Shown here: one piece after another, positions 1 through 64,000 of the stretch
Numbering within the stretch: position 1 is the first letter of the stretch
How the letters are laid out: each line of letters begins with the position of its first letter
DNA from: Candidatus Eisenbacteria bacterium
Lineage (GTDB): Bacteria; Orphanbacterota; Orphanbacteria; Orphanbacterales; Orphanbacteraceae
Assembly (NCBI GenBank): GCA_016867715.1
Contig: VGIW01000005.1
Coordinates: 1-64,000 of the forward strand
DNA length: 64,000 nt
Reading direction: 5' to 3'
Position numbers and translations under genes: made by a program
Notes under the pieces: generated by a model
The model's input: the letters and a program-made list of their open reading frames with translations, nothing else
Database searches by the model: none
What the model was told of the DNA's origin: nothing

Positions 1-402
1 CTCTTCGCGGATCAAACGTCCGGCGCGAAGAACGAGGCGAGTCCCCTCCCCCCCTTCGGGAGCGGTGAGAAGCTCGACCTCCGCCACCGAGGCGATGCTC
101 GGGAGCGCCTCGCCCCGAAAACCGAACGTGGCGACACGGAGGATGTCGTCGGCGTCCCGGATCTTGCTCGTCGCGTGGCGCGCGAAGGCGAGGCGCGCGT
201 CCTCGGCGTCCATTCCGGCGCCGTCGTCGGCGACCTCGATGAGAGCGCCGCCCCCCTCCTCCACGCGGACCTCGATCGCCCGCGCGTCCGCATCGAGCGC
301 GTTCTCGACGAGCTCCTTCGCGACCGAGGCGGGGCGCTCGACCACCTCCCCCGCGGCGATCCGGTTCGCCGCCGACTCCGGGAGCACGCGGATCTTCGCC
401 AT
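1..402 (-). CDS. mutL: DNA mismatch repair protein MutL, N-terminal part (cut by window edge)
   Basis: Partial gene; 134 N-terminal residues are visible and the rest lies before base 1. MutL is the ATPase that links mismatch recognition by MutS to downstream repair. The GHKL ATPase motifs are in place: motif [11 protein letters not shown] (residues 29-38, catalytic Glu about 30), motif II DDGAGM (59-64) and motif III GFRGEAL (94-100). The ATG at 402 begins [20 protein letters not shown], the usual MutL N-terminus, two bases after the mutS stop. A GGAGGGG ribosome-binding site lies inside the end of mutS, so mutS and mutL are co-transcribed and probably translationally coupled. Confidence 0.96.
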
Positions 403-404
403 CG

Positions 405-3017
405 CTACGCCCCTCCGTTCGCGGGGCCGAGCCGGGACTTCCATTCGTGCAGGAGCCGAAGCCCTTCGAGCGGCGGAAGGCGGTCGGGGTCGATCTCCCG
501 GATCTCGTCCGCGATCCGCTCCTCCTCGCTCCGGAAGAGCGGGATCTGGCGGGGGACCCCCTTGCCGAGCACATCGATCGGCTTCGTCACGTGCTCGCGC
601 TCGAGGTGCGCGAGAACCTCCTTCGCTCGCCGCACGACCTCCTCGGGAAGCCCGGCGAGGCGCGCGACCTGGATGCCGTAACTCCGGTCGACGCTCCCCG
701 GGACGACCTGCCGGAGGAAGACGACGCGGTCGCCGTACTCCTTGACGAGGACGGAGAAGTTCCGCACGCGCGCGAGTTCGTCCGCGAGGACGGCGAGCTC
801 GTGGTAGTGCGTCGCGAAGAGCGTCTTCGCGCCGACCTCCTCGTGCCGGTGCAGGTACTCGACCACCGCCCACGCGATCGAGACCCCGTCGAACGTCGAG
901 GTCCCGCGCCCGATCTCGTCGAGAAGGACGAGGGAGCGCGGCGTGGCGTTGTGGAGGATGTTCGCCGTCTCGGTCATCTCGACGAGGAAGGTGCTCTGTC
1001 CGCGCGCGAGATCGTCCGCCGCGCCGACCCGGGTGAAGATCCGGTCCGCCGCGCCGAGCTCCGCGCTCTCCGCCGGCACGAAGGAGCCGGCCTGCGCGAG
1101 GATCTGGATGAGCGCGACCTGGCGAAGATACGTCGACTTCCCCGCCATGTTGGGGCCGGTGAGGATGTGGATCTGGCTCTCCGCCGCGTCGAGGTCGGTG
1201 TCGTTCGGCACGAACCGTCCGGGGCCGAGGATCGCCTCGACGACCGGGTGCCTTCCCGCGCGAATCCGGATTCGGTTCTCGCCGTCGACCCTCGGGCGCG
1301 CGTACTTCCTACGGACCGCGCAGTCGGCGAGGGCGAGAAGGACGTCGATCGCGGCGGCGGCTTCTCCGATCCTGCGGATCCGGGGCCCCTCCGCGGCGGC
1401 GGCGGCCCGCACCTCGACGAACCGCTCCTCCTCGAGCGCGCGGATCCGCTCCTCGGCGCCGAGGATCCGCTCCTCCTGCTCCTTGAGCTCGGGCGTGATG
1501 TACCGCTCGGCGCCGACGAGCGTCTGTTTCCGCGTGTACGAGGGGGGCACCTCTTGCGAGCGGCTCTTGGAGACTTCAATATAATATCCAAAAACTTTGT
1601 TGTAGCCGACCTTGAGGTTCGGGATGCCGGTCTTCTTCCGCTCGCGCTCCTGGAAGCCGGCAATCCATCCCCGTCCGTCCGTGCCGATGCTCCGGAGATC
1701 GTCGAGCTCCGCGTCGAAACCCTCGCGGATCACCCCCCCCTCCTTCATCGAGAGAGGGGGCTCATCGACGATCGCGCGCTCGATGAGATCGGCGAGCGCA
1801 TCGAGGCTCTCCGCCCGCTCCGCGAGGGCCGCGAAACGCCGGCTCTCGGCGCCCGCGAGGCGCTCCCGAAGGTGCGGCACGAGGCGGAGCGAGCCTTTGA
1901 GCGCGACGACGTCGCGCGGGGTGCCGCGGCCGAGAACGATCTTCCCCGCCAGCCGCTCGAGATCGCCGAAGCGGCGGAGGAGATCGCGAACCTCCTCCCG
2001 CCACGAGGAGCGGCGGACCGCCTCCGCCACCGCTTCCAGGCGCTCCTCGATCCTCGCCGGATCGACGAGCGGGCGGAGGAGCCAATCGCGAAGAAGCCTC
2101 CCCCCCATCGCGGTGACGGTGGCGTCGAGAACGCCGATCAGCGTCCCGCTCTCCGCCCCCTCGCGGATCGGGCGGAAGATCTCGAGATTTCGCCGCGTGG
2201 TCTCGTCGAGGATGAGGTGATCCCGCGTCCGGATCGGGAGGACTCGGTCGATGTGGCGAAGGTCGGTCCGTCCGAGCGCGCGGAGATAATCGAGGAGAGC
2301 GGCCGCGGCGGCGAGCCCGCCCGCGAGGTCCGCGCACCCGAAGCCATCGAGCGTCTCGACCCCGAGATGATTCTTGAGGGCGCGCTCCCCGCTCTCGGCG
2401 TCGAACTTCCAATCCTCGACGTGCGTGAGGGAGGGCTCGCGGCTTCCCGCGGCGGTGAGAGAGAACGAACCGCGCTTCCCCTCCGGAAGGAGGAGCTCGG
2501 AAGGCTCGAAGCGGGCGACCTCCTCCGCGATCTCCTCGTCCGCGATCTCGCCGATTCGGAAATCGCCGGCCGCGAGGTCGATCGCCGCGATCCCCCACGC
2601 CCTCTTCTCTCGCCCGGCGCCCGGCGCGAGCGCGACGAGGTAGTTCGGGCGCTTCCCCTCGAGGAGGCTTCCGACGAGGGCGGTCCCCGGCGTGATGACC
2701 TCGGTCACCTCGCGCCGCACGAGGCCCTTCGCCTTCTTGGGATCCTCGGTCTGATCGCAGACGGCGACCTTGCAGCCGAGGCGAAGGAGGCGGTCGATGT
2801 AGTGATCCGCCTTGTGCCAGGGGACCCCGGCGAGAGGGATCGGCGTCTCCTCTCCCTTTGATCGCGTGGTGAGCGTGAGCCCGAGGAGCTGCGAGGCGAC
2901 CTCCGCGTCCTCGTGGAACATCTCGAAGAAGTCGCCCATGCGGAAGAAGAGGATGGCGTCCGGATGCTGCTCCTTCACCGCCCAGTACTGGCGCATCATC
3001 GGCGTCCGGGCGTCCAT
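405..3017 (-). CDS. mutS: DNA mismatch repair protein MutS
   Basis: Full-length MutS of 870 residues, the mismatch-recognition ATPase that works as a dimer with MutL. The Phe-x-Glu mismatch wedge is present in GDFFEMF (Phe about 30, Glu about 32). The connector, lever and clamp domains follow, then the Walker A motif [10 protein letters not shown] near residue 620 and the Walker B/signature [12 protein letters not shown] near 700. The ATG at 3017 is chosen because its A is shared with the TGA stop of the upstream gene (TGATG); a GTG one codon upstream is possible. It lies in the lapA-lapB-SPOR-mutS-mutL run, an unusual companion set for mutSL. Confidence 0.98.
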
Positions 3018-4030
3018 CACTCGTCTTCCGGAAGCGCGCGGACGATGTCCCCCCCGAGCCCTTGCCGAGAGAGGTGTTCTCTCGCCGTCTGCGCCTCCTC
3101 GGGCGTGGCAAAGGGGCCGACGCGGACCCGATAGAGAACGCGTCCTTCTCCGCCGCTCGGATAGACGTCGATCGCGCCGACCCCCCGGGCCCTCTCGCCG
3201 GCGACGAAACGCCGGGCATTGCTTTCATCCTCGAAGGAAGCGATCTGAACATAATAGACGGCGAGGATCGTGTCCCGAGGGGGCGGGGCCGGAGGAGCCG
3301 CTGCTTCCGCGGCAACTTCCTCCGGGGCGCGCCGCGGCGTCTCCCCGGAGCCGGCGGCGGCCCGATCCTCGCGCGTGTCCGCCCCCTCGAGACGAGCCTT
3401 GAGGAGGAGCGCCGGGGCGCTGAAATCGTGCCTCCCGGCGAGAAGAGGTTTCAACACCGATGCCGCCCGATCGAGGGAACCCTTCCGAGAGAGCGCCTCG
3501 GCAGCGAGGTATCGGGCGCGGATCGCGGGGGGTGCGTCTCTTCCGTTCTCGGCTGTCCCGAGGAGAAGCTGGATTCCCGAATCGACTTCTCCCGCCGCGA
3601 CGAGCGCGAGCCCGCGCCAGCAGGATGCGTCCATCTTCTCCTCCCCCGCGAGCAGCCTCGCCGCCTTCCCGAAATCGTCGGCGGCCGCCCGGTACGCGCC
3701 GACCGCGAAGCGATAGCGCCCGAGCGCGAACCAAGCGCGCGGGTCGTCCCAGCGATCGGCCAGGCGGGCGAGGCGCTCGAGGTAGACCGGGCCGTCCGGC
3801 TCGAGCTCGTTCCAGCGGAAGAGCGCCTCGTTTCCAAGCGCGCTCCCCTCGTGTTCATCGGCGATGCGCCGGAGCTCGGCGCGCGCCTCCTCGGCCTCTC
3901 CCGCGGCGAGAAGCTCGTCGGCGGCCGAGAAGATGCCACCCACGGCCGGCGCGCTTCCGATCGCGAGCGGGATCAGGATCGCGAGGAGGAGGTCGCCGGA
4001 CCGGGAGCGGCGGCGTTCCACGTCAGGCAT
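3017..4030 (-). CDS. secreted TPR-like protein with C-terminal SPOR domain
   Basis: Predicted 337-residue envelope protein of unknown specific role. After a basic N-terminus there is a hydrophobic segment (about residues 14-30, LLLAILIPLAIG) that looks like a signal peptide or anchor. The middle is alpha-helical with tetratricopeptide-like repeats (ALGRYRFAVGAYRAAADDF and similar). A proline/alanine-rich linker follows, then a SPOR domain (about 258-333, starting AVYYVQIASFEDESNARRF), a fold known to bind denuded septal peptidoglycan glycans. The ATG at 4030 has a GGAGGTG ribosome-binding site 7 bases upstream and overlaps the end of lapB by 58 bases. This start is needed to keep the hydrophobic segment near the N-terminus. 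Confidence 0.82.
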   Translation of the reverse strand: MPDVERRRSRSGDLLLAILIPLAIGSAPAVGGIFSAADELLAAGEAEEARAELRRIADEHEGSALGNEALFRWNELEPDGPVYLERLARLADRWDDPRAWFALGRYRFAVGAYRAAADDFGKAARLLAGEEKMDASCWRGLALVAAGEVDSGIQLLLGTAENGRDAPPAIRARYLAAEALSRKGSLDRAASVLKPLLAGRHDFSAPALLLKARLEGADTREDRAAAGSGETPRRAPEEVAAEAAAPPAPPPRDTILAVYYVQIASFEDESNARRFVAGERARGVGAIDVYPSGGEGRVLYRVRVGPFATPEEAQTAREHLSRQGLGGDIVRALPEDE

Positions 4031-5169
4031 TGGGGGCACCTCCAGAACGGTTCCTCGCCGGGAAAGCCGCAGCGGGGGCACGCGAGGGGGGGCGTGGGGA
4101 TCGGGTTCTCTTTCAGGAAGTCGGCCGCCTCGCGGACCGCCCGTTCGGGGGTCCGGTTCGTGCACAAGAGATAGAGAAGCCGGCTTCGCGCCGCAGAGGA
4201 TGACGGATCGCTCTCCACCGCGCGCCGCGCGGAGTCGATCGCCTTGTTGTCCTCCCCTCGCCGGGAGTAGAAGTCCGAAAGGGCGAGAAGCGTCGGCGGG
4301 TTCTCCGGCGCTCGGCCGAGAATCGCTTGGAAGACCTCCTCCAAGCGGTTCAGGTTTCCGGTTTCGAAGAGAGCCTGCTCGAGGCGATCGAACGTGACGT
4401 AGGCCAGTTCCGGCGCCGCCTGGTGGAAACGCTCCCAATACCCGATCGCCTCCTCCATCTCGCCCGCGTCGTACGCGATCGCGCCGAGCCGGTAGAGAGC
4501 CTCGGCGCATTCCGGATGAAGCTTCAACGCTTCAAGAAAAATCAGCTTCGCGCGTTCCGCATCCCCCGCTTGGAGGACCGAGCTCCCGCAGATCGCGCGG
4601 TAGCGGGCCAGCTTCTCCGGCGCCTTCTCCTTCCGGATCTTCATCCCTTCCCGGAAAAGCTCGTAGGCCTCGTCCCATTCCGAGCGCCGCTCGTGGAGGG
4701 CGACCATCTTCGAGCGGATCCTCGCGTTCTCCTTGTCGTGCGCCAGAAGGCCGGAGAGGACCTGGAGCGCCTCTTCGGTCCGGCGCAGCGCGAGAAGATC
4801 GTCCGCGATCGCCTCGCGGACGCGCGCCTTCTCCTCGGCGCTCAGCTTGCGGCGAAGGATCGTCCCGACGTCGAGATCGCGATGGATGCGGAGCGCGCGG
4901 TCGAGCGCCCCCCGCTTCCGGAGCAGACTGCCGAGCCGAAGGTACGCGTCGGTATTCGTCGGATCGACCTGGACGGTCTGTCGAAGCTCCCGGAGCGCGT
5001 TCTCCTCGTCCCCTTCGAGAAGCGCGTTCAGCGCTTCCACGTAGCGAGGGCGCGGCGCGGGTCTTCTCCGTCGGAGAATCCAGACGATCAGCCCGGCGAC
5101 CGCAAGAAGAAAGAGGAGGCCGAGCAGAAGGACGGCCGGGGATTCGGGTCTGCCGTAGTTGCCCAGCAT
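3973..5169 (-). CDS. lapB: LapB/YciM-like membrane-anchored TPR protein with zinc ribbon
   Basis: 398 residues with the domain order of LapB (YciM), the inner-membrane adaptor that in E. coli directs LpxC to FtsH proteolysis and so limits LPS synthesis. One membrane segment (about 13-33) is followed by an RRRR stop-transfer motif, then about eight TPR-like helical repeats, then a rubredoxin-like zinc knuckle near the C-terminus (Cys364, Cys367, Cys378, Cys381 in CPRCG...CPQC). It lies 12 bases downstream of a lapA-like gene, the same order as in E. coli. Assignment rests on architecture plus synteny. Control of LpxC here is inference, although lpxC is in the same window (57955-59283). Confidence 0.88.
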   Translation of the reverse strand: MLGNYGRPESPAVLLLGLLFLLAVAGLIVWILRRRRPAPRPRYVEALNALLEGDEENALRELRQTVQVDPTNTDAYLRLGSLLRKRGALDRALRIHRDLDVGTILRRKLSAEEKARVREAIADDLLALRRTEEALQVLSGLLAHDKENARIRSKMVALHERRSEWDEAYELFREGMKIRKEKAPEKLARYRAICGSSVLQAGDAERAKLIFLEALKLHPECAEALYRLGAIAYDAGEMEEAIGYWERFHQAAPELAYVTFDRLEQALFETGNLNRLEEVFQAILGRAPENPPTLLALSDFYSRRGEDNKAIDSARRAVESDPSSSAARSRLLYLLCTNRTPERAVREAADFLKENPIPTPPLACPRCGFPGEEPFWRCPQCLTWNAAAPGPATSSSRS

Positions 5170-5181
5170 GCGGGTTCCGTT

Positions 5182-5508
5182 CTATGGCCTTTCGGAGAGC
5201 GGGTTGCCTTCGTCTTCATCGACGACCGGAATGTTCCGGAGGGCGATCAGCTCCTTCTCGTATTGCTTGTTCCGCATTCGGAGCTCCCGGATCCGAAACT
5301 GCAGCCGGATCGTGTGCACGAGAAGGTACAGGAACGTGAGCAGGGACCCGAGGAGGAACGCCAGGAAGAGCGCGAGCACGAGCGGGACGTCGTAGAACGT
5401 TCCGAAGTACAGATTGAGCTTGACCCGCGGTTCCGGGTTCAGGACGGCGATGCCGAGCACGAGCAAGAGAATCAGAAGGAGCAGGAAGGACGTCAGGATT
5501 CGGCCCAC
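5182..5508 (-). CDS. lapA: LapA-domain (DUF1049) inner-membrane protein
   Basis: Small protein of 108 residues with two hydrophobic helices (about 5-23 and 42-65) and a charged, coiled-coil-prone cytoplasmic tail (about 66-95). This is the LapA/DUF1049 layout: a first helix, a short loop ending NLYFGTFYDVPLVLAL, a second helix and a heptad tail. LapA partners LapB in LPS assembly control in enterobacteria. The start is GTG at 5508 with only weak ribosome-binding complementarity. It is the first gene of the lapA-lapB-SPOR-mutS-mutL run and lies about 38 bases downstream of the predicted transcription start of the promoter at 5553-5581. Confidence 0.88.
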   Translation of the reverse strand: MGRILTSFLLLLILLLVLGIAVLNPEPRVKLNLYFGTFYDVPLVLALFLAFLLGSLLTFLYLLVHTIRLQFRIRELRMRNKQYEKELIALRNIPVVDEDEGNPLSERP

Positions 5509-5552
5509 GGTTTGTTCCCGCCTTTCCTCGGTGGATCCGCTTCCGTGTCGGG

Positions 5553-5581
5553 ATTCTAGGGGGCTCGGCGGGGTCTGTCAA
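5553..5581 (-). promoter_or_regulatory. sigma70-type promoter for lapA-lapB-SPOR-mutS-mutL
   Basis: On the minus strand, TTGACA (5581-5576), a 17-base spacer and TAGAAT (5558-5553). The -35 is a perfect consensus match and the -10 differs from consensus at one position. The predicted start of transcription is near 5546, giving a leader of about 38 nt before the lapA GTG. Confidence 0.75.
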
Positions 5582-5987
5582 TGCCCTTCGGGCGCGGGTC
5601 TTGCGCCGCGCCGCTTCTGTCTCCCGTGTCGTCGGACGCGCGGGTCCCAGACGACGAGGTCTGTCTTGCTCCGGAGACGGGGGGCGGGGCAGAGCGGCGA
5701 GTTGCCGCGCGCCGCGCGCGGCATGTTTGAGCAAGCGAGCCTCACCCTCGGCGCCGGAGCTTCCCGTCTTCGCTGGATCGGATCCGCGTTTTCCTGTCGC
5801 CGCCACCCGCCGTGGTTGCGTTGGTGAACGGCGGGTCTCTCCTTCGCGCCGCATGCGCGAAGGAGCTTCCTCGCCACCCCGTCGCTCTTCGCGACGGGGA
5901 GCCCCGGCTCGGTCGTGTCGGCGGCTGTCCGCTCGATGCTCGCCAGTCGCCCTTTCGGGCTAGGAAATAGGGTATCAGGTACCGAAT
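5582..5987. other. hairpin-rich non-coding spacer between PorV-like gene and lapA promoter
   Basis: No convincing gene is seen in any frame here. The stretch holds four close inverted repeats with perfect stems: 5703-5710/5716-5723 (8 bp), 5806-5813/5828-5835 (8 bp, 14-nt loop), 5841-5849/5855-5863 (9 bp, 5-nt loop) and 5877-5885/5891-5899 (9 bp, 5-nt loop). Short GCCC-TTC-GGGC motifs occur near 5583 and 5950. At 5971 there is a ggtatcaggtacc sequence beside the stop of the PorV-like gene. It could be a structured RNA, a cluster of repeat palindromes, or a termination zone; none of the hairpins is followed by a clear T run. Confidence 0.55.
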
Positions 5988-6962
5988 TTAGAAGGCGAAC
6001 GAGCCGGAGACGCGGTGCGTGTCGTCGAGGTCCGCGTTCGTGAGAAACGCGTAGTCGAGAGAGAGCGCGTTCCCTCCGAACGGAATCCGGAAGCCCGCGC
6101 CCGCGGCGAAGGCGTTCTCCCCCGAGCGTTCCTGTCCGAGCCGAAGCGCGAGGCGTTCGCGGAAGAAGTACTCGAGCCCGAGCCGGAGGTCGGCGCTCGC
6201 CTCGCCCATCCAGTAGGCGGTCGCGTACTTCCTCCCCTCGAAGCGCGCGTCGATGTCCGCCGCAAGAGTGAGCCTTCCCCCGATCGAGGGGAGATGAAAC
6301 GGATACGAAACGCCGAGCTTCACCGTCGGCAGGATGGTTTCCGTCTCTTTCTTCCATGCAAGAAACGTCGTGGTCGCGTCCTGCACGTTGATCCCGACAG
6401 AGAGACGCCTCCACGGGCGGAGCAGGGTCCCGACGTCGAAGCCGATTCCGAGGGCGGAATCGTCGCCGATGCTCTTGCGGAGGATCTTCGCGCTCCCCCC
6501 GACCGCCGCCCAACTCTTCCAGAGGCGGCCGTACGAGAAGAAGAAACCCCACTCCGCGTCGCTCACCCAGCGGGAGACGTACGGCCGGAGCGTCGTCGAG
6601 TCGAGCTCCGTGTAGCCGATGTCGTCGATCCCGGTCCGCACGAACGAGAAGCCGAACGCGGCGCGGTTCTCGTTCGCCGTTCCGAGCTGCTGCACGAAGC
6701 TCCCTGCGTCGTAGTTCACGAGATCCCCGAACCGTTCCGAGTGCATGAAGACGATCTCGCGCCGCTCGACGAAAATCATGCCGGCCGGATTCCAGTAGCC
6801 GGCGGTCGCGTCGTCCGCGACGCTGACGAACGCGCCCCCCATGCCGAGAGCGCGCGCCCCGATTCCGGTCGCGAGGAACTCGCCGCCGTACTTCGCGAAC
6901 CCGAATGATTCCGGCGCGAGACCGATGAGGAGGAGCCCTGCGAGAAGCCCACTTCTTTTCAT
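5988..6962 (-). CDS. PorV/PorQ-family outer-membrane beta-barrel protein
   Basis: 324 residues. A signal peptide (about 1-22, MKRSGLLAGLLLIGLAPESF) precedes the signature start of this barrel family, in which a GARALGMGGAFVSVADDATA segment is followed by YWNPAGM. Alternating beta-strand sequence runs to a C-terminal aromatic residue (SGSFAF), as in outer-membrane barrels. Known members act with type IX secretion (PorV, PorQ) or are FadL-like channels; the exact role here cannot be assigned and no other type IX component is in the window. The ATG at 6962 has AAAGGAAA about 12 bases upstream. The gene has its own promoter at 7057-7085. Confidence 0.85.
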   Translation of the reverse strand: MKRSGLLAGLLLIGLAPESFGFAKYGGEFLATGIGARALGMGGAFVSVADDATAGYWNPAGMIFVERREIVFMHSERFGDLVNYDAGSFVQQLGTANENRAAFGFSFVRTGIDDIGYTELDSTTLRPYVSRWVSDAEWGFFFSYGRLWKSWAAVGGSAKILRKSIGDDSALGIGFDVGTLLRPWRRLSVGINVQDATTTFLAWKKETETILPTVKLGVSYPFHLPSIGGRLTLAADIDARFEGRKYATAYWMGEASADLRLGLEYFFRERLALRLGQERSGENAFAAGAGFRIPFGGNALSLDYAFLTNADLDDTHRVSGSFAF

Positions 6963-7056
6963 GCTGCCGACGAATTTCCTTTCGGGAGCCTTTGGCCGGC
7001 CGAGGCGCGGCCGTGTGGGGGGCTCAATCGCGGGTCGGAGCCGAACTCCAAGGTGA

Positions 7057-7085
7057 ATTGTACCCCTTCCGCGCTTCCGGGTCAA
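7057..7085 (-). promoter_or_regulatory. sigma70-type promoter for PorV-like gene
   Basis: On the minus strand, TTGACC (7085-7080), a 17-base spacer and TACAAT (7062-7057). The -35 overlaps the stop codon of the upstream GlmU-like gene. The predicted start is near 7050, leaving a leader of about 88 nt before the ATG at 6962. Confidence 0.72.
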
Positions 7086-8305
7086 GACCACCTCCCCTTT
7101 CTTCCTTCCCAGAGGGCCCGAAGCCGGGAAAGCTCTCCCCCCTCCCTCGCCGCCGGGCGCCCCGCCCGCTCGAGCTCCCCCCTCCTCCGTTCCCTCGCTC
7201 GCTTCATCGTTTCGACCGCGCGATCGAAATCGTAGAGGGCGTTTCCTTCCCCCCAGGTGAACGGCGGGACGTAGCCCCCGACGAGCCCCCTCTCTCCGAA
7301 GAGGTTGCTCGCCGCGCCGACGACGGCCCCCGTTCCGATCCGCGTTCCGATCGCGCTCTTCACGTGGTCCCCGATGAAGCAGCCGAGCTTCCGAAGCCCG
7401 GTGTCGACCGAGCCTTCTCCCCAGTCGACGCGGATCGTCCCGTAGTTGTTCTTTAGGTCCGAATTGTTCGTGCCGGCGCCGAGGTTGACCCACTCCCCGA
7501 CGTACGCATGCCCGAGAAAGCCCTCGTGCTGCTTGTTCGAGAAGGCGCCGAAGACGGTCTCCTCCACCTCGCCCGCCGCCCGGCTCCCCTCGCCGATCGT
7601 CGTCCCGGGCCCGATGCGGGAGCCGGACTTGATCCGTGCGTCCGGGCGGATCCAGAGAGGTCCCCGGAGCACGGCGTGCGCCTCGATGGCGGCCCGCTCC
7701 CCGATGCGGACCGGGCCGCCCTTCGCGTCGAGGAGGACGAACGGTTCGATCGCCGCGTCCTTCCCGAGGAAGACGCCCGCTTGTCCGAGGACGCGCGCGT
7801 CGGGAAGGTCGCCGCCGGATGCGGGCGCGTACGTGAAGCAATCAAGATCGGGGCGCCGGCGGCACGCGTCGAGAAGGGACCCGTCCTCTCCGATACGGCG
7901 CGCGTTCCCTGCCACGAGGTCCCACGGGTTCTCCACGATCGCTCCCGATCCCTCGGATGCCGGAAGATCCCCGCGAAGGTCATCGAGGAGCGGATCGTCC
8001 CCGCCGCCCGCGGCGCGTTTGGAATCCGCGAGGACCGCGAGGATCCTCCCTCCGTGCGTCCACGCGCGCGGCCGATCGCCGTTCGTTCGGATCGTCTCCG
8101 CGAGCGACGGCTCCGGGATCGAGAGCCGGTTCACGAAGAGAACGCATTCCGACTCGCTCGTGTCGAACCCCGCATCGAAGAGAACGAGACGCCAACGCTC
8201 CTCGAACGTGAAGCCCCCGAAGAGAAGGCGCTCGAGAGGGCGGACCGGAAAAAGACCGCGAAAGGGGCCGCTCCGGGCTTCGTCAGCGAAGAGGACGCGG
8301 GCCAA
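7082..8305 (-). CDS. GlmU-like putative sugar nucleotidyltransferase with left-handed beta-helix
   Basis: 407 residues, resembling the alternative GlmU family of Bacteroidetes-type bacteria (putative UDP-GlcNAc diphosphorylase/glucosamine-1-phosphate N-acetyltransferase). The N-terminus carries the family motif VRPLERLLFGGFTFEERW in place of the classical nucleotidyltransferase LxGGxGTRM loop. The C-terminal half (about 195-345) has hexapeptide repeats of a left-handed beta-helix, and GAGTNNSDLKNNYGTIRVD resembles the acetyl-CoA/uridyl site loop of GlmU. The start is TTG at 8305 with AGGAG 7 bases upstream. It lies 22 bases downstream of tRNA-Leu and may be read from the same transcript. The substrate is not proven by sequence alone. 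Confidence 0.8.
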   Translation of the reverse strand: MARVLFADEARSGPFRGLFPVRPLERLLFGGFTFEERWRLVLFDAGFDTSESECVLFVNRLSIPEPSLAETIRTNGDRPRAWTHGGRILAVLADSKRAAGGGDDPLLDDLRGDLPASEGSGAIVENPWDLVAGNARRIGEDGSLLDACRRRPDLDCFTYAPASGGDLPDARVLGQAGVFLGKDAAIEPFVLLDAKGGPVRIGERAAIEAHAVLRGPLWIRPDARIKSGSRIGPGTTIGEGSRAAGEVEETVFGAFSNKQHEGFLGHAYVGEWVNLGAGTNNSDLKNNYGTIRVDWGEGSVDTGLRKLGCFIGDHVKSAIGTRIGTGAVVGAASNLFGERGLVGGYVPPFTWGEGNALYDFDRAVETMKRARERRRGELERAGRPAAREGGELSRLRALWEGRKGRWS

Positions 8306-8327
8306 GGGCCTCTCCTGGGCGGCGTCG

Positions 8328-8414
8328 TGCCGAGGGCCGGACTCGAACCGGCACGAAGTTGAGAACTTCAGCGGATTTTAAGTCCGCGGCGTCTACCCGT
8401 TTCGCCACCTCGGC
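8328..8414 (-). tRNA. tRNA-Leu (anticodon UAA)
   Basis: 87 nt. The acceptor stem GCCGAGG/CCTCGGC pairs perfectly, discriminator A at 8328, anticodon loop CTTAAAA (anticodon TAA), a long type II variable arm and a T loop GGTTCGAGTCC. The 3' CCA is not encoded. Third of three tandem tRNAs. Confidence 0.96.
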
Positions 8415-8443
8415 GCTTGCGGGCGGAAACGGAGCGGAGAGAA

Positions 8444-8515
8444 AGGCGGCACCCGGATTCGAACCGGGGATCAAGGATTTGCAGTCCTCTGCCTTAGCCA
8501 CTTGGCTATGCCGCC
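8444..8515 (-). tRNA. tRNA-Cys (anticodon GCA)
   Basis: 72 nt. The acceptor stem GGCGGCA/TGCCGCC is perfect, discriminator U as expected for Cys, anticodon loop CTGCAAA, and T arm CCGGTTCGAATCCGG. CCA is not encoded. Middle tRNA of the Gly-Cys-Leu cluster. Confidence 0.96.
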
Positions 8516-8551
8516 TCGCGCAGGCTCGCAGGGCTTCATGGACGACGATGG

Positions 8552-8623
8552 AGCGGGAAACGGGACTTGAACCCGCGACATCCACCTTGGCAAGGTGGCG
8601 CTCTACCACTGAGCTATTCCCGC
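8552..8623 (-). tRNA. tRNA-Gly (anticodon GCC)
   Basis: 72 nt. The acceptor stem GCGGGAA/TTCCCGC is perfect, discriminator U, anticodon loop TTGCCAA and T arm CGGGTTCAAGTCCCG. First tRNA of the cluster, 37 bases after the GT2 stop codon. The order Gly(GCC)-Cys(GCA)-Leu(UAA) matches glyW-cysT-leuZ of E. coli. Confidence 0.96.
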
Positions 8624-8660
8624 TCTCCATAACAACGAACGTTCGGGCGGCGGCCCTCCG

Positions 8661-9440
8661 TCACGCGTCCGGATAGAACCGCTCGCCCCTCTTCCGGTAA
8701 CGACCGGCCCAATCATAGTACCGGATCCGGAGCAGGTCAACCAGCATTCGGGACGCATCCCGAAGCGGATCGACGCGCGTGTCCTCCCGGTTGATCCAGA
8801 CGACCGGGATCTCGCGGACGGCGAGCCCGTGTTTTCGGGCGACGAAGAGGATCTCCACGTCGAAGCTGTATCGATCAATGCGGAGGAGCGGCAGAAGCGG
8901 AAGGAGCGCGCTTCGCCGAAACGCCTTGAAGCCGCATTGGGTGTCCGAGAACCCGGAGAGGGAGAGAAGGCGGACGATTCGATTGTAGACCCGTCCCATC
9001 GTCTCCCGATACCACGGCTGGCGGACGCGGACATCCGACCCCGGGAGGTCGCGCGAGCCGATCGCGAGGTCGCACCCGGCCTCCAGAGCGGCGAGCAGCT
9101 TCTCCGCTTCCTCGATCGGCGTGGAGAGGTCGGCGTCCGAGAAGAGAACGAACGCGCCCCTCGCTTCCTCGATCCCGCGGCGGACCGTGTATCCCTTCCC
9201 GCGGTTCGTCTCGTTCCGAAGGGGGCGGCATTCCGGGCGGCGCTCGGCGAAGGCGCGCGCGAGGCGGCTCGTTTCGTCGCCGCTCCCGTCGTCGATCGCG
9301 AGGATCTCGAAGGGCGCGCCCCGCCCGGAGAGGTACGCGTGAATTCGTTCAAGAGACGCGGGGAGGACCTTCTCTTCGTTGAAGGCCGGCACGACCACCG
9401 AGAGGCGCGGAGGGCTCCCCGGGCTCTGTGGATCGCTCAA
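8661..9440 (-). CDS. family 2 glycosyltransferase (polyprenyl-phosphate glycosyltransferase-like)
   Basis: 259 residues, GT-A fold. LSVVVPAFNEE opens the nucleotide-binding half, IDDGSGDET follows, and SDADLSTP supplies the DxD-type metal site. The later motif SDTQCGFKAFRR resembles dolichyl/undecaprenyl-phosphate sugar transferases (DPG synthase group), which move a sugar from a nucleotide donor onto a lipid phosphate at the inner membrane. The chosen start is TTG at 9440, embedded in the stop of the preceding gene (TTGA), implying coupled translation. A longer frame upstream overlaps the neighbour and lacks family similarity. No C-terminal membrane segments are seen. The lipid acceptor and sugar are not determined. 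Confidence 0.85.
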   Translation of the reverse strand: MSDPQSPGSPPRLSVVVPAFNEEKVLPASLERIHAYLSGRGAPFEILAIDDGSGDETSRLARAFAERRPECRPLRNETNRGKGYTVRRGIEEARGAFVLFSDADLSTPIEEAEKLLAALEAGCDLAIGSRDLPGSDVRVRQPWYRETMGRVYNRIVRLLSLSGFSDTQCGFKAFRRSALLPLLPLLRIDRYSFDVEILFVARKHGLAVREIPVVWINREDTRVDPLRDASRMLVDLLRIRYYDWAGRYRKRGERFYPDA

Positions 9441-9982
9441 CGCTCGTCCCCGGCGGTCCGCATCACGAGCGTGGCGGTGACCCAGGCTTCGTCGAAGCCG
9501 GCGTCCTTCGCCCGATCGAGGAGGAGGCGCGCCTCCTCCCGCGTGAGGCAATCCCCGACCCGGACCTTGTAGTACGGCTCCAGGTACTCGACGTAGATCT
9601 TCTCACGGAAATGCGCTCGCGCGGACTCTGCGAACGCCTTTGCCTTTTCCGGTTCGCGGGTCGCGTAGAGCTGCACGCGATATCCGGAGACGTGCCGGAC
9701 GGCGATCGAGGCCGACTCGGGCGGCGCGGACGGCAGGGGCAGCGGCTCGTCCTCAGGTACGGCGTGAAGAACCGGCTCGGCCTCCTCCGCGGGAAAGGCG
9801 ACCGACCGTCTCTTCTCCGCGGCGGTCGTCTCGGGAGAGCGAACGTAGGTGTCGATCTCTTCCGCTTCGGTCTTTCGGACCGGCTCGCCCGAGCCGCGCG
9901 GTTCGAGGCCGGCGCAACCGAGGACGCCCGCGATCAGGAACACGGCGAGCGAGGCTCCCGCCGGACGCATGATCTGTCTCAT
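9437..9982 (-). CDS. SPOR-domain lipoprotein
   Basis: 181 residues. The N-terminus is a lipoprotein signal peptide with lipobox VLGC (Cys23). A low-complexity, acidic/proline linker (about 30-100) follows, then a C-terminal SPOR domain (about 105-180, beginning VSGYRVQLYATREPEKAKAF), a fold that binds peptidoglycan. The role is probably envelope- or division-associated; the exact function is unknown. The ATG at 9982 has GGAGGGGG upstream and is about 16 nt from the start predicted for the promoter at 10005-10034; a GTG at 10006 lies inside the -10 box and is unlikely. It is the second SPOR protein in the window (the other is at 3017-4030). Confidence 0.85.
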   Translation of the reverse strand: MRQIMRPAGASLAVFLIAGVLGCAGLEPRGSGEPVRKTEAEEIDTYVRSPETTAAEKRRSVAFPAEEAEPVLHAVPEDEPLPLPSAPPESASIAVRHVSGYRVQLYATREPEKAKAFAESARAHFREKIYVEYLEPYYKVRVGDCLTREEARLLLDRAKDAGFDEAWVTATLVMRTAGDER

Positions 9983-10004
9983 GGCGATCCCCCTCCTCGC
10001 TTCC

Positions 10005-10034
10005 ACTATAGCCGGAGCGCGCGTGAGGGTTCAA
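10005..10034 (-). promoter_or_regulatory. sigma70-type promoter for SPOR lipoprotein unit
   Basis: On the minus strand, TTGAAC (10034-10029), an 18-base spacer and TATAGT (10010-10005). The predicted start is near 9998. It marks the beginning of a new transcription unit after the polysaccharide locus; the SPOR lipoprotein, GT2 gene, tRNAs and GlmU-like gene follow without another clear promoter. Confidence 0.72.
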
Positions 10035-10060
10035 GGGGAAGACGAACCCGGTCGGGAAAC

Positions 10061-10096
10061 GGTGACCGACACCCTCGGGAAGACGGTGTCGGTCGC
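10061..10096 (-). terminator. hairpin at the 3' end of the polysaccharide operon
   Basis: Inverted repeat gaccgacacc (10064-10073) and ggtgtcggtc (10085-10094), perfect over 10 bp with an 11-nt loop. It starts 19 bases beyond the stop of the last polysaccharide gene (stop at 10113-10115) and lies just upstream of the next promoter. No T tract follows, so it is either a non-canonical terminator/3' stabiliser or a repeat palindrome. Confidence 0.5.
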
Positions 10097-10112
10097 TAGC
10101 ATTCCCTCGCCA

Positions 10113-12116
10113 CTAGTTCAGGTAGCCCAGGGCGCGGAGCTGCTCGCGGAGCATCGCGTCGTCGGCGTCCCCTCCCTCTTCGGGGACCGGAGAGGTGAGC
10201 ACATAGGTCTCGGCGACGGGAGGATGCGCGGCGAAGTGCGCCTCCTCGAACGCGGGCGCGAGAACCCTCCCGACCATCGCCTCTCCGACCGGAAGCCCCA
10301 TCATGTAAAGGGCGGTCGGGGCGACGTCGTACAGGTCCGCGTCTCCCCCGAGCGCCCCGCGGCGGATGCCGGGACCCTTGACGAGGAGGATCGCTTCCAG
10401 GCTGTGCTCGCCGGAGATCTTCGCGTAGGTCTCCTCGACGACCTCGCTCGCCGGGAACGACCCGCGTCCCGGAACGACGAGCCGCTCCGCGGCGACCTCT
10501 CGGACCGGCAGAACGGTGACGATGAAGTTCCCTATCTCGTCGATGTTCACCCCGAACACCGGCTCCCCCGTCCGCTCGACGCGGACGTCGCGGATGAAGG
10601 CATCGAGCCCGGGCGGGAGGTCTCGGCCTCGTTTCGGCTTGAGGTGCATGGTCGAGGCGAGGTTGACGCCGTCGATCGTCTCGTCGAGCCCGAGCGCCCG
10701 GAGGAAGTTCTCCGTCCGGATGAGGCGGACCGCTCCCGACTCCTCGGTCTCGATCGCCTGCTGGCCGTGGTCGGAGACGACGAGAACGGACACGTTCTCC
10801 GGCGCGAACCGGAGGATCTTCGCCATCACCCGGTCGGTCGCCTCGTAGATGTCCGGGATGTGATGGCGGTGGCGGGCCGCTTCTTCCGGCGTGACATCCG
10901 CGAACTTTTCGGGCTCGAAGTATTTCCAGCAGTAGTGGCAGGTCACGTCGATCGCGTTGTCGTAGAACGCGGCGAAGCGGGGCGTGTGCCTCTCGTACAG
11001 CTCGAGGAAGACGTCGCTATGGATGAGCATCTTGAGGCGGCGGAGCGCGACGGTCTTCTCGGTGAAGTCCATCCGCCCGGTCATGACCTCGAACGCGGAG
11101 CGGAAGGTGGAGAGCTTCACGCCATATTGGACCATGCGGACGGAGAACTCCGCGTACTTCCCGAGATTCCGCTTCCTCCCCCCCTTTTCGAGCATGGCGA
11201 GCTCGCGGATGAACTGAAGCTCCTTCGGGTAGGTTTCCGGACCGCGGGCGAAGAGATCGGGGATGAGGAAGCCGGGAACCGGGCGCGGCGGCCAGGTGAC
11301 CGGCCATCCGAGGAGGCCGATCGTCCATCCCTTCTGCTCGGCGATATCCCACAGCCGCGGCGCGCGGACGTCCGACGCGGAGCTGTAGAAGCTCTCGACC
11401 CCGTGCGTCCAGAGAGGAACGCCGCTCCCGATCGTGGTCCAGAGGATCGGCGACATAAGCGGCGGGATCGACTCGAGGTCGAAGCGCGTGCCTTCCTGTT
11501 GAAGGGCGCGGAAAGTCGGGAGCCTCCCCTCGGCATCGAGCGGATCGATGATCTTCCATGTCGCCGCGTCCACGCCGAGGATGAGCAGGCGCGGCTCGTC
11601 GTCGAGCTCGATCGGCCGGTGGGAGAGCCAGGACCCGACCGGCGGAAGAAGAAGGAGCGCCGCGACGGGGAGAAGAAGAAGCGCCGGTCGCGGCCTTCCT
11701 TCGGCGAGAAGAACGCGCGCGAGCAGGCGCCCGATCTGGTAGCCGCCCGCGAGGAGGAGCACGAAGCCGATCGCCCCGGCGGCGAGCACGAGCGCGCGCG
11801 ATTCGAGAAAGAGCCGCGCCGCCTGAAGGTAGAGGAGCGAGCCCCCGATCGGCGCGGCGACGAGGGCGACGAAGACGCCGAGAAAGCGTGCCCCGCCCTG
11901 CCCGGGATCCCGCGGCGAGAGGAGGCCGACGATCGCCGCGAGCACGAACAAGGGAACCGATGCGGCGAGCGGCAGGAGAACGAAAACGAGCCCTCCCGCC
12001 CTCGCGGAATCGATGAAACGCTCGTTGAGGGAAAGAAGCGCGAGGGCCGCGAGAAGGGCGGTCCACGCGGCGGCGAGCACCGCGAGCAGCCACGAGCGGA
12101 AGGCGAAAGCGCGCAT
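10113..12116 (-). CDS. membrane-anchored alkaline-phosphatase-superfamily phosphodiesterase/phosphatase
   Basis: 667 residues. Five or so membrane helices occupy the first 165 residues, followed by a large extracytoplasmic alkaline-phosphatase-fold domain. Metal and nucleophile motifs are visible: LGVDAATW (Asp183), then IPPLMSPILWTTIGSG with candidate nucleophile Thr227/228, and later VVSDHGQ (metal Asp and His). The pattern resembles type I phosphodiesterase-like proteins of COG3379. Substrate is unknown; its place as last gene of the polysaccharide locus suggests acting on a phospho-substituted glycan or lipid. The start is ATG at 12116 with AAGGA upstream; the frame is open further upstream but only through other genes. 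Confidence 0.82.
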   Translation of the reverse strand: MRAFAFRSWLLAVLAAAWTALLAALALLSLNERFIDSARAGGLVFVLLPLAASVPLFVLAAIVGLLSPRDPGQGGARFLGVFVALVAAPIGGSLLYLQAARLFLESRALVLAAGAIGFVLLLAGGYQIGRLLARVLLAEGRPRPALLLLPVAALLLLPPVGSWLSHRPIELDDEPRLLILGVDAATWKIIDPLDAEGRLPTFRALQQEGTRFDLESIPPLMSPILWTTIGSGVPLWTHGVESFYSSASDVRAPRLWDIAEQKGWTIGLLGWPVTWPPRPVPGFLIPDLFARGPETYPKELQFIRELAMLEKGGRKRNLGKYAEFSVRMVQYGVKLSTFRSAFEVMTGRMDFTEKTVALRRLKMLIHSDVFLELYERHTPRFAAFYDNAIDVTCHYCWKYFEPEKFADVTPEEAARHRHHIPDIYEATDRVMAKILRFAPENVSVLVVSDHGQQAIETEESGAVRLIRTENFLRALGLDETIDGVNLASTMHLKPKRGRDLPPGLDAFIRDVRVERTGEPVFGVNIDEIGNFIVTVLPVREVAAERLVVPGRGSFPASEVVEETYAKISGEHSLEAILLVKGPGIRRGALGGDADLYDVAPTALYMMGLPVGEAMVGRVLAPAFEEAHFAAHPPVAETYVLTSPVPEEGGDADDAMLREQLRALGYLN

Positions 12117-12130
12117 CACGAGTCCTTTCT

Positions 12131-13294
12131 CTATGAGGAAGCTTCCCCTAGAAGATCGGCATAGACCTCCGCCAGCCTGACGGATGCGTTTCGCCAGCCG
12201 TGGCGTTCCCTGGCCAGGCGGGTCGCCTCCGGGTCCGGCTCCACTCGGTCCAAATGATAAGAAAACCGGTCGACCCGCGCGACCGTGACGTGCTCGAGAA
12301 GGTCGTCGAAGCCGCGCATGCCGAACGCGGTCGAGATCACCGGGAGGCCGGATCCGAGGTACTGCAGGACCTTGATGTTCGAGCCGGACCCGAAGCGGAT
12401 CGGGTTCAGGCCGATGTCCGCGGCGCGGAAGTAGGGGACGATATCCGGGACCGGGCCGGTGAAGAAGACGCGGTCGCTCGCGGAACGCTCGAACGCGCGG
12501 CCGATCCCCCCCGCGACGAGAAAGAGAACGCCGGCCGGCGCATGCGGGGCGATCGCGCGGAGGATCGACTCGACGGCGTCCCGGTTCGGGGAGACATCCG
12601 AGCCGGCGAAGAGGGCGATGCGGCGCGCGGCCGGAAGCCCGAGACGCGCGCGGATCGCGCGCTTCTCCTCGTCGGTCGCCGGTCGGAAGCGCTCCTCGTC
12701 GAAGCCGTTCGGGACGACGGCGATCTTCTCCGGGTTCGCACCGAACGCGCGGACGAACTTCTCGCGATCCTCCTTCGTCGTCGCGAGCACCCGATCCGCG
12801 CGAAGGACGGCGTTCCGCTCGAGCGCGGCGAGCTTCGCGGCGTGGACGCGCGGGAAGAGGAAGCGCCGAATCTCCCCTTCGTACCAGTCGCTCTCGAAGT
12901 TGTGGCTTCCGTAGACGACGGGGATCCCCCGCGGCACGCGGCGCATCCAGGGCGTCAGCCAGAGGGAATCGAACTGGACGAGATCCCACTCTTCCCGAAG
13001 CCTGCGCGCCGCGGCTCCGGGAAAGAGGTCGTGCGCGGCGGAGACGTGAAAGAACGGAACCGCGCGCATTCTTTCGATGTAATAGAAAAGGGTCTGAAGC
13101 GGCGAGCGGAGGCGGATCTCGAGCACGCCGCCGGGAAGACGTCTCTCGCCGGCGGGGCCCCGGAGGCCGGTCAGCGAGACGAGCGTCCGCTCGTACGCGT
13201 CCGGAAGATGGCGGTACAAGCTCCCGATCCGCTCGGCCCCCGCGCCGAGGTTCTCGTCGATCGGAATCGAGGAGAGGCCGAGAATCTTCTTCAT
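12131..13294 (-). CDS. family 4 glycosyltransferase
   Basis: 387 residues, GT-B fold of the GT4 (group 1) type. The N-terminal acceptor half includes VVYGSHNFESDWYEGE. The C-terminal donor half begins at about 180 with VPNGFDEERF and contains FGSGSNIKVLQYLGSGLPVIST, the nucleotide-sugar contact loop of this subgroup. It should add one sugar to the growing lipid-linked repeat unit at the cytoplasmic face. Start ATG 13294 overlaps the stop of the preceding GT4 gene (ATGA). Donor and acceptor cannot be read from sequence. Confidence 0.88.
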   Translation of the reverse strand: MKKILGLSSIPIDENLGAGAERIGSLYRHLPDAYERTLVSLTGLRGPAGERRLPGGVLEIRLRSPLQTLFYYIERMRAVPFFHVSAAHDLFPGAAARRLREEWDLVQFDSLWLTPWMRRVPRGIPVVYGSHNFESDWYEGEIRRFLFPRVHAAKLAALERNAVLRADRVLATTKEDREKFVRAFGANPEKIAVVPNGFDEERFRPATDEEKRAIRARLGLPAARRIALFAGSDVSPNRDAVESILRAIAPHAPAGVLFLVAGGIGRAFERSASDRVFFTGPVPDIVPYFRAADIGLNPIRFGSGSNIKVLQYLGSGLPVISTAFGMRGFDDLLEHVTVARVDRFSYHLDRVEPDPEATRLARERHGWRNASVRLAEVYADLLGEASS

Positions 13295-14385
13295 GCTTCA
13301 TATACCCGGCGGTACGCCTCGAGCATCCGCTCGAACGAGAACTCGGTCTTGGCGCGCTTCCGGGCCGCCTCCGCCCGTTGCCTGGATGCGGCGGGATCCG
13401 AGAGAGCCTCGCGCATCGCCTCCGCCAGCGCTTCCGCGTTCTCGGGGGGGACGAGAAGCCCGTCGGTTCCGTGGCGGATCGCCTCGACGCTCCCGTCGAC
13501 CGCCGTGGCGACGATCGGAACGCCGGCCGCCATCGCCTCGAGGATCGTGAGCGGAAACCCCTCCCATCGCGAGGGGAGAACGAAGAGGTCGAACCGGCGA
13601 AGGAACGGCCCCGCGTCCGGCACTGCTCCGGCAAAGCGGACGGCTTCGCCGAAAGCGAGGCGCCGCGCCGCTTCCTCGAGCTCGCCGCGCACGGAGCCTT
13701 CCCCCACGATGAGGAGCGCCGCTTCCGGACGCTCCTGTCGGAGCCGCGCGAAGGCATCGAGGAGGAGATCGAACCCCTTCTGCGTCTCGAGGCGCCCGAT
13801 CGCTCCGATCCGAACGCGCGCCCAAGGAGGGAACGGGTCCTCGCCGCCCTCTTCGCCCTCTTCTCTTCTCTCCCCGATTGGGATCCCGTTTCGGATGATC
13901 GTGATCCGGCCGGGATCGATCTTCCAGTAGCGGACGAGGCTCTCTCGGACCGCCTCGGAGACCGCGACGATTCGGTCGTCGAACCGGGCAACGATCCGCT
14001 TCGTCGATCGATCGCGAAGGCCGCACGATTCCCACCGCACGTGCTCCGTGGCGACGACCCTTCGGACGCCGGCCCGCTTCGCGGCAAGCGAGGCGAATCG
14101 GTCTCCGAGCGGCCAGGTCCTATGGACATGAACGATGTCCGGGCGGATCTCTTCGGCCGCCCGCATGAAGGGGAGTGCGCGCGCCAAGCAATCCGTTTCC
14201 TGGAAGGGGATCGCCTCGACGCCGGACCGTCGGAGCTCCTCGCGGAAGGTCTCCGCTTTCTCCGACGCGAAGCAGAGGACCTCCGCCCCTTGCGCCGCGA
14301 AGGCGGAGGCCAAGAGAAGTGTGATCCGCTCGGCGCCGCCGAACGATCGCCCCGTGTCCACGTAGAGGATGCGGCGTCCTTTCAT
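13291..14385 (-). CDS. family 4 glycosyltransferase
   Basis: 364 residues, GT4 family. The N-terminal glycine loop SFGGAERI and VHVHRTW are typical. The C-terminal donor domain has IGRLETQKGFDLLLDAF, then EGFPLTILE, whose paired glutamates are the E-x7-E signature of retaining GT4 enzymes, followed by GVPIVAT. It probably transfers a hexose during repeat-unit assembly. The ATG at 14385 lies 4 bases after the oxidoreductase stop, and its own stop overlaps the next GT4 gene. Confidence 0.9.
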   Translation of the reverse strand: MKGRRILYVDTGRSFGGAERITLLLASAFAAQGAEVLCFASEKAETFREELRRSGVEAIPFQETDCLARALPFMRAAEEIRPDIVHVHRTWPLGDRFASLAAKRAGVRRVVATEHVRWESCGLRDRSTKRIVARFDDRIVAVSEAVRESLVRYWKIDPGRITIIRNGIPIGERREEGEEGGEDPFPPWARVRIGAIGRLETQKGFDLLLDAFARLRQERPEAALLIVGEGSVRGELEEAARRLAFGEAVRFAGAVPDAGPFLRRFDLFVLPSRWEGFPLTILEAMAAGVPIVATAVDGSVEAIRHGTDGLLVPPENAEALAEAMREALSDPAASRQRAEAARKRAKTEFSFERMLEAYRRVYEA

Positions 14386-14389
14386 CGGA

Positions 14390-15400
14390 TCACGCGAGCG
14401 ACACGGTCTTCCCGTCCTTGCGGGCCGATTCGGTCGCCGCCTCGAGGCCGCGCACGACGGCGAGTCCCTCCTCCCCCGTCGCGCGCTCGGGCCTTCCGTT
14501 CGTGATCGCGCGGAGGAAATGGTTCGCTTCGGTCTTCAGGGGTTCCGAGTCGTCCAGCTTCGGGGTAAAGATGTCGCCGAACCGGTAGGCGAGATGGAAC
14601 TCGCCGAAAGTCTCGTAGTGCGGCTGCACCGAAACCCCCTTGTCGTAGATTCGGATCTTCTCGAGCGTCTCCACGTCGTCGTAGACGACCATCTTCTTGC
14701 TCGCGACGAAGGTCGATCGCCGGATCTTGCACGGGTCGAGCCAGCTCACGTGGATGTGCGCGAGGACATCCCCCGGATAGCGGAGGGTGAGAAACGCGAC
14801 GTCCTCCACCGGCCGGCGGATGAAGGACTGCGCGTGCGCGCTCACGGAGAGCGGCCGGTTGTTCAAGACGTAGTTCAGGATCGAGATGTCGTGGGGCGCG
14901 AGATCCCAGATCACGTTGATGTCTTCTTGGAAGATGCCGAGGTTGACGCGGGTGGAGGCGACGTAGTGGATGTCGCCGATCTCTCCGCTCTCCAGGAGCT
15001 GCTTCACCTTGTTCACGGCGGCGGTGAAGAGGAACGTGTGCCCCACCATGAGGGCGCTCCGCTTCTTCTCGGCCGTTTCGACCAGGTCCTCGGCGTCGGC
15101 GACGGAGAGGCTGAGCGGTTTCTCGATCAGCGTCGCCTTCCCCGCCTCGAGGAAACGCTTCGCGATCGAATGATGGCTCGCGACCGGCGTCGCTACGACC
15201 GCCCCATCCACCTCCGAATCCTCGAGCGCGTCCTCGAGGCGCGTCGTCGTTCGGACGTGAGGATAGAGAAGCCTCATGTGAGCCAGCCGCTGTTCGTTCG
15301 TGTCGACACAGTACTTCACCTGGGAGTCCGGAAGCTGGGTGAAGATGCGGATGAAGTTCGGACCCCAGTAGCCGCAACCGATGACCGCGATCTTGTGCAT
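14390..15400 (-). CDS. Gfo/Idh/MocA-family NAD-dependent sugar oxidoreductase
   Basis: 336 residues. The Rossmann motif VIGCGYWGPN is at residues 6-15 and the family signature EKPL, with catalytic Lys about 95, is present; WDLAPHDISIL carries the conserved active-site histidine region. The sequence style is that of WlbA/WbpB-like enzymes that oxidise C3 of UDP-N-acetyl sugars. A DegT-family aminotransferase two genes upstream in the operon (16916-18019) would supply the amination step, so together they could make a 3-amino UDP-sugar; this pairing is inference. The ATG at 15400 has GGAAGGG upstream. Confidence 0.87.
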   Translation of the reverse strand: MHKIAVIGCGYWGPNFIRIFTQLPDSQVKYCVDTNEQRLAHMRLLYPHVRTTTRLEDALEDSEVDGAVVATPVASHHSIAKRFLEAGKATLIEKPLSLSVADAEDLVETAEKKRSALMVGHTFLFTAAVNKVKQLLESGEIGDIHYVASTRVNLGIFQEDINVIWDLAPHDISILNYVLNNRPLSVSAHAQSFIRRPVEDVAFLTLRYPGDVLAHIHVSWLDPCKIRRSTFVASKKMVVYDDVETLEKIRIYDKGVSVQPHYETFGEFHLAYRFGDIFTPKLDDSEPLKTEANHFLRAITNGRPERATGEEGLAVVRGLEAATESARKDGKTVSLA

Positions 15401-15414
15401 GTCGTTCCCTTCCT

Positions 15415-16896
15415 CTAGTATGCGCCTCTTCCGAAGAGGATGACCGGAATCGTTCGAAGTAGGATCTCGAAGTCGAGTTTTAAGGACCAATGATCGATGT
15501 AGTATAGATCGAGAAGAACCATCTCGTTGAACGGAACCTCGCTCCTTCCGCTCACCTGCCAGAGTCCGGTAAGGCCCGGCTTCGCGTCGAGGCGCCTCTT
15601 GTGCCACTCCTTGTAGTATTGCAGCTCGTAGAGGATGGGAGGCCGGGGCCCGACGAGGCTCATCTCCCCCTTGAGCACGTTGTAGAGCTGGGGAAGCTCG
15701 TCGAGGCTCGTCTTGCGGAGCATCACCCCGATGCTCGTGACGCGCGGATCGCGGGTCATCTTGTACACCGGTTTCTCGGACGCTTCCCCCTCGATCTTCA
15801 GCTCCCGTCCCGAAATGAAGTCGTTCGCGTATTCCCGGTGGATCCGGTCGTCGGTGTCGGTCCGCATCGTGCGGAACTTGTAGAACTCGAAAGGTACTCC
15901 CCTCTGCCCCGCGCGGGTCTGCCGGAAGAAGACCGGTCCGGGCGAGAGGATCTTGATGCCGAGCGCGATCATCGCGAAGATCGGAAGAAGAAGAACGAGC
16001 AAGATCGCCGCCGTCACCACGTCGAAGAGGCGCTTCACGAAATAGGAAACGCCGCGCATCGGGTTCTCGCGCACGCCGAGCATCGGGATTCCGTCGACCC
16101 GCTCGATCGTCGCGTGGGATGCGAAGAGCTGAAACTGGTCGGAGACCATCTTCACGGGGACCTTCCCGCGCATGCAGCGCGAGATGAGGTCGATCATCTG
16201 CTCTTCGTTTAGACCGCGGACCGCCACGAAGATCCTCTCGATCTCCTTTTCCTCGACGATCCGCTCGATGTCCGCCGTCGTTCCGAGGATCGGCGCGTCT
16301 CCGACCGTTGTTCCCTTCCTCTGCGGATCGTCGTCGATGAAGCCGGCGATCTCGTAGACGTGGTTCATCGTGAGGCGGGCGAGGCGGACGAAGTGGAGGC
16401 CCGTCTCCCCCGCCCCGACGACCGCCACGCGGCATCGGAACGGATCGCGCTGCTGATTCCGGAGAATCCTCACGCGGAGGATCCCCACGCGGACCACCGA
16501 GAGAAGAAGGATGCAGAGAGCCCAGGCGATCAGGAGCACGAGGCGTCTCTCGAGGAAGTAATGCGTCTTCGTCACGAACGCCGTGGCGAGGATGATGAGG
16601 ACGCCGATGTTCACGCTGTTGAAGATCCCCATCATCTGGTCGAACACGGAAAGATACACTTCGCGGCGATAGAGCCCGTGGGCGCCGAAGATGAGGATCC
16701 AGAGAGCCAAGACCCCGAGAAGCGCGTAGACGTGGACCGGCTCGAACGGGATATGCGTGTCGAAGAAGCCGGAAAGGAGCCGGAACCAGAACGCGGCGAG
16801 GAAGCAGGCGACGATCACGGCGGCATCCGTCGCGACCAGCAGGAGGGCGCGATTGCGGGTCTCGCGCCTTCTTCGTTCCGCCCGGCTCTCCCTCAT
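15415..16896 (-). CDS. polyprenyl-phosphate sugar-1-phosphate transferase (WbaP/WcaJ type)
   Basis: 493 residues. Four or so N-terminal membrane helices (about 15-130) are followed by a Rossmann-like CoA-binding domain (VAVVGAGETGLHF, about 155) and a C-terminal bacterial sugar transferase domain. That last domain includes a membrane segment (AAILLVLLLPIFAMIA), then SPGPVFFRQTRAGQRGVPFEFYKFRTM and SLDELPQLYNVLKGEMSLVGPRPP, the catalytic core of phosphohexose-1-phosphate transferases. It starts repeat-unit assembly by placing a sugar phosphate on undecaprenyl phosphate. It is the large of two such enzymes in this operon; the small one is at 32275-32901. ATG 16896 has GAGGAAGAGGG upstream. Confidence 0.93.
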   Translation of the reverse strand: MRESRAERRRRETRNRALLLVATDAAVIVACFLAAFWFRLLSGFFDTHIPFEPVHVYALLGVLALWILIFGAHGLYRREVYLSVFDQMMGIFNSVNIGVLIILATAFVTKTHYFLERRLVLLIAWALCILLLSVVRVGILRVRILRNQQRDPFRCRVAVVGAGETGLHFVRLARLTMNHVYEIAGFIDDDPQRKGTTVGDAPILGTTADIERIVEEKEIERIFVAVRGLNEEQMIDLISRCMRGKVPVKMVSDQFQLFASHATIERVDGIPMLGVRENPMRGVSYFVKRLFDVVTAAILLVLLLPIFAMIALGIKILSPGPVFFRQTRAGQRGVPFEFYKFRTMRTDTDDRIHREYANDFISGRELKIEGEASEKPVYKMTRDPRVTSIGVMLRKTSLDELPQLYNVLKGEMSLVGPRPPILYELQYYKEWHKRRLDAKPGLTGLWQVSGRSEVPFNEMVLLDLYYIDHWSLKLDFEILLRTIPVILFGRGAY

Positions 16897-16915
16897 CCCT
16901 CTTCCTCTCGATCCT

Positions 16916-18019
16916 TTAGGCGTGGAGCGCCTCGCGAAGGGCCCCCGCGACCTCGTCGATCTGAGCCTCGGTCAGCTCGGCGTACATCGGGAGCGACAAC
17001 CCTTGGCTCGCGACCCGCTCCGCGCGCGGGAAGCTCCCCGGCCGATGGCCGAGATGCCGGTACGCCTTGAGGAGATGAACCGGGATCGGATAGTGCAGCC
17101 CGGTCGCGATCCCCTTCTCGGCGAGCCGCTCCCTCAGCCGGTCCCTCTCCTCGGAGAGAACGACGAAGAGATGATAGACGTGGCGCCTCCCCTCCCCCTC
17201 CTTCGGGAGGACGAGAGGAAGCCCCTGGAGCTTCTCCTTGTAAAGCGCCGCCGCGCGTCTCCGTTTCTCGAGCCATCCCTCGAGATGGCGCAGCTTGACG
17301 CTGAGAATCGCGGCCTGGATCGCATCGAGGCGGTGATTGAATCCCTCGATCGTGTGGTCGTGCTTCTCGACGCGCCCGTGATCGACCATAAGGCGCACGT
17401 GCGAGGCGACTTCTTCGTCGTTCGTGACGAGGGCTCCGGCATCGCCGTAGGCCCCGAGGTTCTTTCCCGGATAGAAGCTGTAGCAGACGGCCCGCCCGAG
17501 CGACCCGAGCTTCTTCCCCTGATAGTGCGCCCCGTGCGCCTGCGCGCAATCCGCGATCACGACGAGGCCGCGCTTCTCCGCGATCTCGAGGATCGGCCCC
17601 ATGTCGGCGGGTTGTCCGAAGAGATGCACGGGGAGAATGCACCTCGTCTTCGGCGTGATCGCGTCCTCGAGGGCGTTCGGATCCATGTTGTAGAACTCGG
17701 GTTCCACATCGACGAACCGGACCGAAGCTCCCGCTTGGGTGATCGCCTCCGTCGTCGCGATGAACGTGTTCGGGACGGTGATCACCTCGTCCCCGCGCCC
17801 GATCCCGCAGGAGACGAGAGCGAGTTGAAGCGCCGAAGTTCCGGAGCTCGTTCCGACCGCGAAGCGCGCCCCCACGTACGACGCGAACGCGGTTTCGAAC
17901 TCCGCGACCGGCTTGCCGCCGATGAAGCTCGTGCTCTCCAGGATCGTGTCGATCGCGCCCCGGATCTCACCCTCGATGCTGCGAAGCTGTGCTTTCAAGT
18001 CCACGAACGGTATCGACAT
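16916..18019 (-). CDS. DegT/DnrJ/EryC1/StrS-family PLP aminotransferase
   Basis: 367 residues, full length for sugar aminotransferases. Lys186 in SFYPGKNLGAYGDAG is the pyridoxal-phosphate lysine and IADCAQAHGA (Asp157) contacts the cofactor. N-terminal FVDLKAQ and C-terminal GLHYPIPVHLLKAY are also typical. Such enzymes aminate keto-sugar nucleotides. The oxidoreductase at 14390-15400 could provide the 3-keto substrate, giving a WbpB/WbpE-like pair; this is inference. The ATG at 18019 has GGAG upstream and overlaps the end of the preceding membrane-protein gene by 25 bases. Confidence 0.93.
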   Translation of the reverse strand: MSIPFVDLKAQLRSIEGEIRGAIDTILESTSFIGGKPVAEFETAFASYVGARFAVGTSSGTSALQLALVSCGIGRGDEVITVPNTFIATTEAITQAGASVRFVDVEPEFYNMDPNALEDAITPKTRCILPVHLFGQPADMGPILEIAEKRGLVVIADCAQAHGAHYQGKKLGSLGRAVCYSFYPGKNLGAYGDAGALVTNDEEVASHVRLMVDHGRVEKHDHTIEGFNHRLDAIQAAILSVKLRHLEGWLEKRRRAAALYKEKLQGLPLVLPKEGEGRRHVYHLFVVLSEERDRLRERLAEKGIATGLHYPIPVHLLKAYRHLGHRPGSFPRAERVASQGLSLPMYAELTEAQIDEVAGALREALHA

Positions 18020-20718
18020 CTTTCGGCTCCTCGAAGGGCGGGTCCTCCCCCGCCTCTCTCGTTCGCGAAGAGGTCCGGCCCGCTCTCCGCACGATTCCGA
18101 TTCTCCGGGGCAAACGGGGGCCGGACGGCCCGCTCGAGAACGTTTCTTGGATCGGTCCCCTTCCGCTCGCCGGAGAGACGGGGCGGGGGGCCCGCGGCCT
18201 GCCGGACGACGAGGCGTCCGACGGCGACTCCGGAAAACGAATCGCGTTCGCTCACGAAGTCCCGCAGATAGTAGTTTCGAATGAAAGAGGACCGCCGGAG
18301 GGCGACCTCGAGGTCGTAGAGGCCCGGTTCGAGATCGGCCGGAATCGTCCATCGGATCGTGTCCGCGACGAGCGCTCCGACCGGCCATTCCTCGGGCGGA
18401 TAGGCCCCTCGTAGGAGGTTCCGCATGGTTCGCGCCCGCGCGAGCCGGCCGGTTCGGATCTCGCGGGCTTTCCGCTCCCACTTCGCCCATGCGCCGCCCG
18501 CCGCGCCTCCGGCTTGCACGAGGCGAAGGTAGACCTTGTGTGGGAGCGGATCGTCGGTCTCTCCTTCTTTCGACCAGTAGCAGGCGAGCGCGACCGTTCC
18601 TCCCGCGTGGATCGTGTCCGGGGACGCGAGCGCCCCCGCGAGACGAACGCGGTTCGGGAAGAGATGGTCCGCGCGCGAGGCCTCGGCCGGAAGCGCCTCG
18701 ACGCGGGCGGAGAGAACCGCGGTCTCTTCCCCTCCGCCTTCCGCATCATCATAGCGGAACGCGAACAGGTGACAGCGGTCGCGCGCGTAGATCTCCCGGT
18801 AGCGCTTGGGATCGCGCCGGAACTTCTCCAGGGTCGGCTCGTAGAGTCCGGGATCGAGGCTCGCGAGGTAGCTCGTGTATCGATCGCGAAGCCGGAAGTT
18901 GATGAGTACATAATCGACATCATAATGCTTGAGAATACGCGCGGTTTCGGCACCGGAGACGTAGGGGCTCATCGACCGGATCATGTCGCGTACGCGCTCT
19001 GGCGCGAGCGGGTCGCCGGTCGAGCTGTGCTGCTCGAGAACGGCAATCGTCTTCTGCGGCGTGCAGGCGGGGATCAGGTAGCCGGTGATCGGGTCGGTCG
19101 CCACCGCCGCCCGCGCCGGAAGCTCCCTCTCCATGAACGCGAAGAGATCGCTCCACGCCTCGGGTCTGGGCGCGTCGGCGAGCCGGCACGGCTTCGCGGC
19201 GAGGCGCATCCGGAGGTCCTCGGCGTCCGCCGAGCGAAGGCTTCCGGCGAAGAGGGCAGAGAGGACGAGAAGCCCCGCGAGCGCGCCGATCCTCCGCGGC
19301 GCCGGCTTCCCGCGCGCGGCGGTCTCCGTCCAGCGCGCGGCCAAGAACCCGAGCACGAGGAACTGCCCGCCGAACCAGACGATCCGCCCGAGAAGGTATC
19401 CGACGAGGGGGACGAGGAGCGGCGCGAGGAGTGGGTTCAGGATGAGGAGGAACGGGAGGAGCGCCGTCGAGACGGCGAGGAGAACCCCGCGATCCTGGCC
19501 CGCCCGGGGGAGGAGGAGAAGGGCGAGCGGAATGCCGGCGAGGCCGAAGAGCCCTACGCGATCGAACGCGAGAAGTGGGTTCGCCGTGTAGAGACGTTCG
19601 GTCACGTGCACGATCCCTTGGAGGTGCGTGTGGATCGGGTCGAGCGGCGGGTAGCTCGTCGCGAGCCTCCAGATTCCGATCGGAAGGGCGCCGGCGGCGA
19701 GGAAGACGAGGGAGACGAGCGCGGGCTTGCGCGCGCCTCTCCCCGCGGGCGCGATCGCGAGCGCAATCCAGTAGAGCCCGCCGAGAAGGAGCGCGGTGAC
19801 CGCGGAGAAGACGTGGATCCCCATGAGCGCGAAGCCGGTGAGGAAGAGGCCGACCGCGGGGGCTCTCCCTTCTCGCACGGCGCGGAGCACGAGCCAGAAA
19901 GCGCACCAGACCGCCGGAGCGGCGAAGAGGTAGGGAGATGCGCTCCGTCCGAACCAGGCGCCGAACACGCCTCCCTCCCACGAGAGGACGGCGAAGGCGA
20001 GAGCGAGAACCGCCGCCCTACTCCGGCCGAGGCTCTCCCGCGCGAGCGCGTGGAAGGAGAGCGCGAAGAGAAACGCGGTGAGCGCGGGGAGCGTGTCATG
20101 AACCGCGCGAGCCCCGACTCCCGCGAGCGAGCCGGCCGCCGCCGCGGCCGGAAGGACGAACCCCTTCCGCGAGTCAAGGCGCTGGTCGGTGCTCTTCGCG
20201 TAGTAGCTCGTGAGGGGGAAGCACTCCCCCGTGTCCTGAATCTCGCGGAGGACGGCGATGTGGTCGAGAGCGTCGCTCGGGAGCGTCACGAGGCCCCCCT
20301 TCGCGAGCGCCGCGGCCGCGATGAGAACCGCGAAGAGAAGAAGCGCCGGCGGCGTCTCCCCCACGGTCCTCCGCGCGCGCGCGAAAAGGACCACGGAGGC
20401 AACGAGGAGGAGCGGTCGGACGAGCCAAGCGAAGATCCTCGTGCCGGCCCCCGCAAGCTCCCCCGCGAAGAGTGGAAGAAAGGAGACCGCGCAGGAGACG
20501 GGGAAGGCTAGCGCGAGCACGTGTTCCTTCCTTGCGTCGCGCGCGCCCCCTGCGGCGGAGAGAAGCGCGTAGCCGACCGAGAAGAAGATCCCCCCCGCCA
20601 CCGCGAGGAACCGGATCCGTTCGGGTCCGAGCGGGACGAACGTCGCCGCGAACCCGAGGAGCGCGACGGCGCCCGCGAGGACCGCCGCGATGTCGCCGCT
20701 ACTCCGGTTCTGCTTCAA
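17995..20718 (-). CDS. large multi-pass membrane protein, GT-C-like (paralog of 22159-24582)
   Basis: 907 residues, unnamed family. Roughly 12-13 membrane helices span residues 10-490, and an extracytoplasmic region of about 400 residues follows. The first large loop holds SDALDHI (Asp149, Asp152, His153) and LDSRKG (181-186), the place where GT-C glycosyltransferases keep their catalytic acid. Motifs shared with the paralog include GIHVFSA, YPP-x4-HTHLQG, LNPLLAPL...GYLLGRI, TDPITGY...EQHSS, DYVLIN and a beta-sandwich ending ADLEPGLYDLE. It probably transfers sugars from a polyprenyl-phosphate donor; this is inference. The start is TTG 20718 with AAGGG upstream. The last 70 residues are Arg/Pro-rich and overlap the next gene. 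Confidence 0.8.
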   Translation of the reverse strand: MKQNRSSGDIAAVLAGAVALLGFAATFVPLGPERIRFLAVAGGIFFSVGYALLSAAGGARDARKEHVLALAFPVSCAVSFLPLFAGELAGAGTRIFAWLVRPLLLVASVVLFARARRTVGETPPALLLFAVLIAAAALAKGGLVTLPSDALDHIAVLREIQDTGECFPLTSYYAKSTDQRLDSRKGFVLPAAAAAGSLAGVGARAVHDTLPALTAFLFALSFHALARESLGRSRAAVLALAFAVLSWEGGVFGAWFGRSASPYLFAAPAVWCAFWLVLRAVREGRAPAVGLFLTGFALMGIHVFSAVTALLLGGLYWIALAIAPAGRGARKPALVSLVFLAAGALPIGIWRLATSYPPLDPIHTHLQGIVHVTERLYTANPLLAFDRVGLFGLAGIPLALLLLPRAGQDRGVLLAVSTALLPFLLILNPLLAPLLVPLVGYLLGRIVWFGGQFLVLGFLAARWTETAARGKPAPRRIGALAGLLVLSALFAGSLRSADAEDLRMRLAAKPCRLADAPRPEAWSDLFAFMERELPARAAVATDPITGYLIPACTPQKTIAVLEQHSSTGDPLAPERVRDMIRSMSPYVSGAETARILKHYDVDYVLINFRLRDRYTSYLASLDPGLYEPTLEKFRRDPKRYREIYARDRCHLFAFRYDDAEGGGEETAVLSARVEALPAEASRADHLFPNRVRLAGALASPDTIHAGGTVALACYWSKEGETDDPLPHKVYLRLVQAGGAAGGAWAKWERKAREIRTGRLARARTMRNLLRGAYPPEEWPVGALVADTIRWTIPADLEPGLYDLEVALRRSSFIRNYYLRDFVSERDSFSGVAVGRLVVRQAAGPPPRLSGERKGTDPRNVLERAVRPPFAPENRNRAESGPDLFANERGGGGPALRGAERCRYRSWT

Positions 20719-22162
20719 GGCGTGCCCTTTCCCTTTCGTCGGCTCTCCGCACGGCGACGCGGCTCGCCGAGACGAGGAGCCCGAGCATCGTCCATGTGAA
20801 ATGCTGCGTGTTCTCGTACCGCAGGAACGCGATCTTGATCTCGTCCACGAAGAAGATCACGAGGATCCCGGATAAGAGCACGACGGTGTACGCCAGCTCG
20901 CTCCGCTGGGTCGCGTAGCGCTTCGCCGCGCGGTAGCTCATGCGAAACGCGCGAAACAGCATCCAATAGAAGACGAGGGCGCCCGGGATCCCGATCGTGT
21001 GCGCGAGAAACAGAAAGAGACTGTGCGGGTCTTGGTGATCGACGTTCTTCTCATCCACGCCCTGGAAATAGAAGGGGCCATAGCCGATCCAGGGGCTTTC
21101 CTTGATGCGTCCCCATGCCTCGCTCCACCGTTGTGCGCGCGTGTCCGGCATTCCGCTGATGAACTTCGTCTTTCCCAACCGGCCGAAGAGCGAGGCCGTT
21201 TCCGTGTACCTGTCCAGGACGAGGGCGGAAGCATAGAAGATCAAGGACGCCGTGATGAGAACCGGAAGGAGCTTCTGGTAGTTGATGATCTTGCGGGCGA
21301 TCCAAACGAGATAGACGATGCCTGCTATAAGGCTGAGGAAGGCTCCGCGCGTTGCGGTCGCGAGAAGAAGCATGATCGCAATCCCGAGGAGAGGGGTCCA
21401 GACGAGCTGCTTCAGCACGGCCCTCTCGTTCAGAACACGGATGAGCAATATCGGGATGAAGATCGCGAGATACTCCGCGAACATCTCGTAATCCCCGAAG
21501 ACCGAGCCGACGCGGATCCCTTGTACGGTAGCGATCTGCACGCTCTTCACGCGGAGGATTTCGAAAACGTACGCGTAGCGGGGCAGCCATAGCTCCACAA
21601 TCGCCACGAGCGTGACGAAGCAGAACGATACGAGAAGCGCGTTCAGGACGAAGTGGATGTCCCTCTCCGTCCGAATCAGGTTCACCACCAGATAGAAGAT
21701 GAGAATCGACGAGATGTAGATGCGGAACTTGGCCACCGCCTGGGCCCAGTGTCCGGGGTCCACCGCCGCGAACGAGATCACGTAGCAGAGGGTGAGAAGG
21801 ATGAGCGGAACCTCGAGCCCGGACGTGATCGGCCTTCTCTCGTATCCGAGAGCCACGCGGAGAATCCAGAACGCGAAAATAATGAACGCGAAGATGACCG
21901 TGGTGCTTCCGATCGTTGTGTACTGCGGGAAGGGGATGATGAACAGCATGAAGCCGACCGACCAGCGGCTCGGCAATAGGAACGCCGCAACGAGGACGGC
22001 GGCGCCCATCAGGAACTCGATCATCCGCTTGCTCGGGCTGAGGATCTGTCCGGAGAGGATGAACCCGATCCCGGCCGCAACGAGAAGAGAGACGCCGAGC
22101 CCCACGACCTCCGGCCGCACGCTCCGCACCCGCTCGCCGAAACGCCCCGGGTTTGGCCTCAC
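20699..22162 (-). CDS. O-antigen polymerase/ligase-like membrane protein (Wzy/WaaL superfamily)
   Basis: 487 residues with about 12 membrane helices and one large periplasmic loop (about 320-390), the layout of the O-antigen ligase/polymerase family. GSVFGDYEMFAEYLAI and the loop segment RWSEAWGRIKESPWIGYGPF followed by DPHSLFLFLAHTIGIPG match the conserved region of that family, in which a loop His and Arg are functionally important. It could polymerise repeat units or ligate the glycan to a carrier; sequence alone does not decide. Start GTG 22162 (GTGA overlap with the previous stop) has GGAGGTG 5 bases upstream. It sits between two paralogous giant membrane proteins. Confidence 0.88.
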   Translation of the reverse strand: MRPNPGRFGERVRSVRPEVVGLGVSLLVAAGIGFILSGQILSPSKRMIEFLMGAAVLVAAFLLPSRWSVGFMLFIIPFPQYTTIGSTTVIFAFIIFAFWILRVALGYERRPITSGLEVPLILLTLCYVISFAAVDPGHWAQAVAKFRIYISSILIFYLVVNLIRTERDIHFVLNALLVSFCFVTLVAIVELWLPRYAYVFEILRVKSVQIATVQGIRVGSVFGDYEMFAEYLAIFIPILLIRVLNERAVLKQLVWTPLLGIAIMLLLATATRGAFLSLIAGIVYLVWIARKIINYQKLLPVLITASLIFYASALVLDRYTETASLFGRLGKTKFISGMPDTRAQRWSEAWGRIKESPWIGYGPFYFQGVDEKNVDHQDPHSLFLFLAHTIGIPGALVFYWMLFRAFRMSYRAAKRYATQRSELAYTVVLLSGILVIFFVDEIKIAFLRYENTQHFTWTMLGLLVSASRVAVRRADERERARLEAEPE

Positions 22163-24582
22163 GGAAGCACCTCCAGCGTGTCGAGGACGGTCCATCCGGT
22201 TCGGATCGCGCCGCGTTCGAGCCCTCGGATCCTTCGCACCGGAAAGAAACGCGCCTCGTCCGCCGCCGCCTCGATCTCGTAGATCCCCGGCGGAAGATCG
22301 GAGGGGACGCGGACGAAATGGCTGTCGGCGACGACGTCCCCTTCCCTCCAGAGGAGGTACGGGTAGTCCGGCTCGCCGAGCAAGAACGCGTTCCACTGGC
22401 GCCGCGCCGGATCCCTCCGAAGCGCGAAGCGCTCGGGTGCGCGCATTCCGAGAGGCTGCGCGCGCACATGAAGTTGGACCGGAACCGCCCCGGCGTCCTC
22501 TCCCGTGAGCTCCCAGCGGGTGATCAGGACTCCTCCCTCGCCCGGTCTCGCCCGTTCGGCGCCGTACCGGGCCTCCAGAAGAACGAGGCCTGCCGCTGTC
22601 GGCTGCCGGAGGTGTGGTCTCCCGAGCGGAGGATCGGCGCGCGGGGAATCCTCCTCGTGCGGGGCGGGGGGGCCGTGGACCTTCCAAAGCGACAAGCCCT
22701 CCGGCGCGTCGATCCGTTCGAAGCGCTCCGGGCGTTTCTCGATCGCCTCGCGGCAGGAGCGGAACGACTCGCGCCGGATCGCGACGTTGTACGTTCGAAA
22801 GTCGCGCGGGAATCGTTCGTTGATGAGTACATAATCGATCTCATGATCATCGAGAATCGCGTCGGCCGCGCCGGCAGAGAGGCGGCCGAGGAGAAAGCGC
22901 TGGCTCTCGGCGAGGCGGCGCGGCGCCTCCTTGTCGTTCGGCGAGGAGTGCTGGTCGAGAATCGCCGCCGGGTGGACGAGGCCCTTCCCGAAAAGGGTGT
23001 AGCCGGTCACCGGGTCGGAAAGGAGACCCGCGCCCACCGGGATGCGATCGAGAATCCGCTCGAGAGGAAGCTCCCAATCCATTCTGGTTTCGGGAGTTCC
23101 GAGCGGGAGATCGCGGCGCGGCTCCGCCCGGGCCGCCGGGGAGAGAACCGTGGCTCCTACCGCGAGGAGGGCGGCGAGGGCGGGAAGCGCAGCGCGCGCG
23201 CGTCGTCTCCCCTCCCACCCCCCGCGGATCGCCGCGGCCGCCACGAACCCGGACGGAACGAGGAGCGGGATCCTCCGCGCGAGGTACCCGGCCTTCTCCT
23301 CGACGAGCGGAAAGAAGAGCGGGTTCAGGACGAGGAGGAGAACGACCAGCGACGCCGAGACGAGAAAGACCTCGCCCGCTCCGAAGGGCCGCTCCGGCGG
23401 CGCCACGAAGGGGAGCAGGAGAAAGGAGACGAACCCGGCGAGCCCGATCACCTGGGCGAGCGTGATCGGATCGATCACCGAAAGGTTTCCGGGAAGAAGG
23501 AGAACCCCCTGACGGTGCAGATGTAAAGCGTTCGACGGGGGATACGCGTGAACGAGCCTGAAGACGAGAAACGGAAGCGCGCCGATCACGCTCCCCGCCA
23601 GGAAGTGAACCGCCCCGGGCGCCTCGGAGCGGAGCCTTCGGACGAGAAGGAGCCCCGCCGCGAGCGCGCCGCTTCCGAGCCAAACGAGGATCGCGCTGAA
23701 GGCGTGGACGCCGGCAGTTCCCGCGCCGAGGAGAACGGCCAGAAGAGTTCCGCGCGTCTTCCGTTTCCGCCGGGAACTCTCGATCGCGAGCGCGGCCGCC
23801 TGGATGTAGAGAAGCGGCCCCGCCTTCCCCGGATAGCCGGCGGCGGCGAACCACTCGTCCTCGAGACCTGCGCGACAGAGAAGAAGGAACGCCCCGGCCG
23901 CGACCCAGGGGATCGTCCGCCCTCCGAACACGCTTCCCGCAAGCCAGAAGATCGTGAGCACGAGAAGGGCGATGTGCATCTTTCCGAACAGTGCATAGGC
24001 GTCCCCGGGGTCCGTTCTCGACAAGGCGCACGCGAGCGCGAAGAGCGTGTGGTTCGTCCCCTTCCGCGGATCGAGAAGCGCCTCCCGCCCCTTGTGGAAG
24101 TACTCGCCCGGCAAGACATCGGCGCGCGCGATCTGGAATCGGACGGTTCCGATGTGATCGGGCGCGTCGGTCCAGAAACCCTCGCGCGGGCTCGTCGTCA
24201 GGGCAAGGAGAAGAGCGATGCCGGCGAGAGGCCAGAGGCGTGCGTCCCTCTTCGATTCCGCGCCGGGAGGGTCGCCGGCCCACGCGCTCCAGGCGCCGAG
24301 AAGGAGGAACGGCGCGAGAAGGGCTCCGAGCGGAAGGCCGGCGACGTGGAACGCGAGAACGAGAAGAGCGAGGATGCCGTGGCCGATTCCCCACGCGAGC
24401 GGAATGCGGATGCGGAGCGGGCTTCCCGGGCGGAGCCGTCCCGCGATCCACCATCCGGGAAAGAGCGCGAGCGCGAGAAACGCGGCCGGGAAGCGAGCTT
24501 CCGCCGGGAGCGAGCTCCCGAGCGCCGCCGCGCCCCAAAGGGCGGCGAAGAGCGCGCCGCGGATCCATCTCCCTTCGTTCAT
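22159..24582 (-). CDS. large multi-pass membrane protein, GT-C-like (paralog of 17995-20718)
   Basis: 807 residues, the same unnamed family as 17995-20718. About 12 membrane helices (10-500) precede an extracytoplasmic tail. The first-loop motif TDAPDHI (Asp139, Asp142, His143) and LDPRKG (170-175) align with the paralog, as do GVHAFSA, YPP-x4-LHLHRQG, LNPLFFPL...GYLARRI, SDPVTGY...DQHSS, DYVLIN and the beta-sandwich PSDLPPGIYEIE. It is 100 residues shorter, mainly through the absence of the Arg/Pro-rich tail. A lipid-linked-sugar glycosyltransferase is the best guess from loop-1 acidic residues and topology. ATG 24582 follows the GT2 stop by 4 bases. Confidence 0.8.
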   Translation of the reverse strand: MNEGRWIRGALFAALWGAAALGSSLPAEARFPAAFLALALFPGWWIAGRLRPGSPLRIRIPLAWGIGHGILALLVLAFHVAGLPLGALLAPFLLLGAWSAWAGDPPGAESKRDARLWPLAGIALLLALTTSPREGFWTDAPDHIGTVRFQIARADVLPGEYFHKGREALLDPRKGTNHTLFALACALSRTDPGDAYALFGKMHIALLVLTIFWLAGSVFGGRTIPWVAAGAFLLLCRAGLEDEWFAAAGYPGKAGPLLYIQAAALAIESSRRKRKTRGTLLAVLLGAGTAGVHAFSAILVWLGSGALAAGLLLVRRLRSEAPGAVHFLAGSVIGALPFLVFRLVHAYPPSNALHLHRQGVLLLPGNLSVIDPITLAQVIGLAGFVSFLLLPFVAPPERPFGAGEVFLVSASLVVLLLVLNPLFFPLVEEKAGYLARRIPLLVPSGFVAAAAIRGGWEGRRRARAALPALAALLAVGATVLSPAARAEPRRDLPLGTPETRMDWELPLERILDRIPVGAGLLSDPVTGYTLFGKGLVHPAAILDQHSSPNDKEAPRRLAESQRFLLGRLSAGAADAILDDHEIDYVLINERFPRDFRTYNVAIRRESFRSCREAIEKRPERFERIDAPEGLSLWKVHGPPAPHEEDSPRADPPLGRPHLRQPTAAGLVLLEARYGAERARPGEGGVLITRWELTGEDAGAVPVQLHVRAQPLGMRAPERFALRRDPARRQWNAFLLGEPDYPYLLWREGDVVADSHFVRVPSDLPPGIYEIEAAADEARFFPVRRIRGLERGAIRTGWTVLDTLEVLP

Positions 24583-24586
24583 CGGT

Positions 24587-25273
24587 TCACGATCTCCTCG
24601 GTCCGCCGAACCGTCTCTTCACGAGGAAGAGAAGGTTCTGAATGCCGTCCTTCCACATGTTCAGCTTCACCTCGCCGATTCGCTCGTGGTAGTCGATCGG
24701 GTGCTCGCCGAACCGCACGTCCTTCGCCAGGATCGCCTCGATCTTCAGCTCCTCCGAGAAGGCCATCCCGTCCGAACCGGGGGCGATCTTCGGGTAGATC
24801 GACGAGTAGAACGCCCACATGCCCGATTGCGAATCCCGGATCGCCCGGAGAAAGAGGAGAAGAGTGGCCGCGGTCAGCACCCAGTTGCCGAACCGGTTCA
24901 TGATCTGCATCGATCCCTTCTTCCGTAAAGGGAATCGAGAGGCCGACACGAAGTCGAAGCCTCCGTCGAGAAGATGGTCGAGAAGCGGGGCGATCTCCTC
25001 GACCGGATAGCTCCCGTCGCCGTCGAGCGTGACGACGATCTCCGATTTCGCGGCGGGGATCCCGGTCTTGTACGCGCGCCCGTACCCCTTCCTCTTCTCG
25101 TGAATCACCCGCGCCCCGAGATTCCGCGCCACCTCGCCGGTCCGGTCGGTCGAGTTGTTGTCCACCACCACGATCTCGTCGATGAAGGAGGGCATCCGTT
25201 CGATCACGTGCCGGACCCCCTCTTCTTCGTTGTAGCAGGGGATCACTGCGGAGACGGTCTTGTTACGGTACAT
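24587..25273 (-). CDS. family 2 glycosyltransferase (DPM1-like polyprenyl-phosphate sugar synthase)
   Basis: 228 residues. VSAVIPCYNEEEGVRHVI, VVDNNSTDRT and the metal-binding LDGDGSYP are GT2 motifs; RDSQSGMWAF matches the conserved SG-x-R/W region of dolichol-phosphate-mannose-type synthases. No membrane segment is obvious apart from one weak helix near 130-145. It likely makes a polyprenyl-phosphate-linked hexose, which is the type of donor GT-C enzymes use, so it may supply the two large GT-C-like neighbours; this is inference. ATG 25273 has GGAG 7 bases upstream. Confidence 0.9.
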   Translation of the reverse strand: MYRNKTVSAVIPCYNEEEGVRHVIERMPSFIDEIVVVDNNSTDRTGEVARNLGARVIHEKRKGYGRAYKTGIPAAKSEIVVTLDGDGSYPVEEIAPLLDHLLDGGFDFVSASRFPLRKKGSMQIMNRFGNWVLTAATLLLFLRAIRDSQSGMWAFYSSIYPKIAPGSDGMAFSEELKIEAILAKDVRFGEHPIDYHERIGEVKLNMWKDGIQNLLFLVKRRFGGPRRS

Positions 25274-25288
25274 GCGAAGACTCCATCC

Positions 25289-26791
25289 TCAACGCGAGTC
25301 GCTGTTTCGGAACAGCCAGCGCGCGAGAAGCCGCTTCCCGGGGGCGTTCGACCGTTCGAGAAGCGCGCGCTCCTCCGGCCCGAACACCCCGACCCAACGG
25401 ACGGCGATCGCGAAGAGCACGACGGCCGCGACGAGTAGCGCGAGAAACCCGGGCGGCGAGCCCGCGTAGGGGCGCGCCGGAACGAGGAGAACGAGCACCG
25501 CCGAGGCGAGATAGCACCTTCCGAGGAAGCGCCAAGGGATGCCGATCGGTCCGTAGTATTTCCGCACCGCCCAGCCCCGGAGAAACGGCGAGATCCCGAC
25601 CGCGAGCGCGACCCCCGGGATCGCCCCGGGGAGGCCGTAGCGCGGGATGAGCAGGAGATCGACGCCGAGGTTCACCGCCGCGAAGAGGGCGGAGAGCGCG
25701 AGGTTCACGCCGGTCTTCTCCAAGAGATAGAGCGCCATCGAGTACGGGGTCCCGAAGAAGGACACGTGAAAGATCACGAAGAAGATCTGCGCGTAGGGGC
25801 CCGAGGCGGCGCGCTCCGCGCCGTAGAGAACCCGCACGAGGAGATCCCCGTAACACGCGCCGAAGAGCGTGATCGGCGTGACCAAGAGGAAGAGAAGCCG
25901 GAAGTAGTGGCGCGTCATTTCCGCGAGGCGGGCGCGGTCTCTCGTGTACACCTCGACGAACGCGGCGAGAACGAGCGGCCAGATCGTCTCCGGAACGAAC
26001 TCGAGAAGAAGCTGCGGGAGCCGGTACGCGATGTCGAAGATCCCCGCCTCCGCAGCGCTCCGGAAGTGGCCGAGGAGAAGCGTTTCCGACTGGCGCCAGG
26101 TGACGAGGTTGAGGATCTCGATCGCGAGAAGCGGTAGGGCGTAGCGGGCGATTCTCGATCCTTCCCGCGGGCCCGGCCTTGCGGCAAGCGATTTCCGGAG
26201 AAGCGCGACCGCGACGAGACCGAGAAGAAGATGCGGCAACGAGGTCGCCGCGAGCACGCCGATCACTCCCCACCCGGCTCGGAGCGCACCCCAGGTGAGG
26301 AGGAGGATGGCGACGCTGAGAAAGCCCTGAAGAAACGCGAGCCGTTTCGTTTGGAACGTCGCGTTTAGCGCGTTCATCGCGAGGGAGAAGAGCAGGTTCC
26401 CCGAGAGGAGCGCGAGCCCCGCGAGGAGCGGGGTGCCGATCGGCGTCCCGTAGAGGGCGTCGATCGTCCCCCGGAGCCCGAACGCGAGAGCGACGAAGAG
26501 GACCCAACCCGCCGCTTGGAGAAGGCCGCAGAAGCGAAGGAGCCGGAGCGATCCCGCGCCGCTCGACTCCCGCTCGGGGAGATAGCGAAGGATCGCGTTC
26601 CCCATCCCGAGACCGATGATCGCCGCCGCGAAGGCGAGCGCCGTCCGCACGATCGCGAGCTCTCCGTACGCTTCCGCCGAGAGAAGACGCACGACGAGCA
26701 TCGACGCCCCCAGCGAGAAACCGAACCGGAGCGCCTTCGCGAGAAGGCTCCACGGGACCGCCGAAGAGGCCTTGGCCAGCGTTCCGCTCAA
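25289..26791 (-). CDS. Wzx-type polysaccharide flippase (MOP superfamily)
   Basis: 500 residues with about 12-14 membrane helices and few soluble stretches, the layout of the polysaccharide-specific MATE/MOP transporters. The first helix region, SLLAKALRFGFSLGASMLVVRLLSAEAYGEL, is typical of Wzx N-termini. It would move the lipid-linked repeat unit across the inner membrane to the polymerase at 20699-22162. Start TTG 26791 overlaps the stop of the preceding gene (TTGA) with GGAG about 7 bases upstream; a longer frame to 26908 lies inside the neighbour and carries a low-complexity leader. Confidence 0.88.
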   Translation of the reverse strand: MSGTLAKASSAVPWSLLAKALRFGFSLGASMLVVRLLSAEAYGELAIVRTALAFAAAIIGLGMGNAILRYLPERESSGAGSLRLLRFCGLLQAAGWVLFVALAFGLRGTIDALYGTPIGTPLLAGLALLSGNLLFSLAMNALNATFQTKRLAFLQGFLSVAILLLTWGALRAGWGVIGVLAATSLPHLLLGLVAVALLRKSLAARPGPREGSRIARYALPLLAIEILNLVTWRQSETLLLGHFRSAAEAGIFDIAYRLPQLLLEFVPETIWPLVLAAFVEVYTRDRARLAEMTRHYFRLLFLLVTPITLFGACYGDLLVRVLYGAERAASGPYAQIFFVIFHVSFFGTPYSMALYLLEKTGVNLALSALFAAVNLGVDLLLIPRYGLPGAIPGVALAVGISPFLRGWAVRKYYGPIGIPWRFLGRCYLASAVLVLLVPARPYAGSPPGFLALLVAAVVLFAIAVRWVGVFGPEERALLERSNAPGKRLLARWLFRNSDSR

Positions 26792-27957
26792 CGCTCGTCT
26801 CCATCTTCCATCCCGCCGTGCGCGCGCGCCGCTTCCGCCTCCACCAGAGACGCGAGATCCTGGATCGACCGAACCCCTTCCGGGATCGGCCGGTTCGAGA
26901 GAAGGCATCCGTCCGAGCCGCGCTCCTCGGGGCGGTATCCGTGCATGGCGGCCGGCGGCGCGGATCCCATGAACGAGGGGACGATCACCGTCCCCGCGTC
27001 GGCGACGAAGATCGACTCCCCGTACTCTCTCCCCGGGAAGTAGACGCCGTACCGCTTCTCCTCGTCGGTAGAGAGAAGACGTCCTCCTTCCGTCTCATCG
27101 AGCAGCGCGCGGATGCTTCGCTCCGCCTCGCCGTTTCGGAACCAGAAGCGGGCAAAGGTTGAATCATAAAATGGAAGGTAGTCCTTCCCCTCGCGGAAGG
27201 GGAGGGCGCGCACGCGCTGCATGAGGTCGATCGTCCGCTCGACGTCGACCATCCCGTGGTCGCTGAAGAGAAGAAGGGTCGTCTCGTCGAAGCGCCTCTT
27301 CGCTTCGTCCAGGACCGCGCGAAGGCGCTCCTCGTACCGCCGGATCCGCTCGCGCGTCTCGGGGGACCTCGTGCCGTGCTCGTGCATCGTCCCATCGAGC
27401 GCGAAGGCATAGAAGAAGAGGAAGGGAACGTCCCCCGCGCGCGCCGAGGAGAGAAGCTCCTCGAAATTCCGATCCTCGGGAGTGCGCCAGAACCAGACCC
27501 GATGCGGAATGCGGCGCTCCTCGATCCGGTCAAAGAGGGTGGGGAATCCATCGAGAGCGCCCGGCTCGAAGACCGGGCGGCGCTCCGGAAGGTCGAACCA
27601 AGGGAGGAGCCGGAGCGGGACCTGATACAGATGGTAGTAGCCGCGGATCTCGGTGAACGAGGCGAAGCACCTCTCATACGCCGTTCGCGCGCGCCTCCCG
27701 ACCCCGGGGGTGCTCTCGAGGGGAGCGAGGAGGCGCGCGAAACCAAAGGGAGTCTCGGACGGGTTTCTGCGATAGAGAAACCAACGACCGTGCTCGTCCG
27801 GCCGGCGTCCGCTGAGGAGCGAGGGGAGAGCGGCTGAGCTGAACCCAAGAACGGTGCGGAGGGGTTTCCGGTGCTCGAGTTCGGGGAGGAACGGATGAGC
27901 CTTCAGAACCTCCCAACCGAACGCATCGATGAGAACGGCGATCGTGAGGCGCCTCAT
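26788..27957 (-). CDS. soluble alkaline-phosphatase-superfamily (PF01663-like) hydrolase/transferase
   Basis: 389 residues with no signal peptide or membrane helix, so it is predicted to be cytoplasmic. VLIDAFGW gives the first metal-binding aspartate (Asp11), GFSSAALPSLLSGR the nucleophile region (Ser40/41), LFSDHGMVD the second Asp-His metal pair near residue 234, and AMHGYRPE a third histidine. These are the motif positions of type I phosphodiesterase/nucleotide pyrophosphatases. A cytoplasmic location among glycan genes suggests turnover of a nucleotide sugar or phospho-intermediate, but the substrate is unknown. ATG 27957 overlaps the preceding stop (ATGA). Confidence 0.78.
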   Translation of the reverse strand: MRRLTIAVLIDAFGWEVLKAHPFLPELEHRKPLRTVLGFSSAALPSLLSGRRPDEHGRWFLYRRNPSETPFGFARLLAPLESTPGVGRRARTAYERCFASFTEIRGYYHLYQVPLRLLPWFDLPERRPVFEPGALDGFPTLFDRIEERRIPHRVWFWRTPEDRNFEELLSSARAGDVPFLFFYAFALDGTMHEHGTRSPETRERIRRYEERLRAVLDEAKRRFDETTLLLFSDHGMVDVERTIDLMQRVRALPFREGKDYLPFYDSTFARFWFRNGEAERSIRALLDETEGGRLLSTDEEKRYGVYFPGREYGESIFVADAGTVIVPSFMGSAPPAAMHGYRPEERGSDGCLLSNRPIPEGVRSIQDLASLVEAEAARAHGGMEDGDER

Positions 27958-29234
27958 GGCATCTCCACGGGGAGCGGGGGGCGGCTCCCCCCCATCACCT
28001 CCCGGTTCCAGTACCCGCAGACGCTCCCGCGAAGGGCGAGCCAGCGCCGTGCGAACGCGTCCTTTCCGTTCGCGCCCACCGGAGCGATCCGCCCTGCCTC
28101 GGCGAGGAACGCGCGGTCGCTCGTCCTCTCCTCCTCACCGGTCAGAGGGCCGGACGCGCGAAGGAGAAGGACCGCCGCCGCGTAGTTGGCCGCGAGAGGC
28201 GTCGCCGGAAGCCCGCGCTCGAGCGCGCGCACGAGCGAGCCGAGCCCTCCCGCTCCCTCCCGCCGGATAAAGCGGATCCACGCGCGAGCTCTTCTCCGGA
28301 GAGGATCCGCGCCCCGAATCGCCTCCTCCGCGGCCGCGCCGGGCCGCGCGCCGAAGATGCGCGCCGTCTCCCAATCCCAGAGCGCATCGACGTACTTCCG
28401 TTTCCTCGCCTGCGCTTCTCGAAAAGCCCCCGCGTTCCCGTATCGTCTCCTGGCCTCTTCGAGGTCCGGGCGCTCCTTCTGCTCGCACCAGAACGCGTGG
28501 TCCTCGCCGAAGCCGGGCGCGCGCTCCTCGATCGGTTCACGCTTCAACAAATCGGGGAGCGCCTCCCTCCTCTCCCGCAAGGTCGGCCGGAACGAGCGGG
28601 CGACGACGAGCGCGCTCGTCCCGAGGTCCCGAACCGTCTTCCCGAAGCGGTACCAGAAGTCCCTCTCCTCCGCGCCGCGCGGGGCTCGCGCGCGGAACTC
28701 CGCGAGCTCTTCCGTCGCGCGGTTCAGGAGAAGAAGAAAACCGTCCCGGGGCGGGATCTCCTCGAAACGGGGACGGCTTGCGAGGCGGAGCGTTTCCGGG
28801 TCCCCGGCGAGGATCTTGCCGAAGCGGACCAGGAGGCAGTTCGCCACCGAGGGCTGGAGCTTGGCCAAGCGATCGGGCGAGGTCACGCCCAGATCGACGA
28901 CGAGCCCGGGCACCCCGAGCAGAGAGAGCAGCCGCTCTCGGAAGCCGACCATCCGAGCGCTCAGCTCCCCAACGTTCTCTTCCTCTGTGACCAGATACAG
29001 GTCGATGTCGCTTCCCGGGCGCAACCCTCCTTCTTCCAGGGCGTACGCGCTCCCCTCGCCCAGCGCGAGGCTTCCAGAGAGAACGACCGAGACGAGACCG
29101 CGTCCTTCCGTTTCTTTCCGAATCTCCTCGGCCGCTCGCCGAAGGAGACTTCGGTAGAAGAGGTCCGTCTCCCGGTCCGGCGAGGTCGCGAACCGAAGAG
29201 GACCGCTCCTCTCCTCCTTTTCGCTCGGAACCAC
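27954..29234 (-). CDS. nucleotidyltransferase-fold protein of unknown substrate
   Basis: 426 residues. The N-terminal third has the polymerase-beta-type nucleotidyltransferase pattern: SGSLALGEGSAY (Gly54-Ser55), then GSDIDLYLV (Asp76, Asp78), and the third acid Asp114 in GLVVDLGV. The spacing between GS and DxD is longer than usual because of an insertion near 60-73. The C-terminal 280 residues are helical, with no recognised domain. Such enzymes move NMP onto proteins, RNA or small molecules. Location between the tyrosine-kinase-like gene and a phosphodiesterase-like gene is suggestive only. Start GTG 29234 follows the upstream stop by about 19 bases with weak ribosome-binding signal. Confidence 0.65.
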   Translation of the reverse strand: MVPSEKEERSGPLRFATSPDRETDLFYRSLLRRAAEEIRKETEGRGLVSVVLSGSLALGEGSAYALEEGGLRPGSDIDLYLVTEEENVGELSARMVGFRERLLSLLGVPGLVVDLGVTSPDRLAKLQPSVANCLLVRFGKILAGDPETLRLASRPRFEEIPPRDGFLLLLNRATEELAEFRARAPRGAEERDFWYRFGKTVRDLGTSALVVARSFRPTLRERREALPDLLKREPIEERAPGFGEDHAFWCEQKERPDLEEARRRYGNAGAFREAQARKRKYVDALWDWETARIFGARPGAAAEEAIRGADPLRRRARAWIRFIRREGAGGLGSLVRALERGLPATPLAANYAAAVLLLRASGPLTGEEERTSDRAFLAEAGRIAPVGANGKDAFARRWLALRGSVCGYWNREVMGGSRPPLPVEMP

Positions 29235-29253
29235 GGGTTCCCGGCCGCCTTCC

Positions 29254-29997
29254 CTACAGATACCGGTAAAGAAGTTCCGGAATCACGTAGCGTCTTCGGT
29301 TCAGGACAACCCCGAGGATGTTCCCCTTCGCCTCCTCGATCGCGGACTTGGCCCTCTTCACGATCTCCCTCTTCGTGCGGTCCGACTCGACGACGAGGGC
29401 GACCCCGTCGGCGACCGACGCGAGAATCGTCGTTTCGGCGAACGAAATAGCGGGGGGCGCGTCGATCAGAACGAGGGCGAAGCGCTCCTTCGCCTCGGCG
29501 AGAAAGCGCGTCATGCGCGTGATCGTGACGAGCGCGCCCGGCGAGGTCGTCGTGACGCCGGTCGGCAGAAGGTAGAGGTTCTCCTCGCCCAGGCGCACGG
29601 CTGCCGAGGCGAGGTCGGAGACGCCGAGAAGGACGTCGGCGAGCCCCTTCTCGTTCGGAACCCCGAAGATCTCGTGGAGGCGCGGCGAGCGGAAGTTCGC
29701 GTCGACGAGGAGGGTCGCCCGCTCCTTCGTCGGTCCGAGGGAGGCGGCGTACTCCGCGATCACCGTCGACGTCCCCTCCCCCTCGACCGAGGAGGCGAAG
29801 ACGATCGCTTTGCCGGTCACGCCGCCCAGCGCCTTGCCGAGCGCGCTGTGGAGCGATTCGTACCGGTTCCAGACCTCGCGGAGCTGCGCGCCGAGCCGTC
29901 CCCGGGCTTCCTCCCGGATCGGGACCTCCCCCTCGGGGGGGCGTCCCTCGTCAGAGGGCTTCCCTGCCTTGTGCAGCGCTTCGTAGATCTTGCTCAT
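29254..29997 (-). CDS. CpsD/CapB-type polysaccharide tyrosine-kinase-like ATPase, P-loop lysine absent
   Basis: 247 residues. The N-terminus MSKIYEALHKAG is characteristic of cytoplasmic BY-kinase domains linked to exopolysaccharide export. The Walker A region reads SSVEGEGTST (69-78), where the usual GEGKS/T lysine is Thr76. Walker A-prime TLLVDANFRSP keeps Asp99, and Walker B VLIDAPP is present near 178. Three tyrosines close the protein (RRYVIPELLYRYL). It should partner the Wzz/GumC-like protein encoded just upstream to control chain length or export. Whether it still phosphorylates is uncertain given the substitution. Confidence 0.85.
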   Translation of the reverse strand: MSKIYEALHKAGKPSDEGRPPEGEVPIREEARGRLGAQLREVWNRYESLHSALGKALGGVTGKAIVFASSVEGEGTSTVIAEYAASLGPTKERATLLVDANFRSPRLHEIFGVPNEKGLADVLLGVSDLASAAVRLGEENLYLLPTGVTTTSPGALVTITRMTRFLAEAKERFALVLIDAPPAISFAETTILASVADGVALVVESDRTKREIVKRAKSAIEEAKGNILGVVLNRRRYVIPELLYRYL

Positions 29998-30006
29998 GTC
30001 GATTCT

Positions 30007-31419
30007 TTATGCCTTGTTGTTCAATCCCTTGCGTTTCGGGATCGACGTGAGCACGGGGAGATCCACGTGCCGTTCCACGTCTTCCCGGCTCTTCAACGAG
30101 TGATCCATCGTCTCGACGAAGAACGCGAGGCTGATCCCGACGAGAAGACTGAAGGCCGGGACGAGGGCGAGCCGGATCGGATCCCTCGGGTTCGTCGCAA
30201 CGGGAGACCCCGCCTCGGAAAGGAGCGTCAGGGTGTAGTCCCGCGAGCTCACGGTCGCCACGTCGATCGCCATCCGGTTCTCGAGCAGTTTCGTGTAGTT
30301 GGCGCGCGCGACATCGATCGCCTGGTCGAGCGCCTCGATCTCCCGTTCGGCCTCGGGGAACACGGCGAGCTGAACCTGGAGGTCGGCGATCTCGGCGCGG
30401 AGACGACCCGCCTCGGCCCGAAGAGCGTTCAGGGAGTGCTCCTTCAGGAGAAGGACTTGTTCCGCTTCCGTGCGCACCCTCTCCTTGAGATCCGCGATCC
30501 GTTCATCGAGCGCGACGACCGAGGGGTGCTGATCCGTGAAGCGAGTAAGGAGCTCGACGCGCTCCTGCTCGAGGCGGGCGAGGTTGGCCCGAAGGTCGGT
30601 GAGGATGCGAAGCGTTCCGGCCTGGTCCTCGATTTGAGCGATCTCGAACGGGCTGTCGAATCCCTCTTCGTAGAAGAGGCGCCTCATTTCCTCGATCTCG
30701 GTCTTGCGGGCCTCGAGCTCCCTCTCGACATCGACGAGCTTGTCGCCCGTGAGGGAGATCGCGCGGATCACGTAGTCCTGCTGGGTGAAGATGCGGACCA
30801 TGGAACCCGCTTCCTGCGCCTGCTTCTTCCGGTCGCGCAGGTCCGAAAGGTCCTTCTCCGCCTCGGCCACCTTCTCTTCGAAGAACTGGCGCGCGTCGGG
30901 GAGCGCGAAAAGCTCGTCGTGCACCTCGACGTACGCCTGGGCGAGCGCGTTCGCCACCGGACGGACCTCGTTCCAGTCGAGAGACATGTAGCTGAGGCCG
31001 ATCACGTTCGACTCGCCGAGGAGAAGAGAGCGGACCATCGCCGGATCGATCTCGATCGCCTCCACTCCCTCCTCGATCGCGCGTTGGTTCAAGATGCGCT
31101 GCGCGCGGTCGACGACCGGCTGACTCTCGGCGATCTGGAGCTCGGAGTTCACGGTCTCGTCCCACGTGAGCAGCGAGATGTTCCGGTCGAGGGCGCTGTT
31201 CCGCATCCCGCGGTTCAAGAGGACCTTTGCCACCGCGCTATACTCGGTCGGAATCCGGCTCGCGTTCAACGCGACGAAAGCGGTCGTGGAGAGAAAGAGG
31301 ATCAGGATGATCCACTTCCTCCGAAACAGAACCTTGAAGACGTCGCGTCCGGTGAGCTGCGGAGCGGCGCGTTCTTCGGCCGGCTCCAGGGGGGCGCGGA
31401 TCGTCGTGTTCGGCGCCAA
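30007..31419 (-). CDS. Wzz/GumC-type polysaccharide co-polymerase (chain-length determinant)
   Basis: 470 residues with two membrane helices, one at about 32-50 (KWIILILFLSTTAFVAL) and one near 420-438 (LALVPAFSLLVGISLAFFVE), bracketing a long periplasmic domain. That domain starts with the Wzz-like segment YSAVAKVLLNR and has extended coiled coils (about 185-385). The short C-terminal cytoplasmic tail (TMDHSLKSREDVERHVDLPVL) is the kinase-docking tail of GumC-like proteins, and the next gene encodes the cognate kinase-like protein. It governs polysaccharide chain length and export. Start TTG 31419 has GGAG with 8-base spacing. Confidence 0.93.
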   Translation of the reverse strand: MAPNTTIRAPLEPAEERAAPQLTGRDVFKVLFRRKWIILILFLSTTAFVALNASRIPTEYSAVAKVLLNRGMRNSALDRNISLLTWDETVNSELQIAESQPVVDRAQRILNQRAIEEGVEAIEIDPAMVRSLLLGESNVIGLSYMSLDWNEVRPVANALAQAYVEVHDELFALPDARQFFEEKVAEAEKDLSDLRDRKKQAQEAGSMVRIFTQQDYVIRAISLTGDKLVDVERELEARKTEIEEMRRLFYEEGFDSPFEIAQIEDQAGTLRILTDLRANLARLEQERVELLTRFTDQHPSVVALDERIADLKERVRTEAEQVLLLKEHSLNALRAEAGRLRAEIADLQVQLAVFPEAEREIEALDQAIDVARANYTKLLENRMAIDVATVSSRDYTLTLLSEAGSPVATNPRDPIRLALVPAFSLLVGISLAFFVETMDHSLKSREDVERHVDLPVLTSIPKRKGLNNKA

Positions 31420-31435
31420 GTCGGGACTCCTCCTC

Positions 31436-32278
31436 CTAGCGATAGCCCGTCAAGATCGCGGTCCTCCATGCTGCGTCGATCGGCGGCAGGATGATGCCGA
31501 AGAACCGCGTCGTGAAGTTCCGCGCGGAGGCCACGCGCCCCGCCGGAACGTACACGATGTCCATATGCGTCAAGAACGGATCGGCCTCCGGCGCGCGCTT
31601 GAGCGCCTCCTTCAAGTTCACCTTGAACGCGAAGGCGCTCCGATCCTCGCGCATCCGGATCACCATCACGTTCTCCATGCGCGCGTTGTCGGTCCAGCTT
31701 CCCGCGTGCGCGATCGCCTGGCTCAGCGTGAGAGGCGGGAGGAGCGGGTACTGTCCCGGGCGGTTCACCTCTCCGAGAACGAAGAAGAGCTGGTTTTCGA
31801 ATGAGCGAACCACGATGTTGATCATCGGATCCCGAAGATAGACGGCGTACAACTCCTCCAGAGTTCGCGCCAATTCGCGCAGGGTGAGCCCCGCCACGGG
31901 GAGATCTCCGAGGAGGTCGAACGAGACCATCCCGTCCGGGCGCACGGTGAACTCCCCGTTCATGCTCGGCTGGTTCACGAAACGAACCGAGAACTGATCC
32001 CGCGCGACGAGCCGGTACTCGATCGGCTCCGGACGAAGCTCGACCTCCTCCTCCGACTCGATGTAGAGGCGCATCTCCTCGCGAAGCATCTCGCGGCGGC
32101 GGGCCGCGTCCTCCTCACTGAGTCGCTCGATTTCCTCGTCGGTCAGCTCCCTCTCGAGGCCCTTCGGTTCGGGAAGGCGCGTGAAGTCCTCCTCGAAACC
32201 GGGCCTGGACCCGCACGCGCCGAAACATGCGACGAGGAGAACGAACCCGAGGGCCGCGGCGAGATACCGTCTGTTCAC
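31436..32278 (-). CDS. Wza-like polysaccharide export outer-membrane lipoprotein
   Basis: 280 residues. A lipoprotein signal peptide with a candidate lipobox LVAC (Cys18) or FGAC (Cys22) opens the protein, followed by a charged helical stretch. The polysaccharide export domain comes next (about 88-165, starting EYRLVARDQFSVRF, with GMVSFDLLGDLPVAGLTLREL) and then a soluble ligand-binding beta-grasp domain (FFVLGEVNRPGQYPL). It would form the outer-membrane exit pore with the GumC-like protein. Start GTG 32278 overlaps the sugar-transferase stop (GTGA) and has AGGAGG 5 bases upstream. Confidence 0.93.
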   Translation of the reverse strand: MNRRYLAAALGFVLLVACFGACGSRPGFEEDFTRLPEPKGLERELTDEEIERLSEEDAARRREMLREEMRLYIESEEEVELRPEPIEYRLVARDQFSVRFVNQPSMNGEFTVRPDGMVSFDLLGDLPVAGLTLRELARTLEELYAVYLRDPMINIVVRSFENQLFFVLGEVNRPGQYPLLPPLTLSQAIAHAGSWTDNARMENVMVIRMREDRSAFAFKVNLKEALKRAPEADPFLTHMDIVYVPAGRVASARNFTTRFFGIILPPIDAAWRTAILTGYR

Positions 32279-32901
32279 GAAGCCTCCTTCAACGAGATCA
32301 CGATGATCAGCGTTTTCCAGAGGATCTTCAAGTCGAGCCAGAGAGATCGCTTTCTCACGTACTCGATGTCCGAGTCGATCCACTCGTGGAACTGCGTGGA
32401 GCGGCGGTTCGTCGCCTGCCAGAGGCACGTGATCCCCGGCACGACCTTGAGGCGCTCGCGATCGGATTCCCGGTAGCGGGAGACCTCCTCCGGGAGATGC
32501 GGGCGAGGTCCGACCAAGCTCATGTCCCCCTTCAACACGTTGATCATCTGGGGGAGCTCGTCCAGGCTCGTCCTTCGAAGGAAGTACCCCACCGCGGTCA
32601 CGCGCGGATCCCTCCGGATCTTGAAGAGCGGCTCCTCCGCTTCGTTCAGATCGCGGAGCGCCGCCTTGTGGCGCTCCGCATCTCGAATCATCGACCGGAA
32701 CTTGAAAAACCTGAAGGGTTTTCCGCTCTTTCCGATGCGGGTTTGGCGGAAGAAGACAGGGCCGGGGGAATCGATCTTGACGAGGAGGGCGATGATGAGG
32801 AAGAGGGGCGAGAAGAGGAGAAGGGAGACCGACGCCGCGAAAAAGTCCGAGCCTCGCTTCACCGCGGGGTAGACGCGCCCCGCCCCTGTCTCGCGAGCCA
32901 T
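32275..32901 (-). CDS. small initiating sugar-1-phosphate transferase (monotopic PGT type)
   Basis: 208 residues, first gene of the polysaccharide operon. One membrane re-entrant helix (about 14-37, FFAASVSLLLFSPLFLIIALL) leads into the catalytic bacterial sugar-transferase domain with SPGPVFFRQTRIGKSGKPFRFFKFRSM and SLDELPQMINVLKGDMSLVGPRPH. Size and layout match small monotopic phosphoglycosyl transferases such as PglC/EpsL. ATG 32901 with GAGGGGGG upstream gives the family's usual length; the frame stays open to a TTG at 33183, but the additional 94 residues show no domain and overlap the leader. A larger enzyme of the same reaction type is at 15415-16896. Confidence 0.9.
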   Translation of the reverse strand: MARETGAGRVYPAVKRGSDFFAASVSLLLFSPLFLIIALLVKIDSPGPVFFRQTRIGKSGKPFRFFKFRSMIRDAERHKAALRDLNEAEEPLFKIRRDPRVTAVGYFLRRTSLDELPQMINVLKGDMSLVGPRPHLPEEVSRYRESDRERLKVVPGITCLWQATNRRSTQFHEWIDSDIEYVRKRSLWLDLKILWKTLIIVISLKEAS

Positions 32902-33303
32902 CGGAGAACCCCCCTCGCCGAAGGCGTCCGCGAGCGTGCGCCCGCCCTCGGCGATCTCGCCGGTCTCCCGGAGAGCCTCGCTCTCGGCGCAAACGATCGC
33001 GTCTTGACGAATCGAGCCAGCCGTTTCTGCCAAAGAGCCTCTCGTCCCGCCCCGGATCTTAGGGCTCGAGGAGCAATTCGACTGCTCCTCCGCGCTCCGG
33101 CCTCGTGCATCCTCGCCTGATGTCCGAACTCGGCGTCCGCAGTCTGCGGAGAGGTTGCCGCTTCGGTCCGCGCTCTTTAGCAAAGGTCCTGTAGGCTGCC
33201 TCCTTGGTGAGAGGGAACGGAAAGCGACGGTCCGCAGGCTCGCCGCGGGTCGTGGGAGCCGCCTAACCGGGTGCGGCGAACCGCGATGCCCGGCACCATC
33301 GCC
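32902..33303 (-). promoter_or_regulatory. long leader of the polysaccharide operon with stable hairpins (unrecognised)
   Basis: About 400 nt separate the predicted transcription start (near 33303) from the first start codon. It includes a perfect 8-bp stem with 7-nt loop (33068-33075/33083-33090), a short palindrome at 33134-33148, and a GC-rich block (33190-33295) with the minus-strand motif GGTTAGGCGGCTCCC and GGCTC...GAGCC pairing. I tested it by eye against c-di-GMP-I, M-box and SAM consensus cores and found no convincing match. It may be a riboswitch, an attenuator or an untranslated leader; the plus-strand half near 33340-33460 carries the rmlC promoter instead. Confidence 0.5.
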
Positions 33304-33309
33304 AAAACA

Positions 33310-33338
33310 AGAATACCAAAGCCGGCCTTCGGAGTCAA
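33310..33338 (-). promoter_or_regulatory. sigma70-type promoter for the polysaccharide operon
   Basis: On the minus strand, TTGACT (33338-33333), a 17-base spacer and TATTCT (33315-33310). Five of six -35 bases and four of six -10 bases match consensus with ideal spacing. It reads into the leader of the 19-gene locus that ends at 10113. Confidence 0.75.
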
Positions 33339-33406
33339 CAACGAGAAAGGGGCGGAAGCCGAGAGGAAATCCCCGGGTGCGGCGCCCGGAGCGCCTTTGA
33401 ATCCCC

Positions 33407-33436
33407 TGGACAGCACGCGCTCCGGCCGCGTATGAT
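33407..33436 (+). promoter_or_regulatory. candidate promoter for rmlC-rmlA-rmlB
   Basis: TGGACA (33407-33412), an 18-base spacer and TATGAT (33431-33436). The predicted start is near 33443, giving a very short leader that begins at the GGAGGA ribosome-binding site (33445-33450). Divergent from the polysaccharide-operon promoter about 70 bases away. Confidence 0.55.
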
Positions 33437-33459
33437 CACCGTCCGGAGGAGTGCGCACG

Positions 33460-33996
33460 ATGAGCGTTCCGAGCGTTCGGTTGTCGACCGTCAAGAGCCA
33501 CGCGGTGATTCGGGGGGGGCAGCCGGACGAGAAGGGGCTGATCCGGGGGGTCGTGGTGCGGCCCCTCAACGTCCTTCCCGACGACCGGGGCCATTTCGCG
33601 GAGATCCTGCGAGCGAGCGAACCGATCGCCGCGGGCTTCGAAGTCCGTCAAGCCTCGCTCACGCGGACGCGCGCGGGGGTGATCAAGGCGTTCCATTACC
33701 ACGAGCGGCAGGATGACATCTTCTGCCCCATCGCCGGCACCGCCAGGATCGTGCTCGTCGACTTCCGGGAGGGATCGGAGACGCGCGGCTTCGCGAACTC
33801 GATCTTCGCGGGCGCGCTCTATCCGAAGGCGGTTCGCATCCCAGCAGGGGTCGCGCACGGGTACGAGGTCCTTCCGGGGGACGATCTCCTTCTCGTCTAT
33901 TTTACGAACCGAGAATACGATGCGGACGACGAGCATCGAGCCCCTCACGACGACCCGAGGATCGGTTTCTCCGAGTGGGGGATCCGAAACCGGTAG
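33460..33996 (+). CDS. dTDP-4-dehydrorhamnose 3,5-epimerase-family protein (RmlC-like cupin)
   Basis: 178 residues, cupin fold of the RmlC family. LPDDRGHFAEILR opens the core, and GVIKAFHYHERQDDIFCPIAG holds the active-site histidine in a variant of the usual GxxRGxHY motif. IPAGVAHGYEVL and YFTNREYDADDEHRAPHDDPRIGF are the C-terminal conserved blocks. It would epimerise dTDP-4-keto-6-deoxyglucose made by the two downstream genes. The AFHYHERQDD variant differs from classical RmlC, so a related epimerase or isomerase activity is possible. ATG 33460 is 9 bases after GGAGGA. Confidence 0.85.
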   Translation: MSVPSVRLSTVKSHAVIRGGQPDEKGLIRGVVVRPLNVLPDDRGHFAEILRASEPIAAGFEVRQASLTRTRAGVIKAFHYHERQDDIFCPIAGTARIVLVDFREGSETRGFANSIFAGALYPKAVRIPAGVAHGYEVLPGDDLLLVYFTNREYDADDEHRAPHDDPRIGFSEWGIRNR

Positions 33997-34066
33997 TCTC
34001 CCCCGCGCCGTTCGCGGACGGAGCGACCTTCTCCCGATCGCCCGGAGGGCGCGGAGGTTTCCTCGT

Positions 34067-34798
34067 ATGAAAGGGATTGTCCTCGCGGGCGGCCTCGGGA
34101 CGAGGCTCTATCCCCTCACGAAGATTACGAACAAGCATCTCCTTCCCGTCTACGACAAGCCCATGATCTACTTCCCGATTCGGACGCTGGTCCGCGCGGG
34201 GATCACCGACATTCTCATCGTAACCGGTGGAAACCACTCGGGCGACTTCCTCACGCTTCTTGGAAACGGCAAGGAGTTTGGTCTTCAACATTTGAACTAT
34301 ACGTATCAGGAGGGGGAAGGCGGGATCGCGGAGGCGCTCGGTCTCGCTGAGTACTTCGCCGCCGGGGAGAAGATCTGCGTGATCCTCGGCGACAACATCA
34401 TCGAGAAATCGATCGCTCGGGCGGTGGAAGCCTTCCGGAGGCAGCCGAAAGGGGCGCGGATCCTCCTCAAGGAGGTGCCGGACCCGGAGCGGTTCGGCGT
34501 CCCGGTGATTGAGGAGGAACGGATCGTCCGGATCGTCGAGAAGCCGAAGGATCCACCGTCGCGCTACGCGGTGACGGGGATCTACATGTACGACGATAAG
34601 GTTTTCGACATCATCCGCGGGCTCAAGCCGTCGGGGCGCGGAGAGCTCGAGATCACCGACGTGAACAACGCGTACATCGAGACGGGGGATCTCGCGTGGG
34701 ATGTGCTGGAGGGATGGTGGACCGACGCGGGGACCTTCCCCTCCCTCTTTCGCGCGAGCGAGCTCGTGCGCCGGACGGGGGCGGACAAGAACGAATGA
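34067..34798 (+). CDS. rmlA: glucose-1-phosphate thymidylyltransferase (RmlA-like, short form)
   Basis: 243 residues. The N-terminus MKGIVLAGGLGTRLYPLT is the nucleotide-binding loop and NKHLLPVYDKPMIYFPIRTL the conserved sugar-nucleotidyltransferase segment. VILGDNI supplies a metal-binding aspartate, and GRGELEITDVNNAYIE, followed by WWTDAGTFPSLFRAS, closes the protein. It is shorter than the roughly 290-residue enterobacterial enzyme because the C-terminal allosteric extension is absent. It catalyses dTTP plus glucose-1-phosphate to dTDP-glucose. ATG 34067 has GGAGG 9 bases upstream; it precedes rmlB by 13 bases. Confidence 0.92.
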   Translation: MKGIVLAGGLGTRLYPLTKITNKHLLPVYDKPMIYFPIRTLVRAGITDILIVTGGNHSGDFLTLLGNGKEFGLQHLNYTYQEGEGGIAEALGLAEYFAAGEKICVILGDNIIEKSIARAVEAFRRQPKGARILLKEVPDPERFGVPVIEEERIVRIVEKPKDPPSRYAVTGIYMYDDKVFDIIRGLKPSGRGELEITDVNNAYIETGDLAWDVLEGWWTDAGTFPSLFRASELVRRTGADKNE

Positions 34799-34811
34799 GA
34801 AAGGGCGGCGC

Positions 34812-35843
34812 GTGAGAATCCTCGTCACCGGCGGGCTCGGCTTCATCGGGTCGAACTTCGTTCACTTCATGCTCAGGGAACATCCCGAGGTTGCGATCGT
34901 CAACCTCGACAAGATGACCGACGTGGCGAACCCGGCGAACGTAGAGGGTCTCGAAGGGGACCCGCGCTACCGGTTCGTGCGAGGGGATGTGGCCGACCCG
35001 GCCGCGGTCGCCGCCGTCCTCGATGGAATCGACGCGGTCGTCCACTTCGCCGCGGAGTCGCACGTCGATCGGAGCATCAAGGACCCCGGCTCCTTCTTCC
35101 GCACGAACGTGGAGGGGACGCTCGTTCTCGTCGAACAGGCGACCCGCCGCAAAGTCCGCCGATTTCTTCACATATCGACGGATGAGGTTTATGGTTCGCT
35201 CGGCGCCTCGGGGAGCTTCCAGGAGGGTTCCCCTCTCCGCCCGAACAGCCCGTACGCGGCGAGCAAGGCGGCGGCGGATCTTCTTCTCAGGGCGTGGGCG
35301 AAGACTTACGGCGCGCCGGTCGTGATCACCCGCTCGTCGAACAACTACGGGCCGTATCAGTTCCCGGAGAAGCTGATCCCCCTCATGATCCTCCGCGCGC
35401 TCGAGGACGGGACTCTCCCCGTCTACGGCGACGGGTCCAACGTGCGCGATTGGATCCACGTCGAGGACCACTGCCGCGCGCTCGACCTGGTCCTTCGCGA
35501 GGGTCGCCTCGGCGAGGTGTACAACATCGGCTCCAGGAGCGAGATGCCGAACATCGAGATCGTGCGGACGATCCTTCGTCTTCTCGAGAAGCCGGAGTCG
35601 TTGATCCGATTCATCGAGGATCGGCCCGGGCACGACTTCCGCTACGCGATCGACCCGGGAAAGATCGAGAGCGAGCTCGGATGGAGGCCGGAGCGAACGG
35701 TCGGCGAAGGCCTCGCCGAGACGGTCGCGTGGTACCTCTCCCATCGCGAGTGGTGGGACGAGATCCGGAATCGCCCCTCCTGGCGCCGCTACTTCTCCGC
35801 GATGTACGACCGCCGCCTCGCCGACGGCAAACCGCTGCAGTAG
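34812..35843 (+). CDS. rmlB: dTDP-glucose 4,6-dehydratase
   Basis: 343 residues, extended short-chain dehydrogenase fold. VTGGLGFIGSNFV is the NAD-binding glycine motif, AAESHVDRSI the substrate loop, STDEVYG carries the catalytic Thr-Asp-Glu triad, and SPYAASKAAADLL the Tyr-x3-Lys pair. NNYGPYQFPEKLIP, GDGSNVRDWIHVEDH and DRPGHDFRYAID are RmlB hallmarks. It converts dTDP-glucose to dTDP-4-keto-6-deoxyglucose. Start GTG 34812 with AAGGG upstream. Last gene of the rmlCAB run; no rmlD-type reductase follows. Confidence 0.95.
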   Translation: MRILVTGGLGFIGSNFVHFMLREHPEVAIVNLDKMTDVANPANVEGLEGDPRYRFVRGDVADPAAVAAVLDGIDAVVHFAAESHVDRSIKDPGSFFRTNVEGTLVLVEQATRRKVRRFLHISTDEVYGSLGASGSFQEGSPLRPNSPYAASKAAADLLLRAWAKTYGAPVVITRSSNNYGPYQFPEKLIPLMILRALEDGTLPVYGDGSNVRDWIHVEDHCRALDLVLREGRLGEVYNIGSRSEMPNIEIVRTILRLLEKPESLIRFIEDRPGHDFRYAIDPGKIESELGWRPERTVGEGLAETVAWYLSHREWWDEIRNRPSWRRYFSAMYDRRLADGKPLQ

Positions 35844-35865
35844 AGGGTCAGGATTCGGGGACGTA

Positions 35866-35902
35866 GTTCCGTTCGTTCCGCTCGCAGCGGAAGGAACGGA
35901 AC
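35866..35902. terminator. bidirectional hairpin between convergent rmlB and the DHS-like gene
   Basis: Arms gttccgttcgttccgct (35866-35882) and agcggaaggaacggaac (35886-35902) pair over 17 bp with one mismatch and a 3-nt loop. It lies midway between two convergent stop codons (35843 and 35929), the expected place for a shared terminator. No T run flanks either side, so termination may be non-canonical. Confidence 0.65.
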
Positions 35903-35928
35903 GACGCCCCCCGAGAGGAAGAGCGGCA

Positions 35929-36873
35929 TCAGCGCCCAAGCCGCCCGCGGATCCCCGCGGCGAGGAGCGGGATCAGGATCTCGTGGTGGCCGGTCAGGTG
36001 GATCCCCTCGCCGGAGGGACGGCGGAGGACGTTTTCGGTCGGGCGGTAGGCGCGGTTCATGTCGAGGTCGACCGCGAGGAACTTCGCCGGCGGCTTCCCC
36101 GCGCTCTGAACCATCGCGACCGCTTTCAGGAAGACCTCGGGGAGAATCACGGCCGATCCCGCGTGAAGCACGACGCTCCGGTCGGTGAGCGTCTCGACTG
36201 ACGCGACGAAGGCGAGGAAGTCGAGCATCGTCGCCTCTCCGATCGCGGCGCCGTCCGCGCTCTCGTGCATGTGCACGATGTCGGTGCCGACCGCGACATG
36301 CACCGAGATCGGAACGCACGCTTCGTAGGCCGCCGCGAAGATCGAGCGCTCGCGATGCGGCGCCTTCTCGCGGACGAGCGCGCGGCCGACCGCCTCGCCG
36401 AGGCCGATCCCCTCCTTCGCCCCCTCGCGCGCGGCTCGGTTCATCCCCTCCGCCGTCTCCCTCGCCATGCCGAAGATCCCCTTCGGCAGGTTCTCGGGGA
36501 CGTTCTCCGAGGTCGATCCGAACCGCGCGATCTCGTAGTCGTGGATCGCCGCGGCGCCGTTCGTGGCGAGAGCGGTCACGATTCCCTCGCGGATGAGCGG
36601 GATGAGAACCGGCGCGAGGCCGCACTTCACGACGTGCGCGCCGAAGAGGAAGAGCACGGGGTCCTTCGCGCGCGCCGCGGAGACGATCCGATCGATCACG
36701 CGGTTCAGATCGCGCGCGGCGAGGAGGTCGGGGAGGCTTCGGAGCAGATCGCCGACCGCCGCATCCTTCTCGATCGGCGAAGCGAACTGCTCGATCCGAA
36801 CCTTGTGGCCGATGCCGGCGACCGGGACCGAGCGAATCCGTTTACGGTCGAAGCGATCGCGCCGCGGGGGCAT
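35929..36873 (-). CDS. conserved protein, possibly deoxyhypusine-synthase-like fold, function unknown
   Basis: 314 residues. KDPVLFLFGAHVVKCGLAPVL, followed by REGIVTALATNGAAAIHDYEIA, resembles in pattern the NAD-binding core of deoxyhypusine synthase, as do PISVHVAVGTDIVHMH and GSAVILPEVFLKAVAMV. The catalytic lysine region of true synthases is not visible (the C-terminus reads RRPSGEGIHLTGHHE). A homospermidine-synthase-like or unrelated role is therefore possible. ATG 36873 is preferred because GGAG lies 6 bases upstream; ATG 36885 is an alternative. It is the last gene of the long lpx-to-DUF3108 run. The fold assignment is a pattern judgement, not a search result. Confidence 0.6.
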   Translation of the reverse strand: MPPRRDRFDRKRIRSVPVAGIGHKVRIEQFASPIEKDAAVGDLLRSLPDLLAARDLNRVIDRIVSAARAKDPVLFLFGAHVVKCGLAPVLIPLIREGIVTALATNGAAAIHDYEIARFGSTSENVPENLPKGIFGMARETAEGMNRAAREGAKEGIGLGEAVGRALVREKAPHRERSIFAAAYEACVPISVHVAVGTDIVHMHESADGAAIGEATMLDFLAFVASVETLTDRSVVLHAGSAVILPEVFLKAVAMVQSAGKPPAKFLAVDLDMNRAYRPTENVLRRPSGEGIHLTGHHEILIPLLAAGIRGRLGR

Positions 36874-36936
36874 GAACGACTCCATCCGGCCGGGTGTCTC
36901 GGCGCGCGCACCGCCGGCGCCGAGAGGACTCCGTTC

Positions 36937-37689
36937 CTATTGATACTCGGTCAGGACCGCCTCGAACGCGCCGAACACGACCTTGCTCTCGAGCTTCACC
37001 GGCATGCGCCGCTCGTCCGCCGTGATCCAGATGCGGAGCCGGCCGGTTTGGCGGAAGACCCCCACGCTCTTCAGGTTCGGCTCGATGACGAAGCAGCGGA
37101 AGGTTCCCGCCGGAACCTTGACCGTCTCGACCGCCCCGACATCCACGTGGATCGACCAGTTCTTTTTACTTGAGTGATAAACGAGCGGGACCTGCTCCCC
37201 GATCCGAAGCCGCTGCCGGCGAAGAGAATAGAACGAAGCGAGAATGTCGCGCGCCCCCGGAAGGAGGGGAATCTCCTTGCCGTCAGCATAAACGGCGAGA
37301 TCCCTCTCCCGATCGTACACGACGATCTCCGTGTCGCGAAACTTCCCCTCTTGGAGCCGCTTCTCGAAGCGGAGGCTCTCCAGCGTGTTCGCGTCGACGG
37401 TAGAACGAACCTCGTCCCGCACCTTGAAGAAGTGGTCGAAGAAGGAGTTCGTCCACGCGCGCGAGGAGAGCACCCACTCGTCCTCTCTCTCTCCTCGGCT
37501 CACCCGGAGCTCGGCGGTCCCGGCCCGGATGAACCCGTACTCGATCGCGAAGGTGAGCGTCTCGCCGAGACCAAACGGCTTCTCCGACGCAGCGGCGCCC
37601 GCCGCGAAGAACGAAAGCGCGAGCGCCGCCGAGACGATCCGAAGAAGCGCGTTCCCCCGAGATGCACGCACGTTGGAGTTCCCCTTCAT
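36937..37689 (-). CDS. DUF3108-domain exported protein
   Basis: 250 residues. A signal peptide (about 15-35, IVSAALALSFFAAGAAAS) precedes the DUF3108 pattern: GLGETLTFAIEYGFIRAGTAEL at the start of the mature protein, SFFDHFFKVRDEVRSTVD in the middle, then KVPAGTFRCFVIEPNL and RLRIWITADERRMPVKLESKV near the C-terminus. The family is predicted to be periplasmic beta-rich proteins, function unknown. ATG 37689 is chosen so that the signal peptide is N-terminal; a start at 37791 would overlap the GT9 stop but would bury it about 50 residues in. Confidence 0.85.
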   Translation of the reverse strand: MKGNSNVRASRGNALLRIVSAALALSFFAAGAAASEKPFGLGETLTFAIEYGFIRAGTAELRVSRGEREDEWVLSSRAWTNSFFDHFFKVRDEVRSTVDANTLESLRFEKRLQEGKFRDTEIVVYDRERDLAVYADGKEIPLLPGARDILASFYSLRRQRLRIGEQVPLVYHSSKKNWSIHVDVGAVETVKVPAGTFRCFVIEPNLKSVGVFRQTGRLRIWITADERRMPVKLESKVVFGAFEAVLTEYQ

Positions 37690-37787
37690 TTGCCGATCTT
37701 CTCGATCGGGCGCGCCGATCGACCGGAGGCTGCGCCGGCCGCGCGCCTCGTGTCTTCCCCCGCGCGCAGCTCCCGAGACGAGTCGGA

Positions 37788-38804
37788 TCATGGTACCCCG
37801 GGCCGCCGCTCCGAGTCACGGAGGATGTGCAGAGCGGCGCGCGCGACCTCCTCGGGAGAAACGCGCGTCATGCAGACATGGCTTCGATCGGGGAGCGGAC
37901 AGATCTCGGTGCCGTGAAGCGAACAGGGACGGCACGGGAGATCGACCGACACCACCTGGTCCCTCTCACCCGCCGGACCGAACCCGAGTTCCGGCGTCGT
38001 CGGCCCGAAGATCGCGACGACCGGCGTGCCGACCCCGTTCGCGAGGTGGAGGAGCCCCGAGTCGTTCGTGACGAGGAGCGCCGCGCGTCGAAGACTCGCC
38101 GCGATCTCGGCGAGCGATGCTCCGGCGAGAACGCGCGCGCCCGTTCCCGACTCGCGCGCGATCGCCTCGAGCATTCCTCGCTCCGCCTCGGAACCGAGAA
38201 GAAGAACCGGTCGGCCGGCGCTGGAGGCGATCACTCGCATCGCCGAGGCGAACGAAGACGCGGGCCACCTCTTGGTCGCCCGCCCGGCGCCGGGCGCGAA
38301 GGCGATCGCCCCCTCTCCTCCCCTCGCGCCGCCCGTGTCGATCGTTCGGAGCCTCGGCGGCTCCTCGCGCACGGCGAGCCCGATCCTCTCGAGCGCGGCG
38401 AGATAGCGGCGCCAGACCGGCGGGAACGCGCGCCCCTTCCCCCTCTTCCAGCGGACGAGCATTCGGCGCGAGAGAGCAAGCCTCGGGTAGAGCGCGACCT
38501 TCGCGGGAAAGAGAAGAACAGCGAGCGCCCGGCTCCGAACCCCGCCGTGAAGATCCACCACGAGGCCGTATCGTTCACCTCTCGGTCTTCGATAGCGAAA
38601 GAGTCCGGCGATCCCGCCGCCGAGCGCCGTCACGCGATCGACCCCGGGGAGGAGATCGGCCGCCTCCCGGTACGATTCCTTGACGGCGAAATCGATCCGC
38701 GCGCCGGGGAACGCCCGCCGGAGCTCCCGCGTGGCCGCCGCGGCGAGGAGCACGTCCCCCAGCCGGCCCCAACGGATCACGAGGATCCTCTCGGGCGGCC
38801 TCAC
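37788..38804 (-). CDS. family 9 glycosyltransferase (heptosyltransferase-like)
   Basis: 338 residues, GT-B fold. The N-terminus ILVIRWGRLGDVLLAAAATREL carries the GDVLL loop of WaaC/WaaF-type heptosyltransferases; the C-terminal half has FAPGAGRATKRWPASSFA, LVTNDSGLLHLANGVGTPVVAIFGPTTP and the Cys-rich CRPCSLHGTEICP. It would add a core sugar to lipid A-Kdo on the cytoplasmic face, consistent with msbA immediately upstream in the operon. Start GTG 38804 overlaps the msbA stop (GTGA). Confidence 0.92.
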   Translation of the reverse strand: MRPPERILVIRWGRLGDVLLAAAATRELRRAFPGARIDFAVKESYREAADLLPGVDRVTALGGGIAGLFRYRRPRGERYGLVVDLHGGVRSRALAVLLFPAKVALYPRLALSRRMLVRWKRGKGRAFPPVWRRYLAALERIGLAVREEPPRLRTIDTGGARGGEGAIAFAPGAGRATKRWPASSFASAMRVIASSAGRPVLLLGSEAERGMLEAIARESGTGARVLAGASLAEIAASLRRAALLVTNDSGLLHLANGVGTPVVAIFGPTTPELGFGPAGERDQVVSVDLPCRPCSLHGTEICPLPDRSHVCMTRVSPEEVARAALHILRDSERRPGVP

Positions 38805-40663
38805 ACGCCCGCCCCTCCCGCGCGCGGAAGGAACTGCATCTCGAAGAGCCGCTTGTAGAGCCCGGGGCGGCCGAGAAGCTCCTCGTGCGTCCCCTGCTGC
38901 ACGACGCGCCCGCGCTCGAGCACGACGATCCGATCGGCGCGCCGGATCGTGGAGAGGCGGTGCGCGATGACGAGGGTCGTTCGGTTCCGCACGAGGTTCT
39001 CGACCGCGCTCTGGACGAGCGTCTCCGACTCGCTGTCGAGGCTCGAGGTCGCCTCGTCGAGGATCAGGATCGGAGGATCCTTCAAGATCGCGCGCGCGAT
39101 GGCGAGCCGCTGCCGCTCTCCTCCGGAGAGCCGGACCCCGCGGTCCCCGACCCTGGTGTCGTATCCTTGCGGCATCTTCTCGATGAACGCGTCCGCGTTC
39201 GCGGCGGCCGCCGCGGCGCGGATCGCATCGAGAGGAAGGTCGCTCCTTCCGTACGCGATGTTGTCGCGCACCGAATCGTTGAAGAGCACGACTTCCTGCG
39301 TGACGATCCCCATGAGGCCGCGAAGCGAGCCGAGGTCGATGGCGCGGATATCGGTCCCGTCGATCGTGATCCGGCCCGCGGTCGGATCGCGGAAGCGCGC
39401 GAGAAGATCGACGAGCGTCGACTTCCCCGCACCGCTCGGGCCGACGAGTGCGACCATCGTCCCGGCCGGAACGCGGATGTCGACGTTCGTGAGCGCGGGG
39501 ACCCCTCCTCCCTCGTAGCGGAACGAGACGTCTTCGAAGCGGATTCCCTCGCGCACCTCGCGAAGACGCGCTCCGTCCCTCGGGCGCGGCTCCTCCCCTT
39601 CATCGAGAACGACGAAGACGCGCGCCGCCGCGGAGAGCCCTTGCTGCACGAGCGTGTTCACGTGCGAGAGCTTCCGGATCGGCTGCATCATGTTGAGGAC
39701 GGCGGCGAGGAAGAGGAAGAACCCCTCCGGTTCGAGCCCCCGTCCCTCGAGGACCCGGTTCCCTCCGGCCCAGAGGACGAGGATCGCGCCGACGACGCCG
39801 AGCTGCTCGGCGATCGGGCTCGCCAGGATCGCGACCCGCTTGAAGCGGAGATACGACCGAAGGTATCCGCCGGTCGCCTGCTCGAACTTCGCCTGCTCGA
39901 AGCGCTCCGTCGAGAAGGCCTTCACGATTCGAATCCCCGCGATCGTCTCCTGAAGACGCGCCGTGATCCTCGCCATGTCCTCCTGGAAGCGCGTGCTGTA
40001 CTTCCTGAGGCGCCGCGAAACCCTGCCGGTGAAGACCCCGAGGACGGGAAAGATGACGAACGAAAGGAGCGCGAGAGGCCAGCTCACGAGGAGCGCCACC
40101 GCGGCGAACACGAGAAGGAGCATCGCGTTCTGGATCGCCTCGGTGAAGAGGACCGAGACCATGTCCTTCACGAGCGCCACGTCGTTCGTCACGCGCGAGA
40201 TCAGCTCTCCGGCGCGGCTCCTCTCGAAAAAGGCGATCGGGAGCCGCTCGATGCGGAAGAAGAGGTCGTCTCGGATCCGTTTGATCACGCGTTCTTGGAG
40301 GGTGATCATGAGGATCTGGTGCAGATAGTGGAACAGCCCCTTGAGGAGAAAGACGACGAATACCCCCGCGCACACCTTGGCGAGCGCCCTTCTCGGTTCT
40401 TCGTCCGCGAAGAGGCCGAGGAAGCCGGCGCGGAGTCTCTCCTTCCACTCGGCGAGCGCGGGGATGAGCGCGGACGGCTCTCCCGCCGGCCCCCGAATCA
40501 TATCGATATCAATCTTTCCTTCAAAAAGGATCTGCGTGAAGGGGAGGATCATCCCGATCGTGACGCCGCTGAATAGGGCGAACAAGAACGTGAAGAGGAG
40601 CGCGGCGGCGAGATCGCGCCACCAAGGGACCACGTAGCGAAGCAGTCTGGCGAGGGTGTTCAT
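38801..40663 (-). CDS. msbA: MsbA-type ABC exporter (lipid A flippase)
   Basis: 620 residues, a half-transporter with six membrane helices (about 15-330) fused to an ATPase domain. Walker A GPSGAGKST is near residue 410, the Q-loop at VTQEVVLF, signature LSGGERQR near 515, Walker B ILILDEATSSLDSESE and the switch histidine IAHRLSTI. A long extracytoplasmic/linker insertion (about 45-95) separates the first two helices. Location among lpx, kdtA and GT9 genes supports LPS-core flipping. ATG 40663 overlaps the previous stop (ATGA). Confidence 0.9.
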   Translation of the reverse strand: MNTLARLLRYVVPWWRDLAAALLFTFLFALFSGVTIGMILPFTQILFEGKIDIDMIRGPAGEPSALIPALAEWKERLRAGFLGLFADEEPRRALAKVCAGVFVVFLLKGLFHYLHQILMITLQERVIKRIRDDLFFRIERLPIAFFERSRAGELISRVTNDVALVKDMVSVLFTEAIQNAMLLLVFAAVALLVSWPLALLSFVIFPVLGVFTGRVSRRLRKYSTRFQEDMARITARLQETIAGIRIVKAFSTERFEQAKFEQATGGYLRSYLRFKRVAILASPIAEQLGVVGAILVLWAGGNRVLEGRGLEPEGFFLFLAAVLNMMQPIRKLSHVNTLVQQGLSAAARVFVVLDEGEEPRPRDGARLREVREGIRFEDVSFRYEGGGVPALTNVDIRVPAGTMVALVGPSGAGKSTLVDLLARFRDPTAGRITIDGTDIRAIDLGSLRGLMGIVTQEVVLFNDSVRDNIAYGRSDLPLDAIRAAAAAANADAFIEKMPQGYDTRVGDRGVRLSGGERQRLAIARAILKDPPILILDEATSSLDSESETLVQSAVENLVRNRTTLVIAHRLSTIRRADRIVVLERGRVVQQGTHEELLGRPGLYKRLFEMQFLPRAGGAGV

Positions 40664-41745
40664 CCCTCGGGCCCCGCGACGAGCGCGCCGAGTCCGTCCA
40701 CTGCCGCGAGAAACCGCTCTTCCGTGATCTCCTTCTGGAGCGGAAGGAGAGCGGCGGCCGCCTCGGCGGGAGGACGGTACCACGCTTCCTCGTGTTCCGC
40801 GAAAAGGCCGAGGGCGGGGACGCCGAGAGCGACCGCGTAGTGAAAGAGAGGCGTGTTCGTGCACACCGCGAGGTCGGCGCGTGAGAGGAAGGCGATCACC
40901 TGCGCCTGCTCGTCCACGGGCGCGCGGTACGGCTCGAGAAACGCCAAGCGGCGCTCGAGCTCCTCCCCCGCCGCGCGGTTCTCCGGTTCGGTGACGATGA
41001 GGATCCGCGCGCGGTAGGAACGCGCAAGAAGACGCGCCACTGCGGCGAACTTGTCGAGATCCGGCTCGCGCCCCTCGATTCCCGCCGGTTCGATCGCGAC
41101 AAGAAGCTCCTCGGCGCGCGGCTGCCAAAAATGGATGAGGCGGTCCGCTCGGCGCGCATCGGGCTCCGGGACGCGCCACCGGACCGAATCGTCAAGGTAG
41201 TCGACGAAGCGTCCGGTGATCGCGCCGACCAGCGACAAAAACGCGCGCGCGAGGTACGGCTCCCCCTTGGGCGGAACCGCCTCGAAATTCAGGAACGGGA
41301 AGTGATCGCCGCATCCGAAACCGATTCGGAGAGGGACGGCCGAGGCGTGCGCGAGCGCGAGGAGCGCCGGATCCGGCCCCGGATCGAGCACGAGGAGGAA
41401 GTCCGGCTTCAGCTCGGCGATCTCTCTTCCGATGCGGCGGATCTCGCGGACGAGCCCGGCTCCCTTCGAGGCCCGAAAGACCAGGGCTCGATCTGCAAGC
41501 TTCTCCCGCCGGAAGACGGTCGTGTTCGAGGAGCTGGAGGCGAGAAGGAGCCGAGCCTCCGGGAATCGATCGCGGAGAAGCCGAAGAGCCGGCACCGCGA
41601 GAGGCGGGAGCCGCGGATCGCCGCGCATGCAGACGGCGATCCTCTTGGGCGAGGAGAGCGCCTGGCGGACCGCCACGGGAGAGGCGGGCGACCGACGGCT
41701 CAGCCAGTCTTTCTGATATCGAAGATAGAGAGCGAGAAGGTTCAC
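40660..41745 (-). CDS. divergent family 9 glycosyltransferase-like protein
   Basis: 361 residues resembling GT9 but weaker than the gene at 37788. IAVCMRGDPRLPPLAVPALRLL stands where GRLGD normally occurs, and the C-terminal half has FLSRADLAVCTNTPLFHYAVALGVPALGLFAEH, the counterpart of the donor-binding TNDSGPMH loop. The donor loop therefore reads TNTPLFHYA, with Thr-Pro in place of Asp-Ser-Gly. It may be a heptosyltransferase-like core transferase or an inactive variant. Start GTG 41745 has GGAGGAGGG upstream, 1 base after the Lon stop. Confidence 0.75.
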   Translation of the reverse strand: MNLLALYLRYQKDWLSRRSPASPVAVRQALSSPKRIAVCMRGDPRLPPLAVPALRLLRDRFPEARLLLASSSSNTTVFRREKLADRALVFRASKGAGLVREIRRIGREIAELKPDFLLVLDPGPDPALLALAHASAVPLRIGFGCGDHFPFLNFEAVPPKGEPYLARAFLSLVGAITGRFVDYLDDSVRWRVPEPDARRADRLIHFWQPRAEELLVAIEPAGIEGREPDLDKFAAVARLLARSYRARILIVTEPENRAAGEELERRLAFLEPYRAPVDEQAQVIAFLSRADLAVCTNTPLFHYAVALGVPALGLFAEHEEAWYRPPAEAAAALLPLQKEITEERFLAAVDGLGALVAGPEG

Positions 41746-41746
41746 G

Positions 41747-44065
41747 TTAGGCCCTCCTCCTGCGCGGAGGACAGGCGAGCGCGAAAACCTCTTCCACCCG
41801 ATGGGCCGGGAGGATCTCGAGAAGGCTCCGAACCTCGGTCGGGATCTCCTCGAGCTCGGGGAGGTTTCGCTCGGGGAGGATGACGCGCCGAATTCCCGCG
41901 CGATACGCGCCGAGGATCTTCTGCTTGACGCCGCCGACCGGAAGCACGTGCCCGCGGAGCGTGATCTCCCCCGTCATCGCGATGTCGTGGCGCACCGGAT
42001 AGCCGGAGATGATCGAGTAGAGCGCGGTCGCCACCGCGACGCCGGCGGAGGGGCCGTCTTTCGCGATCGCCCCGGCCGGGACGTGGATGTGAATGTCGTG
42101 GTTCTCGAGGAGCTCGCGCGGCGCGCCGCTCCGGTCGAGGAAGCTTCTCACGAACGAGAGAGCCGCCTCGGCCGATTCGCGCATCACCTCCCCGAGGTGC
42201 CCCGTGATCTGCAGCGTCTGTCGGCCCGGCATCAGGGTCGCCTCGACGAAGAGGATCTGGCCTCCGGACGGAGTCCACGCGAGGGCGGTGGCGACCCCGA
42301 TCTCCGGGCGCCTCCCCTTGAGCTCCGGGTAGTGATGCGGCGTGCCGAGATAGTGCGGAAGGCCCTTCTCGCCGACGACGACCCTCCGCTTGTCTCCCTC
42401 GAGCAGCGTCATCGCGCGCTTCCGGCAGATGGCGGCGAGGCTTCTCTCGAGCTCGCGGAGCCCCGCCTCGATCGCGTACTCCTCGATCACCCTCCGGATC
42501 GCACGGCGCCGCACGACGAGGGTCCCCGCGGAGAGCCCGTTTCTTCGGATCTGCTTCGGCAGGAGATGCCTCTCGGCGATCCGCACCTTCTCCTGGGTCG
42601 TGTAGCCGGGGAACTCGATGATCTCAAGCCGGTCGAGAAGGCCGGCCGGGATGCTGTCCATGCTGTTCGCGGTCGTGATGAAGAAGACGTCCGAGAGGTC
42701 GAACGGAAGATTCAAATAATGATCCGCGAAACGTCGGTTCTCCTCCGGGTCGAGCACCTCGAGGAGGGACGCGGAGGGATCTCCCCGGAAATCCGATCCG
42801 ATCTTGTCGATCTCGTCGATCATGAAGAGCGGATTCCGCACGCCGACCCTCCGGATCTCCTGGAGGATCCTTCCCGGGAGCGCCCCGCTGTAGGTGCGGC
42901 GATGCCCTCGGATCTCGCTCTCGTCCGTGATCCCTCCGAGGGAAAGATGGGCGACGCGGCGTTCGAGCGCCTCGGCGATCGAGAGGCCGAGCGATGTCTT
43001 CCCGACTCCGGGCGGCCCGACGAAACAAAGAAGCGGCGGCGGCGAGTCCTTCTTCAGCTTCCGCACGGCGAGAAACTCGAGCACGCGCTCCTTGATCTTC
43101 CCGAGCCCGCAGTGGTTCCGATCGAGGATGGCCCGCGCCTTCTCGAGGTCGATCGTGTCCTCGGATACGCGCGCCCAAGGGAGGTCGAGAACCCAATCGA
43201 GATGCGTGCGCCCGATCGTGAACTCGCCGCTCTGGACCGGAACGCGGGAGAGGCGGATGATCTCCTCGCGGCAGGCCTGGCGGACCGGCCCGGGGAGAGC
43301 CGTCTCGGTGAGGCGCCGCTCCATCTCGCGGATCTGCGTCTCCCGCTCGTCCTCCTCGCCGAGCTCTCTTCGGATCGTCTCGATCTGCTGTCTCAGAAAC
43401 GATTCCTTCTTCTTCTCGTCGAGCGCGGTCTCGACCTTCTCGTTGATCTTCTTCTGCAGCTCCGCGATCTTCTTCTCGCGGTCGAGAAGACGCCCGATCT
43501 CCTCGAGGCGCCGCTCCACGTCCTCCGTCTCGAGGAGCGTCCTTCTCTGCTCGAAGGGGAGGCGGAGGCGCGCGGTGATGAGATCGGCGAGATGGCCGGC
43601 GGTCGCCACGCGCCTCGCGATCTCCAGAATCTCCTCTTCGGGTGAACCGCCGAGAAGCTCTCCGAACGAATCGAGGCAGGAGCGCCGGAGCGCTTCGATG
43701 CGAAGCTCGTGCCCCTCGCTGGAGGGGGCCGGGGAGACGGCGGCGATCGGGAACGGTTCGGCGCGGACGAGCGCCGCCCGGTCGATCCGCGCGATCCCCA
43801 CCACGGCGATGCGGACCGTGCCGTCCTCGAGGCGGCGCATCTGCTCAATCCTCGCCGCGGTGCCGCGGACCGGGAGCGCGTCCCACGTGTCGGCCGCCGG
43901 ATAGAGCGCCACGAAACGGTCGTTCGAGAGAGCGGCGTCGACGAGATGGATGTCCGACTCGCGCTCCAACAACAATATCAAACGTTCATAAGGAAAGAGA
44001 ATCGTCTCCGGCACGGCGAGAAGCGGAAGCTCGCTCGGGATCGGGATCTTGGGCGGAGCGGTCAC
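41747..44065 (-). CDS. lon: ATP-dependent protease Lon
   Basis: 772 residues with complete Lon architecture: N-terminal substrate domain ([17 protein letters not shown]), a coiled-coil middle ([21 protein letters not shown]), AAA+ ATPase with Walker [10 protein letters not shown] near residue 350 and MIDEIDKIG, and the Ser-Lys protease with KDGPSAG (Ser near 673) and GVKQKILGA (Lys near 715). Start GTG 44065 overlaps the Hsp20 stop (GTGA). It degrades misfolded and some regulatory proteins in the cytoplasm. Pairing with the small heat-shock gene just upstream suggests a shared protein-quality unit. Confidence 0.97.
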
Positions 44066-44481
44066 CGAGTGATTCCTTCCCCGGCGCCGGGAAAGGAGAT
44101 CTCCAGGACGCCGTCGACGTACCGGGAGCTCGGCCGCGCGAGGTCGAAACCGGCGGGAAGCGGGATCCGCTTCTCGAAAGGTCCGCTCGCCCATTCGAGC
44201 GAATGGTAGCGCCGCGGCTTGCGGTGGTGCGGGGCCTTCCGCTCGCCTCGCACGGTGAGGACGTTCTCCTCGACGCGGATGTGGAAGTCCTTCGACTTCA
44301 TGCCGCCGATCTCGAGAACGACGAAGAGAACCCCGTCCAGCTCGTAAACGTCGGCGGGCGGGGACCAGAAGACCGGTTCCAGAACCGCTTCGCGCCGTCC
44401 AGGATAGGGGGCGTGCGTCGCCAAGAAGTCGAGCATCTCGCGCACGCCCTCATCCTTCTTCGGTCCTTCCCTTTCGGGCAC
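44062..44481 (-). CDS. Hsp20/alpha-crystallin small heat-shock protein
   Basis: 139 residues. The alpha-crystallin domain spans about 38-130: SPPADVYELDGVLFVVLEI, then SKDFHIRVEENVLTVRGER and a final GVLEISFPG (the I/V-x-I/V motif is within LEISF). A short N-terminal arm replaces the longer one of oligomeric relatives, and the typical YxxxERxxGxFxRxxxLP stretch reads YHSLEWASGPFEKRIPLP. It holds unfolding clients for refolding or for Lon, whose gene follows with a 4-base overlap. Start GTG 44481 lies behind GGGGGGAAGG. Confidence 0.93.
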   Translation of the reverse strand: MPEREGPKKDEGVREMLDFLATHAPYPGRREAVLEPVFWSPPADVYELDGVLFVVLEIGGMKSKDFHIRVEENVLTVRGERKAPHHRKPRRYHSLEWASGPFEKRIPLPAGFDLARPSSRYVDGVLEISFPGAGEGITR

Positions 44482-44502
44482 GTCCTTCCCCCCGCGGATG
44501 TT

Positions 44503-44874
44503 CTACTCGGAGGTCCAGCAGTAGCGGTCCTCGAACACCGTCTTGAAATCGTAAACGCCGACGAAGTCGTCGATCGAATCGGCGGCGGTCTTGGAGAGAA
44601 CTCCGTGATCGATGAGCATGAACACGATCCGGCCGAAGTCCTCTGTCGAGCGGAGGCCCCAGTGTTCGAAGACCATGCGCGAGGTCGGACCGAAACGTTG
44701 GATCGCGAGGCGCCGGATTCCATCGAGGAGTTCGCGCCCGTCGACATGCCGCGGCCTCTCGAGCCCGGAGAGCGTGAACTCGAGCGCCTCGAGAAGGAAG
44801 AGATACGCCTCCTCTCGGTAGGGGGACTCCCCGCTTCGTATCGCCTCGAAGGTCGTCCGAAGATCCTTCGCCAC
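44503..44874 (-). CDS. Minf_1886-family protein of unknown function
   Basis: 123 residues. It matches the pattern of a small uncharacterised family reported mostly from Planctomycetes and Verrucomicrobia: SPYREEAYLFLLEALEFTL, HVDGRELLDGIRRLAIQRFG, HWGLRSTEDFGRIVFMLID and the C-terminal DSIDDFVGVYDFKTVFED, ending YCWTSE. No cofactor motif is evident. Start GTG 44874 is chosen because AAGGAG sits 9 bases upstream and the codon lies 4 bases after the bshA stop; GTG 44892 would add six residues with poor ribosome-binding signal. It lies between bshA and Hsp20. Confidence 0.82.
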   Translation of the reverse strand: MAKDLRTTFEAIRSGESPYREEAYLFLLEALEFTLSGLERPRHVDGRELLDGIRRLAIQRFGPTSRMVFEHWGLRSTEDFGRIVFMLIDHGVLSKTAADSIDDFVGVYDFKTVFEDRYCWTSE

Positions 44875-44878
44875 GTGC

Positions 44879-46006
44879 TCAAGCTCCTTCACGGATCACG
44901 CGTTGATAGATCGCCTCGTATTCGGCCGTGATCTTCTCCGTGGAGAAATCCGCGGCCGCGCGCTCCTTGGCCGCGCGGCTCATCTCGCGTCTTCGTGCGG
45001 GATTCTGCAACAGCTCCCGGGTCATTTCAATCATTCTTTCGAGGTCGCCGAGGGGCGCGAGCGCGCCGTCGACGCCGTTCCGCACGACTTCCGGGAGCCC
45101 GCCGCCGTCGTAGCCGACGACCGGCACGCCGGAAGCCATCGCCTCGAGCGCAACCAGCCCGAAGCTCTCGACGGTGCTCGGGAGAAGGAGCAGGTCGGCG
45201 AAGGGGAGGATCCGGTGAACGGCGATCCGGTTCCCGAGAAAGTGGATCCGGTCTTGCACGCCGAGCTCCTCGGCGAGGATCCGGCAAGGAACCCGCTCCG
45301 GCCCGTCGCCGACGAGAAGGAGCTGCGCGCCGGTCGCCTCGCGCACGCGCGCGAGAAGGCGGACCACGTCCCTCACGTTCTTCACCTTTCGGAAGTTCGA
45401 GATGTGCATGAGGACCGGCCCCTCGTCGAGATCGAGGCGGTCGCGGAGGCTCTCGTCGGGCGTTCCGGAGAAGACCCTGGGGTTCACGAAGTTCGGGATG
45501 ACGTCGATCGGCTTCTCGACGCGCAGCTTCTCCCTCGTCTCGCGCGCGAGGAAACGCGAAACGGCGGTGACCGCGTCGGAACGCTCGATGCTGAACTTCG
45601 TGATCTCGAAGAAGCTCTCCTCGCTCCCCACGAGGGTGATGTCGGTCCCGTGGAGCGTCGTGACGACCTTCACCCTGCTCTCGCCGAGGATCTGATTGGC
45701 GAGGAAGGCGCTCGTCGCGTGCGGGATCGCGTAGTGGACGTGCAAGAGGTCGAGCTTCTCGCGGCGGACCACCTCGGCCATCCGGACGGCGAGGGCGAGC
45801 GAATAGGGAGGATATTTGAAGAGTGGATAGGTCATGGTCTTGACTTTGTGGAAGACGATCCCGGTCCCCTCGGTCTCGAGACGGAACGGGCGCGAGTAGC
45901 TGACGAAATGAACCTCGTGGCCTTTTTCGGCGAGGGCGTGCCCGAGCTCCGTGGCCACGACCCCCGATCCTCCCGCGGTCGGATAACAGGTGATGCCGAT
46001 CTTCAT
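44879..46006 (-). CDS. bshA: BshA-type N-acetyl-alpha-D-glucosaminyl L-malate synthase
   Basis: 375 residues, GT4 family, with the BshA start MKIGITCYPTAGGSGVVATELG. VHYAIPHATSAFLA and TTLHGTDITLVG are the substrate-site signatures of the malate-glycosylating enzyme, and NFVNPRVF, VESFGLVALEAMASGVPVV and GGLPEVV complete the donor domain. It makes the first intermediate of bacillithiol, and the adjacent bshC supports that reading. ATG 46006 overlaps the bshC stop (TGATG) with GGAG upstream; the ATG at 46009 is the alternative. Confidence 0.93.
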   Translation of the reverse strand: MKIGITCYPTAGGSGVVATELGHALAEKGHEVHFVSYSRPFRLETEGTGIVFHKVKTMTYPLFKYPPYSLALAVRMAEVVRREKLDLLHVHYAIPHATSAFLANQILGESRVKVVTTLHGTDITLVGSEESFFEITKFSIERSDAVTAVSRFLARETREKLRVEKPIDVIPNFVNPRVFSGTPDESLRDRLDLDEGPVLMHISNFRKVKNVRDVVRLLARVREATGAQLLLVGDGPERVPCRILAEELGVQDRIHFLGNRIAVHRILPFADLLLLPSTVESFGLVALEAMASGVPVVGYDGGGLPEVVRNGVDGALAPLGDLERMIEMTRELLQNPARRREMSRAAKERAAADFSTEKITAEYEAIYQRVIREGA

Positions 46007-47628
46007 CATTTGCTCCTCTCGACGACGAGAAGGCGCGGGGTTCCCTCGAGGGACGCGGCCTCCTCTTCGACCGCCTCGAGAATCCCCGGCCCATAGCGCG
46101 CGAGAAGATGGAGAAGAGAAAGAACCGTCTCCTGCGGCTTGCCTCCGGGAAAGAGCTCGTTTCGGATTCGGTGGATTCGGTTGCGGCGGTTCTCGCCGCT
46201 CTTGTCCGCGAGGCGGAGGAGCTTCTCCCCCATCCGCTCCGCTTCTCGCGGAAGGCGGGTCCGGGCCGCGTCCTCCGGTCCGAGCGCCCCGGGCGCCGCG
46301 CGGTCGAACGCTTCGAGAAGCGACCCGGTCTCGGCGCGCACTCGCTCGGCGAAGTCCCGAACTTGTTCTTCGATCTCTCCGCCGGTCGTCTTCGGCGTCC
46401 TTCCGGGAAGGAGATCCTCGGGCTGAAGGTTCATCTGTTGAAGAAGTTCGTCGGAGCGCCGGGAGAGGACGAAGACGCTCGCGCGGGGGACGAGCGGCGC
46501 TCGTCCTACGCCGAGGCATTCGTAGAGCGGCCCGAGCTCCGCGTGGTAGAGGAGCTCGGAGTGCCCCGCGATCATCCCGGCGCTCGGGAAGACCGCGTCT
46601 TGGACGACCGGGCGGAGAGCGGCCGCGGGAGTCGCGCGCGTCGCCCCGCTCTCGATCCGATCGGCGAGCTCATTCGCCGGAACCGTCTCTTCCCCTTCCG
46701 CGCGCACCCGGTCCCCTTCGAGGAAGAGAGGGACCCGCGCGTCCCCGTCGACCCGAAAGAGAGGAAGACGCTTCTCATCGAAAGGAATCGGCGGCGCGAA
46801 GCCGGCTCGTTCGAGAAGATCCGTTCCCGCGCGGAGCGCTTCGATCGCCCGGGGAGCGCTGCGAACGGCGGCGGCGAGCACGGAGCGCCCGCGCGGATCG
46901 ATCTCCGCGTCCCTCCCGTCGAAGAAGACGATGTTTTCGGTGCGTCCGATTCGGCGCGCGGTTCGCGCGAAGAGGAACGGGAGGTGTGTTCTCTCTCCGA
47001 CGAGCGCGCCGAGCTCTTCCAGGAGCGCTTCCGCTTCGGCGCCCGGGGGAAGGGCCGCGCCAACCGCGCCGAGAAACTCCCTCCATCCATTCGGCTCCGC
47101 CGCGAGGGCGCCGACCTGCGTCCTCGGAGGAGCCGCCGCGAGCGGGGAGCGGATCGTTCCCGGCTCGCCGTGCTCTCGCGCGAGGACGATCCGGTCGATC
47201 TCGTCGCGATCCGCGTCGTGCGATGCGATCCAGAAGAGCGGAACGACGGGGCGGCCGGTTTCGGCGGCGCGAGCGCGCGCGAGCGCGCGGAGCGAGGCCA
47301 TCTTGTAGAAGACGAGGCAGGGGCCGAGAAGAACCCCCGGCTGTTGTCCGGCGACCACGAATACCGTGCGGGGATCCGCGAGCGCCGCGCGAAGGTTCGA
47401 GCTCTTCTCTCCGTCCGTCTCCCGCGCGAACCCGAGAATCCGCTCGGCCGTCTCCGGCGCGATCGGTCCGGGCGAGGTCGGCCCGGACGGAGCGGCCGCG
47501 GGTCGGCGAAGCGGGAATCCCGCGTAGAGCGGCCCGAGCCTCTCCTCGCCGTCGAGATACGACCGGAGGAGCGCCGGGGCCGCCTCGGGGAAGAGCCTCC
47601 GCTCGACGCGGAGATCGCTAGGCGCCAT
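46006..47628 (-). CDS. bshC: BshC-type putative cysteine ligase of bacillithiol synthesis
   Basis: 540 residues. BshC joins cysteine to the glucosaminyl-malate in bacillithiol synthesis. VVAGQQPGVLLGPCLVFYK, VPLFWIASHDADRDEID and AGMIAGHSELLYHAELGPLYE are the conserved nucleotide-binding and core motifs. The C-terminal helical region (RRNRIHRIRNELFPGGKPQET) is the usual coiled-coil end. It overlaps the upstream SAM-hydrolase-like gene by 11 bases and its stop is shared with bshA. No bshB deacetylase gene is evident in the window. Confidence 0.92.
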   Translation of the reverse strand: MAPSDLRVERRLFPEAAPALLRSYLDGEERLGPLYAGFPLRRPAAAPSGPTSPGPIAPETAERILGFARETDGEKSSNLRAALADPRTVFVVAGQQPGVLLGPCLVFYKMASLRALARARAAETGRPVVPLFWIASHDADRDEIDRIVLAREHGEPGTIRSPLAAAPPRTQVGALAAEPNGWREFLGAVGAALPPGAEAEALLEELGALVGERTHLPFLFARTARRIGRTENIVFFDGRDAEIDPRGRSVLAAAVRSAPRAIEALRAGTDLLERAGFAPPIPFDEKRLPLFRVDGDARVPLFLEGDRVRAEGEETVPANELADRIESGATRATPAAALRPVVQDAVFPSAGMIAGHSELLYHAELGPLYECLGVGRAPLVPRASVFVLSRRSDELLQQMNLQPEDLLPGRTPKTTGGEIEEQVRDFAERVRAETGSLLEAFDRAAPGALGPEDAARTRLPREAERMGEKLLRLADKSGENRRNRIHRIRNELFPGGKPQETVLSLLHLLARYGPGILEAVEEEAASLEGTPRLLVVERSK

Positions 47629-48427
47629 GAATGCGCTCCAGAATCACCGGCTCCCCGGCGGCGACGCCGAGGCGCCGCGAGGCATTCCCCATCGACACCG
47701 CGACCTCGAGGGTTTCCCAGCTCCCGAAGAGGAGGACGAGGCTTCCGGCCCCCGCTTCGAGGAAAGTGTGAACCCTCGCGTCGATCGAGGTCGCGCCGAC
47801 GCGCGCCCGGTACGGTGTTCCCCTCGCCCAATCCTCGATGAGCGAACGATCGAGGTTCGTAAGAAGGTTGCCGAAACGATCGACCCAGACGACCTCGCCG
47901 GTCAGGCGCTCCGCGGTTCGCTGAGGGGGGCGGATCGGGGAGGGGACGAGCCTCTCGACGCCGATCGGGACGCCGAACCGCTCCGGGTTCTCGCCCCGCG
48001 CGAGGCCCGCCGCCGCATGTGCGAAAAGATCGCGTGCGTGGAAGGTCGGGCAGATCCGGGGCGGCAGCCATTCCCCTTGCTCGATGCGCCAGGCGCGCGG
48101 GGATCCCATGCGGAGGACCTCTCCGAAGATCCCGTTGTCCGGCCCGACGTAGAAGAACCCTCCCGCCTCCGCGATCAGCGCGATTCGATCGGTCCCGACC
48201 GCCGGATCGACCACGGCGAGGTGGATCGTGCCGGACGGGAAGCAGGGGGCTGTGTGATTGAGGAGGTGCGCCGCCGATCCGATCGCGCCCGGGGGAACCG
48301 AGTGTGTGATGTCGACGAGCACCGCGTCGGGGGCGAGGCGGAGAAGGACTCCCTTGACCGATGGGACGTACGTCCCCTCGCCGAAATCGGTGAGAAGCGT
48401 GATGACCCGCGCGCGTGCGCCGCTCAC
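47618..48427 (-). CDS. S-adenosyl-l-methionine hydroxide adenosyltransferase (DUF62 family)
   Basis: 269 residues. VITLLTDFGEGTYVPSVKGVL, VDITHSVPPGAI, HLAVVDPAVGTDR, YVGPDNGIFG and TFHARDLFAHAAA are the successive motifs of the DUF62 fold, which hydrolyses SAM to adenosine and methionine in most prokaryotes (relatives are fluorinases and chlorinases). The usual TFHGRD appears as TFHARD. There is no halogenase-type insertion visible. Start GTG 48427 overlaps the AMMECR1 stop (GTGA). The cellular purpose of this activity is not known in the family. Confidence 0.9.
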   Translation of the reverse strand: MSGARARVITLLTDFGEGTYVPSVKGVLLRLAPDAVLVDITHSVPPGAIGSAAHLLNHTAPCFPSGTIHLAVVDPAVGTDRIALIAEAGGFFYVGPDNGIFGEVLRMGSPRAWRIEQGEWLPPRICPTFHARDLFAHAAAGLARGENPERFGVPIGVERLVPSPIRPPQRTAERLTGEVVWVDRFGNLLTNLDRSLIEDWARGTPYRARVGATSIDARVHTFLEAGAGSLVLLFGSWETLEVAVSMGNASRRLGVAAGEPVILERIHGA

Positions 48428-48966
48428 TTCTCTTCCCCCCACACCTCGGCCTCGAACCGCTCGATCGACGCGCCCTCGCGCCACGAGCCGGGAGGAAGGC
48501 CTGCTTTCCGGCAGGTCTCCTCGAGAAAACGCTCTGTGCTCCACCCTTCTTCTCCGGCCACTTGCGGGAGAAGGAGCCCGCTCCGATCCCCCTTCCGGAT
48601 GATGAGACCGTCCCGGCCGACCGCGATCTCCGACGGGTCCCGCACGGGAACCGGAGCCGTCAGCGCGGAGATCTCGATGCGAATCTCGGGGAGCTCGCGC
48701 GGAGCGAGGCTCTCGAAGCGGTAATCGTCGCGCGCGGCGGCGACCGCCATCTCCGCGACAACGCGCGCGAGCGGCTCTTCGGCGAGCACGCGGCCGATGC
48801 ACCCGCGGAGCCGACCGGCCCGCGTCAGCGTCACGAACGCGCCGCGCGCCTCGGCGAGCGGTCCGGCGAGAGGGATCTCGGGCTCGTAGCGTCTCCCCTC
48901 GAGAAGAGCCTCGATCGCGGACCTGGCGACGGCGAGGAGCTCTTTCCGGTCCGATTCGCCGATCAT
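48424..48966 (-). CDS. AMMECR1-domain protein
   Basis: 180 residues. The invariant family hexapeptide LRGCIG lies at 53-58, preceded by GAFVTLTRAGR and followed by the domain end IEISALTAP and VAGEEGWSTERFLEETCRKAGL. AMMECR1 proteins are uncharacterised but commonly occur beside MEMO-like proteins, as here: the MEMO gene precedes it with an ATGA overlap. A radical-SAM partner, the third member of the AmmeMemoRadiSam set, is not in the window. Confidence 0.93.
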   Translation of the reverse strand: MIGESDRKELLAVARSAIEALLEGRRYEPEIPLAGPLAEARGAFVTLTRAGRLRGCIGRVLAEEPLARVVAEMAVAAARDDYRFESLAPRELPEIRIEISALTAPVPVRDPSEIAVGRDGLIIRKGDRSGLLLPQVAGEEGWSTERFLEETCRKAGLPPGSWREGASIERFEAEVWGEEK

Positions 48967-49811
48967 TCGCGCCCCTCCCGAACGAACGCGAGGGAGGCGT
49001 AGCCGACCACCTCGCTCTTTCCGCCGGCCGTATCCCCGGAGTTCGCGTAGCGGAGAAGGCGCGCGCGCGCGCCGAATCGGTCGCGGGCGGCCGCGCCGAG
49101 CGCGAGGATCGGACCGATCCCGCACGCCTCGGTGTTTCCCGCCTCGATCGCTCCGGCGAGCTTCTCGATCTCGAGCCTCTCGAGAAGGTCGAGGAGGAGC
49201 CGATCGATGCGGACCGCGTCATCATAGGAGTGAAAATGCGAGAGATCGGAGCTTGCGAGATAAAGCGTATCGTCCGAGCCGAAGAGGTCGGCGAGCCGCC
49301 CCGCGAGCTCCTCGGCGAAGGAGAGGTCGTGCGAGCCGAGCACGAGCGGGATGAGGCGGAACGCGCCGAGAGAGACCTGGAGGAACGGGATCTGAACCTC
49401 GAGCGCGTGCTCCTCGATGTGCGGTCCCGGCAGGTCGCGGACGAGATCCTTCGCCGCCAGTAGGAGACCGGCCGCCCCCTTCTCGTCGATCGGGACGTCT
49501 CCGAGAGGCGTTCGGTAAGCTCCCGCCGGCCAGATCGACGCTCCGTGAAACGCGGCGCGGTGCGAGGGGGAGAGGACGACGACGCGGGCGAATGAGCGCC
49601 CGCGCACCGCGGCGTACGCGGAGCCCGCCACCGGTCCCGAGTAGACGTAGCCGGCGTGGGGAGAGACGAGACCGATCACTTCTCCGCCCGGGTTCGATCC
49701 CTCCGCTTCGTCCAGGAAGCGGAGGATCTCCCGTTCCAGATCGCGCGGGTCCGCGGGATAGAACTGCCCGTCCCAGCGGGCCTCTCGAATCGAAGGATGC
49801 GTCCTTCGCAC
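48963..49811 (-). CDS. MEMO1-family (AmmeMemoRadiSam protein B) protein
   Basis: 282 residues. REARWDGQFYPADP, SPHAGYVYSGPVAG (His52) and VVLSPSHR (His84) are the MEMO motifs that form a dioxygenase-like metal site; LASSDLSHFHSYDDA and NTEACGIGPI follow in order. Bacterial function is unknown. Start GTG 49811 has GGAGGGAGGG upstream and is 23 bases after nadB, so it continues the lipid A/nadB transcription run. Its stop overlaps AMMECR1. Confidence 0.93.
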   Translation of the reverse strand: MRRTHPSIREARWDGQFYPADPRDLEREILRFLDEAEGSNPGGEVIGLVSPHAGYVYSGPVAGSAYAAVRGRSFARVVVLSPSHRAAFHGASIWPAGAYRTPLGDVPIDEKGAAGLLLAAKDLVRDLPGPHIEEHALEVQIPFLQVSLGAFRLIPLVLGSHDLSFAEELAGRLADLFGSDDTLYLASSDLSHFHSYDDAVRIDRLLLDLLERLEIEKLAGAIEAGNTEACGIGPILALGAAARDRFGARARLLRYANSGDTAGGKSEVVGYASLAFVREGRE

Positions 49812-49834
49812 GGCCCTCCCTCCTTCTCCTCAAG

Positions 49835-51388
49835 CTATCCGATTCTCCGGCGGTAAACAACGGTGTTGCGGAGGAAGCGCGGGTCGGCGTGGGGGTAGTC
49901 CTCGACGTAGTGGAGGCCGCGGCTCTCGCGGCGGCGGAGGGCGCAGCGCACGATGAGCGATCCGGTCGCCGCGATGCTCCGAAGCTCGATCAGGTCGCGA
50001 GTGAGGACGGAGCCTTCGTAGCACGCCTCCACGTCCTTTCGGAGCGAGCGAAGCTCGCGGCGAGCGATCATCAGGCGGTCGACGGTGCGCGCGATGCCGA
50101 CGTAGCGCCACATGATCGTCCGAATTCGGTCCCAGAGATCGAGAACGAGGAGCCGCTCCGGCTTCTTCCGTTCGCCGTCCGGCCTGGCCGAGGGGATCCG
50201 CCGCGGGAAAGGATCGCCGGAGAAGCGCGCGGCCACCGACTCGGCCGCGCTCGTCGCGAAGACGAGCGCCTCGAGAAGCGAGTTCGAGGCGAGACGGTTC
50301 GCCCCGTGAAGTCCGGTGTGGGCCGCCTCCCCGCACGCGTAGAGCCGAGGGAGGTTCGTTCTTCCCTCCAAGTCCGTCGAGACGCCGCCGCACATGTAGT
50401 GGGCGGCGGGAACGACGGGGATCGGTTCCTTCGTGACGTCGATGCCGAGGGAGAGGCACTTCCGGTAGATGTTCGGAAAGCGCGAGCGGATCCGTTTCGG
50501 CGGGATCGCCGAGAGATCGAGATGCACGTGGCGTTCGCCGCGGGTCTTCATCTCGCGATCGATCGCGCGGGCGACGACGTCTCGCGGGGCGAGCGAGTCG
50601 GTGAAGAGCCGCCCCGCGAGATTGCGGAGGACCGCCCCCTCTCCGCGCACCGCCTCGGAGATGAGAAACGACTTGTCGCGCGGGTGGTAGAGGCACGTCG
50701 GGTGGAACTGGACGAACTCCAGGTTGGCGAGGCGCGCCCCGGCCCGATACGCCATCGCGATCCCGTCCCCGGAGGCGATGTCCGGATTGGTCGTATAGAG
50801 ATAAACCTTTCCGGCGCCGCCCGTCGCGAGAAGGGTCGTGCGGGCGAGGAAGACGCTCACGGCCCCGCGCGAGGGCCCGAGGGCGAACGCGCCCCAGATC
50901 TCGCCGTTCTCGGTTCGGATGAGATCGAAGACCTGGCGGTCCTCGAGGACCTTGATGTTCCGGTTCTTTCGGATCGCGGCGAGGAGGCCTCGTTCGATCT
51001 CCCGCCCGGTGGCGTCCTTCGCGTGAACGATCCTCCGGCGCGTGTGCCCCCCCTCTCTGCCGAGCGCGAGCTTCCCCTCTTCCCGAGAGAACCGGATGCC
51101 GATCTCGATGAGCTCGGCGACGAGGGCCGGCCCCCTCTCCACAACCAGTCGCGCCGCCCTCTCGTTCGAGAGACCCTCGCCGCAGCGAAGCGTGTCGGCG
51201 AGGTGGATCTCCGGCGAATCGTCGGGACCCATCACGGCCGCGATCCCGCCTTGCGCCAAGTTCGTGTTCGTGTCCGCGCTGTTCTTCTTCGTGAGAACGG
51301 TCACCGTTCCGCCGGCGGCGGCGCGAAGGGCGAAAACGAGCCCGCCGATCCCGCTTCCGAGCACGAGGAAATCGCTTCGATGGATCAC
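49835..51388 (-). CDS. nadB: L-aspartate oxidase
   Basis: 517 residues. The FAD-binding motif VLGSGIGGLVFALRAAAGG is at about 9-28, followed by the NadB segment KKNSADTNTNLAQGGIAAV. ATGGAGKVYLYTTNPD, then EFVQFHPTCLYHP, HYMCGGVSTDLEGRTNLPRLYACGE and AHTGLHGANRLASNSLLEALVF are the substrate and flavin regions. It oxidises aspartate to iminoaspartate, the first step of de novo NAD synthesis. The usual partners nadA and nadC are not here. Start GTG 51388 overlaps lpxK (GTGA). Confidence 0.97.
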   Translation of the reverse strand: MIHRSDFLVLGSGIGGLVFALRAAAGGTVTVLTKKNSADTNTNLAQGGIAAVMGPDDSPEIHLADTLRCGEGLSNERAARLVVERGPALVAELIEIGIRFSREEGKLALGREGGHTRRRIVHAKDATGREIERGLLAAIRKNRNIKVLEDRQVFDLIRTENGEIWGAFALGPSRGAVSVFLARTTLLATGGAGKVYLYTTNPDIASGDGIAMAYRAGARLANLEFVQFHPTCLYHPRDKSFLISEAVRGEGAVLRNLAGRLFTDSLAPRDVVARAIDREMKTRGERHVHLDLSAIPPKRIRSRFPNIYRKCLSLGIDVTKEPIPVVPAAHYMCGGVSTDLEGRTNLPRLYACGEAAHTGLHGANRLASNSLLEALVFATSAAESVAARFSGDPFPRRIPSARPDGERKKPERLLVLDLWDRIRTIMWRYVGIARTVDRLMIARRELRSLRKDVEACYEGSVLTRDLIELRSIAATGSLIVRCALRRRESRGLHYVEDYPHADPRFLRNTVVYRRRIG

Positions 51389-52446
51389 GGGAGATCTTCC
51401 TCTCCGAGCGCGGCGAGGAGAGCCGGGAGTCTCCCCTCGGGGTCCTGAAAGCGGACCTCGACGCGCAGCGTGTGGAGCCCGGCCCGCTCTGCTTCTTCCG
51501 GCGCGAGTCGGCTCCGATCTTTTTCGGTCGTGACCGCGAGCGCGCCGATCCGCGCGGCGCTTTGCGCGATGCGTGCGCGATCCTCGCAGTCGAAACGATG
51601 ATGATCGGGGAAACGGAGGCGTCCCGCGATCCTTGCACCCGTCTCCTCGATCGTCTTCTCGAACGATTCCGGGCTCCCGATCCCGCTCACCGCGAGCACA
51701 CGCCGGCCGCTGAGGAACGTCCGCGCGTCGGCGGTCGCGCCGGTCGGAAGAAGCACGCCGATCGTTTCATAGGTAAAGCGAATGCGGGCGGCGGGCGCTC
51801 CCGCCCGGTCGAGGACCGCGTCGAGGTTCTCGTCCGTCCCCTCGAGCGCGCGGACGAGGACGAGGCCGGCGCGGCGGAGCGCGCCCGGAGGTTCGCGAAG
51901 GGTCCCGCGCGGAAGAAGACGGCCGTTTCCGAACGGCCGAACGCCGGGGACGAGAACGATGTCGAGGTCGCGCGCGAGCCTCCGATGCTGCATGCCGTCG
52001 TCGAGGAGGAGGAAGTCCGCTCCGAACCGATCGATCGCGAGGCGCCCCGTTCGGACCCGGTCTGCGCCGAGGACGATCGGGAGATCCGGGAGGCGGAGCC
52101 GAACGAGGCACGGTTCATCCCCGTAGAGAAGATGTCCCCGAGGTCCCGGCTCCTCTCCGGGAGGCATCGCGACGATCCGTCCCGCCCGCTCCCTCCCGTA
52201 GCCTCGGGAGAGGAGCGCGGGGCGTCTCCCCTCCCCGAGGAGGATCGAGGCGAGCGCGATCGCGACGGGGGTCTTCCCCGTTCCGCCGACCGAGAGGTTC
52301 CCGACGCTCGCGACCGGCGCGCCGAGCCGGACCGAACGGAGAATCCTTCGGTCATAAAGAGTGTTTCGCAAAAGGACCGCCGCGCGGAAGACCCACTCCC
52401 CCGCGGCCCCGAGCGGTCCGCCGATCGGCTCCGGCCGTCGTTTCAT
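51385..52446 (-). CDS. lpxK: tetraacyldisaccharide 4'-kinase LpxK
   Basis: 353 residues. The P-loop VGNLSVGGTGKTP (about 48-60) is the LpxK signature; LLSRGYGR, YGDEPCLVRLRLPDLPIVLGADR and LLLDDGMQHRRLARDLDIVL (second Asp-rich metal loop) follow. It phosphorylates the 4' position of the lipid A disaccharide at the inner membrane. A hydrophobic N-terminal helix (about 15-28) is typical. ATG 52446 overlaps the kdtA stop (ATGA), so it follows kdtA in the operon. Confidence 0.96.
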   Translation of the reverse strand: MKRRPEPIGGPLGAAGEWVFRAAVLLRNTLYDRRILRSVRLGAPVASVGNLSVGGTGKTPVAIALASILLGEGRRPALLSRGYGRERAGRIVAMPPGEEPGPRGHLLYGDEPCLVRLRLPDLPIVLGADRVRTGRLAIDRFGADFLLLDDGMQHRRLARDLDIVLVPGVRPFGNGRLLPRGTLREPPGALRRAGLVLVRALEGTDENLDAVLDRAGAPAARIRFTYETIGVLLPTGATADARTFLSGRRVLAVSGIGSPESFEKTIEETGARIAGRLRFPDHHRFDCEDRARIAQSAARIGALAVTTEKDRSRLAPEEAERAGLHTLRVEVRFQDPEGRLPALLAALGEEDLP

Positions 52447-53678
52447 GCGGGAACCTCCCCGAGGAGGCCCTCGCGCGCGAGACGGCCGGCGCAGCGCGCG
52501 GCCGCCCCTCGTTCCGCGAGAAGGGCGGCGCGCCCCGCCTCGCCGCGGCGCCTTCGCTCCCCGTCGTCGGCGAAGAGATCGAGAATCCTCCGAGCGAGCG
52601 CCTCGCTGTCGCACGTTTCCTCGAGCGCGCCCGCCTTCTCGAGAAGGTCGGCGATCTCGCGGCAGTTCTCCCGGTGCGGCCCCATCAGCACCGGCACGCC
52701 GAATCGGGCCGGTTCCGCCGGGTTGTGTCCGCCGTGGCGCGAGAGGGACCCGCCGACGAACGCGACGTCCGCCGCGGCATAGAAGGAAAGAAGATCGCCG
52801 ATCGTGTCGACGAGGACCGCCCGTCCCGGGGAACCGCGCGCCTCGCTCCAACGACTCCACGGAATCCCGATCGCCGCGAGGTACTCGGCGGCGCGCGCGG
52901 GGTGTCTCGGGACCACCGCAACGCCGTGCTTCTCGTTCGCCGCGAGCACGGCGCGCACCGCGCGGAGAACCGCGCCTTGCTCGCCCGATCGAACCGAACC
53001 GAAAACGACCCATCGCTCGTCCGCGTGTTTTCGGAGCCCGAGGTCGCGGGGATCGGCTCCCTCCGAGTCGATCTTGGTGTTCCCGTGGACGAAGATCCTC
53101 TCCGCCGGAACGCCGAACGCCGCGAAGCGCCGTGCGTCGATCGCCCGCTGCACGCCGAGGAGCGACACGCGCGCGAGCGCCGCCCGATAGAGCGGCCGCG
53201 CGAAGCGCATCCTCCGGAACGCCCTCGCGGAGATCCGCCCGTTCACGATCGCGACCGGGACGGAGCGGCGCGACGCCTCTCGCAGAAGGTTCGGCCAGAT
53301 CTCGGTCTCGACGAGAAGAAGGGCGCGCGGGCGAATCGCGTCGAACGCGGAGCGCACCGCGGGCTCGAGATCGAGAGGCGCGTAGAGGGAGCGAACCTCC
53401 GGGATCCTCCCGGCGCGCCGCTTGCCGGCGGCGGTCATCGAGGTGAGCACGAGGTCCGCCTCCGGCCGCGCGCGACGGATCTCGCGAACGATCGGCTCCG
53501 CCCCTTCCGTCTCTCCCGCCGAGGCGGCGTGAATCCAGATCGGGCGGCGGGTCCCGAGCGCCTCGTAGCGACCGAGCCTCTCGTTTCTCTCGCTGGGGTC
53601 CCGGACGAGCAGCCGAAGCAGGGGAATAGCAAGAGGGCCAACGCATTTCGTAGCAATTCTATACAAAGCTTCCATCAT
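52443..53678 (-). CDS. kdtA: 3-deoxy-D-manno-octulosonic-acid transferase KdtA/WaaA
   Basis: 411 residues. An N-terminal membrane anchor (about 12-24) precedes the Kdo transferase domain: RPIWIHAASAGETEGAEPIV, LVLTSMTAAGKRRAG, LLVETEIWPNLLREA and the donor half with FVGGSLSRHGGHNPAEPARFGVPVLMGP. It adds Kdo to lipid IVA. Number of Kdo residues transferred cannot be read off. ATG 53678 and the second ATG at 53675 both overlap the preceding stop. Also called waaA. Confidence 0.96.
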   Translation of the reverse strand: MMEALYRIATKCVGPLAIPLLRLLVRDPSERNERLGRYEALGTRRPIWIHAASAGETEGAEPIVREIRRARPEADLVLTSMTAAGKRRAGRIPEVRSLYAPLDLEPAVRSAFDAIRPRALLLVETEIWPNLLREASRRSVPVAIVNGRISARAFRRMRFARPLYRAALARVSLLGVQRAIDARRFAAFGVPAERIFVHGNTKIDSEGADPRDLGLRKHADERWVVFGSVRSGEQGAVLRAVRAVLAANEKHGVAVVPRHPARAAEYLAAIGIPWSRWSEARGSPGRAVLVDTIGDLLSFYAAADVAFVGGSLSRHGGHNPAEPARFGVPVLMGPHRENCREIADLLEKAGALEETCDSEALARRILDLFADDGERRRRGEAGRAALLAERGAAARCAGRLAREGLLGEVPA

Positions 53679-54355
53679 GTGGATTCTCTCGCCCCGCAGA
53701 GCCGGTCCGCCTCCTTCGAGAGAACGACGAGCGCGTTCTCCACGCGAGCGCGCGCCTCCTCCACCTCTTCGGGCGAGAGAGTCCTCGGCACATCGATCGG
53801 CGGGCCGTACCCGACCGCGACGCGCGCGAAAGGGGCCGGGATCCGGAATCGGTCCCACGATCCGAGCGTGAGGCCTCGGTTCGAAGCGCTCGCGAGAGGA
53901 AGGATGGGAACACCGGCCCTCTGCGCGATGCGCACAACCCCCGCCTCGGCCGATTCCCGCGGGCCTCGCGGACCGTCCGGCGTGATCGCGAGATCGTAGC
54001 CTTCGGACGCGCGGCGCGCCATCTCCAGAATCGCGCGTGCTCCCCCTCGTCCCGTCGACCCGCGCACCGATCCGAAGCCGAGGCTCTCCGTGACGCGGCG
54101 GATCATCTCTCCGTCCCGGTGGCGGCTGATCAGAATGTGGATGCGCCGCCCGCGGTGCGTGAAGGTGAGCGGAAGAAGACGCCCGTGCCAGAACGCGTAG
54201 AGGACCCGCATGCCTCGCGACCGGCACGACTCGAGATGCTCCTCGCCGAACCATCGAACCCGCCACGTGGAGCCGAGGATGCGGATGACGACAGGGCCGA
54301 GCCGCACCGCGAGATGAAAGACGAGCGCGTCGGAGAGCTTCGAGAGGCGGCTCAT
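53675..54355 (-). CDS. DUF374/lysophospholipid acyltransferase-family protein
   Basis: 226 residues with one N-terminal hydrophobic segment (about 10-28). VLYAFWHGRLLPL, ILISRHRDGEMIRRV (the His-x4-Asp acyltransferase motif, HRDGE), GSVRGSTGRGGARAIL and AITPDGPRGP are the family blocks, and AQRAGVPILPLASAS follows. Members of this family sit in lipid A operons and may place a secondary acyl chain or act as a lipid A-associated acyltransferase, in place of the LpxL/LpxM type, which is absent here. ATG 54355 overlaps lpxB (ATGA). Confidence 0.92.
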   Translation of the reverse strand: MSRLSKLSDALVFHLAVRLGPVVIRILGSTWRVRWFGEEHLESCRSRGMRVLYAFWHGRLLPLTFTHRGRRIHILISRHRDGEMIRRVTESLGFGSVRGSTGRGGARAILEMARRASEGYDLAITPDGPRGPRESAEAGVVRIAQRAGVPILPLASASNRGLTLGSWDRFRIPAPFARVAVGYGPPIDVPRTLSPEEVEEARARVENALVVLSKEADRLCGAREST

Positions 54356-55473
54356 TCGAGAATCCTCAAGACTTCTTCGGCGGCGCGTCCCGAGGCGCCC
54401 CCCTCGCCGAGCGTCTCCTTGACGGCGCGGATCCGCGCGCGCATCGCCTCGAGGCGTTCGGGATGCAGGAGCCACTCGCGGGCGACCGGAAGAAGACGAT
54501 CGGGCGCCGCGTCCCCCTGGAGAAACTCGGGGGCGAGGCGTTCCCCCGCGAGGAGGTTCACCATGCCGACGTGCGGAACGCGCACGAGCCTCTTTCCGAT
54601 CATCCAGGAGATCGGCGAGACGCGGTAGAGGACCGCCATCGGGGTCCCGACGCAGACCGCCTCGACCGTCATCGTCCCCGACGCGACGAGCGCGAACCCC
54701 GAGGCGGCGAGCAGGTCATAGGTCTCCCCTCGAAGGAGCGGCGTCTGCCCCGCGTCCGAACGGCGATAGACGACGTCGTCCAAGGTGGGCGCCGCCCCGA
54801 TGAGCGGCGCGACCGGAAAGCCCTCGTCCGCGAGGCGCCGAATCGTCCGCGTCATGACGGGGAGGAGGCGCTCGACTTCATGCGCGCGGCTTCCGGGGAA
54901 GAGCCCGATGATCGTTTGGCTCTCAAGAATCTCCCGGCGCTCGCGAAACTCCCCCGGGGTTCCGGAAGGCCTCGCGAGATCGACGAGGGGATGGCCGACG
55001 AAGCGGACCGGCACGCCCCGCGCGCGAAAGAAAGTCTCCTCGAACGGGAGGATCACGAGAAGAACGCGGACGAGCTCCCGAAGAGCGCGCACCCTTCCGG
55101 CGCCCCACGCCCATGCTTGCGGCGCGACATAGTAGACGACCGGAACCGACTCCGACGCGGCGGCGCGCGCGAGACGAAGGTTGAAGCCGGGGAAATCGAT
55201 GAGGACGACCGCGGCGGGGCGCCTCCGGCGGATCTCCTTACGCATGCGGGAGAGGGCGCGGAGGAAGAAGGGAACGCGGAGCGCCACCTCGGAGAACCCG
55301 AGCACGGAGAAGTCGCGGATCGGGAAGAGGATCTCAACCCCCTCCTTCTCCATCCGCTCCCCGCCCGCGCCCCAGAAGGCGAGGTTGTCCGTTCGCGCGC
55401 GAAGCTCGCGGACGAGCTCCGCTCCGTAGAGCTCGCCCGAGGCCTCTCCCGCGACGACCAGCACGTTCTTCAT
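54352..55473 (-). CDS. lpxB: lipid-A-disaccharide synthase LpxB
   Basis: 373 residues, GT19. VVAGEASGELYGAELV at the start, RMEKEGVEILFPIRDFSVLGFSEV, VVLIDFPGFNLRLA, VYYVAPQAWAWGAGRV and the donor half FPGSRAHEVERLLPVM, with ASGTMTVEAVCVGTPMAVLYRVSP, are the LpxB signature series. It joins lipid X and UDP-2,3-diacylglucosamine. No lpxH or lpxI, which would make lipid X, is in the window. ATG 55473 overlaps the methyltransferase-like gene (ATGA). Confidence 0.97.
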   Translation of the reverse strand: MKNVLVVAGEASGELYGAELVRELRARTDNLAFWGAGGERMEKEGVEILFPIRDFSVLGFSEVALRVPFFLRALSRMRKEIRRRRPAAVVLIDFPGFNLRLARAAASESVPVVYYVAPQAWAWGAGRVRALRELVRVLLVILPFEETFFRARGVPVRFVGHPLVDLARPSGTPGEFRERREILESQTIIGLFPGSRAHEVERLLPVMTRTIRRLADEGFPVAPLIGAAPTLDDVVYRRSDAGQTPLLRGETYDLLAASGFALVASGTMTVEAVCVGTPMAVLYRVSPISWMIGKRLVRVPHVGMVNLLAGERLAPEFLQGDAAPDRLLPVAREWLLHPERLEAMRARIRAVKETLGEGGASGRAAEEVLRILE

Positions 55474-56075
55474 CCGCGCCCCCCGAGAAGCGGCGCGCGA
55501 AGGAGCATCGCGCCGAGAAGAAGACCGATCGCGGCAAGCGTTGGTCTCTCGACGCGGAGCGCCGCGCGCATCCCGAGGCCCGGCTTCCCGATCGATCGTC
55601 CCCACCCGCGCGGGAAGAAGCGGGGAACGGCGTTCTTGTATGCGGCGAACTCTTCGGGAAAGCGGCGCGCGAGCTCCGCCTCCTCCGCGCGGATGATCGC
55701 CGCGTACTGGACCGCGAAGAGGATCCAGAGAAGAGGAGGAAGGACCGGAATCCCCGAGAAGAGAGCGAGCCCGGTCGAGAGAAGGAGGTTGCCGAGATAG
55801 AGCGGGTTCCGCGTGCGGGCGTAGGGTCCCTCCGCGACGAGGGTCTCCCCTCCGAGCGCGCGCGAACGGGACGATCCCCCGATGAAGCGGAGCGAGTCGA
55901 TCCGAAGCGTCTCGCCGAGAAGAACGAGAGGCATTCCGGCGCCGATCGACCATCCCGTCGGCCGGCTCGCGAGGAGAACGACGAGGACGAGGGGAAGGGG
56001 CGTGTAGGCCCGCCATCGATAGAGGAAACGCCCGATCCGTTCCGCACGCGGCCTCACGCCCGCCGCCCTATCCAC
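55470..56075 (-). CDS. PEMT/ICMT-like membrane methyltransferase
   Basis: 201 residues, about five membrane helices. LVAEGPYARTRNPLYLGNLLLS is the SAM-binding start of isoprenylcysteine-carboxyl- or phospholipid-methyltransferase-like proteins, and AEEAELARRFPEEFAAYKNAVPRFFPR is the matching C-terminal motif. The substrate is unknown; phospholipid, quinone, prenyl or lipid A intermediate are open. It lies inside the lipid A operon between the oxidoreductase and lpxB, which is suggestive of membrane-lipid methylation. Start GTG 56075 overlaps the preceding stop by 8 bases; GTG 56057 is an alternative. Confidence 0.82.
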   Translation of the reverse strand: MDRAAGVRPRAERIGRFLYRWRAYTPLPLVLVVLLASRPTGWSIGAGMPLVLLGETLRIDSLRFIGGSSRSRALGGETLVAEGPYARTRNPLYLGNLLLSTGLALFSGIPVLPPLLWILFAVQYAAIIRAEEAELARRFPEEFAAYKNAVPRFFPRGWGRSIGKPGLGMRAALRVERPTLAAIGLLLGAMLLRAPLLGGRG

Positions 56076-57042
56076 CGGTCCCCCGGTTCTTGCGGATCTT
56101 CTCGAGAATCGCGTGGCCGATGCAGAGCGCCTCGGTCGCCTCCCCCGCCGGAACGACTCTCGCTTCCCCTCCCCTCACGGCTCTTAAGAAATGAAGGATC
56201 TCAATGCGAAGGGGTTCTCCCTTCTCCACCTCGAGGGCGCGCCTCTCGATCAGTCTCGCGAACGACTCAGGCGTGAGACGGTCGGGCGGCGGGAGCTCGC
56301 CGGTCCGTCGATAGATCGTGGCCGCCTGCTCCGTGTAGTCGAGGGAGATATACCGGTTCTCCTCGAAGATGCGGATCTTGCGGGTCTTCGCGAGGGAGAT
56401 CCGGCTCGCCGTGAGGTTCGCGACGCACCCGTTCTCGAAGCGAAGGCGGGCGTTCGCGATGTCGATGTTCGGCGAGAGGACGGCGACCCCCGTCGCCTCG
56501 AGCCCCGCGAGGGGCGAGCGCGCGATCCGTAGGAGGATGTCGATATCGTGGATCATGAGATCGAGGACGACCGAGACATCGAGACCGCGCACGTCGAAGG
56601 GGGAGAGACGGTGGATCTCGACGAAGCGGGGATCGCACCCCTCGGCGAGAAGCGCCGCGACCGCCGGGTTGAAGCGCTCAAGATGCCCGACGGCGAGGAT
56701 CCTTCCGGCGCGGCGGGCCGCGCGCTCCATCTCCTCGGCCTCGGCGGGAACCGGAGCGATCGGCTTCTCGACGAGAACATGGACGCCGCGCGCGAGTGCC
56801 CGGAGAGCGACCTCGCCGTGCGCGGAGGTCGGAACGGCGATCGTTGCCGCCTCGACCTCGCCGAGCAGATCGTCGAGGTCGTCGTACGCGCGGCCGCCGC
56901 CTCGGGCCGCCGCCGCGCGCGCCCGCTCCGGATCGCGATCGTAGCAGCCGACAAAACGGGCTTCCGGCGCCGAGGCGAGCACGCGGACGTGGTTCGCACC
57001 CCAGGCGCCGACGCCGATCACCCCGATGCGAACCGGTTCCAT
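56068..57042 (-). CDS. Gfo/Idh/MocA-family oxidoreductase in the lipid A operon (GnnA-like position)
   Basis: 324 residues. IGVIGVGAWGANHVRVL binds NAD(P), HVLVEKPIAP supplies the catalytic lysine and HLERFNPAVAALL is the family's substrate loop; VVLDLMIHDIDILLR holds the conserved His. It lies between lpxA and lpxB. In Acidithiobacillus ferrooxidans that interval contains gnnA and gnnB, which convert UDP-GlcNAc to its 3-amino form before LpxA. No gnnB-like aminotransferase lies alongside here, so the role is open. ATG 57042 is chosen over GTG 57117, which would add 25 Arg/Pro-rich residues. Confidence 0.88.
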   Translation of the reverse strand: MEPVRIGVIGVGAWGANHVRVLASAPEARFVGCYDRDPERARAAAARGGGRAYDDLDDLLGEVEAATIAVPTSAHGEVALRALARGVHVLVEKPIAPVPAEAEEMERAARRAGRILAVGHLERFNPAVAALLAEGCDPRFVEIHRLSPFDVRGLDVSVVLDLMIHDIDILLRIARSPLAGLEATGVAVLSPNIDIANARLRFENGCVANLTASRISLAKTRKIRIFEENRYISLDYTEQAATIYRRTGELPPPDRLTPESFARLIERRALEVEKGEPLRIEILHFLRAVRGGEARVVPAGEATEALCIGHAILEKIRKNRGTGG

Positions 57043-57127
57043 CGTTCGGAGTCTCTCAACAATCGGCTCGTGCCGCGCCCTTCCCCGCGTGCCGGGCGGG
57101 GGGTTCCGCCGATTCACCGGGCCGGGA

Positions 57128-57922
57128 CTAGGTGATGCCCCTCTCCGAGGTCTCGATGAAGCGGAGAAGGTGCCGGATCTCCGGCAGGTCAGGAAGCTCC
57201 GCGCGGATCGCCTCCACCGCTTGCGGCGTGTTCTTCTCCGACCGGTACAGGATCTTGTACGCCTTGCGGAGCGCCGCGCGCGTCTCGGCCGGGAAACCGC
57301 GCCGCTCGAGCCCGACCTGGTTGATGCCGGCCACTCGAAGAGGATTGCCCGCGGCGAGGAAATACGGAGGAACGTCCTGGGCCACGCGCGAGCCGCCTCC
57401 GATGAAGGAGTGTCCTCCGATTCGCACGAACTGGTGAACCGGGGTGACCCCGCCGATGCTCGCGTGATCCTCCACCGTCACGTGGCCGGCGAGGTTCACC
57501 GCGTTCGCGAGAATCGTGTGGTTCCCGACCACGCAGTTGTGCGCGATGTGGACGTACGCCATCAGAAGATTGTGGCTCCCGATGCGCGTCGCCTCGTTCT
57601 CCTCGGTCGCGCGGTGGATCGTGACGAACTCGCGAATCGTGTTCTGTTCGCCGATCTCCACGAGGCTCTCCGCCCCGCGGTACTTGAGGTCCTGCGGCTC
57701 GACCCCGATGCACGTCGAGTGCAGGATCGTGCATCCGGCTCCGATCACGGTCCGCCCGTCGATCACGTTGTGCGCGCCGATCGAGGTTCCGTCCCCGATC
57801 GACACGTTCGGGCCGACGATCGTGTACGGACCGACGGCGACATCCTTGCCGATCCTCGCCCCCGGCGCGACGAGAGCGGTCGGGTGAATGGTCCCGGGCA
57901 TGATCCCGGGTTCGATCCTCAT
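57128..57922 (-). CDS. lpxA: acyl-ACP:UDP-N-acetylglucosamine O-acyltransferase LpxA
   Basis: 264 residues of hexapeptide repeats forming a left-handed beta-helix. IHPTALVAPGARIGKDVAVGP starts it, VEPQDLKYRGAES is the substrate loop, and AYVHIAHNCVVGNHTILAN holds His125 and His128, the latter in the position of the catalytic His of E. coli LpxA. ASIGGVTPVHQFVRIGGHSFIGGGS follows, then the C-terminal helices with GFPAETRAALRKAYKILYRS. ATG 57922 has GGAG 7 bases upstream and 32 bases separate it from lpxC-fabZ. Whether it prefers the O- or 3-amino substrate cannot be read from sequence. Confidence 0.97.
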   Translation of the reverse strand: MRIEPGIMPGTIHPTALVAPGARIGKDVAVGPYTIVGPNVSIGDGTSIGAHNVIDGRTVIGAGCTILHSTCIGVEPQDLKYRGAESLVEIGEQNTIREFVTIHRATEENEATRIGSHNLLMAYVHIAHNCVVGNHTILANAVNLAGHVTVEDHASIGGVTPVHQFVRIGGHSFIGGGSRVAQDVPPYFLAAGNPLRVAGINQVGLERRGFPAETRAALRKAYKILYRSEKNTPQAVEAIRAELPDLPEIRHLLRFIETSERGIT

Positions 57923-57954
57923 GTTCGTCTCCTCGGGGGTCGCTCTGCTTCGGC

Positions 57955-59283
57955 TCACCGGTCCACGATCATGGAGAGGAGATCCGCTCCGGCGACCAGG
58001 TCGTCTCCCACGTAGGCGCGGCCGCGCATCTTGCAGGCCCTCGTCTTCAACCTCAGAAGCTCGAGTTCGAACCGGAGCGTGTCTCCGGGGAGAACCGGCT
58101 TGCGGAACTTCGCGTCATCGATGCCCATAAAGTAGACCAGCTTCCCTTCCGGGTGATCCACCGACGAGAGGAGAAGAATCCCGCCGGTCTGCGCCATCGC
58201 CTCGATGATGAGCACGGCGGGCATGATCGGGTGCCCCGGGAAATGCCCGATGAAGAACGGCTCGTTGATCGTGACATTCTTGATCCCCACCACGCGGGTT
58301 TCCGTGAGCTCGATAATCCGGTCCACCAGGAGGAACGGATAGCGGTGGGGCATGATCTTCATGATGAAGTTGATGTCGACGTTGGATGCGTGAAGGACCT
58401 CGTGCCGGAGCTTCAGGGTCGGCCCGTGCTTCTCCTCGGCGTAGCGGCGAAGGAGGCGCGCGAGCTTCACGTTCGCCGTGTGCCCCGCCTTGTGGGCGAG
58501 GATATGGCACCGCATCGGCAGGCCGACGAGGAAGAGGTCGCCGAGGAGGTCGAGGACTTTGTGGCGCACGAACTCGTCGGCGAACCGGAGCTGCTCGTCG
58601 CTCTCGACCGTCTCCTTGTGCACGACGATCGCGTTCGCGTATGTCCCTCCCTTGATCAGCCCCATCTGGCGCAAGCGGTCGACCTCGTTCTGGAGGGCGA
58701 ACGTCCGCGCGGGCGCGATCTCCCGGCCGAACGATTCCTCGTCGATGTCGAAGTTGACGTGTTGCGTGCCGATCACCGGGTTGTCGTACTGGATCGTGAA
58801 GCTGACCCGGAGCCCGTCGTGCGGAAGAACGACCAGCTCGATCCCGTTTTCTTGAAGCGCGATCGGGCGATCGACGCGCAAGTAGAAGCGTTCGGCGTCC
58901 TGCTCTTGAATCCCCGCTTCGCGGAGGAGGCGCACGTAGGGGAGAGCGCTCCCGTCCGGCTCGGCCGGCTCCTCCGAGTCGATCTCGATGCGGACGTTGT
59001 CGATCCCGAGCCCGGCGACCGTCGCGAGGACATGCTCGACGGTGCTGATCCGGACGTTTCCTTTCTCGAGAATCGTCCGGCGCATGCTCCCTTCCATGTC
59101 GACGGTGTTCGTGATGTCCGCGACGATCTCGACCGGTTCATCCAGATCGACGCGCACGAAGCGGACGCCCGTGTTCGGCGGCGCGGGGCGAAAGCGCATC
59201 GTGACCTCGTGCCCCGTATGAAGCCCCACGCCGGAGATCGAGGCCTCGCGGGCGATCGTTCGCTGGCGCGTGCGGGAGCTCAT
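57955..59283 (-). CDS. bifunctional LpxC-FabZ fusion (UDP-3-O-acyl-GlcNAc deacetylase/3-hydroxyacyl-ACP dehydratase)
   Basis: 442 residues in two enzymes. LpxC (about 1-290) carries zinc ligands His84 (TVEHVLATVAG), His241 and Asp245 (RHKVLDLLGD) plus His268 (HKAGHTAN). FabZ (about 305-442) has GHFPGHP with catalytic His347 and Glu361 (LIIEAMAQ). LpxC catalyses the committed step of lipid A synthesis; FabZ dehydrates 3-hydroxyacyl-ACP, drawing on the same precursor pool. The fusion is known in Bacteroidetes and relatives and supports FCB-type ancestry. ATG 59283 overlaps lpxD (ATGA). Confidence 0.97.
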   Translation of the reverse strand: MSSRTRQRTIAREASISGVGLHTGHEVTMRFRPAPPNTGVRFVRVDLDEPVEIVADITNTVDMEGSMRRTILEKGNVRISTVEHVLATVAGLGIDNVRIEIDSEEPAEPDGSALPYVRLLREAGIQEQDAERFYLRVDRPIALQENGIELVVLPHDGLRVSFTIQYDNPVIGTQHVNFDIDEESFGREIAPARTFALQNEVDRLRQMGLIKGGTYANAIVVHKETVESDEQLRFADEFVRHKVLDLLGDLFLVGLPMRCHILAHKAGHTANVKLARLLRRYAEEKHGPTLKLRHEVLHASNVDINFIMKIMPHRYPFLLVDRIIELTETRVVGIKNVTINEPFFIGHFPGHPIMPAVLIIEAMAQTGGILLLSSVDHPEGKLVYFMGIDDAKFRKPVLPGDTLRFELELLRLKTRACKMRGRAYVGDDLVAGADLLSMIVDR

Positions 59284-60353
59284 TCTTCGTCCCCCTCTTC
59301 GCCGTTCTCGAGCGGCGGGTCGCCCGCGGGCTTCCCCTCGAGCACGTTGACGCGCCTCTCGAGCGTCGCGAGCCTTCGAATGAGATCGGGAAGGCGCGTG
59401 ATGCTGGCGTAGATCTTTCGGGAGAGGCTGTGCTCGCGCGCCGGATAGCCGGAGACGGCCGTGTTGGACGGGACGGATTTGGTGACTCCCGCCTGGGCCC
59501 CGACCTTGACGTTGTCTCCGATCCGGATGTGCCCGACGATGCCGGCTTGCCCCGCGAGCGTGACGTTGTCGCCGATCTCGGTGCTCCCGGAGATCCCCAC
59601 TTGCGCAACGATGATCGTGTTCTCGCCGACCACGGCGTTGTGCGCGATCTGCACCAAGTTGTCGATCTTCGTCCCCTTGCCGATGCGCGTCGTTCCCACC
59701 GTGGCCCGATCGATCGTGGTGTTCGCGCCGATCTCCACGTCGTCTCCGATCACCACGCGGCCGATCTGCGGGATCTTCATGTGCCGGGGCCCGTTCTTCG
59801 TGAAACCGAAACCGTCGCTCCCGATCACGGAGCCGCTATGCAGAATGACGCGATCTCCGATCTCGGAATCCTCGCGGATCGTCACGTTCGGGTAGATGAG
59901 ACAATCGCGGCCGATCCGCGCGCGGAACCCGACGTAGGTGTTCGGAAGAATGCGCGTCCCTTCCCCGATCGCCGCGTCGTCCTCGATCACCGCGTGCGGT
60001 CCGATCGTGACCGACGCGCCGATCGTCACGTTCTTGCCGATCACGGCGGTCGGGTGGATCCCGCATGGCTTCTCGTAGTCGCGCGGCGCGAACAGTTCAA
60101 TCACGCGGAGGAACGCCACGTACGGATTCGGGCTTATGAGCAGCGTCTTTCCGGCGCCGGCCTCGACCCCGTTCTTGGAGAGGATGATCGCCGACGCGTC
60201 GGTGGAGCGGAGATGCGCTTCGTAGCGAGGGTTCGCGAAAAACGTGATATCGCCGGGACGCGCCTCGCGAATCCCGGCAACCCCCGTGATTTCGATGTCC
60301 GGATCCCCGACGATCTCCCCGCCGACGCGATCCGCGATCTCTTGGAGTTTCAT
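59280..60353 (-). CDS. lpxD: UDP-3-O-acylglucosamine N-acyltransferase LpxD
   Basis: 357 residues. An N-terminal uridine-binding domain (MKLQEIADRVGGEIVGDPDI) precedes the left-handed beta-helix with GSVIGSDGFGF and DNLVQIAHNAVVGEN, where His238 matches the catalytic His239 of E. coli. A C-terminal helix region (SRKIYASITRLPDLIRRLATLERRVNVLEG) ends the protein. It N-acylates the LpxC product. First gene of the 23-gene minus-strand run. Start ATG 60353 has no ribosome-binding site and the promoter at 60363-60391 would leave a leader of only about 3 nt, so the mRNA may be leaderless. Confidence 0.97.
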   Translation of the reverse strand: MKLQEIADRVGGEIVGDPDIEITGVAGIREARPGDITFFANPRYEAHLRSTDASAIILSKNGVEAGAGKTLLISPNPYVAFLRVIELFAPRDYEKPCGIHPTAVIGKNVTIGASVTIGPHAVIEDDAAIGEGTRILPNTYVGFRARIGRDCLIYPNVTIREDSEIGDRVILHSGSVIGSDGFGFTKNGPRHMKIPQIGRVVIGDDVEIGANTTIDRATVGTTRIGKGTKIDNLVQIAHNAVVGENTIIVAQVGISGSTEIGDNVTLAGQAGIVGHIRIGDNVKVGAQAGVTKSVPSNTAVSGYPAREHSLSRKIYASITRLPDLIRRLATLERRVNVLEGKPAGDPPLENGEEGDEE

Positions 60354-60362
60354 GACAGCGGA

Positions 60363-60391
60363 ATCCTAGCTGCGGGGGCGCCTTCCGTCAA
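60363..60391 (-). promoter_or_regulatory. sigma70-type promoter for the lpxD operon
   Basis: On the minus strand, TTGACG (60391-60386), a 17-base spacer and TAGGAT (60368-60363). Seven bases after the -10 brings the predicted start to about 60356, only 3 nt before the lpxD ATG at 60353, so the transcript would be leaderless or nearly so. Confidence 0.7.
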
Positions 60392-60438
60392 GGTCTTTTT
60401 CGCTCACGGCGCCGGTCAAGGCGTTGCGGAACCGCGAG

Positions 60439-61002
60439 TTATCGCGTCTCCGTCGGCTCGATCCCTCTGTTCAGCTCCTCGAGGATCCGGTCGGTGAGGT
60501 CGATCCCCGGGGCGGCGTAGACGATCCCTCCGACCGACGCGTCGAGCACGATCGTGTAGTTCTCCTCCTCGCCGATGCGCTGGAGGACGACGTTGATCTT
60601 CTCGATGATCGGCTGGATCAGCTCGCTGTTCTTCTCGGCGATCTTTCCTTGCGGGCCCCAGACCGACTGCGTGAAGGTCTCATAGGCCGCCTTCTTCTGA
60701 TCGATCGCCTGCTTCCTCTCCTCCTTGCGCGTGTCCGAGAGCATGAGGCTCTGCGCCTGAAACTCCCTCTGAAGGGAATCGAGCTCGGCCTTCATCCCCT
60801 CGGCCTCCTTCACCCAGCCCGCGACCTCCTGGTCGAAGGAGCGCTGCGCGTCCTCGGTTCCTTTGAACTCGGCGAAGATGCGCGCGGAGTCGATGTACCC
60901 GATCTTCGGTTCCGCCGCGTCGATCGGACCGGCGCCGAGGGCCGCCGCAACGAACGCCGCGACCGCGCCTCCTCGAACGAGCCGCGCGATTCCTGTCTTC
61001 AC
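60439..61002 (-). CDS. skp: Skp/OmpH-family periplasmic chaperone
   Basis: 187 residues. A signal peptide (about 8-29, cleavage near DAA/EPK) precedes the mature start KIGYIDSARIFAEFKGTEDAQRSFDQEV, and the long helical/coiled-coil tentacle region (about 55-140) and C-terminal strands (NYTIVLDASVGGIVYAAPGIDLTDRIL) match Skp. It holds unfolded outer-membrane proteins for BamA, whose gene lies upstream, and is followed by lpxD, an arrangement seen in many Gram-negatives. Start GTG 61002 has a perfect GGAGGTGA ribosome-binding site. Confidence 0.94.
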   Translation of the reverse strand: MKTGIARLVRGGAVAAFVAAALGAGPIDAAEPKIGYIDSARIFAEFKGTEDAQRSFDQEVAGWVKEAEGMKAELDSLQREFQAQSLMLSDTRKEERKQAIDQKKAAYETFTQSVWGPQGKIAEKNSELIQPIIEKINVVLQRIGEEENYTIVLDASVGGIVYAAPGIDLTDRILEELNRGIEPTETR

Positions 61003-61029
61003 TCGGTCACCTCCTGGTTCCGCGACGAA

Positions 61030-61049
61030 GCCCGCCGGGTGCGGCGGGC
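61030..61049 (-). promoter_or_regulatory. stable hairpin in the skp leader
   Basis: gcccgccg (61030-61037) and cggcgggc (61042-61049) pair perfectly over 8 bp with a 4-nt loop, ending 27 bases upstream of the skp GTG. It could be an RNA stability or attenuation element; no T run follows. Confidence 0.45.
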
Positions 61050-61118
61050 CCGTCTTCTCCTTCTCGTCACAAGTATCCCACAATCGTCCGCCGTTCCCGG
61101 TTCCCCGGCTCGGAGCGA

Positions 61119-61282
61119 GTGTTGTGTCCCGTGGGTGACTTGGCCGTTTCCGGCGAGGCCTCGCGGTTCCTGGCGAGGCGCGACGACGACCGCGTATCCA
61201 AAGAGATACGCCGAGGAGGAGCAACGAAGCCAGGGGCCGCGAGGGTCGTCGAAAACGTCAAGGAATCCCCGGGACACGACAC
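61119..61282. repeat. inverted-repeat-bounded segment between bamA and skp
   Basis: gtgttgtgtcccg (61119-61131) and cgggacacgacac (61270-61282) are inverted copies matching 12 of 13 bases and enclosing 138 bases. The outer copy overlaps the bamA stop codon. The enclosed stretch shows no gene. The motif resembles repeat-palindrome ends, and the whole could be a small MITE-like element or a long-range RNA stem. The 279-base gap between bamA and skp contains this and the skp leader hairpin, nothing else recognised. Confidence 0.45.
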
Positions 61283-63585
61283 TAATAGTCCGTTCCAATC
61301 TGGAAGTGAGGCTCCCACCGTCCCCCGCCCTCCCGATCGAGACCGTATCCGAAGTCGAACCCCATCTGGCCGAGCATCGGGATCTGGAAACGGATGCCGA
61401 AGCCGACGCCCCGCTTGAGCTCGTTCGGCCGGATCTCTCGGAAGCTGTTCCACGTGTTCCCCGCATCGAAGAAGAAGAGCCCGAAGATCTGCTCGACGAC
61501 GGGAAACTTGTATTCCGCCGAAAGGGAGAGCATGGTCCGTCCCCCGAAATCGAAGTCGTTTCCCTCCGGGACGACGTCGCGGTCGTCGTAGCCTCGCAAC
61601 CCCCAGATTCCCGTCCCGCCGAGCCGGTAGCGCTTGTAGATTGGAACCGTGGAAGCGTTCTCAAGACCGTCCACGACGCCGATGCGCGCGCGGAGCCCGA
61701 GGAAGAACTTCCAGAAGCTCGGGAAGTACCACCGGTTCTCCAGCTCGTACAGCTGGTATTCGGTGCTTCCTTGGAGAGGACCGCCGGCCCATTCTCCCGC
61801 GAGGATCGCCACCGAACCCTGCGTCGGATGGTAGAGCCGATCGGTGGAGTTCCGCGTGAAAGTAAACCGGGTGCTCGAGATCGATTCCGTCCCCGCCGCG
61901 GCCCGCACCGCCGCGCTCGCGTTCGCCCGCGGCTCGATCTCGCGCTCTTCGAGGCGGTAGCGCGCGTCCATGCGCGAGTAGTCGAGCCACGGAAGTCTCC
62001 GCCCGAGGAGGACGCCTCCCCCCTTCCGTTTCTCGAAGTAGCTGTCCCAATTTCGGCGAACGCTCGCGATGTCGAAGCCGGCCGCGGTCGGCGTATCGAA
62101 GAGCCACGGCTCCGTGTACGAGAGCTCGAGCTGGTTGAAGTTGCCGAACTCCCACATGAGGTTCGCCCGCTCGCCCCCCCCGAAGAGGTTCACCTGTCCG
62201 AGCCGCACGAATCCTGTCGCGCCGTTCATCGAGCTGAACCCCGCGCCCATTTGCGCCTCGCCGGTCTGCCGCTCCACCACCTCGAAGCTGATGTCGATGA
62301 GGTCCGTTCCCTTGACAGGTCGATAATCGAATCGCACATCGTCGAAGAACCCGAGCTGGAAGAGCTCCCGTTGGGAGCGCATGATCCGCGAGCGCTGGAA
62401 GAGGTCGCCCGGCGCGGCGACGAGCTCGCGCCGGATCGTCCGCTCCTTCGTCCTCTGGTTCCCGGTGATGTTCACCTTCCCGATCCGGGCCGGCTCTCCC
62501 TCGGTGATGCGGAAGACGAGGTCGACGACGTTCCCCTCGCGCACCGTTCTCTCGGGGACGATGTTCGCGAAGATGTACCCCTCCTCGGAGTAGACCGCAT
62601 AGAGGTTCGAGAGGGTTTCGTCGTATTCATCCCGATTGAACACACGGCCCTCGCGGAGCTTCACCGCGGCGGAGAGGACCGCGTCGCCGAAGCGCTCGTT
62701 CCCGTCGAAGGAGACCTCCCCCGCCGCGTACTTCTCTCCCTCGGTGACGAAGATCCGGAGGATGAGATCGCGGGGAGTTTCTCCCGGCTCGACCTCCGTG
62801 CTGTCGACGCGCGCGTCGAGGAACCCGTTCCTTCCGTAGACCGCGCGGATCTTCTCCTTGTCCTCCTCGAAAACCTCCGGCTTGAACTCGCCGCTTCGAA
62901 TCCACGAGTCCGGCTTGGTCTCCATCTTCTTGCGAAGCGCCTTCTCCTCGACCTCCTCGACGCCGACGAACTCGATCCTTTTGACACGAACCTTCTCTCC
63001 CTCGCGGATCTCGAGGAGCACATTCCGGTTCCCGAGGCTGTCCTCGCCGGCGAACTTCCACTCGACCTCCGCGTTCCGATAGCCCTTCTCCTTGTAGAGG
63101 TCGAGGATCCTCTTCTTCTCCCGCGAGAGGAGATGAGGTCCGACGACGAGGCTCTTCTTGAGCAGGGTCTCCGCAAAGAGATCCTTGTCCTTGATCTTCT
63201 GGTTTCCGCTTGCGGAGAACGAGCCGAGGAGCGGGTACTCGGCGACGCGCACGAAGAGGTCGACCGAATCCCCCGCGATCTCGCGCGTCACCTCGATTCG
63301 CTCGTACTGGTTCGTGGCGTAGAGATTGCGGATGCCTTCGGCGACAGCCCGCGGGTCGTAGCGGTCTCCCGGGCGAATCGCGAAGGTGCGGACCGCGGAC
63401 GCCTCGCCGATCCGCGAGCCCCCGCGGATTTCTACGGAGCGAACCGACTCGGCGCCGCGCGCCGTTTGGGGAAGGAGCGAGAAGGAGAGGAAAGAGAAAA
63501 GAGAGAGAAGGAACAAAGGCGCGGCGGCCCTTCCCGCTCTTCTTCGAACGAGGACGGCTCCTCGGAGCCCTTCTTTCGAGACCAT
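61282..63585 (-). CDS. bamA: outer-membrane protein assembly factor BamA
   Basis: 767 residues. After a signal peptide (about 17-45) come five POTRA domains (about 46-425, with YEEGYIFANIVPERTV-type repeats such as YSEEGYIFANIVPE) and a C-terminal 16-strand barrel (about 430-767) containing VRLGQVNLFGGGERANLMWEFG and RYRLGGTGIWGLRGYDDRDV, the lid-loop VRGF/LRGY motif of the family. It inserts beta-barrels into the outer membrane with Skp as chaperone. ATG 63585 has GGAAGG upstream; GTG alternatives exist. Confidence 0.96.
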   Translation of the reverse strand: MVSKEGLRGAVLVRRRAGRAAAPLFLLSLFSFLSFSLLPQTARGAESVRSVEIRGGSRIGEASAVRTFAIRPGDRYDPRAVAEGIRNLYATNQYERIEVTREIAGDSVDLFVRVAEYPLLGSFSASGNQKIKDKDLFAETLLKKSLVVGPHLLSREKKRILDLYKEKGYRNAEVEWKFAGEDSLGNRNVLLEIREGEKVRVKRIEFVGVEEVEEKALRKKMETKPDSWIRSGEFKPEVFEEDKEKIRAVYGRNGFLDARVDSTEVEPGETPRDLILRIFVTEGEKYAAGEVSFDGNERFGDAVLSAAVKLREGRVFNRDEYDETLSNLYAVYSEEGYIFANIVPERTVREGNVVDLVFRITEGEPARIGKVNITGNQRTKERTIRRELVAAPGDLFQRSRIMRSQRELFQLGFFDDVRFDYRPVKGTDLIDISFEVVERQTGEAQMGAGFSSMNGATGFVRLGQVNLFGGGERANLMWEFGNFNQLELSYTEPWLFDTPTAAGFDIASVRRNWDSYFEKRKGGGVLLGRRLPWLDYSRMDARYRLEEREIEPRANASAAVRAAAGTESISSTRFTFTRNSTDRLYHPTQGSVAILAGEWAGGPLQGSTEYQLYELENRWYFPSFWKFFLGLRARIGVVDGLENASTVPIYKRYRLGGTGIWGLRGYDDRDVVPEGNDFDFGGRTMLSLSAEYKFPVVEQIFGLFFFDAGNTWNSFREIRPNELKRGVGFGIRFQIPMLGQMGFDFGYGLDREGGGRWEPHFQIGTDY

Positions 63586-63648
63586 CAGCCTTCCCGATCA
63601 GGGGTGCCTAGACGAGGCGGGAGGCTCGGAGAGGAGCATCCCCCCCGC

Positions 63649-64000
63649 TCACGCCTGCTCGGTGCTCTCCTGCCCGGGGGCCTGTGCCGCGCTGATCGTC
63701 TCTCCGTCCGGCGGGCGGACCTCCTTGCGGAACTCCAGCCCCTCCTCTCCTCGATCGACCACGATCCGGTCGCCGGGAAGGAACTTTCCGCCGAGGATCT
63801 CCTCCGAGAGCGGATCCTCGATCGCCTGCCGGATGACGCGCCGAAGGGGACGCGCCCCGAAGCTCGGGTCGTAACCCTTCTCGACGATCAGTTCCCGGGC
63901 CCGGTCCGTGAGGACCAGCGCGAGATCCCGATCACCGAGACGATTCTGGACCTCCGTGAACAGAATGTCCACGATCTTGAACATGTCCTCCCGCTCGAGA
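63649..64000 (-). CDS. ClpC/ClpB-type AAA+ chaperone ATPase, C-terminal end (partial)
   Basis: Last 116 residues of a Clp ATPase; the rest lies beyond base 64000. LTDRARELIVEKGYDPSFGARPLRRVIRQAIEDPLSEEILGGKFLPGDRIVV is the C-terminal D2 small domain of ClpC/ClpA/ClpB. The frame continues upstream of Met 63984, so that codon is not the start. A short acidic/Gln tail follows. ClpC (with ClpP) is more likely than ClpB from sequence style, but this fragment does not decide. It ends 63 bases before bamA. Confidence 0.9.
   Translation of the reverse strand, partial: LEREDMFKIVDILFTEVQNRLGDRDLALVLTDRARELIVEKGYDPSFGARPLRRVIRQAIEDPLSEEILGGKFLPGDRIVVDRGEEGLEFRKEVRPPDGETISAAQAPGQESTEQA

Follow-up and report, generated by a model that had tools for sequence, protein, structure and literature searches.

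What do two very large, related membrane proteins contribute on either side of an exopolysaccharide polymerase? The question is raised by a stretch of 64,000 nucleotides from Candidatus Eisenbacteria bacterium, referred to here as the window, in which two proteins, designated A and B, bracket a Wzy/WaaL-like enzyme (Table 1). The initial annotation had read both as GT-C-like glycosyltransferases of an unnamed family; here we compared them with known families at the profile level and followed their relatives, and the genes beside them, through other genomes.

The pair and its operon

Both open reading frames of the pair were found as the initial annotation had described them, with a protein matching Wzy_C encoded in between, and BLASTP aligned A with B at 28% identity over 684 columns (E 1e-30); by sequence, the two are distantly related paralogues. 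All of the motifs that had been listed as common to them occur in both proteins, although the last reads PG-x-Y-[DE]-x-E and not, as first given, PGY[DE]xE. The C-terminal ~65 residues of A are regarded as not conserved, since several orthologues stop near residue 840. In direct searches, A and B gave no meaningful match in Pfam, NCBIfam or PDB sequences, and no GT-C profile or PDB sequence matched either protein directly; a match of B to 3x27 (E 0.0015) covered part of the C-terminal region only and was taken as chance, and the family profile produced chance matches only when compared with the PDB.

Judged from its genes, this is an exopolysaccharide operon of the Wzx/Wzy type, and a complete one. 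The open reading frame listed for Wzy extends to 22687, and its start was placed near 22159 on the basis of orthologue lengths. For the three proteins of kinase signalling, chain length and export encoded at 29254-32992, the best-scoring models were of the XrtA/PEP-CTERM or Eps type, with nearly all scores below cut-off. Between the tyrosine kinase and Wzx (26788-29234) lie genes for a type I phosphodiesterase/nucleotide pyrophosphatase-like protein (PF01663, 3.8e-15) and for a weakly matching NTP_transf_2-like protein, both of which are conserved in the exopolysaccharide loci of the phylum.

Table 1. Features of the exopolysaccharide locus, in window coordinates
Feature	Position	Strand	Basis or remark
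GT4 glycosyltransferase	12131-13294	-	
GT4 glycosyltransferase	13291-14385	-	
Gfo/Idh oxidoreductase	14390-15415	-	
WbaP/WcaJ-type initiating phosphoglycosyltransferase	15415-16896	-	
DegT aminotransferase	~16916-18019	-	
A: GT-C-like membrane protein, 907 aa, paralogue of B	17995-20718	-	ORF and BLASTP
A, predicted C-terminal extracytoplasmic domain, ~residues 496-842; invariant DPxT[GS]Y ... QHSSxxD...R, PGxY near end	18193-19233	-	topology and conservation
A, predicted extracytoplasmic loop of the GT-C core, residues 143-208; D149, D152, H153, D182, R184	20095-20292	-	topology and alignment
Wzy_C polymerase/ligase between A and B, ~485 aa	20699-22159	-	PF04932, 5.2e-17; 5' boundary approximate
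B: GT-C-like membrane protein, 807 aa, paralogue of A	22159-24582	-	ORF and BLASTP
B, predicted C-terminal extracytoplasmic domain, residues 483-807; motifs as in A	22162-23136	-	topology and conservation
B, predicted loop equivalent to that of A, residues 129-197; D139, D142, H143, D171, R173	23992-24198	-	topology and alignment
GT2, dolichol/polyprenyl-phosphate-sugar synthase kind; directly upstream of B in orthologous loci	24587-25273	-	homology
Wzx-type flippase	25289-26908	-	
Tyrosine autokinase (exopolysaccharide export/length control)	29254-29997	-	
Wzz-type chain-length protein	30007-31419	-	
Poly_export/Wza	31436-32992	-	

The GT2 beside B resembles dolichol-P-mannose synthase 5MLZ (4e-12) and AglJ/dolichyl-phosphate hexose transferase, and its nearest relatives are dolichol-phosphate mannose synthase and archaeal dolichyl-phosphate sugar transferases. 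GT2 enzymes of the dolichol-P-mannose-synthase kind make monophosphate donors for GT-C enzymes, and this GT2 is likely, from its sequence, to be the donor maker for A and B. No SMR- or GtrA-type flippase gene adjoins the pair in the window; the only flippase beside it is Wzx.

Profile relationship to GT-C glycosyltransferases

An alignment of 39 family members (A2) served as the profile for hhalign comparisons. Against 16 PMT_2 proteins from a related phylum it gave a profile-profile match of Prob 96.4% (E 1.1e-9) over ~240 columns, in which D149 of A and D139 of B aligned on the Asp of the FRDExYY-type motif of PMT_2. Control profiles of Wzx, Wzy, DegT and PDE reached a Prob of at most 0.3% (Wzx, 0.2%), and reversed or block-shuffled controls at most 2%; in jackknifes of the PMT_2 set the match stayed at ~94% or above. 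Sub-profiles built from B only, from A plus B, or from the outside sequences only scored 94.4-96.1% with the Asp aligned in each, while the A sequences alone gave a weaker match (80.5%) over later columns. STT3, likewise GT-C, did not match A2 when represented by a set of two sequences. AlphaFold2 models had pLDDT values of 34 and 36, too low for a fold search; their input of only three and two sequences was drawn from the window's own proteins and from the fragment L003 of a sister MAG of the same genus.

The PMT_2 set itself matched ArnT (5EZM, 9.3e-19), with the PMT_2 Asp falling on the PDE motif of ArnT, reported to hold the active-site pair D55/E56 (PMC7801869); the three-residue offset between the chain numbering in our alignment and that pair is presumably due to a tag. 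In GT-CA enzymes, an essential Asp lies beyond TM1, at the tip of juxtamembrane helix 1 (JM1; PMC12041299), and D149 and D139 occupy that position (after core TM1, on the outer face) by sequence and predicted topology. Taken together, the PMT_2 match, the aligned invariant Asp and the step from PMT_2 to ArnT support the GT-C assignment first proposed for both proteins, and indicate that A and B are homologues of GT-C enzymes of the GT-CA type, forming an unnamed branch for which the fold is deduced from profiles. The relationship is distant: neither A nor B matched the Pfam PMT_2 model (PF13231), and what they share with PMT_2 and ArnT is the early transmembrane core, in which their invariant Asp aligns with the catalytic one. 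Unlike these enzymes, A and B begin with four additional transmembrane helices, carry a second invariant motif of the D-x-RKG type in the loop, and have a different C-terminal domain.

Topology was predicted from mean hydropathy and Lys/Arg counts (positive-inside); the N terminus is placed inside, and ~15 transmembrane helices are predicted, four of them N-terminal and followed by the core. The first core helix would be TM5 (residues 124-142 of A), leading into a 66-residue outer loop that carries D149. The placement of the Asp in the first external loop thus holds for the GT-C core but not for the whole protein, in which about five transmembrane helices precede D149. Eleven residues are invariant in the 39 homologues (A numbering: D149, D182, R184, H302, P429, R445, D542, Y547, H564, D569 and R575), and D152 and H153 are conserved in most of them. 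The conservation of the first-loop Asp and His, on which the initial annotation had staked its reading, held up: the Asp (D149 in A, D139 in B) was present in 39/39 homologues and the His (H153) in 34/39. In the predicted topology, the invariant residues all lie on outer loops or in the outer C-terminal part of ~410 residues; the segment around H302 (residues 287-322 of A) was read as a short hairpin because the loops on both sides of it are positively charged.

The family also proved related to DUF6541 (PF20176), a Pfam family of unknown function for which our literature search found no paper mentioning it. A2 matched DUF6541 at 98.5% (3.2e-15) over ~600 columns in hhalign, and nine of the 39 members matched it individually, the best at 2.7e-8; A and B themselves did not match the Pfam model at E values up to 1, and are related to it at the profile level only. 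The homology to DUF6541 takes in the PG region near the N terminus, the loop motif D..xH and the beginning of the C-terminal domain. In contrast, A and B are longer, with an additional C-terminal region, and none of the six DUF6541 proteins examined showed their outer-domain motif DPxT[GS]Y ... QHSS ... D. By these sequence comparisons, the A/B family is unnamed and related to DUF6541.

Distribution of the family and its neighbours

Genes for both A and B were present, in the order GT2-B-Wzy-A, in 7/7 genomes sampled from the window's phylum, which all belong to one taxonomic family. The whole series GT2-B-Wzy-A-DegT lies on a single contig in five of these (the window's genome and four relatives), preceded by the NTase, PDE and Wzx genes; loci L037 and L038 have one additional gene between A and DegT. 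In the remaining two genomes the genes are cut by contig ends, and every visible junction agrees with the same order. A search of other sampled genomes with the alignment of the phylum's A/B set (A1) returned relatives with strong E-values in 3 of 379 and, in addition, a single weak match; in the phylum to which one of these belongs the family was found in 32/47 genomes. Two matches were listed in three of the 32. One such pair came from a single ORF matched in two parts, and each of the other two pairs consisted of fragments that lie on different contigs and correspond to different parts of the model, so that no tandem pair was seen in this second phylum and the family is, as far as seen, single copy there. 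As to whether the pair always brackets a Wzy/WaaL-like gene, a point raised by the initial annotation, it did so throughout the seven genomes of the window's phylum but not beyond them, and outside the phylum the family was found without an orthologue of the window's Wzy. Scans of viral contigs for further family sequences found none.

In an unrooted tree with long branches, A and B each formed a clade (100/100 for both) and stood jointly apart from the outside sequences (91/94), a topology consistent with one old A/B duplication in the window's lineage. In one of the outside members, the protein at L100 8068-10821 (the same as L086 1105-3858), the core match and the final ~140 matched residues are separated by ~110 residues, compared with ~40 in the model, which suggests inserted or diverged sequence ahead of the C-terminal part.

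The combination of donor synthase, flippase and GT-C enzyme is the pattern of three-component extracytoplasmic glycosylation, which includes the GT136 system (PMC11127046). As in such systems (GtrA/GtrB/Gtr*, ArnC/EF/T, GT136), the surface-polysaccharide locus here has a synthase-like GT2 next to a GT-C-like enzyme; the GT2 of the window qualifies as the polyprenyl-phosphate-sugar synthase by homology only. The window differs from them in that two GT-C-like paralogues bracket Wzy and in having no adjacent dedicated small flippase. Outside the phylum, a small EamA-type transporter adjoins the family member in three loci. In L095 (7048-8572) and L096 (6686-8210), the succession of GT2, DUF2304 and EamA genes directly upstream of it matches the three-component pattern and suggests that DUF2304 takes part in the supply of polyprenyl-phosphate sugars; in L092 an EamA-like gene adjoins it. 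In a plain listing of neighbours, most other outside loci had Wzx-type flippases or GT2 genes nearby, and L099 and L100 had neither. Membrane proteins of a possible GT-C kind were also encoded near family members, one matching DUF2298 (L101 4354-6447, 4.1e-7) and one matching PMT_2 (L094 4961-6751, 1.4e-8).

Proposed function and alternatives

We consider it probable, on sequence grounds, that A and B are extracytoplasmic GT-CA enzymes which move polyprenyl-phosphate sugars onto the operon's exopolysaccharide at the outer face of the inner membrane. The adjacent GT2 would load a sugar onto polyprenyl monophosphate at the cytoplasmic face, and the loaded lipid would be flipped outward; A and B would then transfer the sugar to what the neighbouring Wzy polymerises, either the repeat unit on its lipid carrier or the growing chain, and so complete or decorate the repeat unit; the catalytic residue suggested by the alignment is the invariant Asp of the core's first outer loop. 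Since diphospholipid-linked donors serve enzymes of the Wzy/WaaL kind, polymerases and ligases alike (PMC10920833), A and B would draw on a lipid-linked donor other than that of Wzy. From their genomic context, A and B may hand on or decorate the same glycan, and the divergence of the two copies suggests two different additions to one exopolysaccharide, one per enzyme.

The same enzymes could instead act on a protein, as PMTs do, or on a lipid, as ArnT does. By profile, the named proteins closest to A and B are those of the PMT_2/ArnT/PMT kind, which act on lipid A or on proteins, and the occurrence of the family outside the phylum without the window's Wzy is in keeping with such acceptors; we nevertheless regard them as unlikely, given that A and B bracket Wzy within one exopolysaccharide operon in all seven genomes of the phylum. 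A different division of labour, in which catalysis falls to one of the paralogues and the second serves as its partner subunit, would make the pair a heterodimer like Pmt1-Pmt2 or EmbA-EmbB, possibly together with Wzy. Strict co-occurrence in a fixed order around Wzy throughout the seven genomes, and the two old, well separated clades, favour such a pairing, but the invariant polar residues are all retained in both clades, so that neither protein looks degenerate, and we hold the heterodimer to be improbable.

Their many transmembrane helices, their position in a Wzx/Wzy cluster and the lack of a dedicated donor flippase adjoining the pair might be taken to mean that A and B move lipid-linked sugars across the membrane, as transporters or flippases, and are not transferases. 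This is very improbable: the family profile matched PMT_2 and not Wzx in the comparisons above, the invariant Asp lies at the catalytic position, and the operon has a separate Wzx. Returning to the reading of A and B as glycosyltransferases acting on the exopolysaccharide, a bolder form of it, which we offer as speculation and think rather unlikely, would unite A, Wzy and B in one outer-face assembly, with two different GT-C enzymes decorating the repeat unit while it is being handled by the polymerase, and would make A, B and DUF6541 a large, enzymatically uncharacterised GT-C family.

The profile relationships tie an unnamed family, and with it the uncharacterised DUF6541, to GT-C glycosyltransferases and name a candidate catalytic Asp, so that the function of A, B and DUF6541 becomes testable by a single point mutation. 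Across the phylum, two GT-C-like enzymes bracket the exopolysaccharide polymerase, an arrangement which suggests that surface-polysaccharide assembly in these uncultured bacteria constantly includes a step of sugar addition at the outer face.
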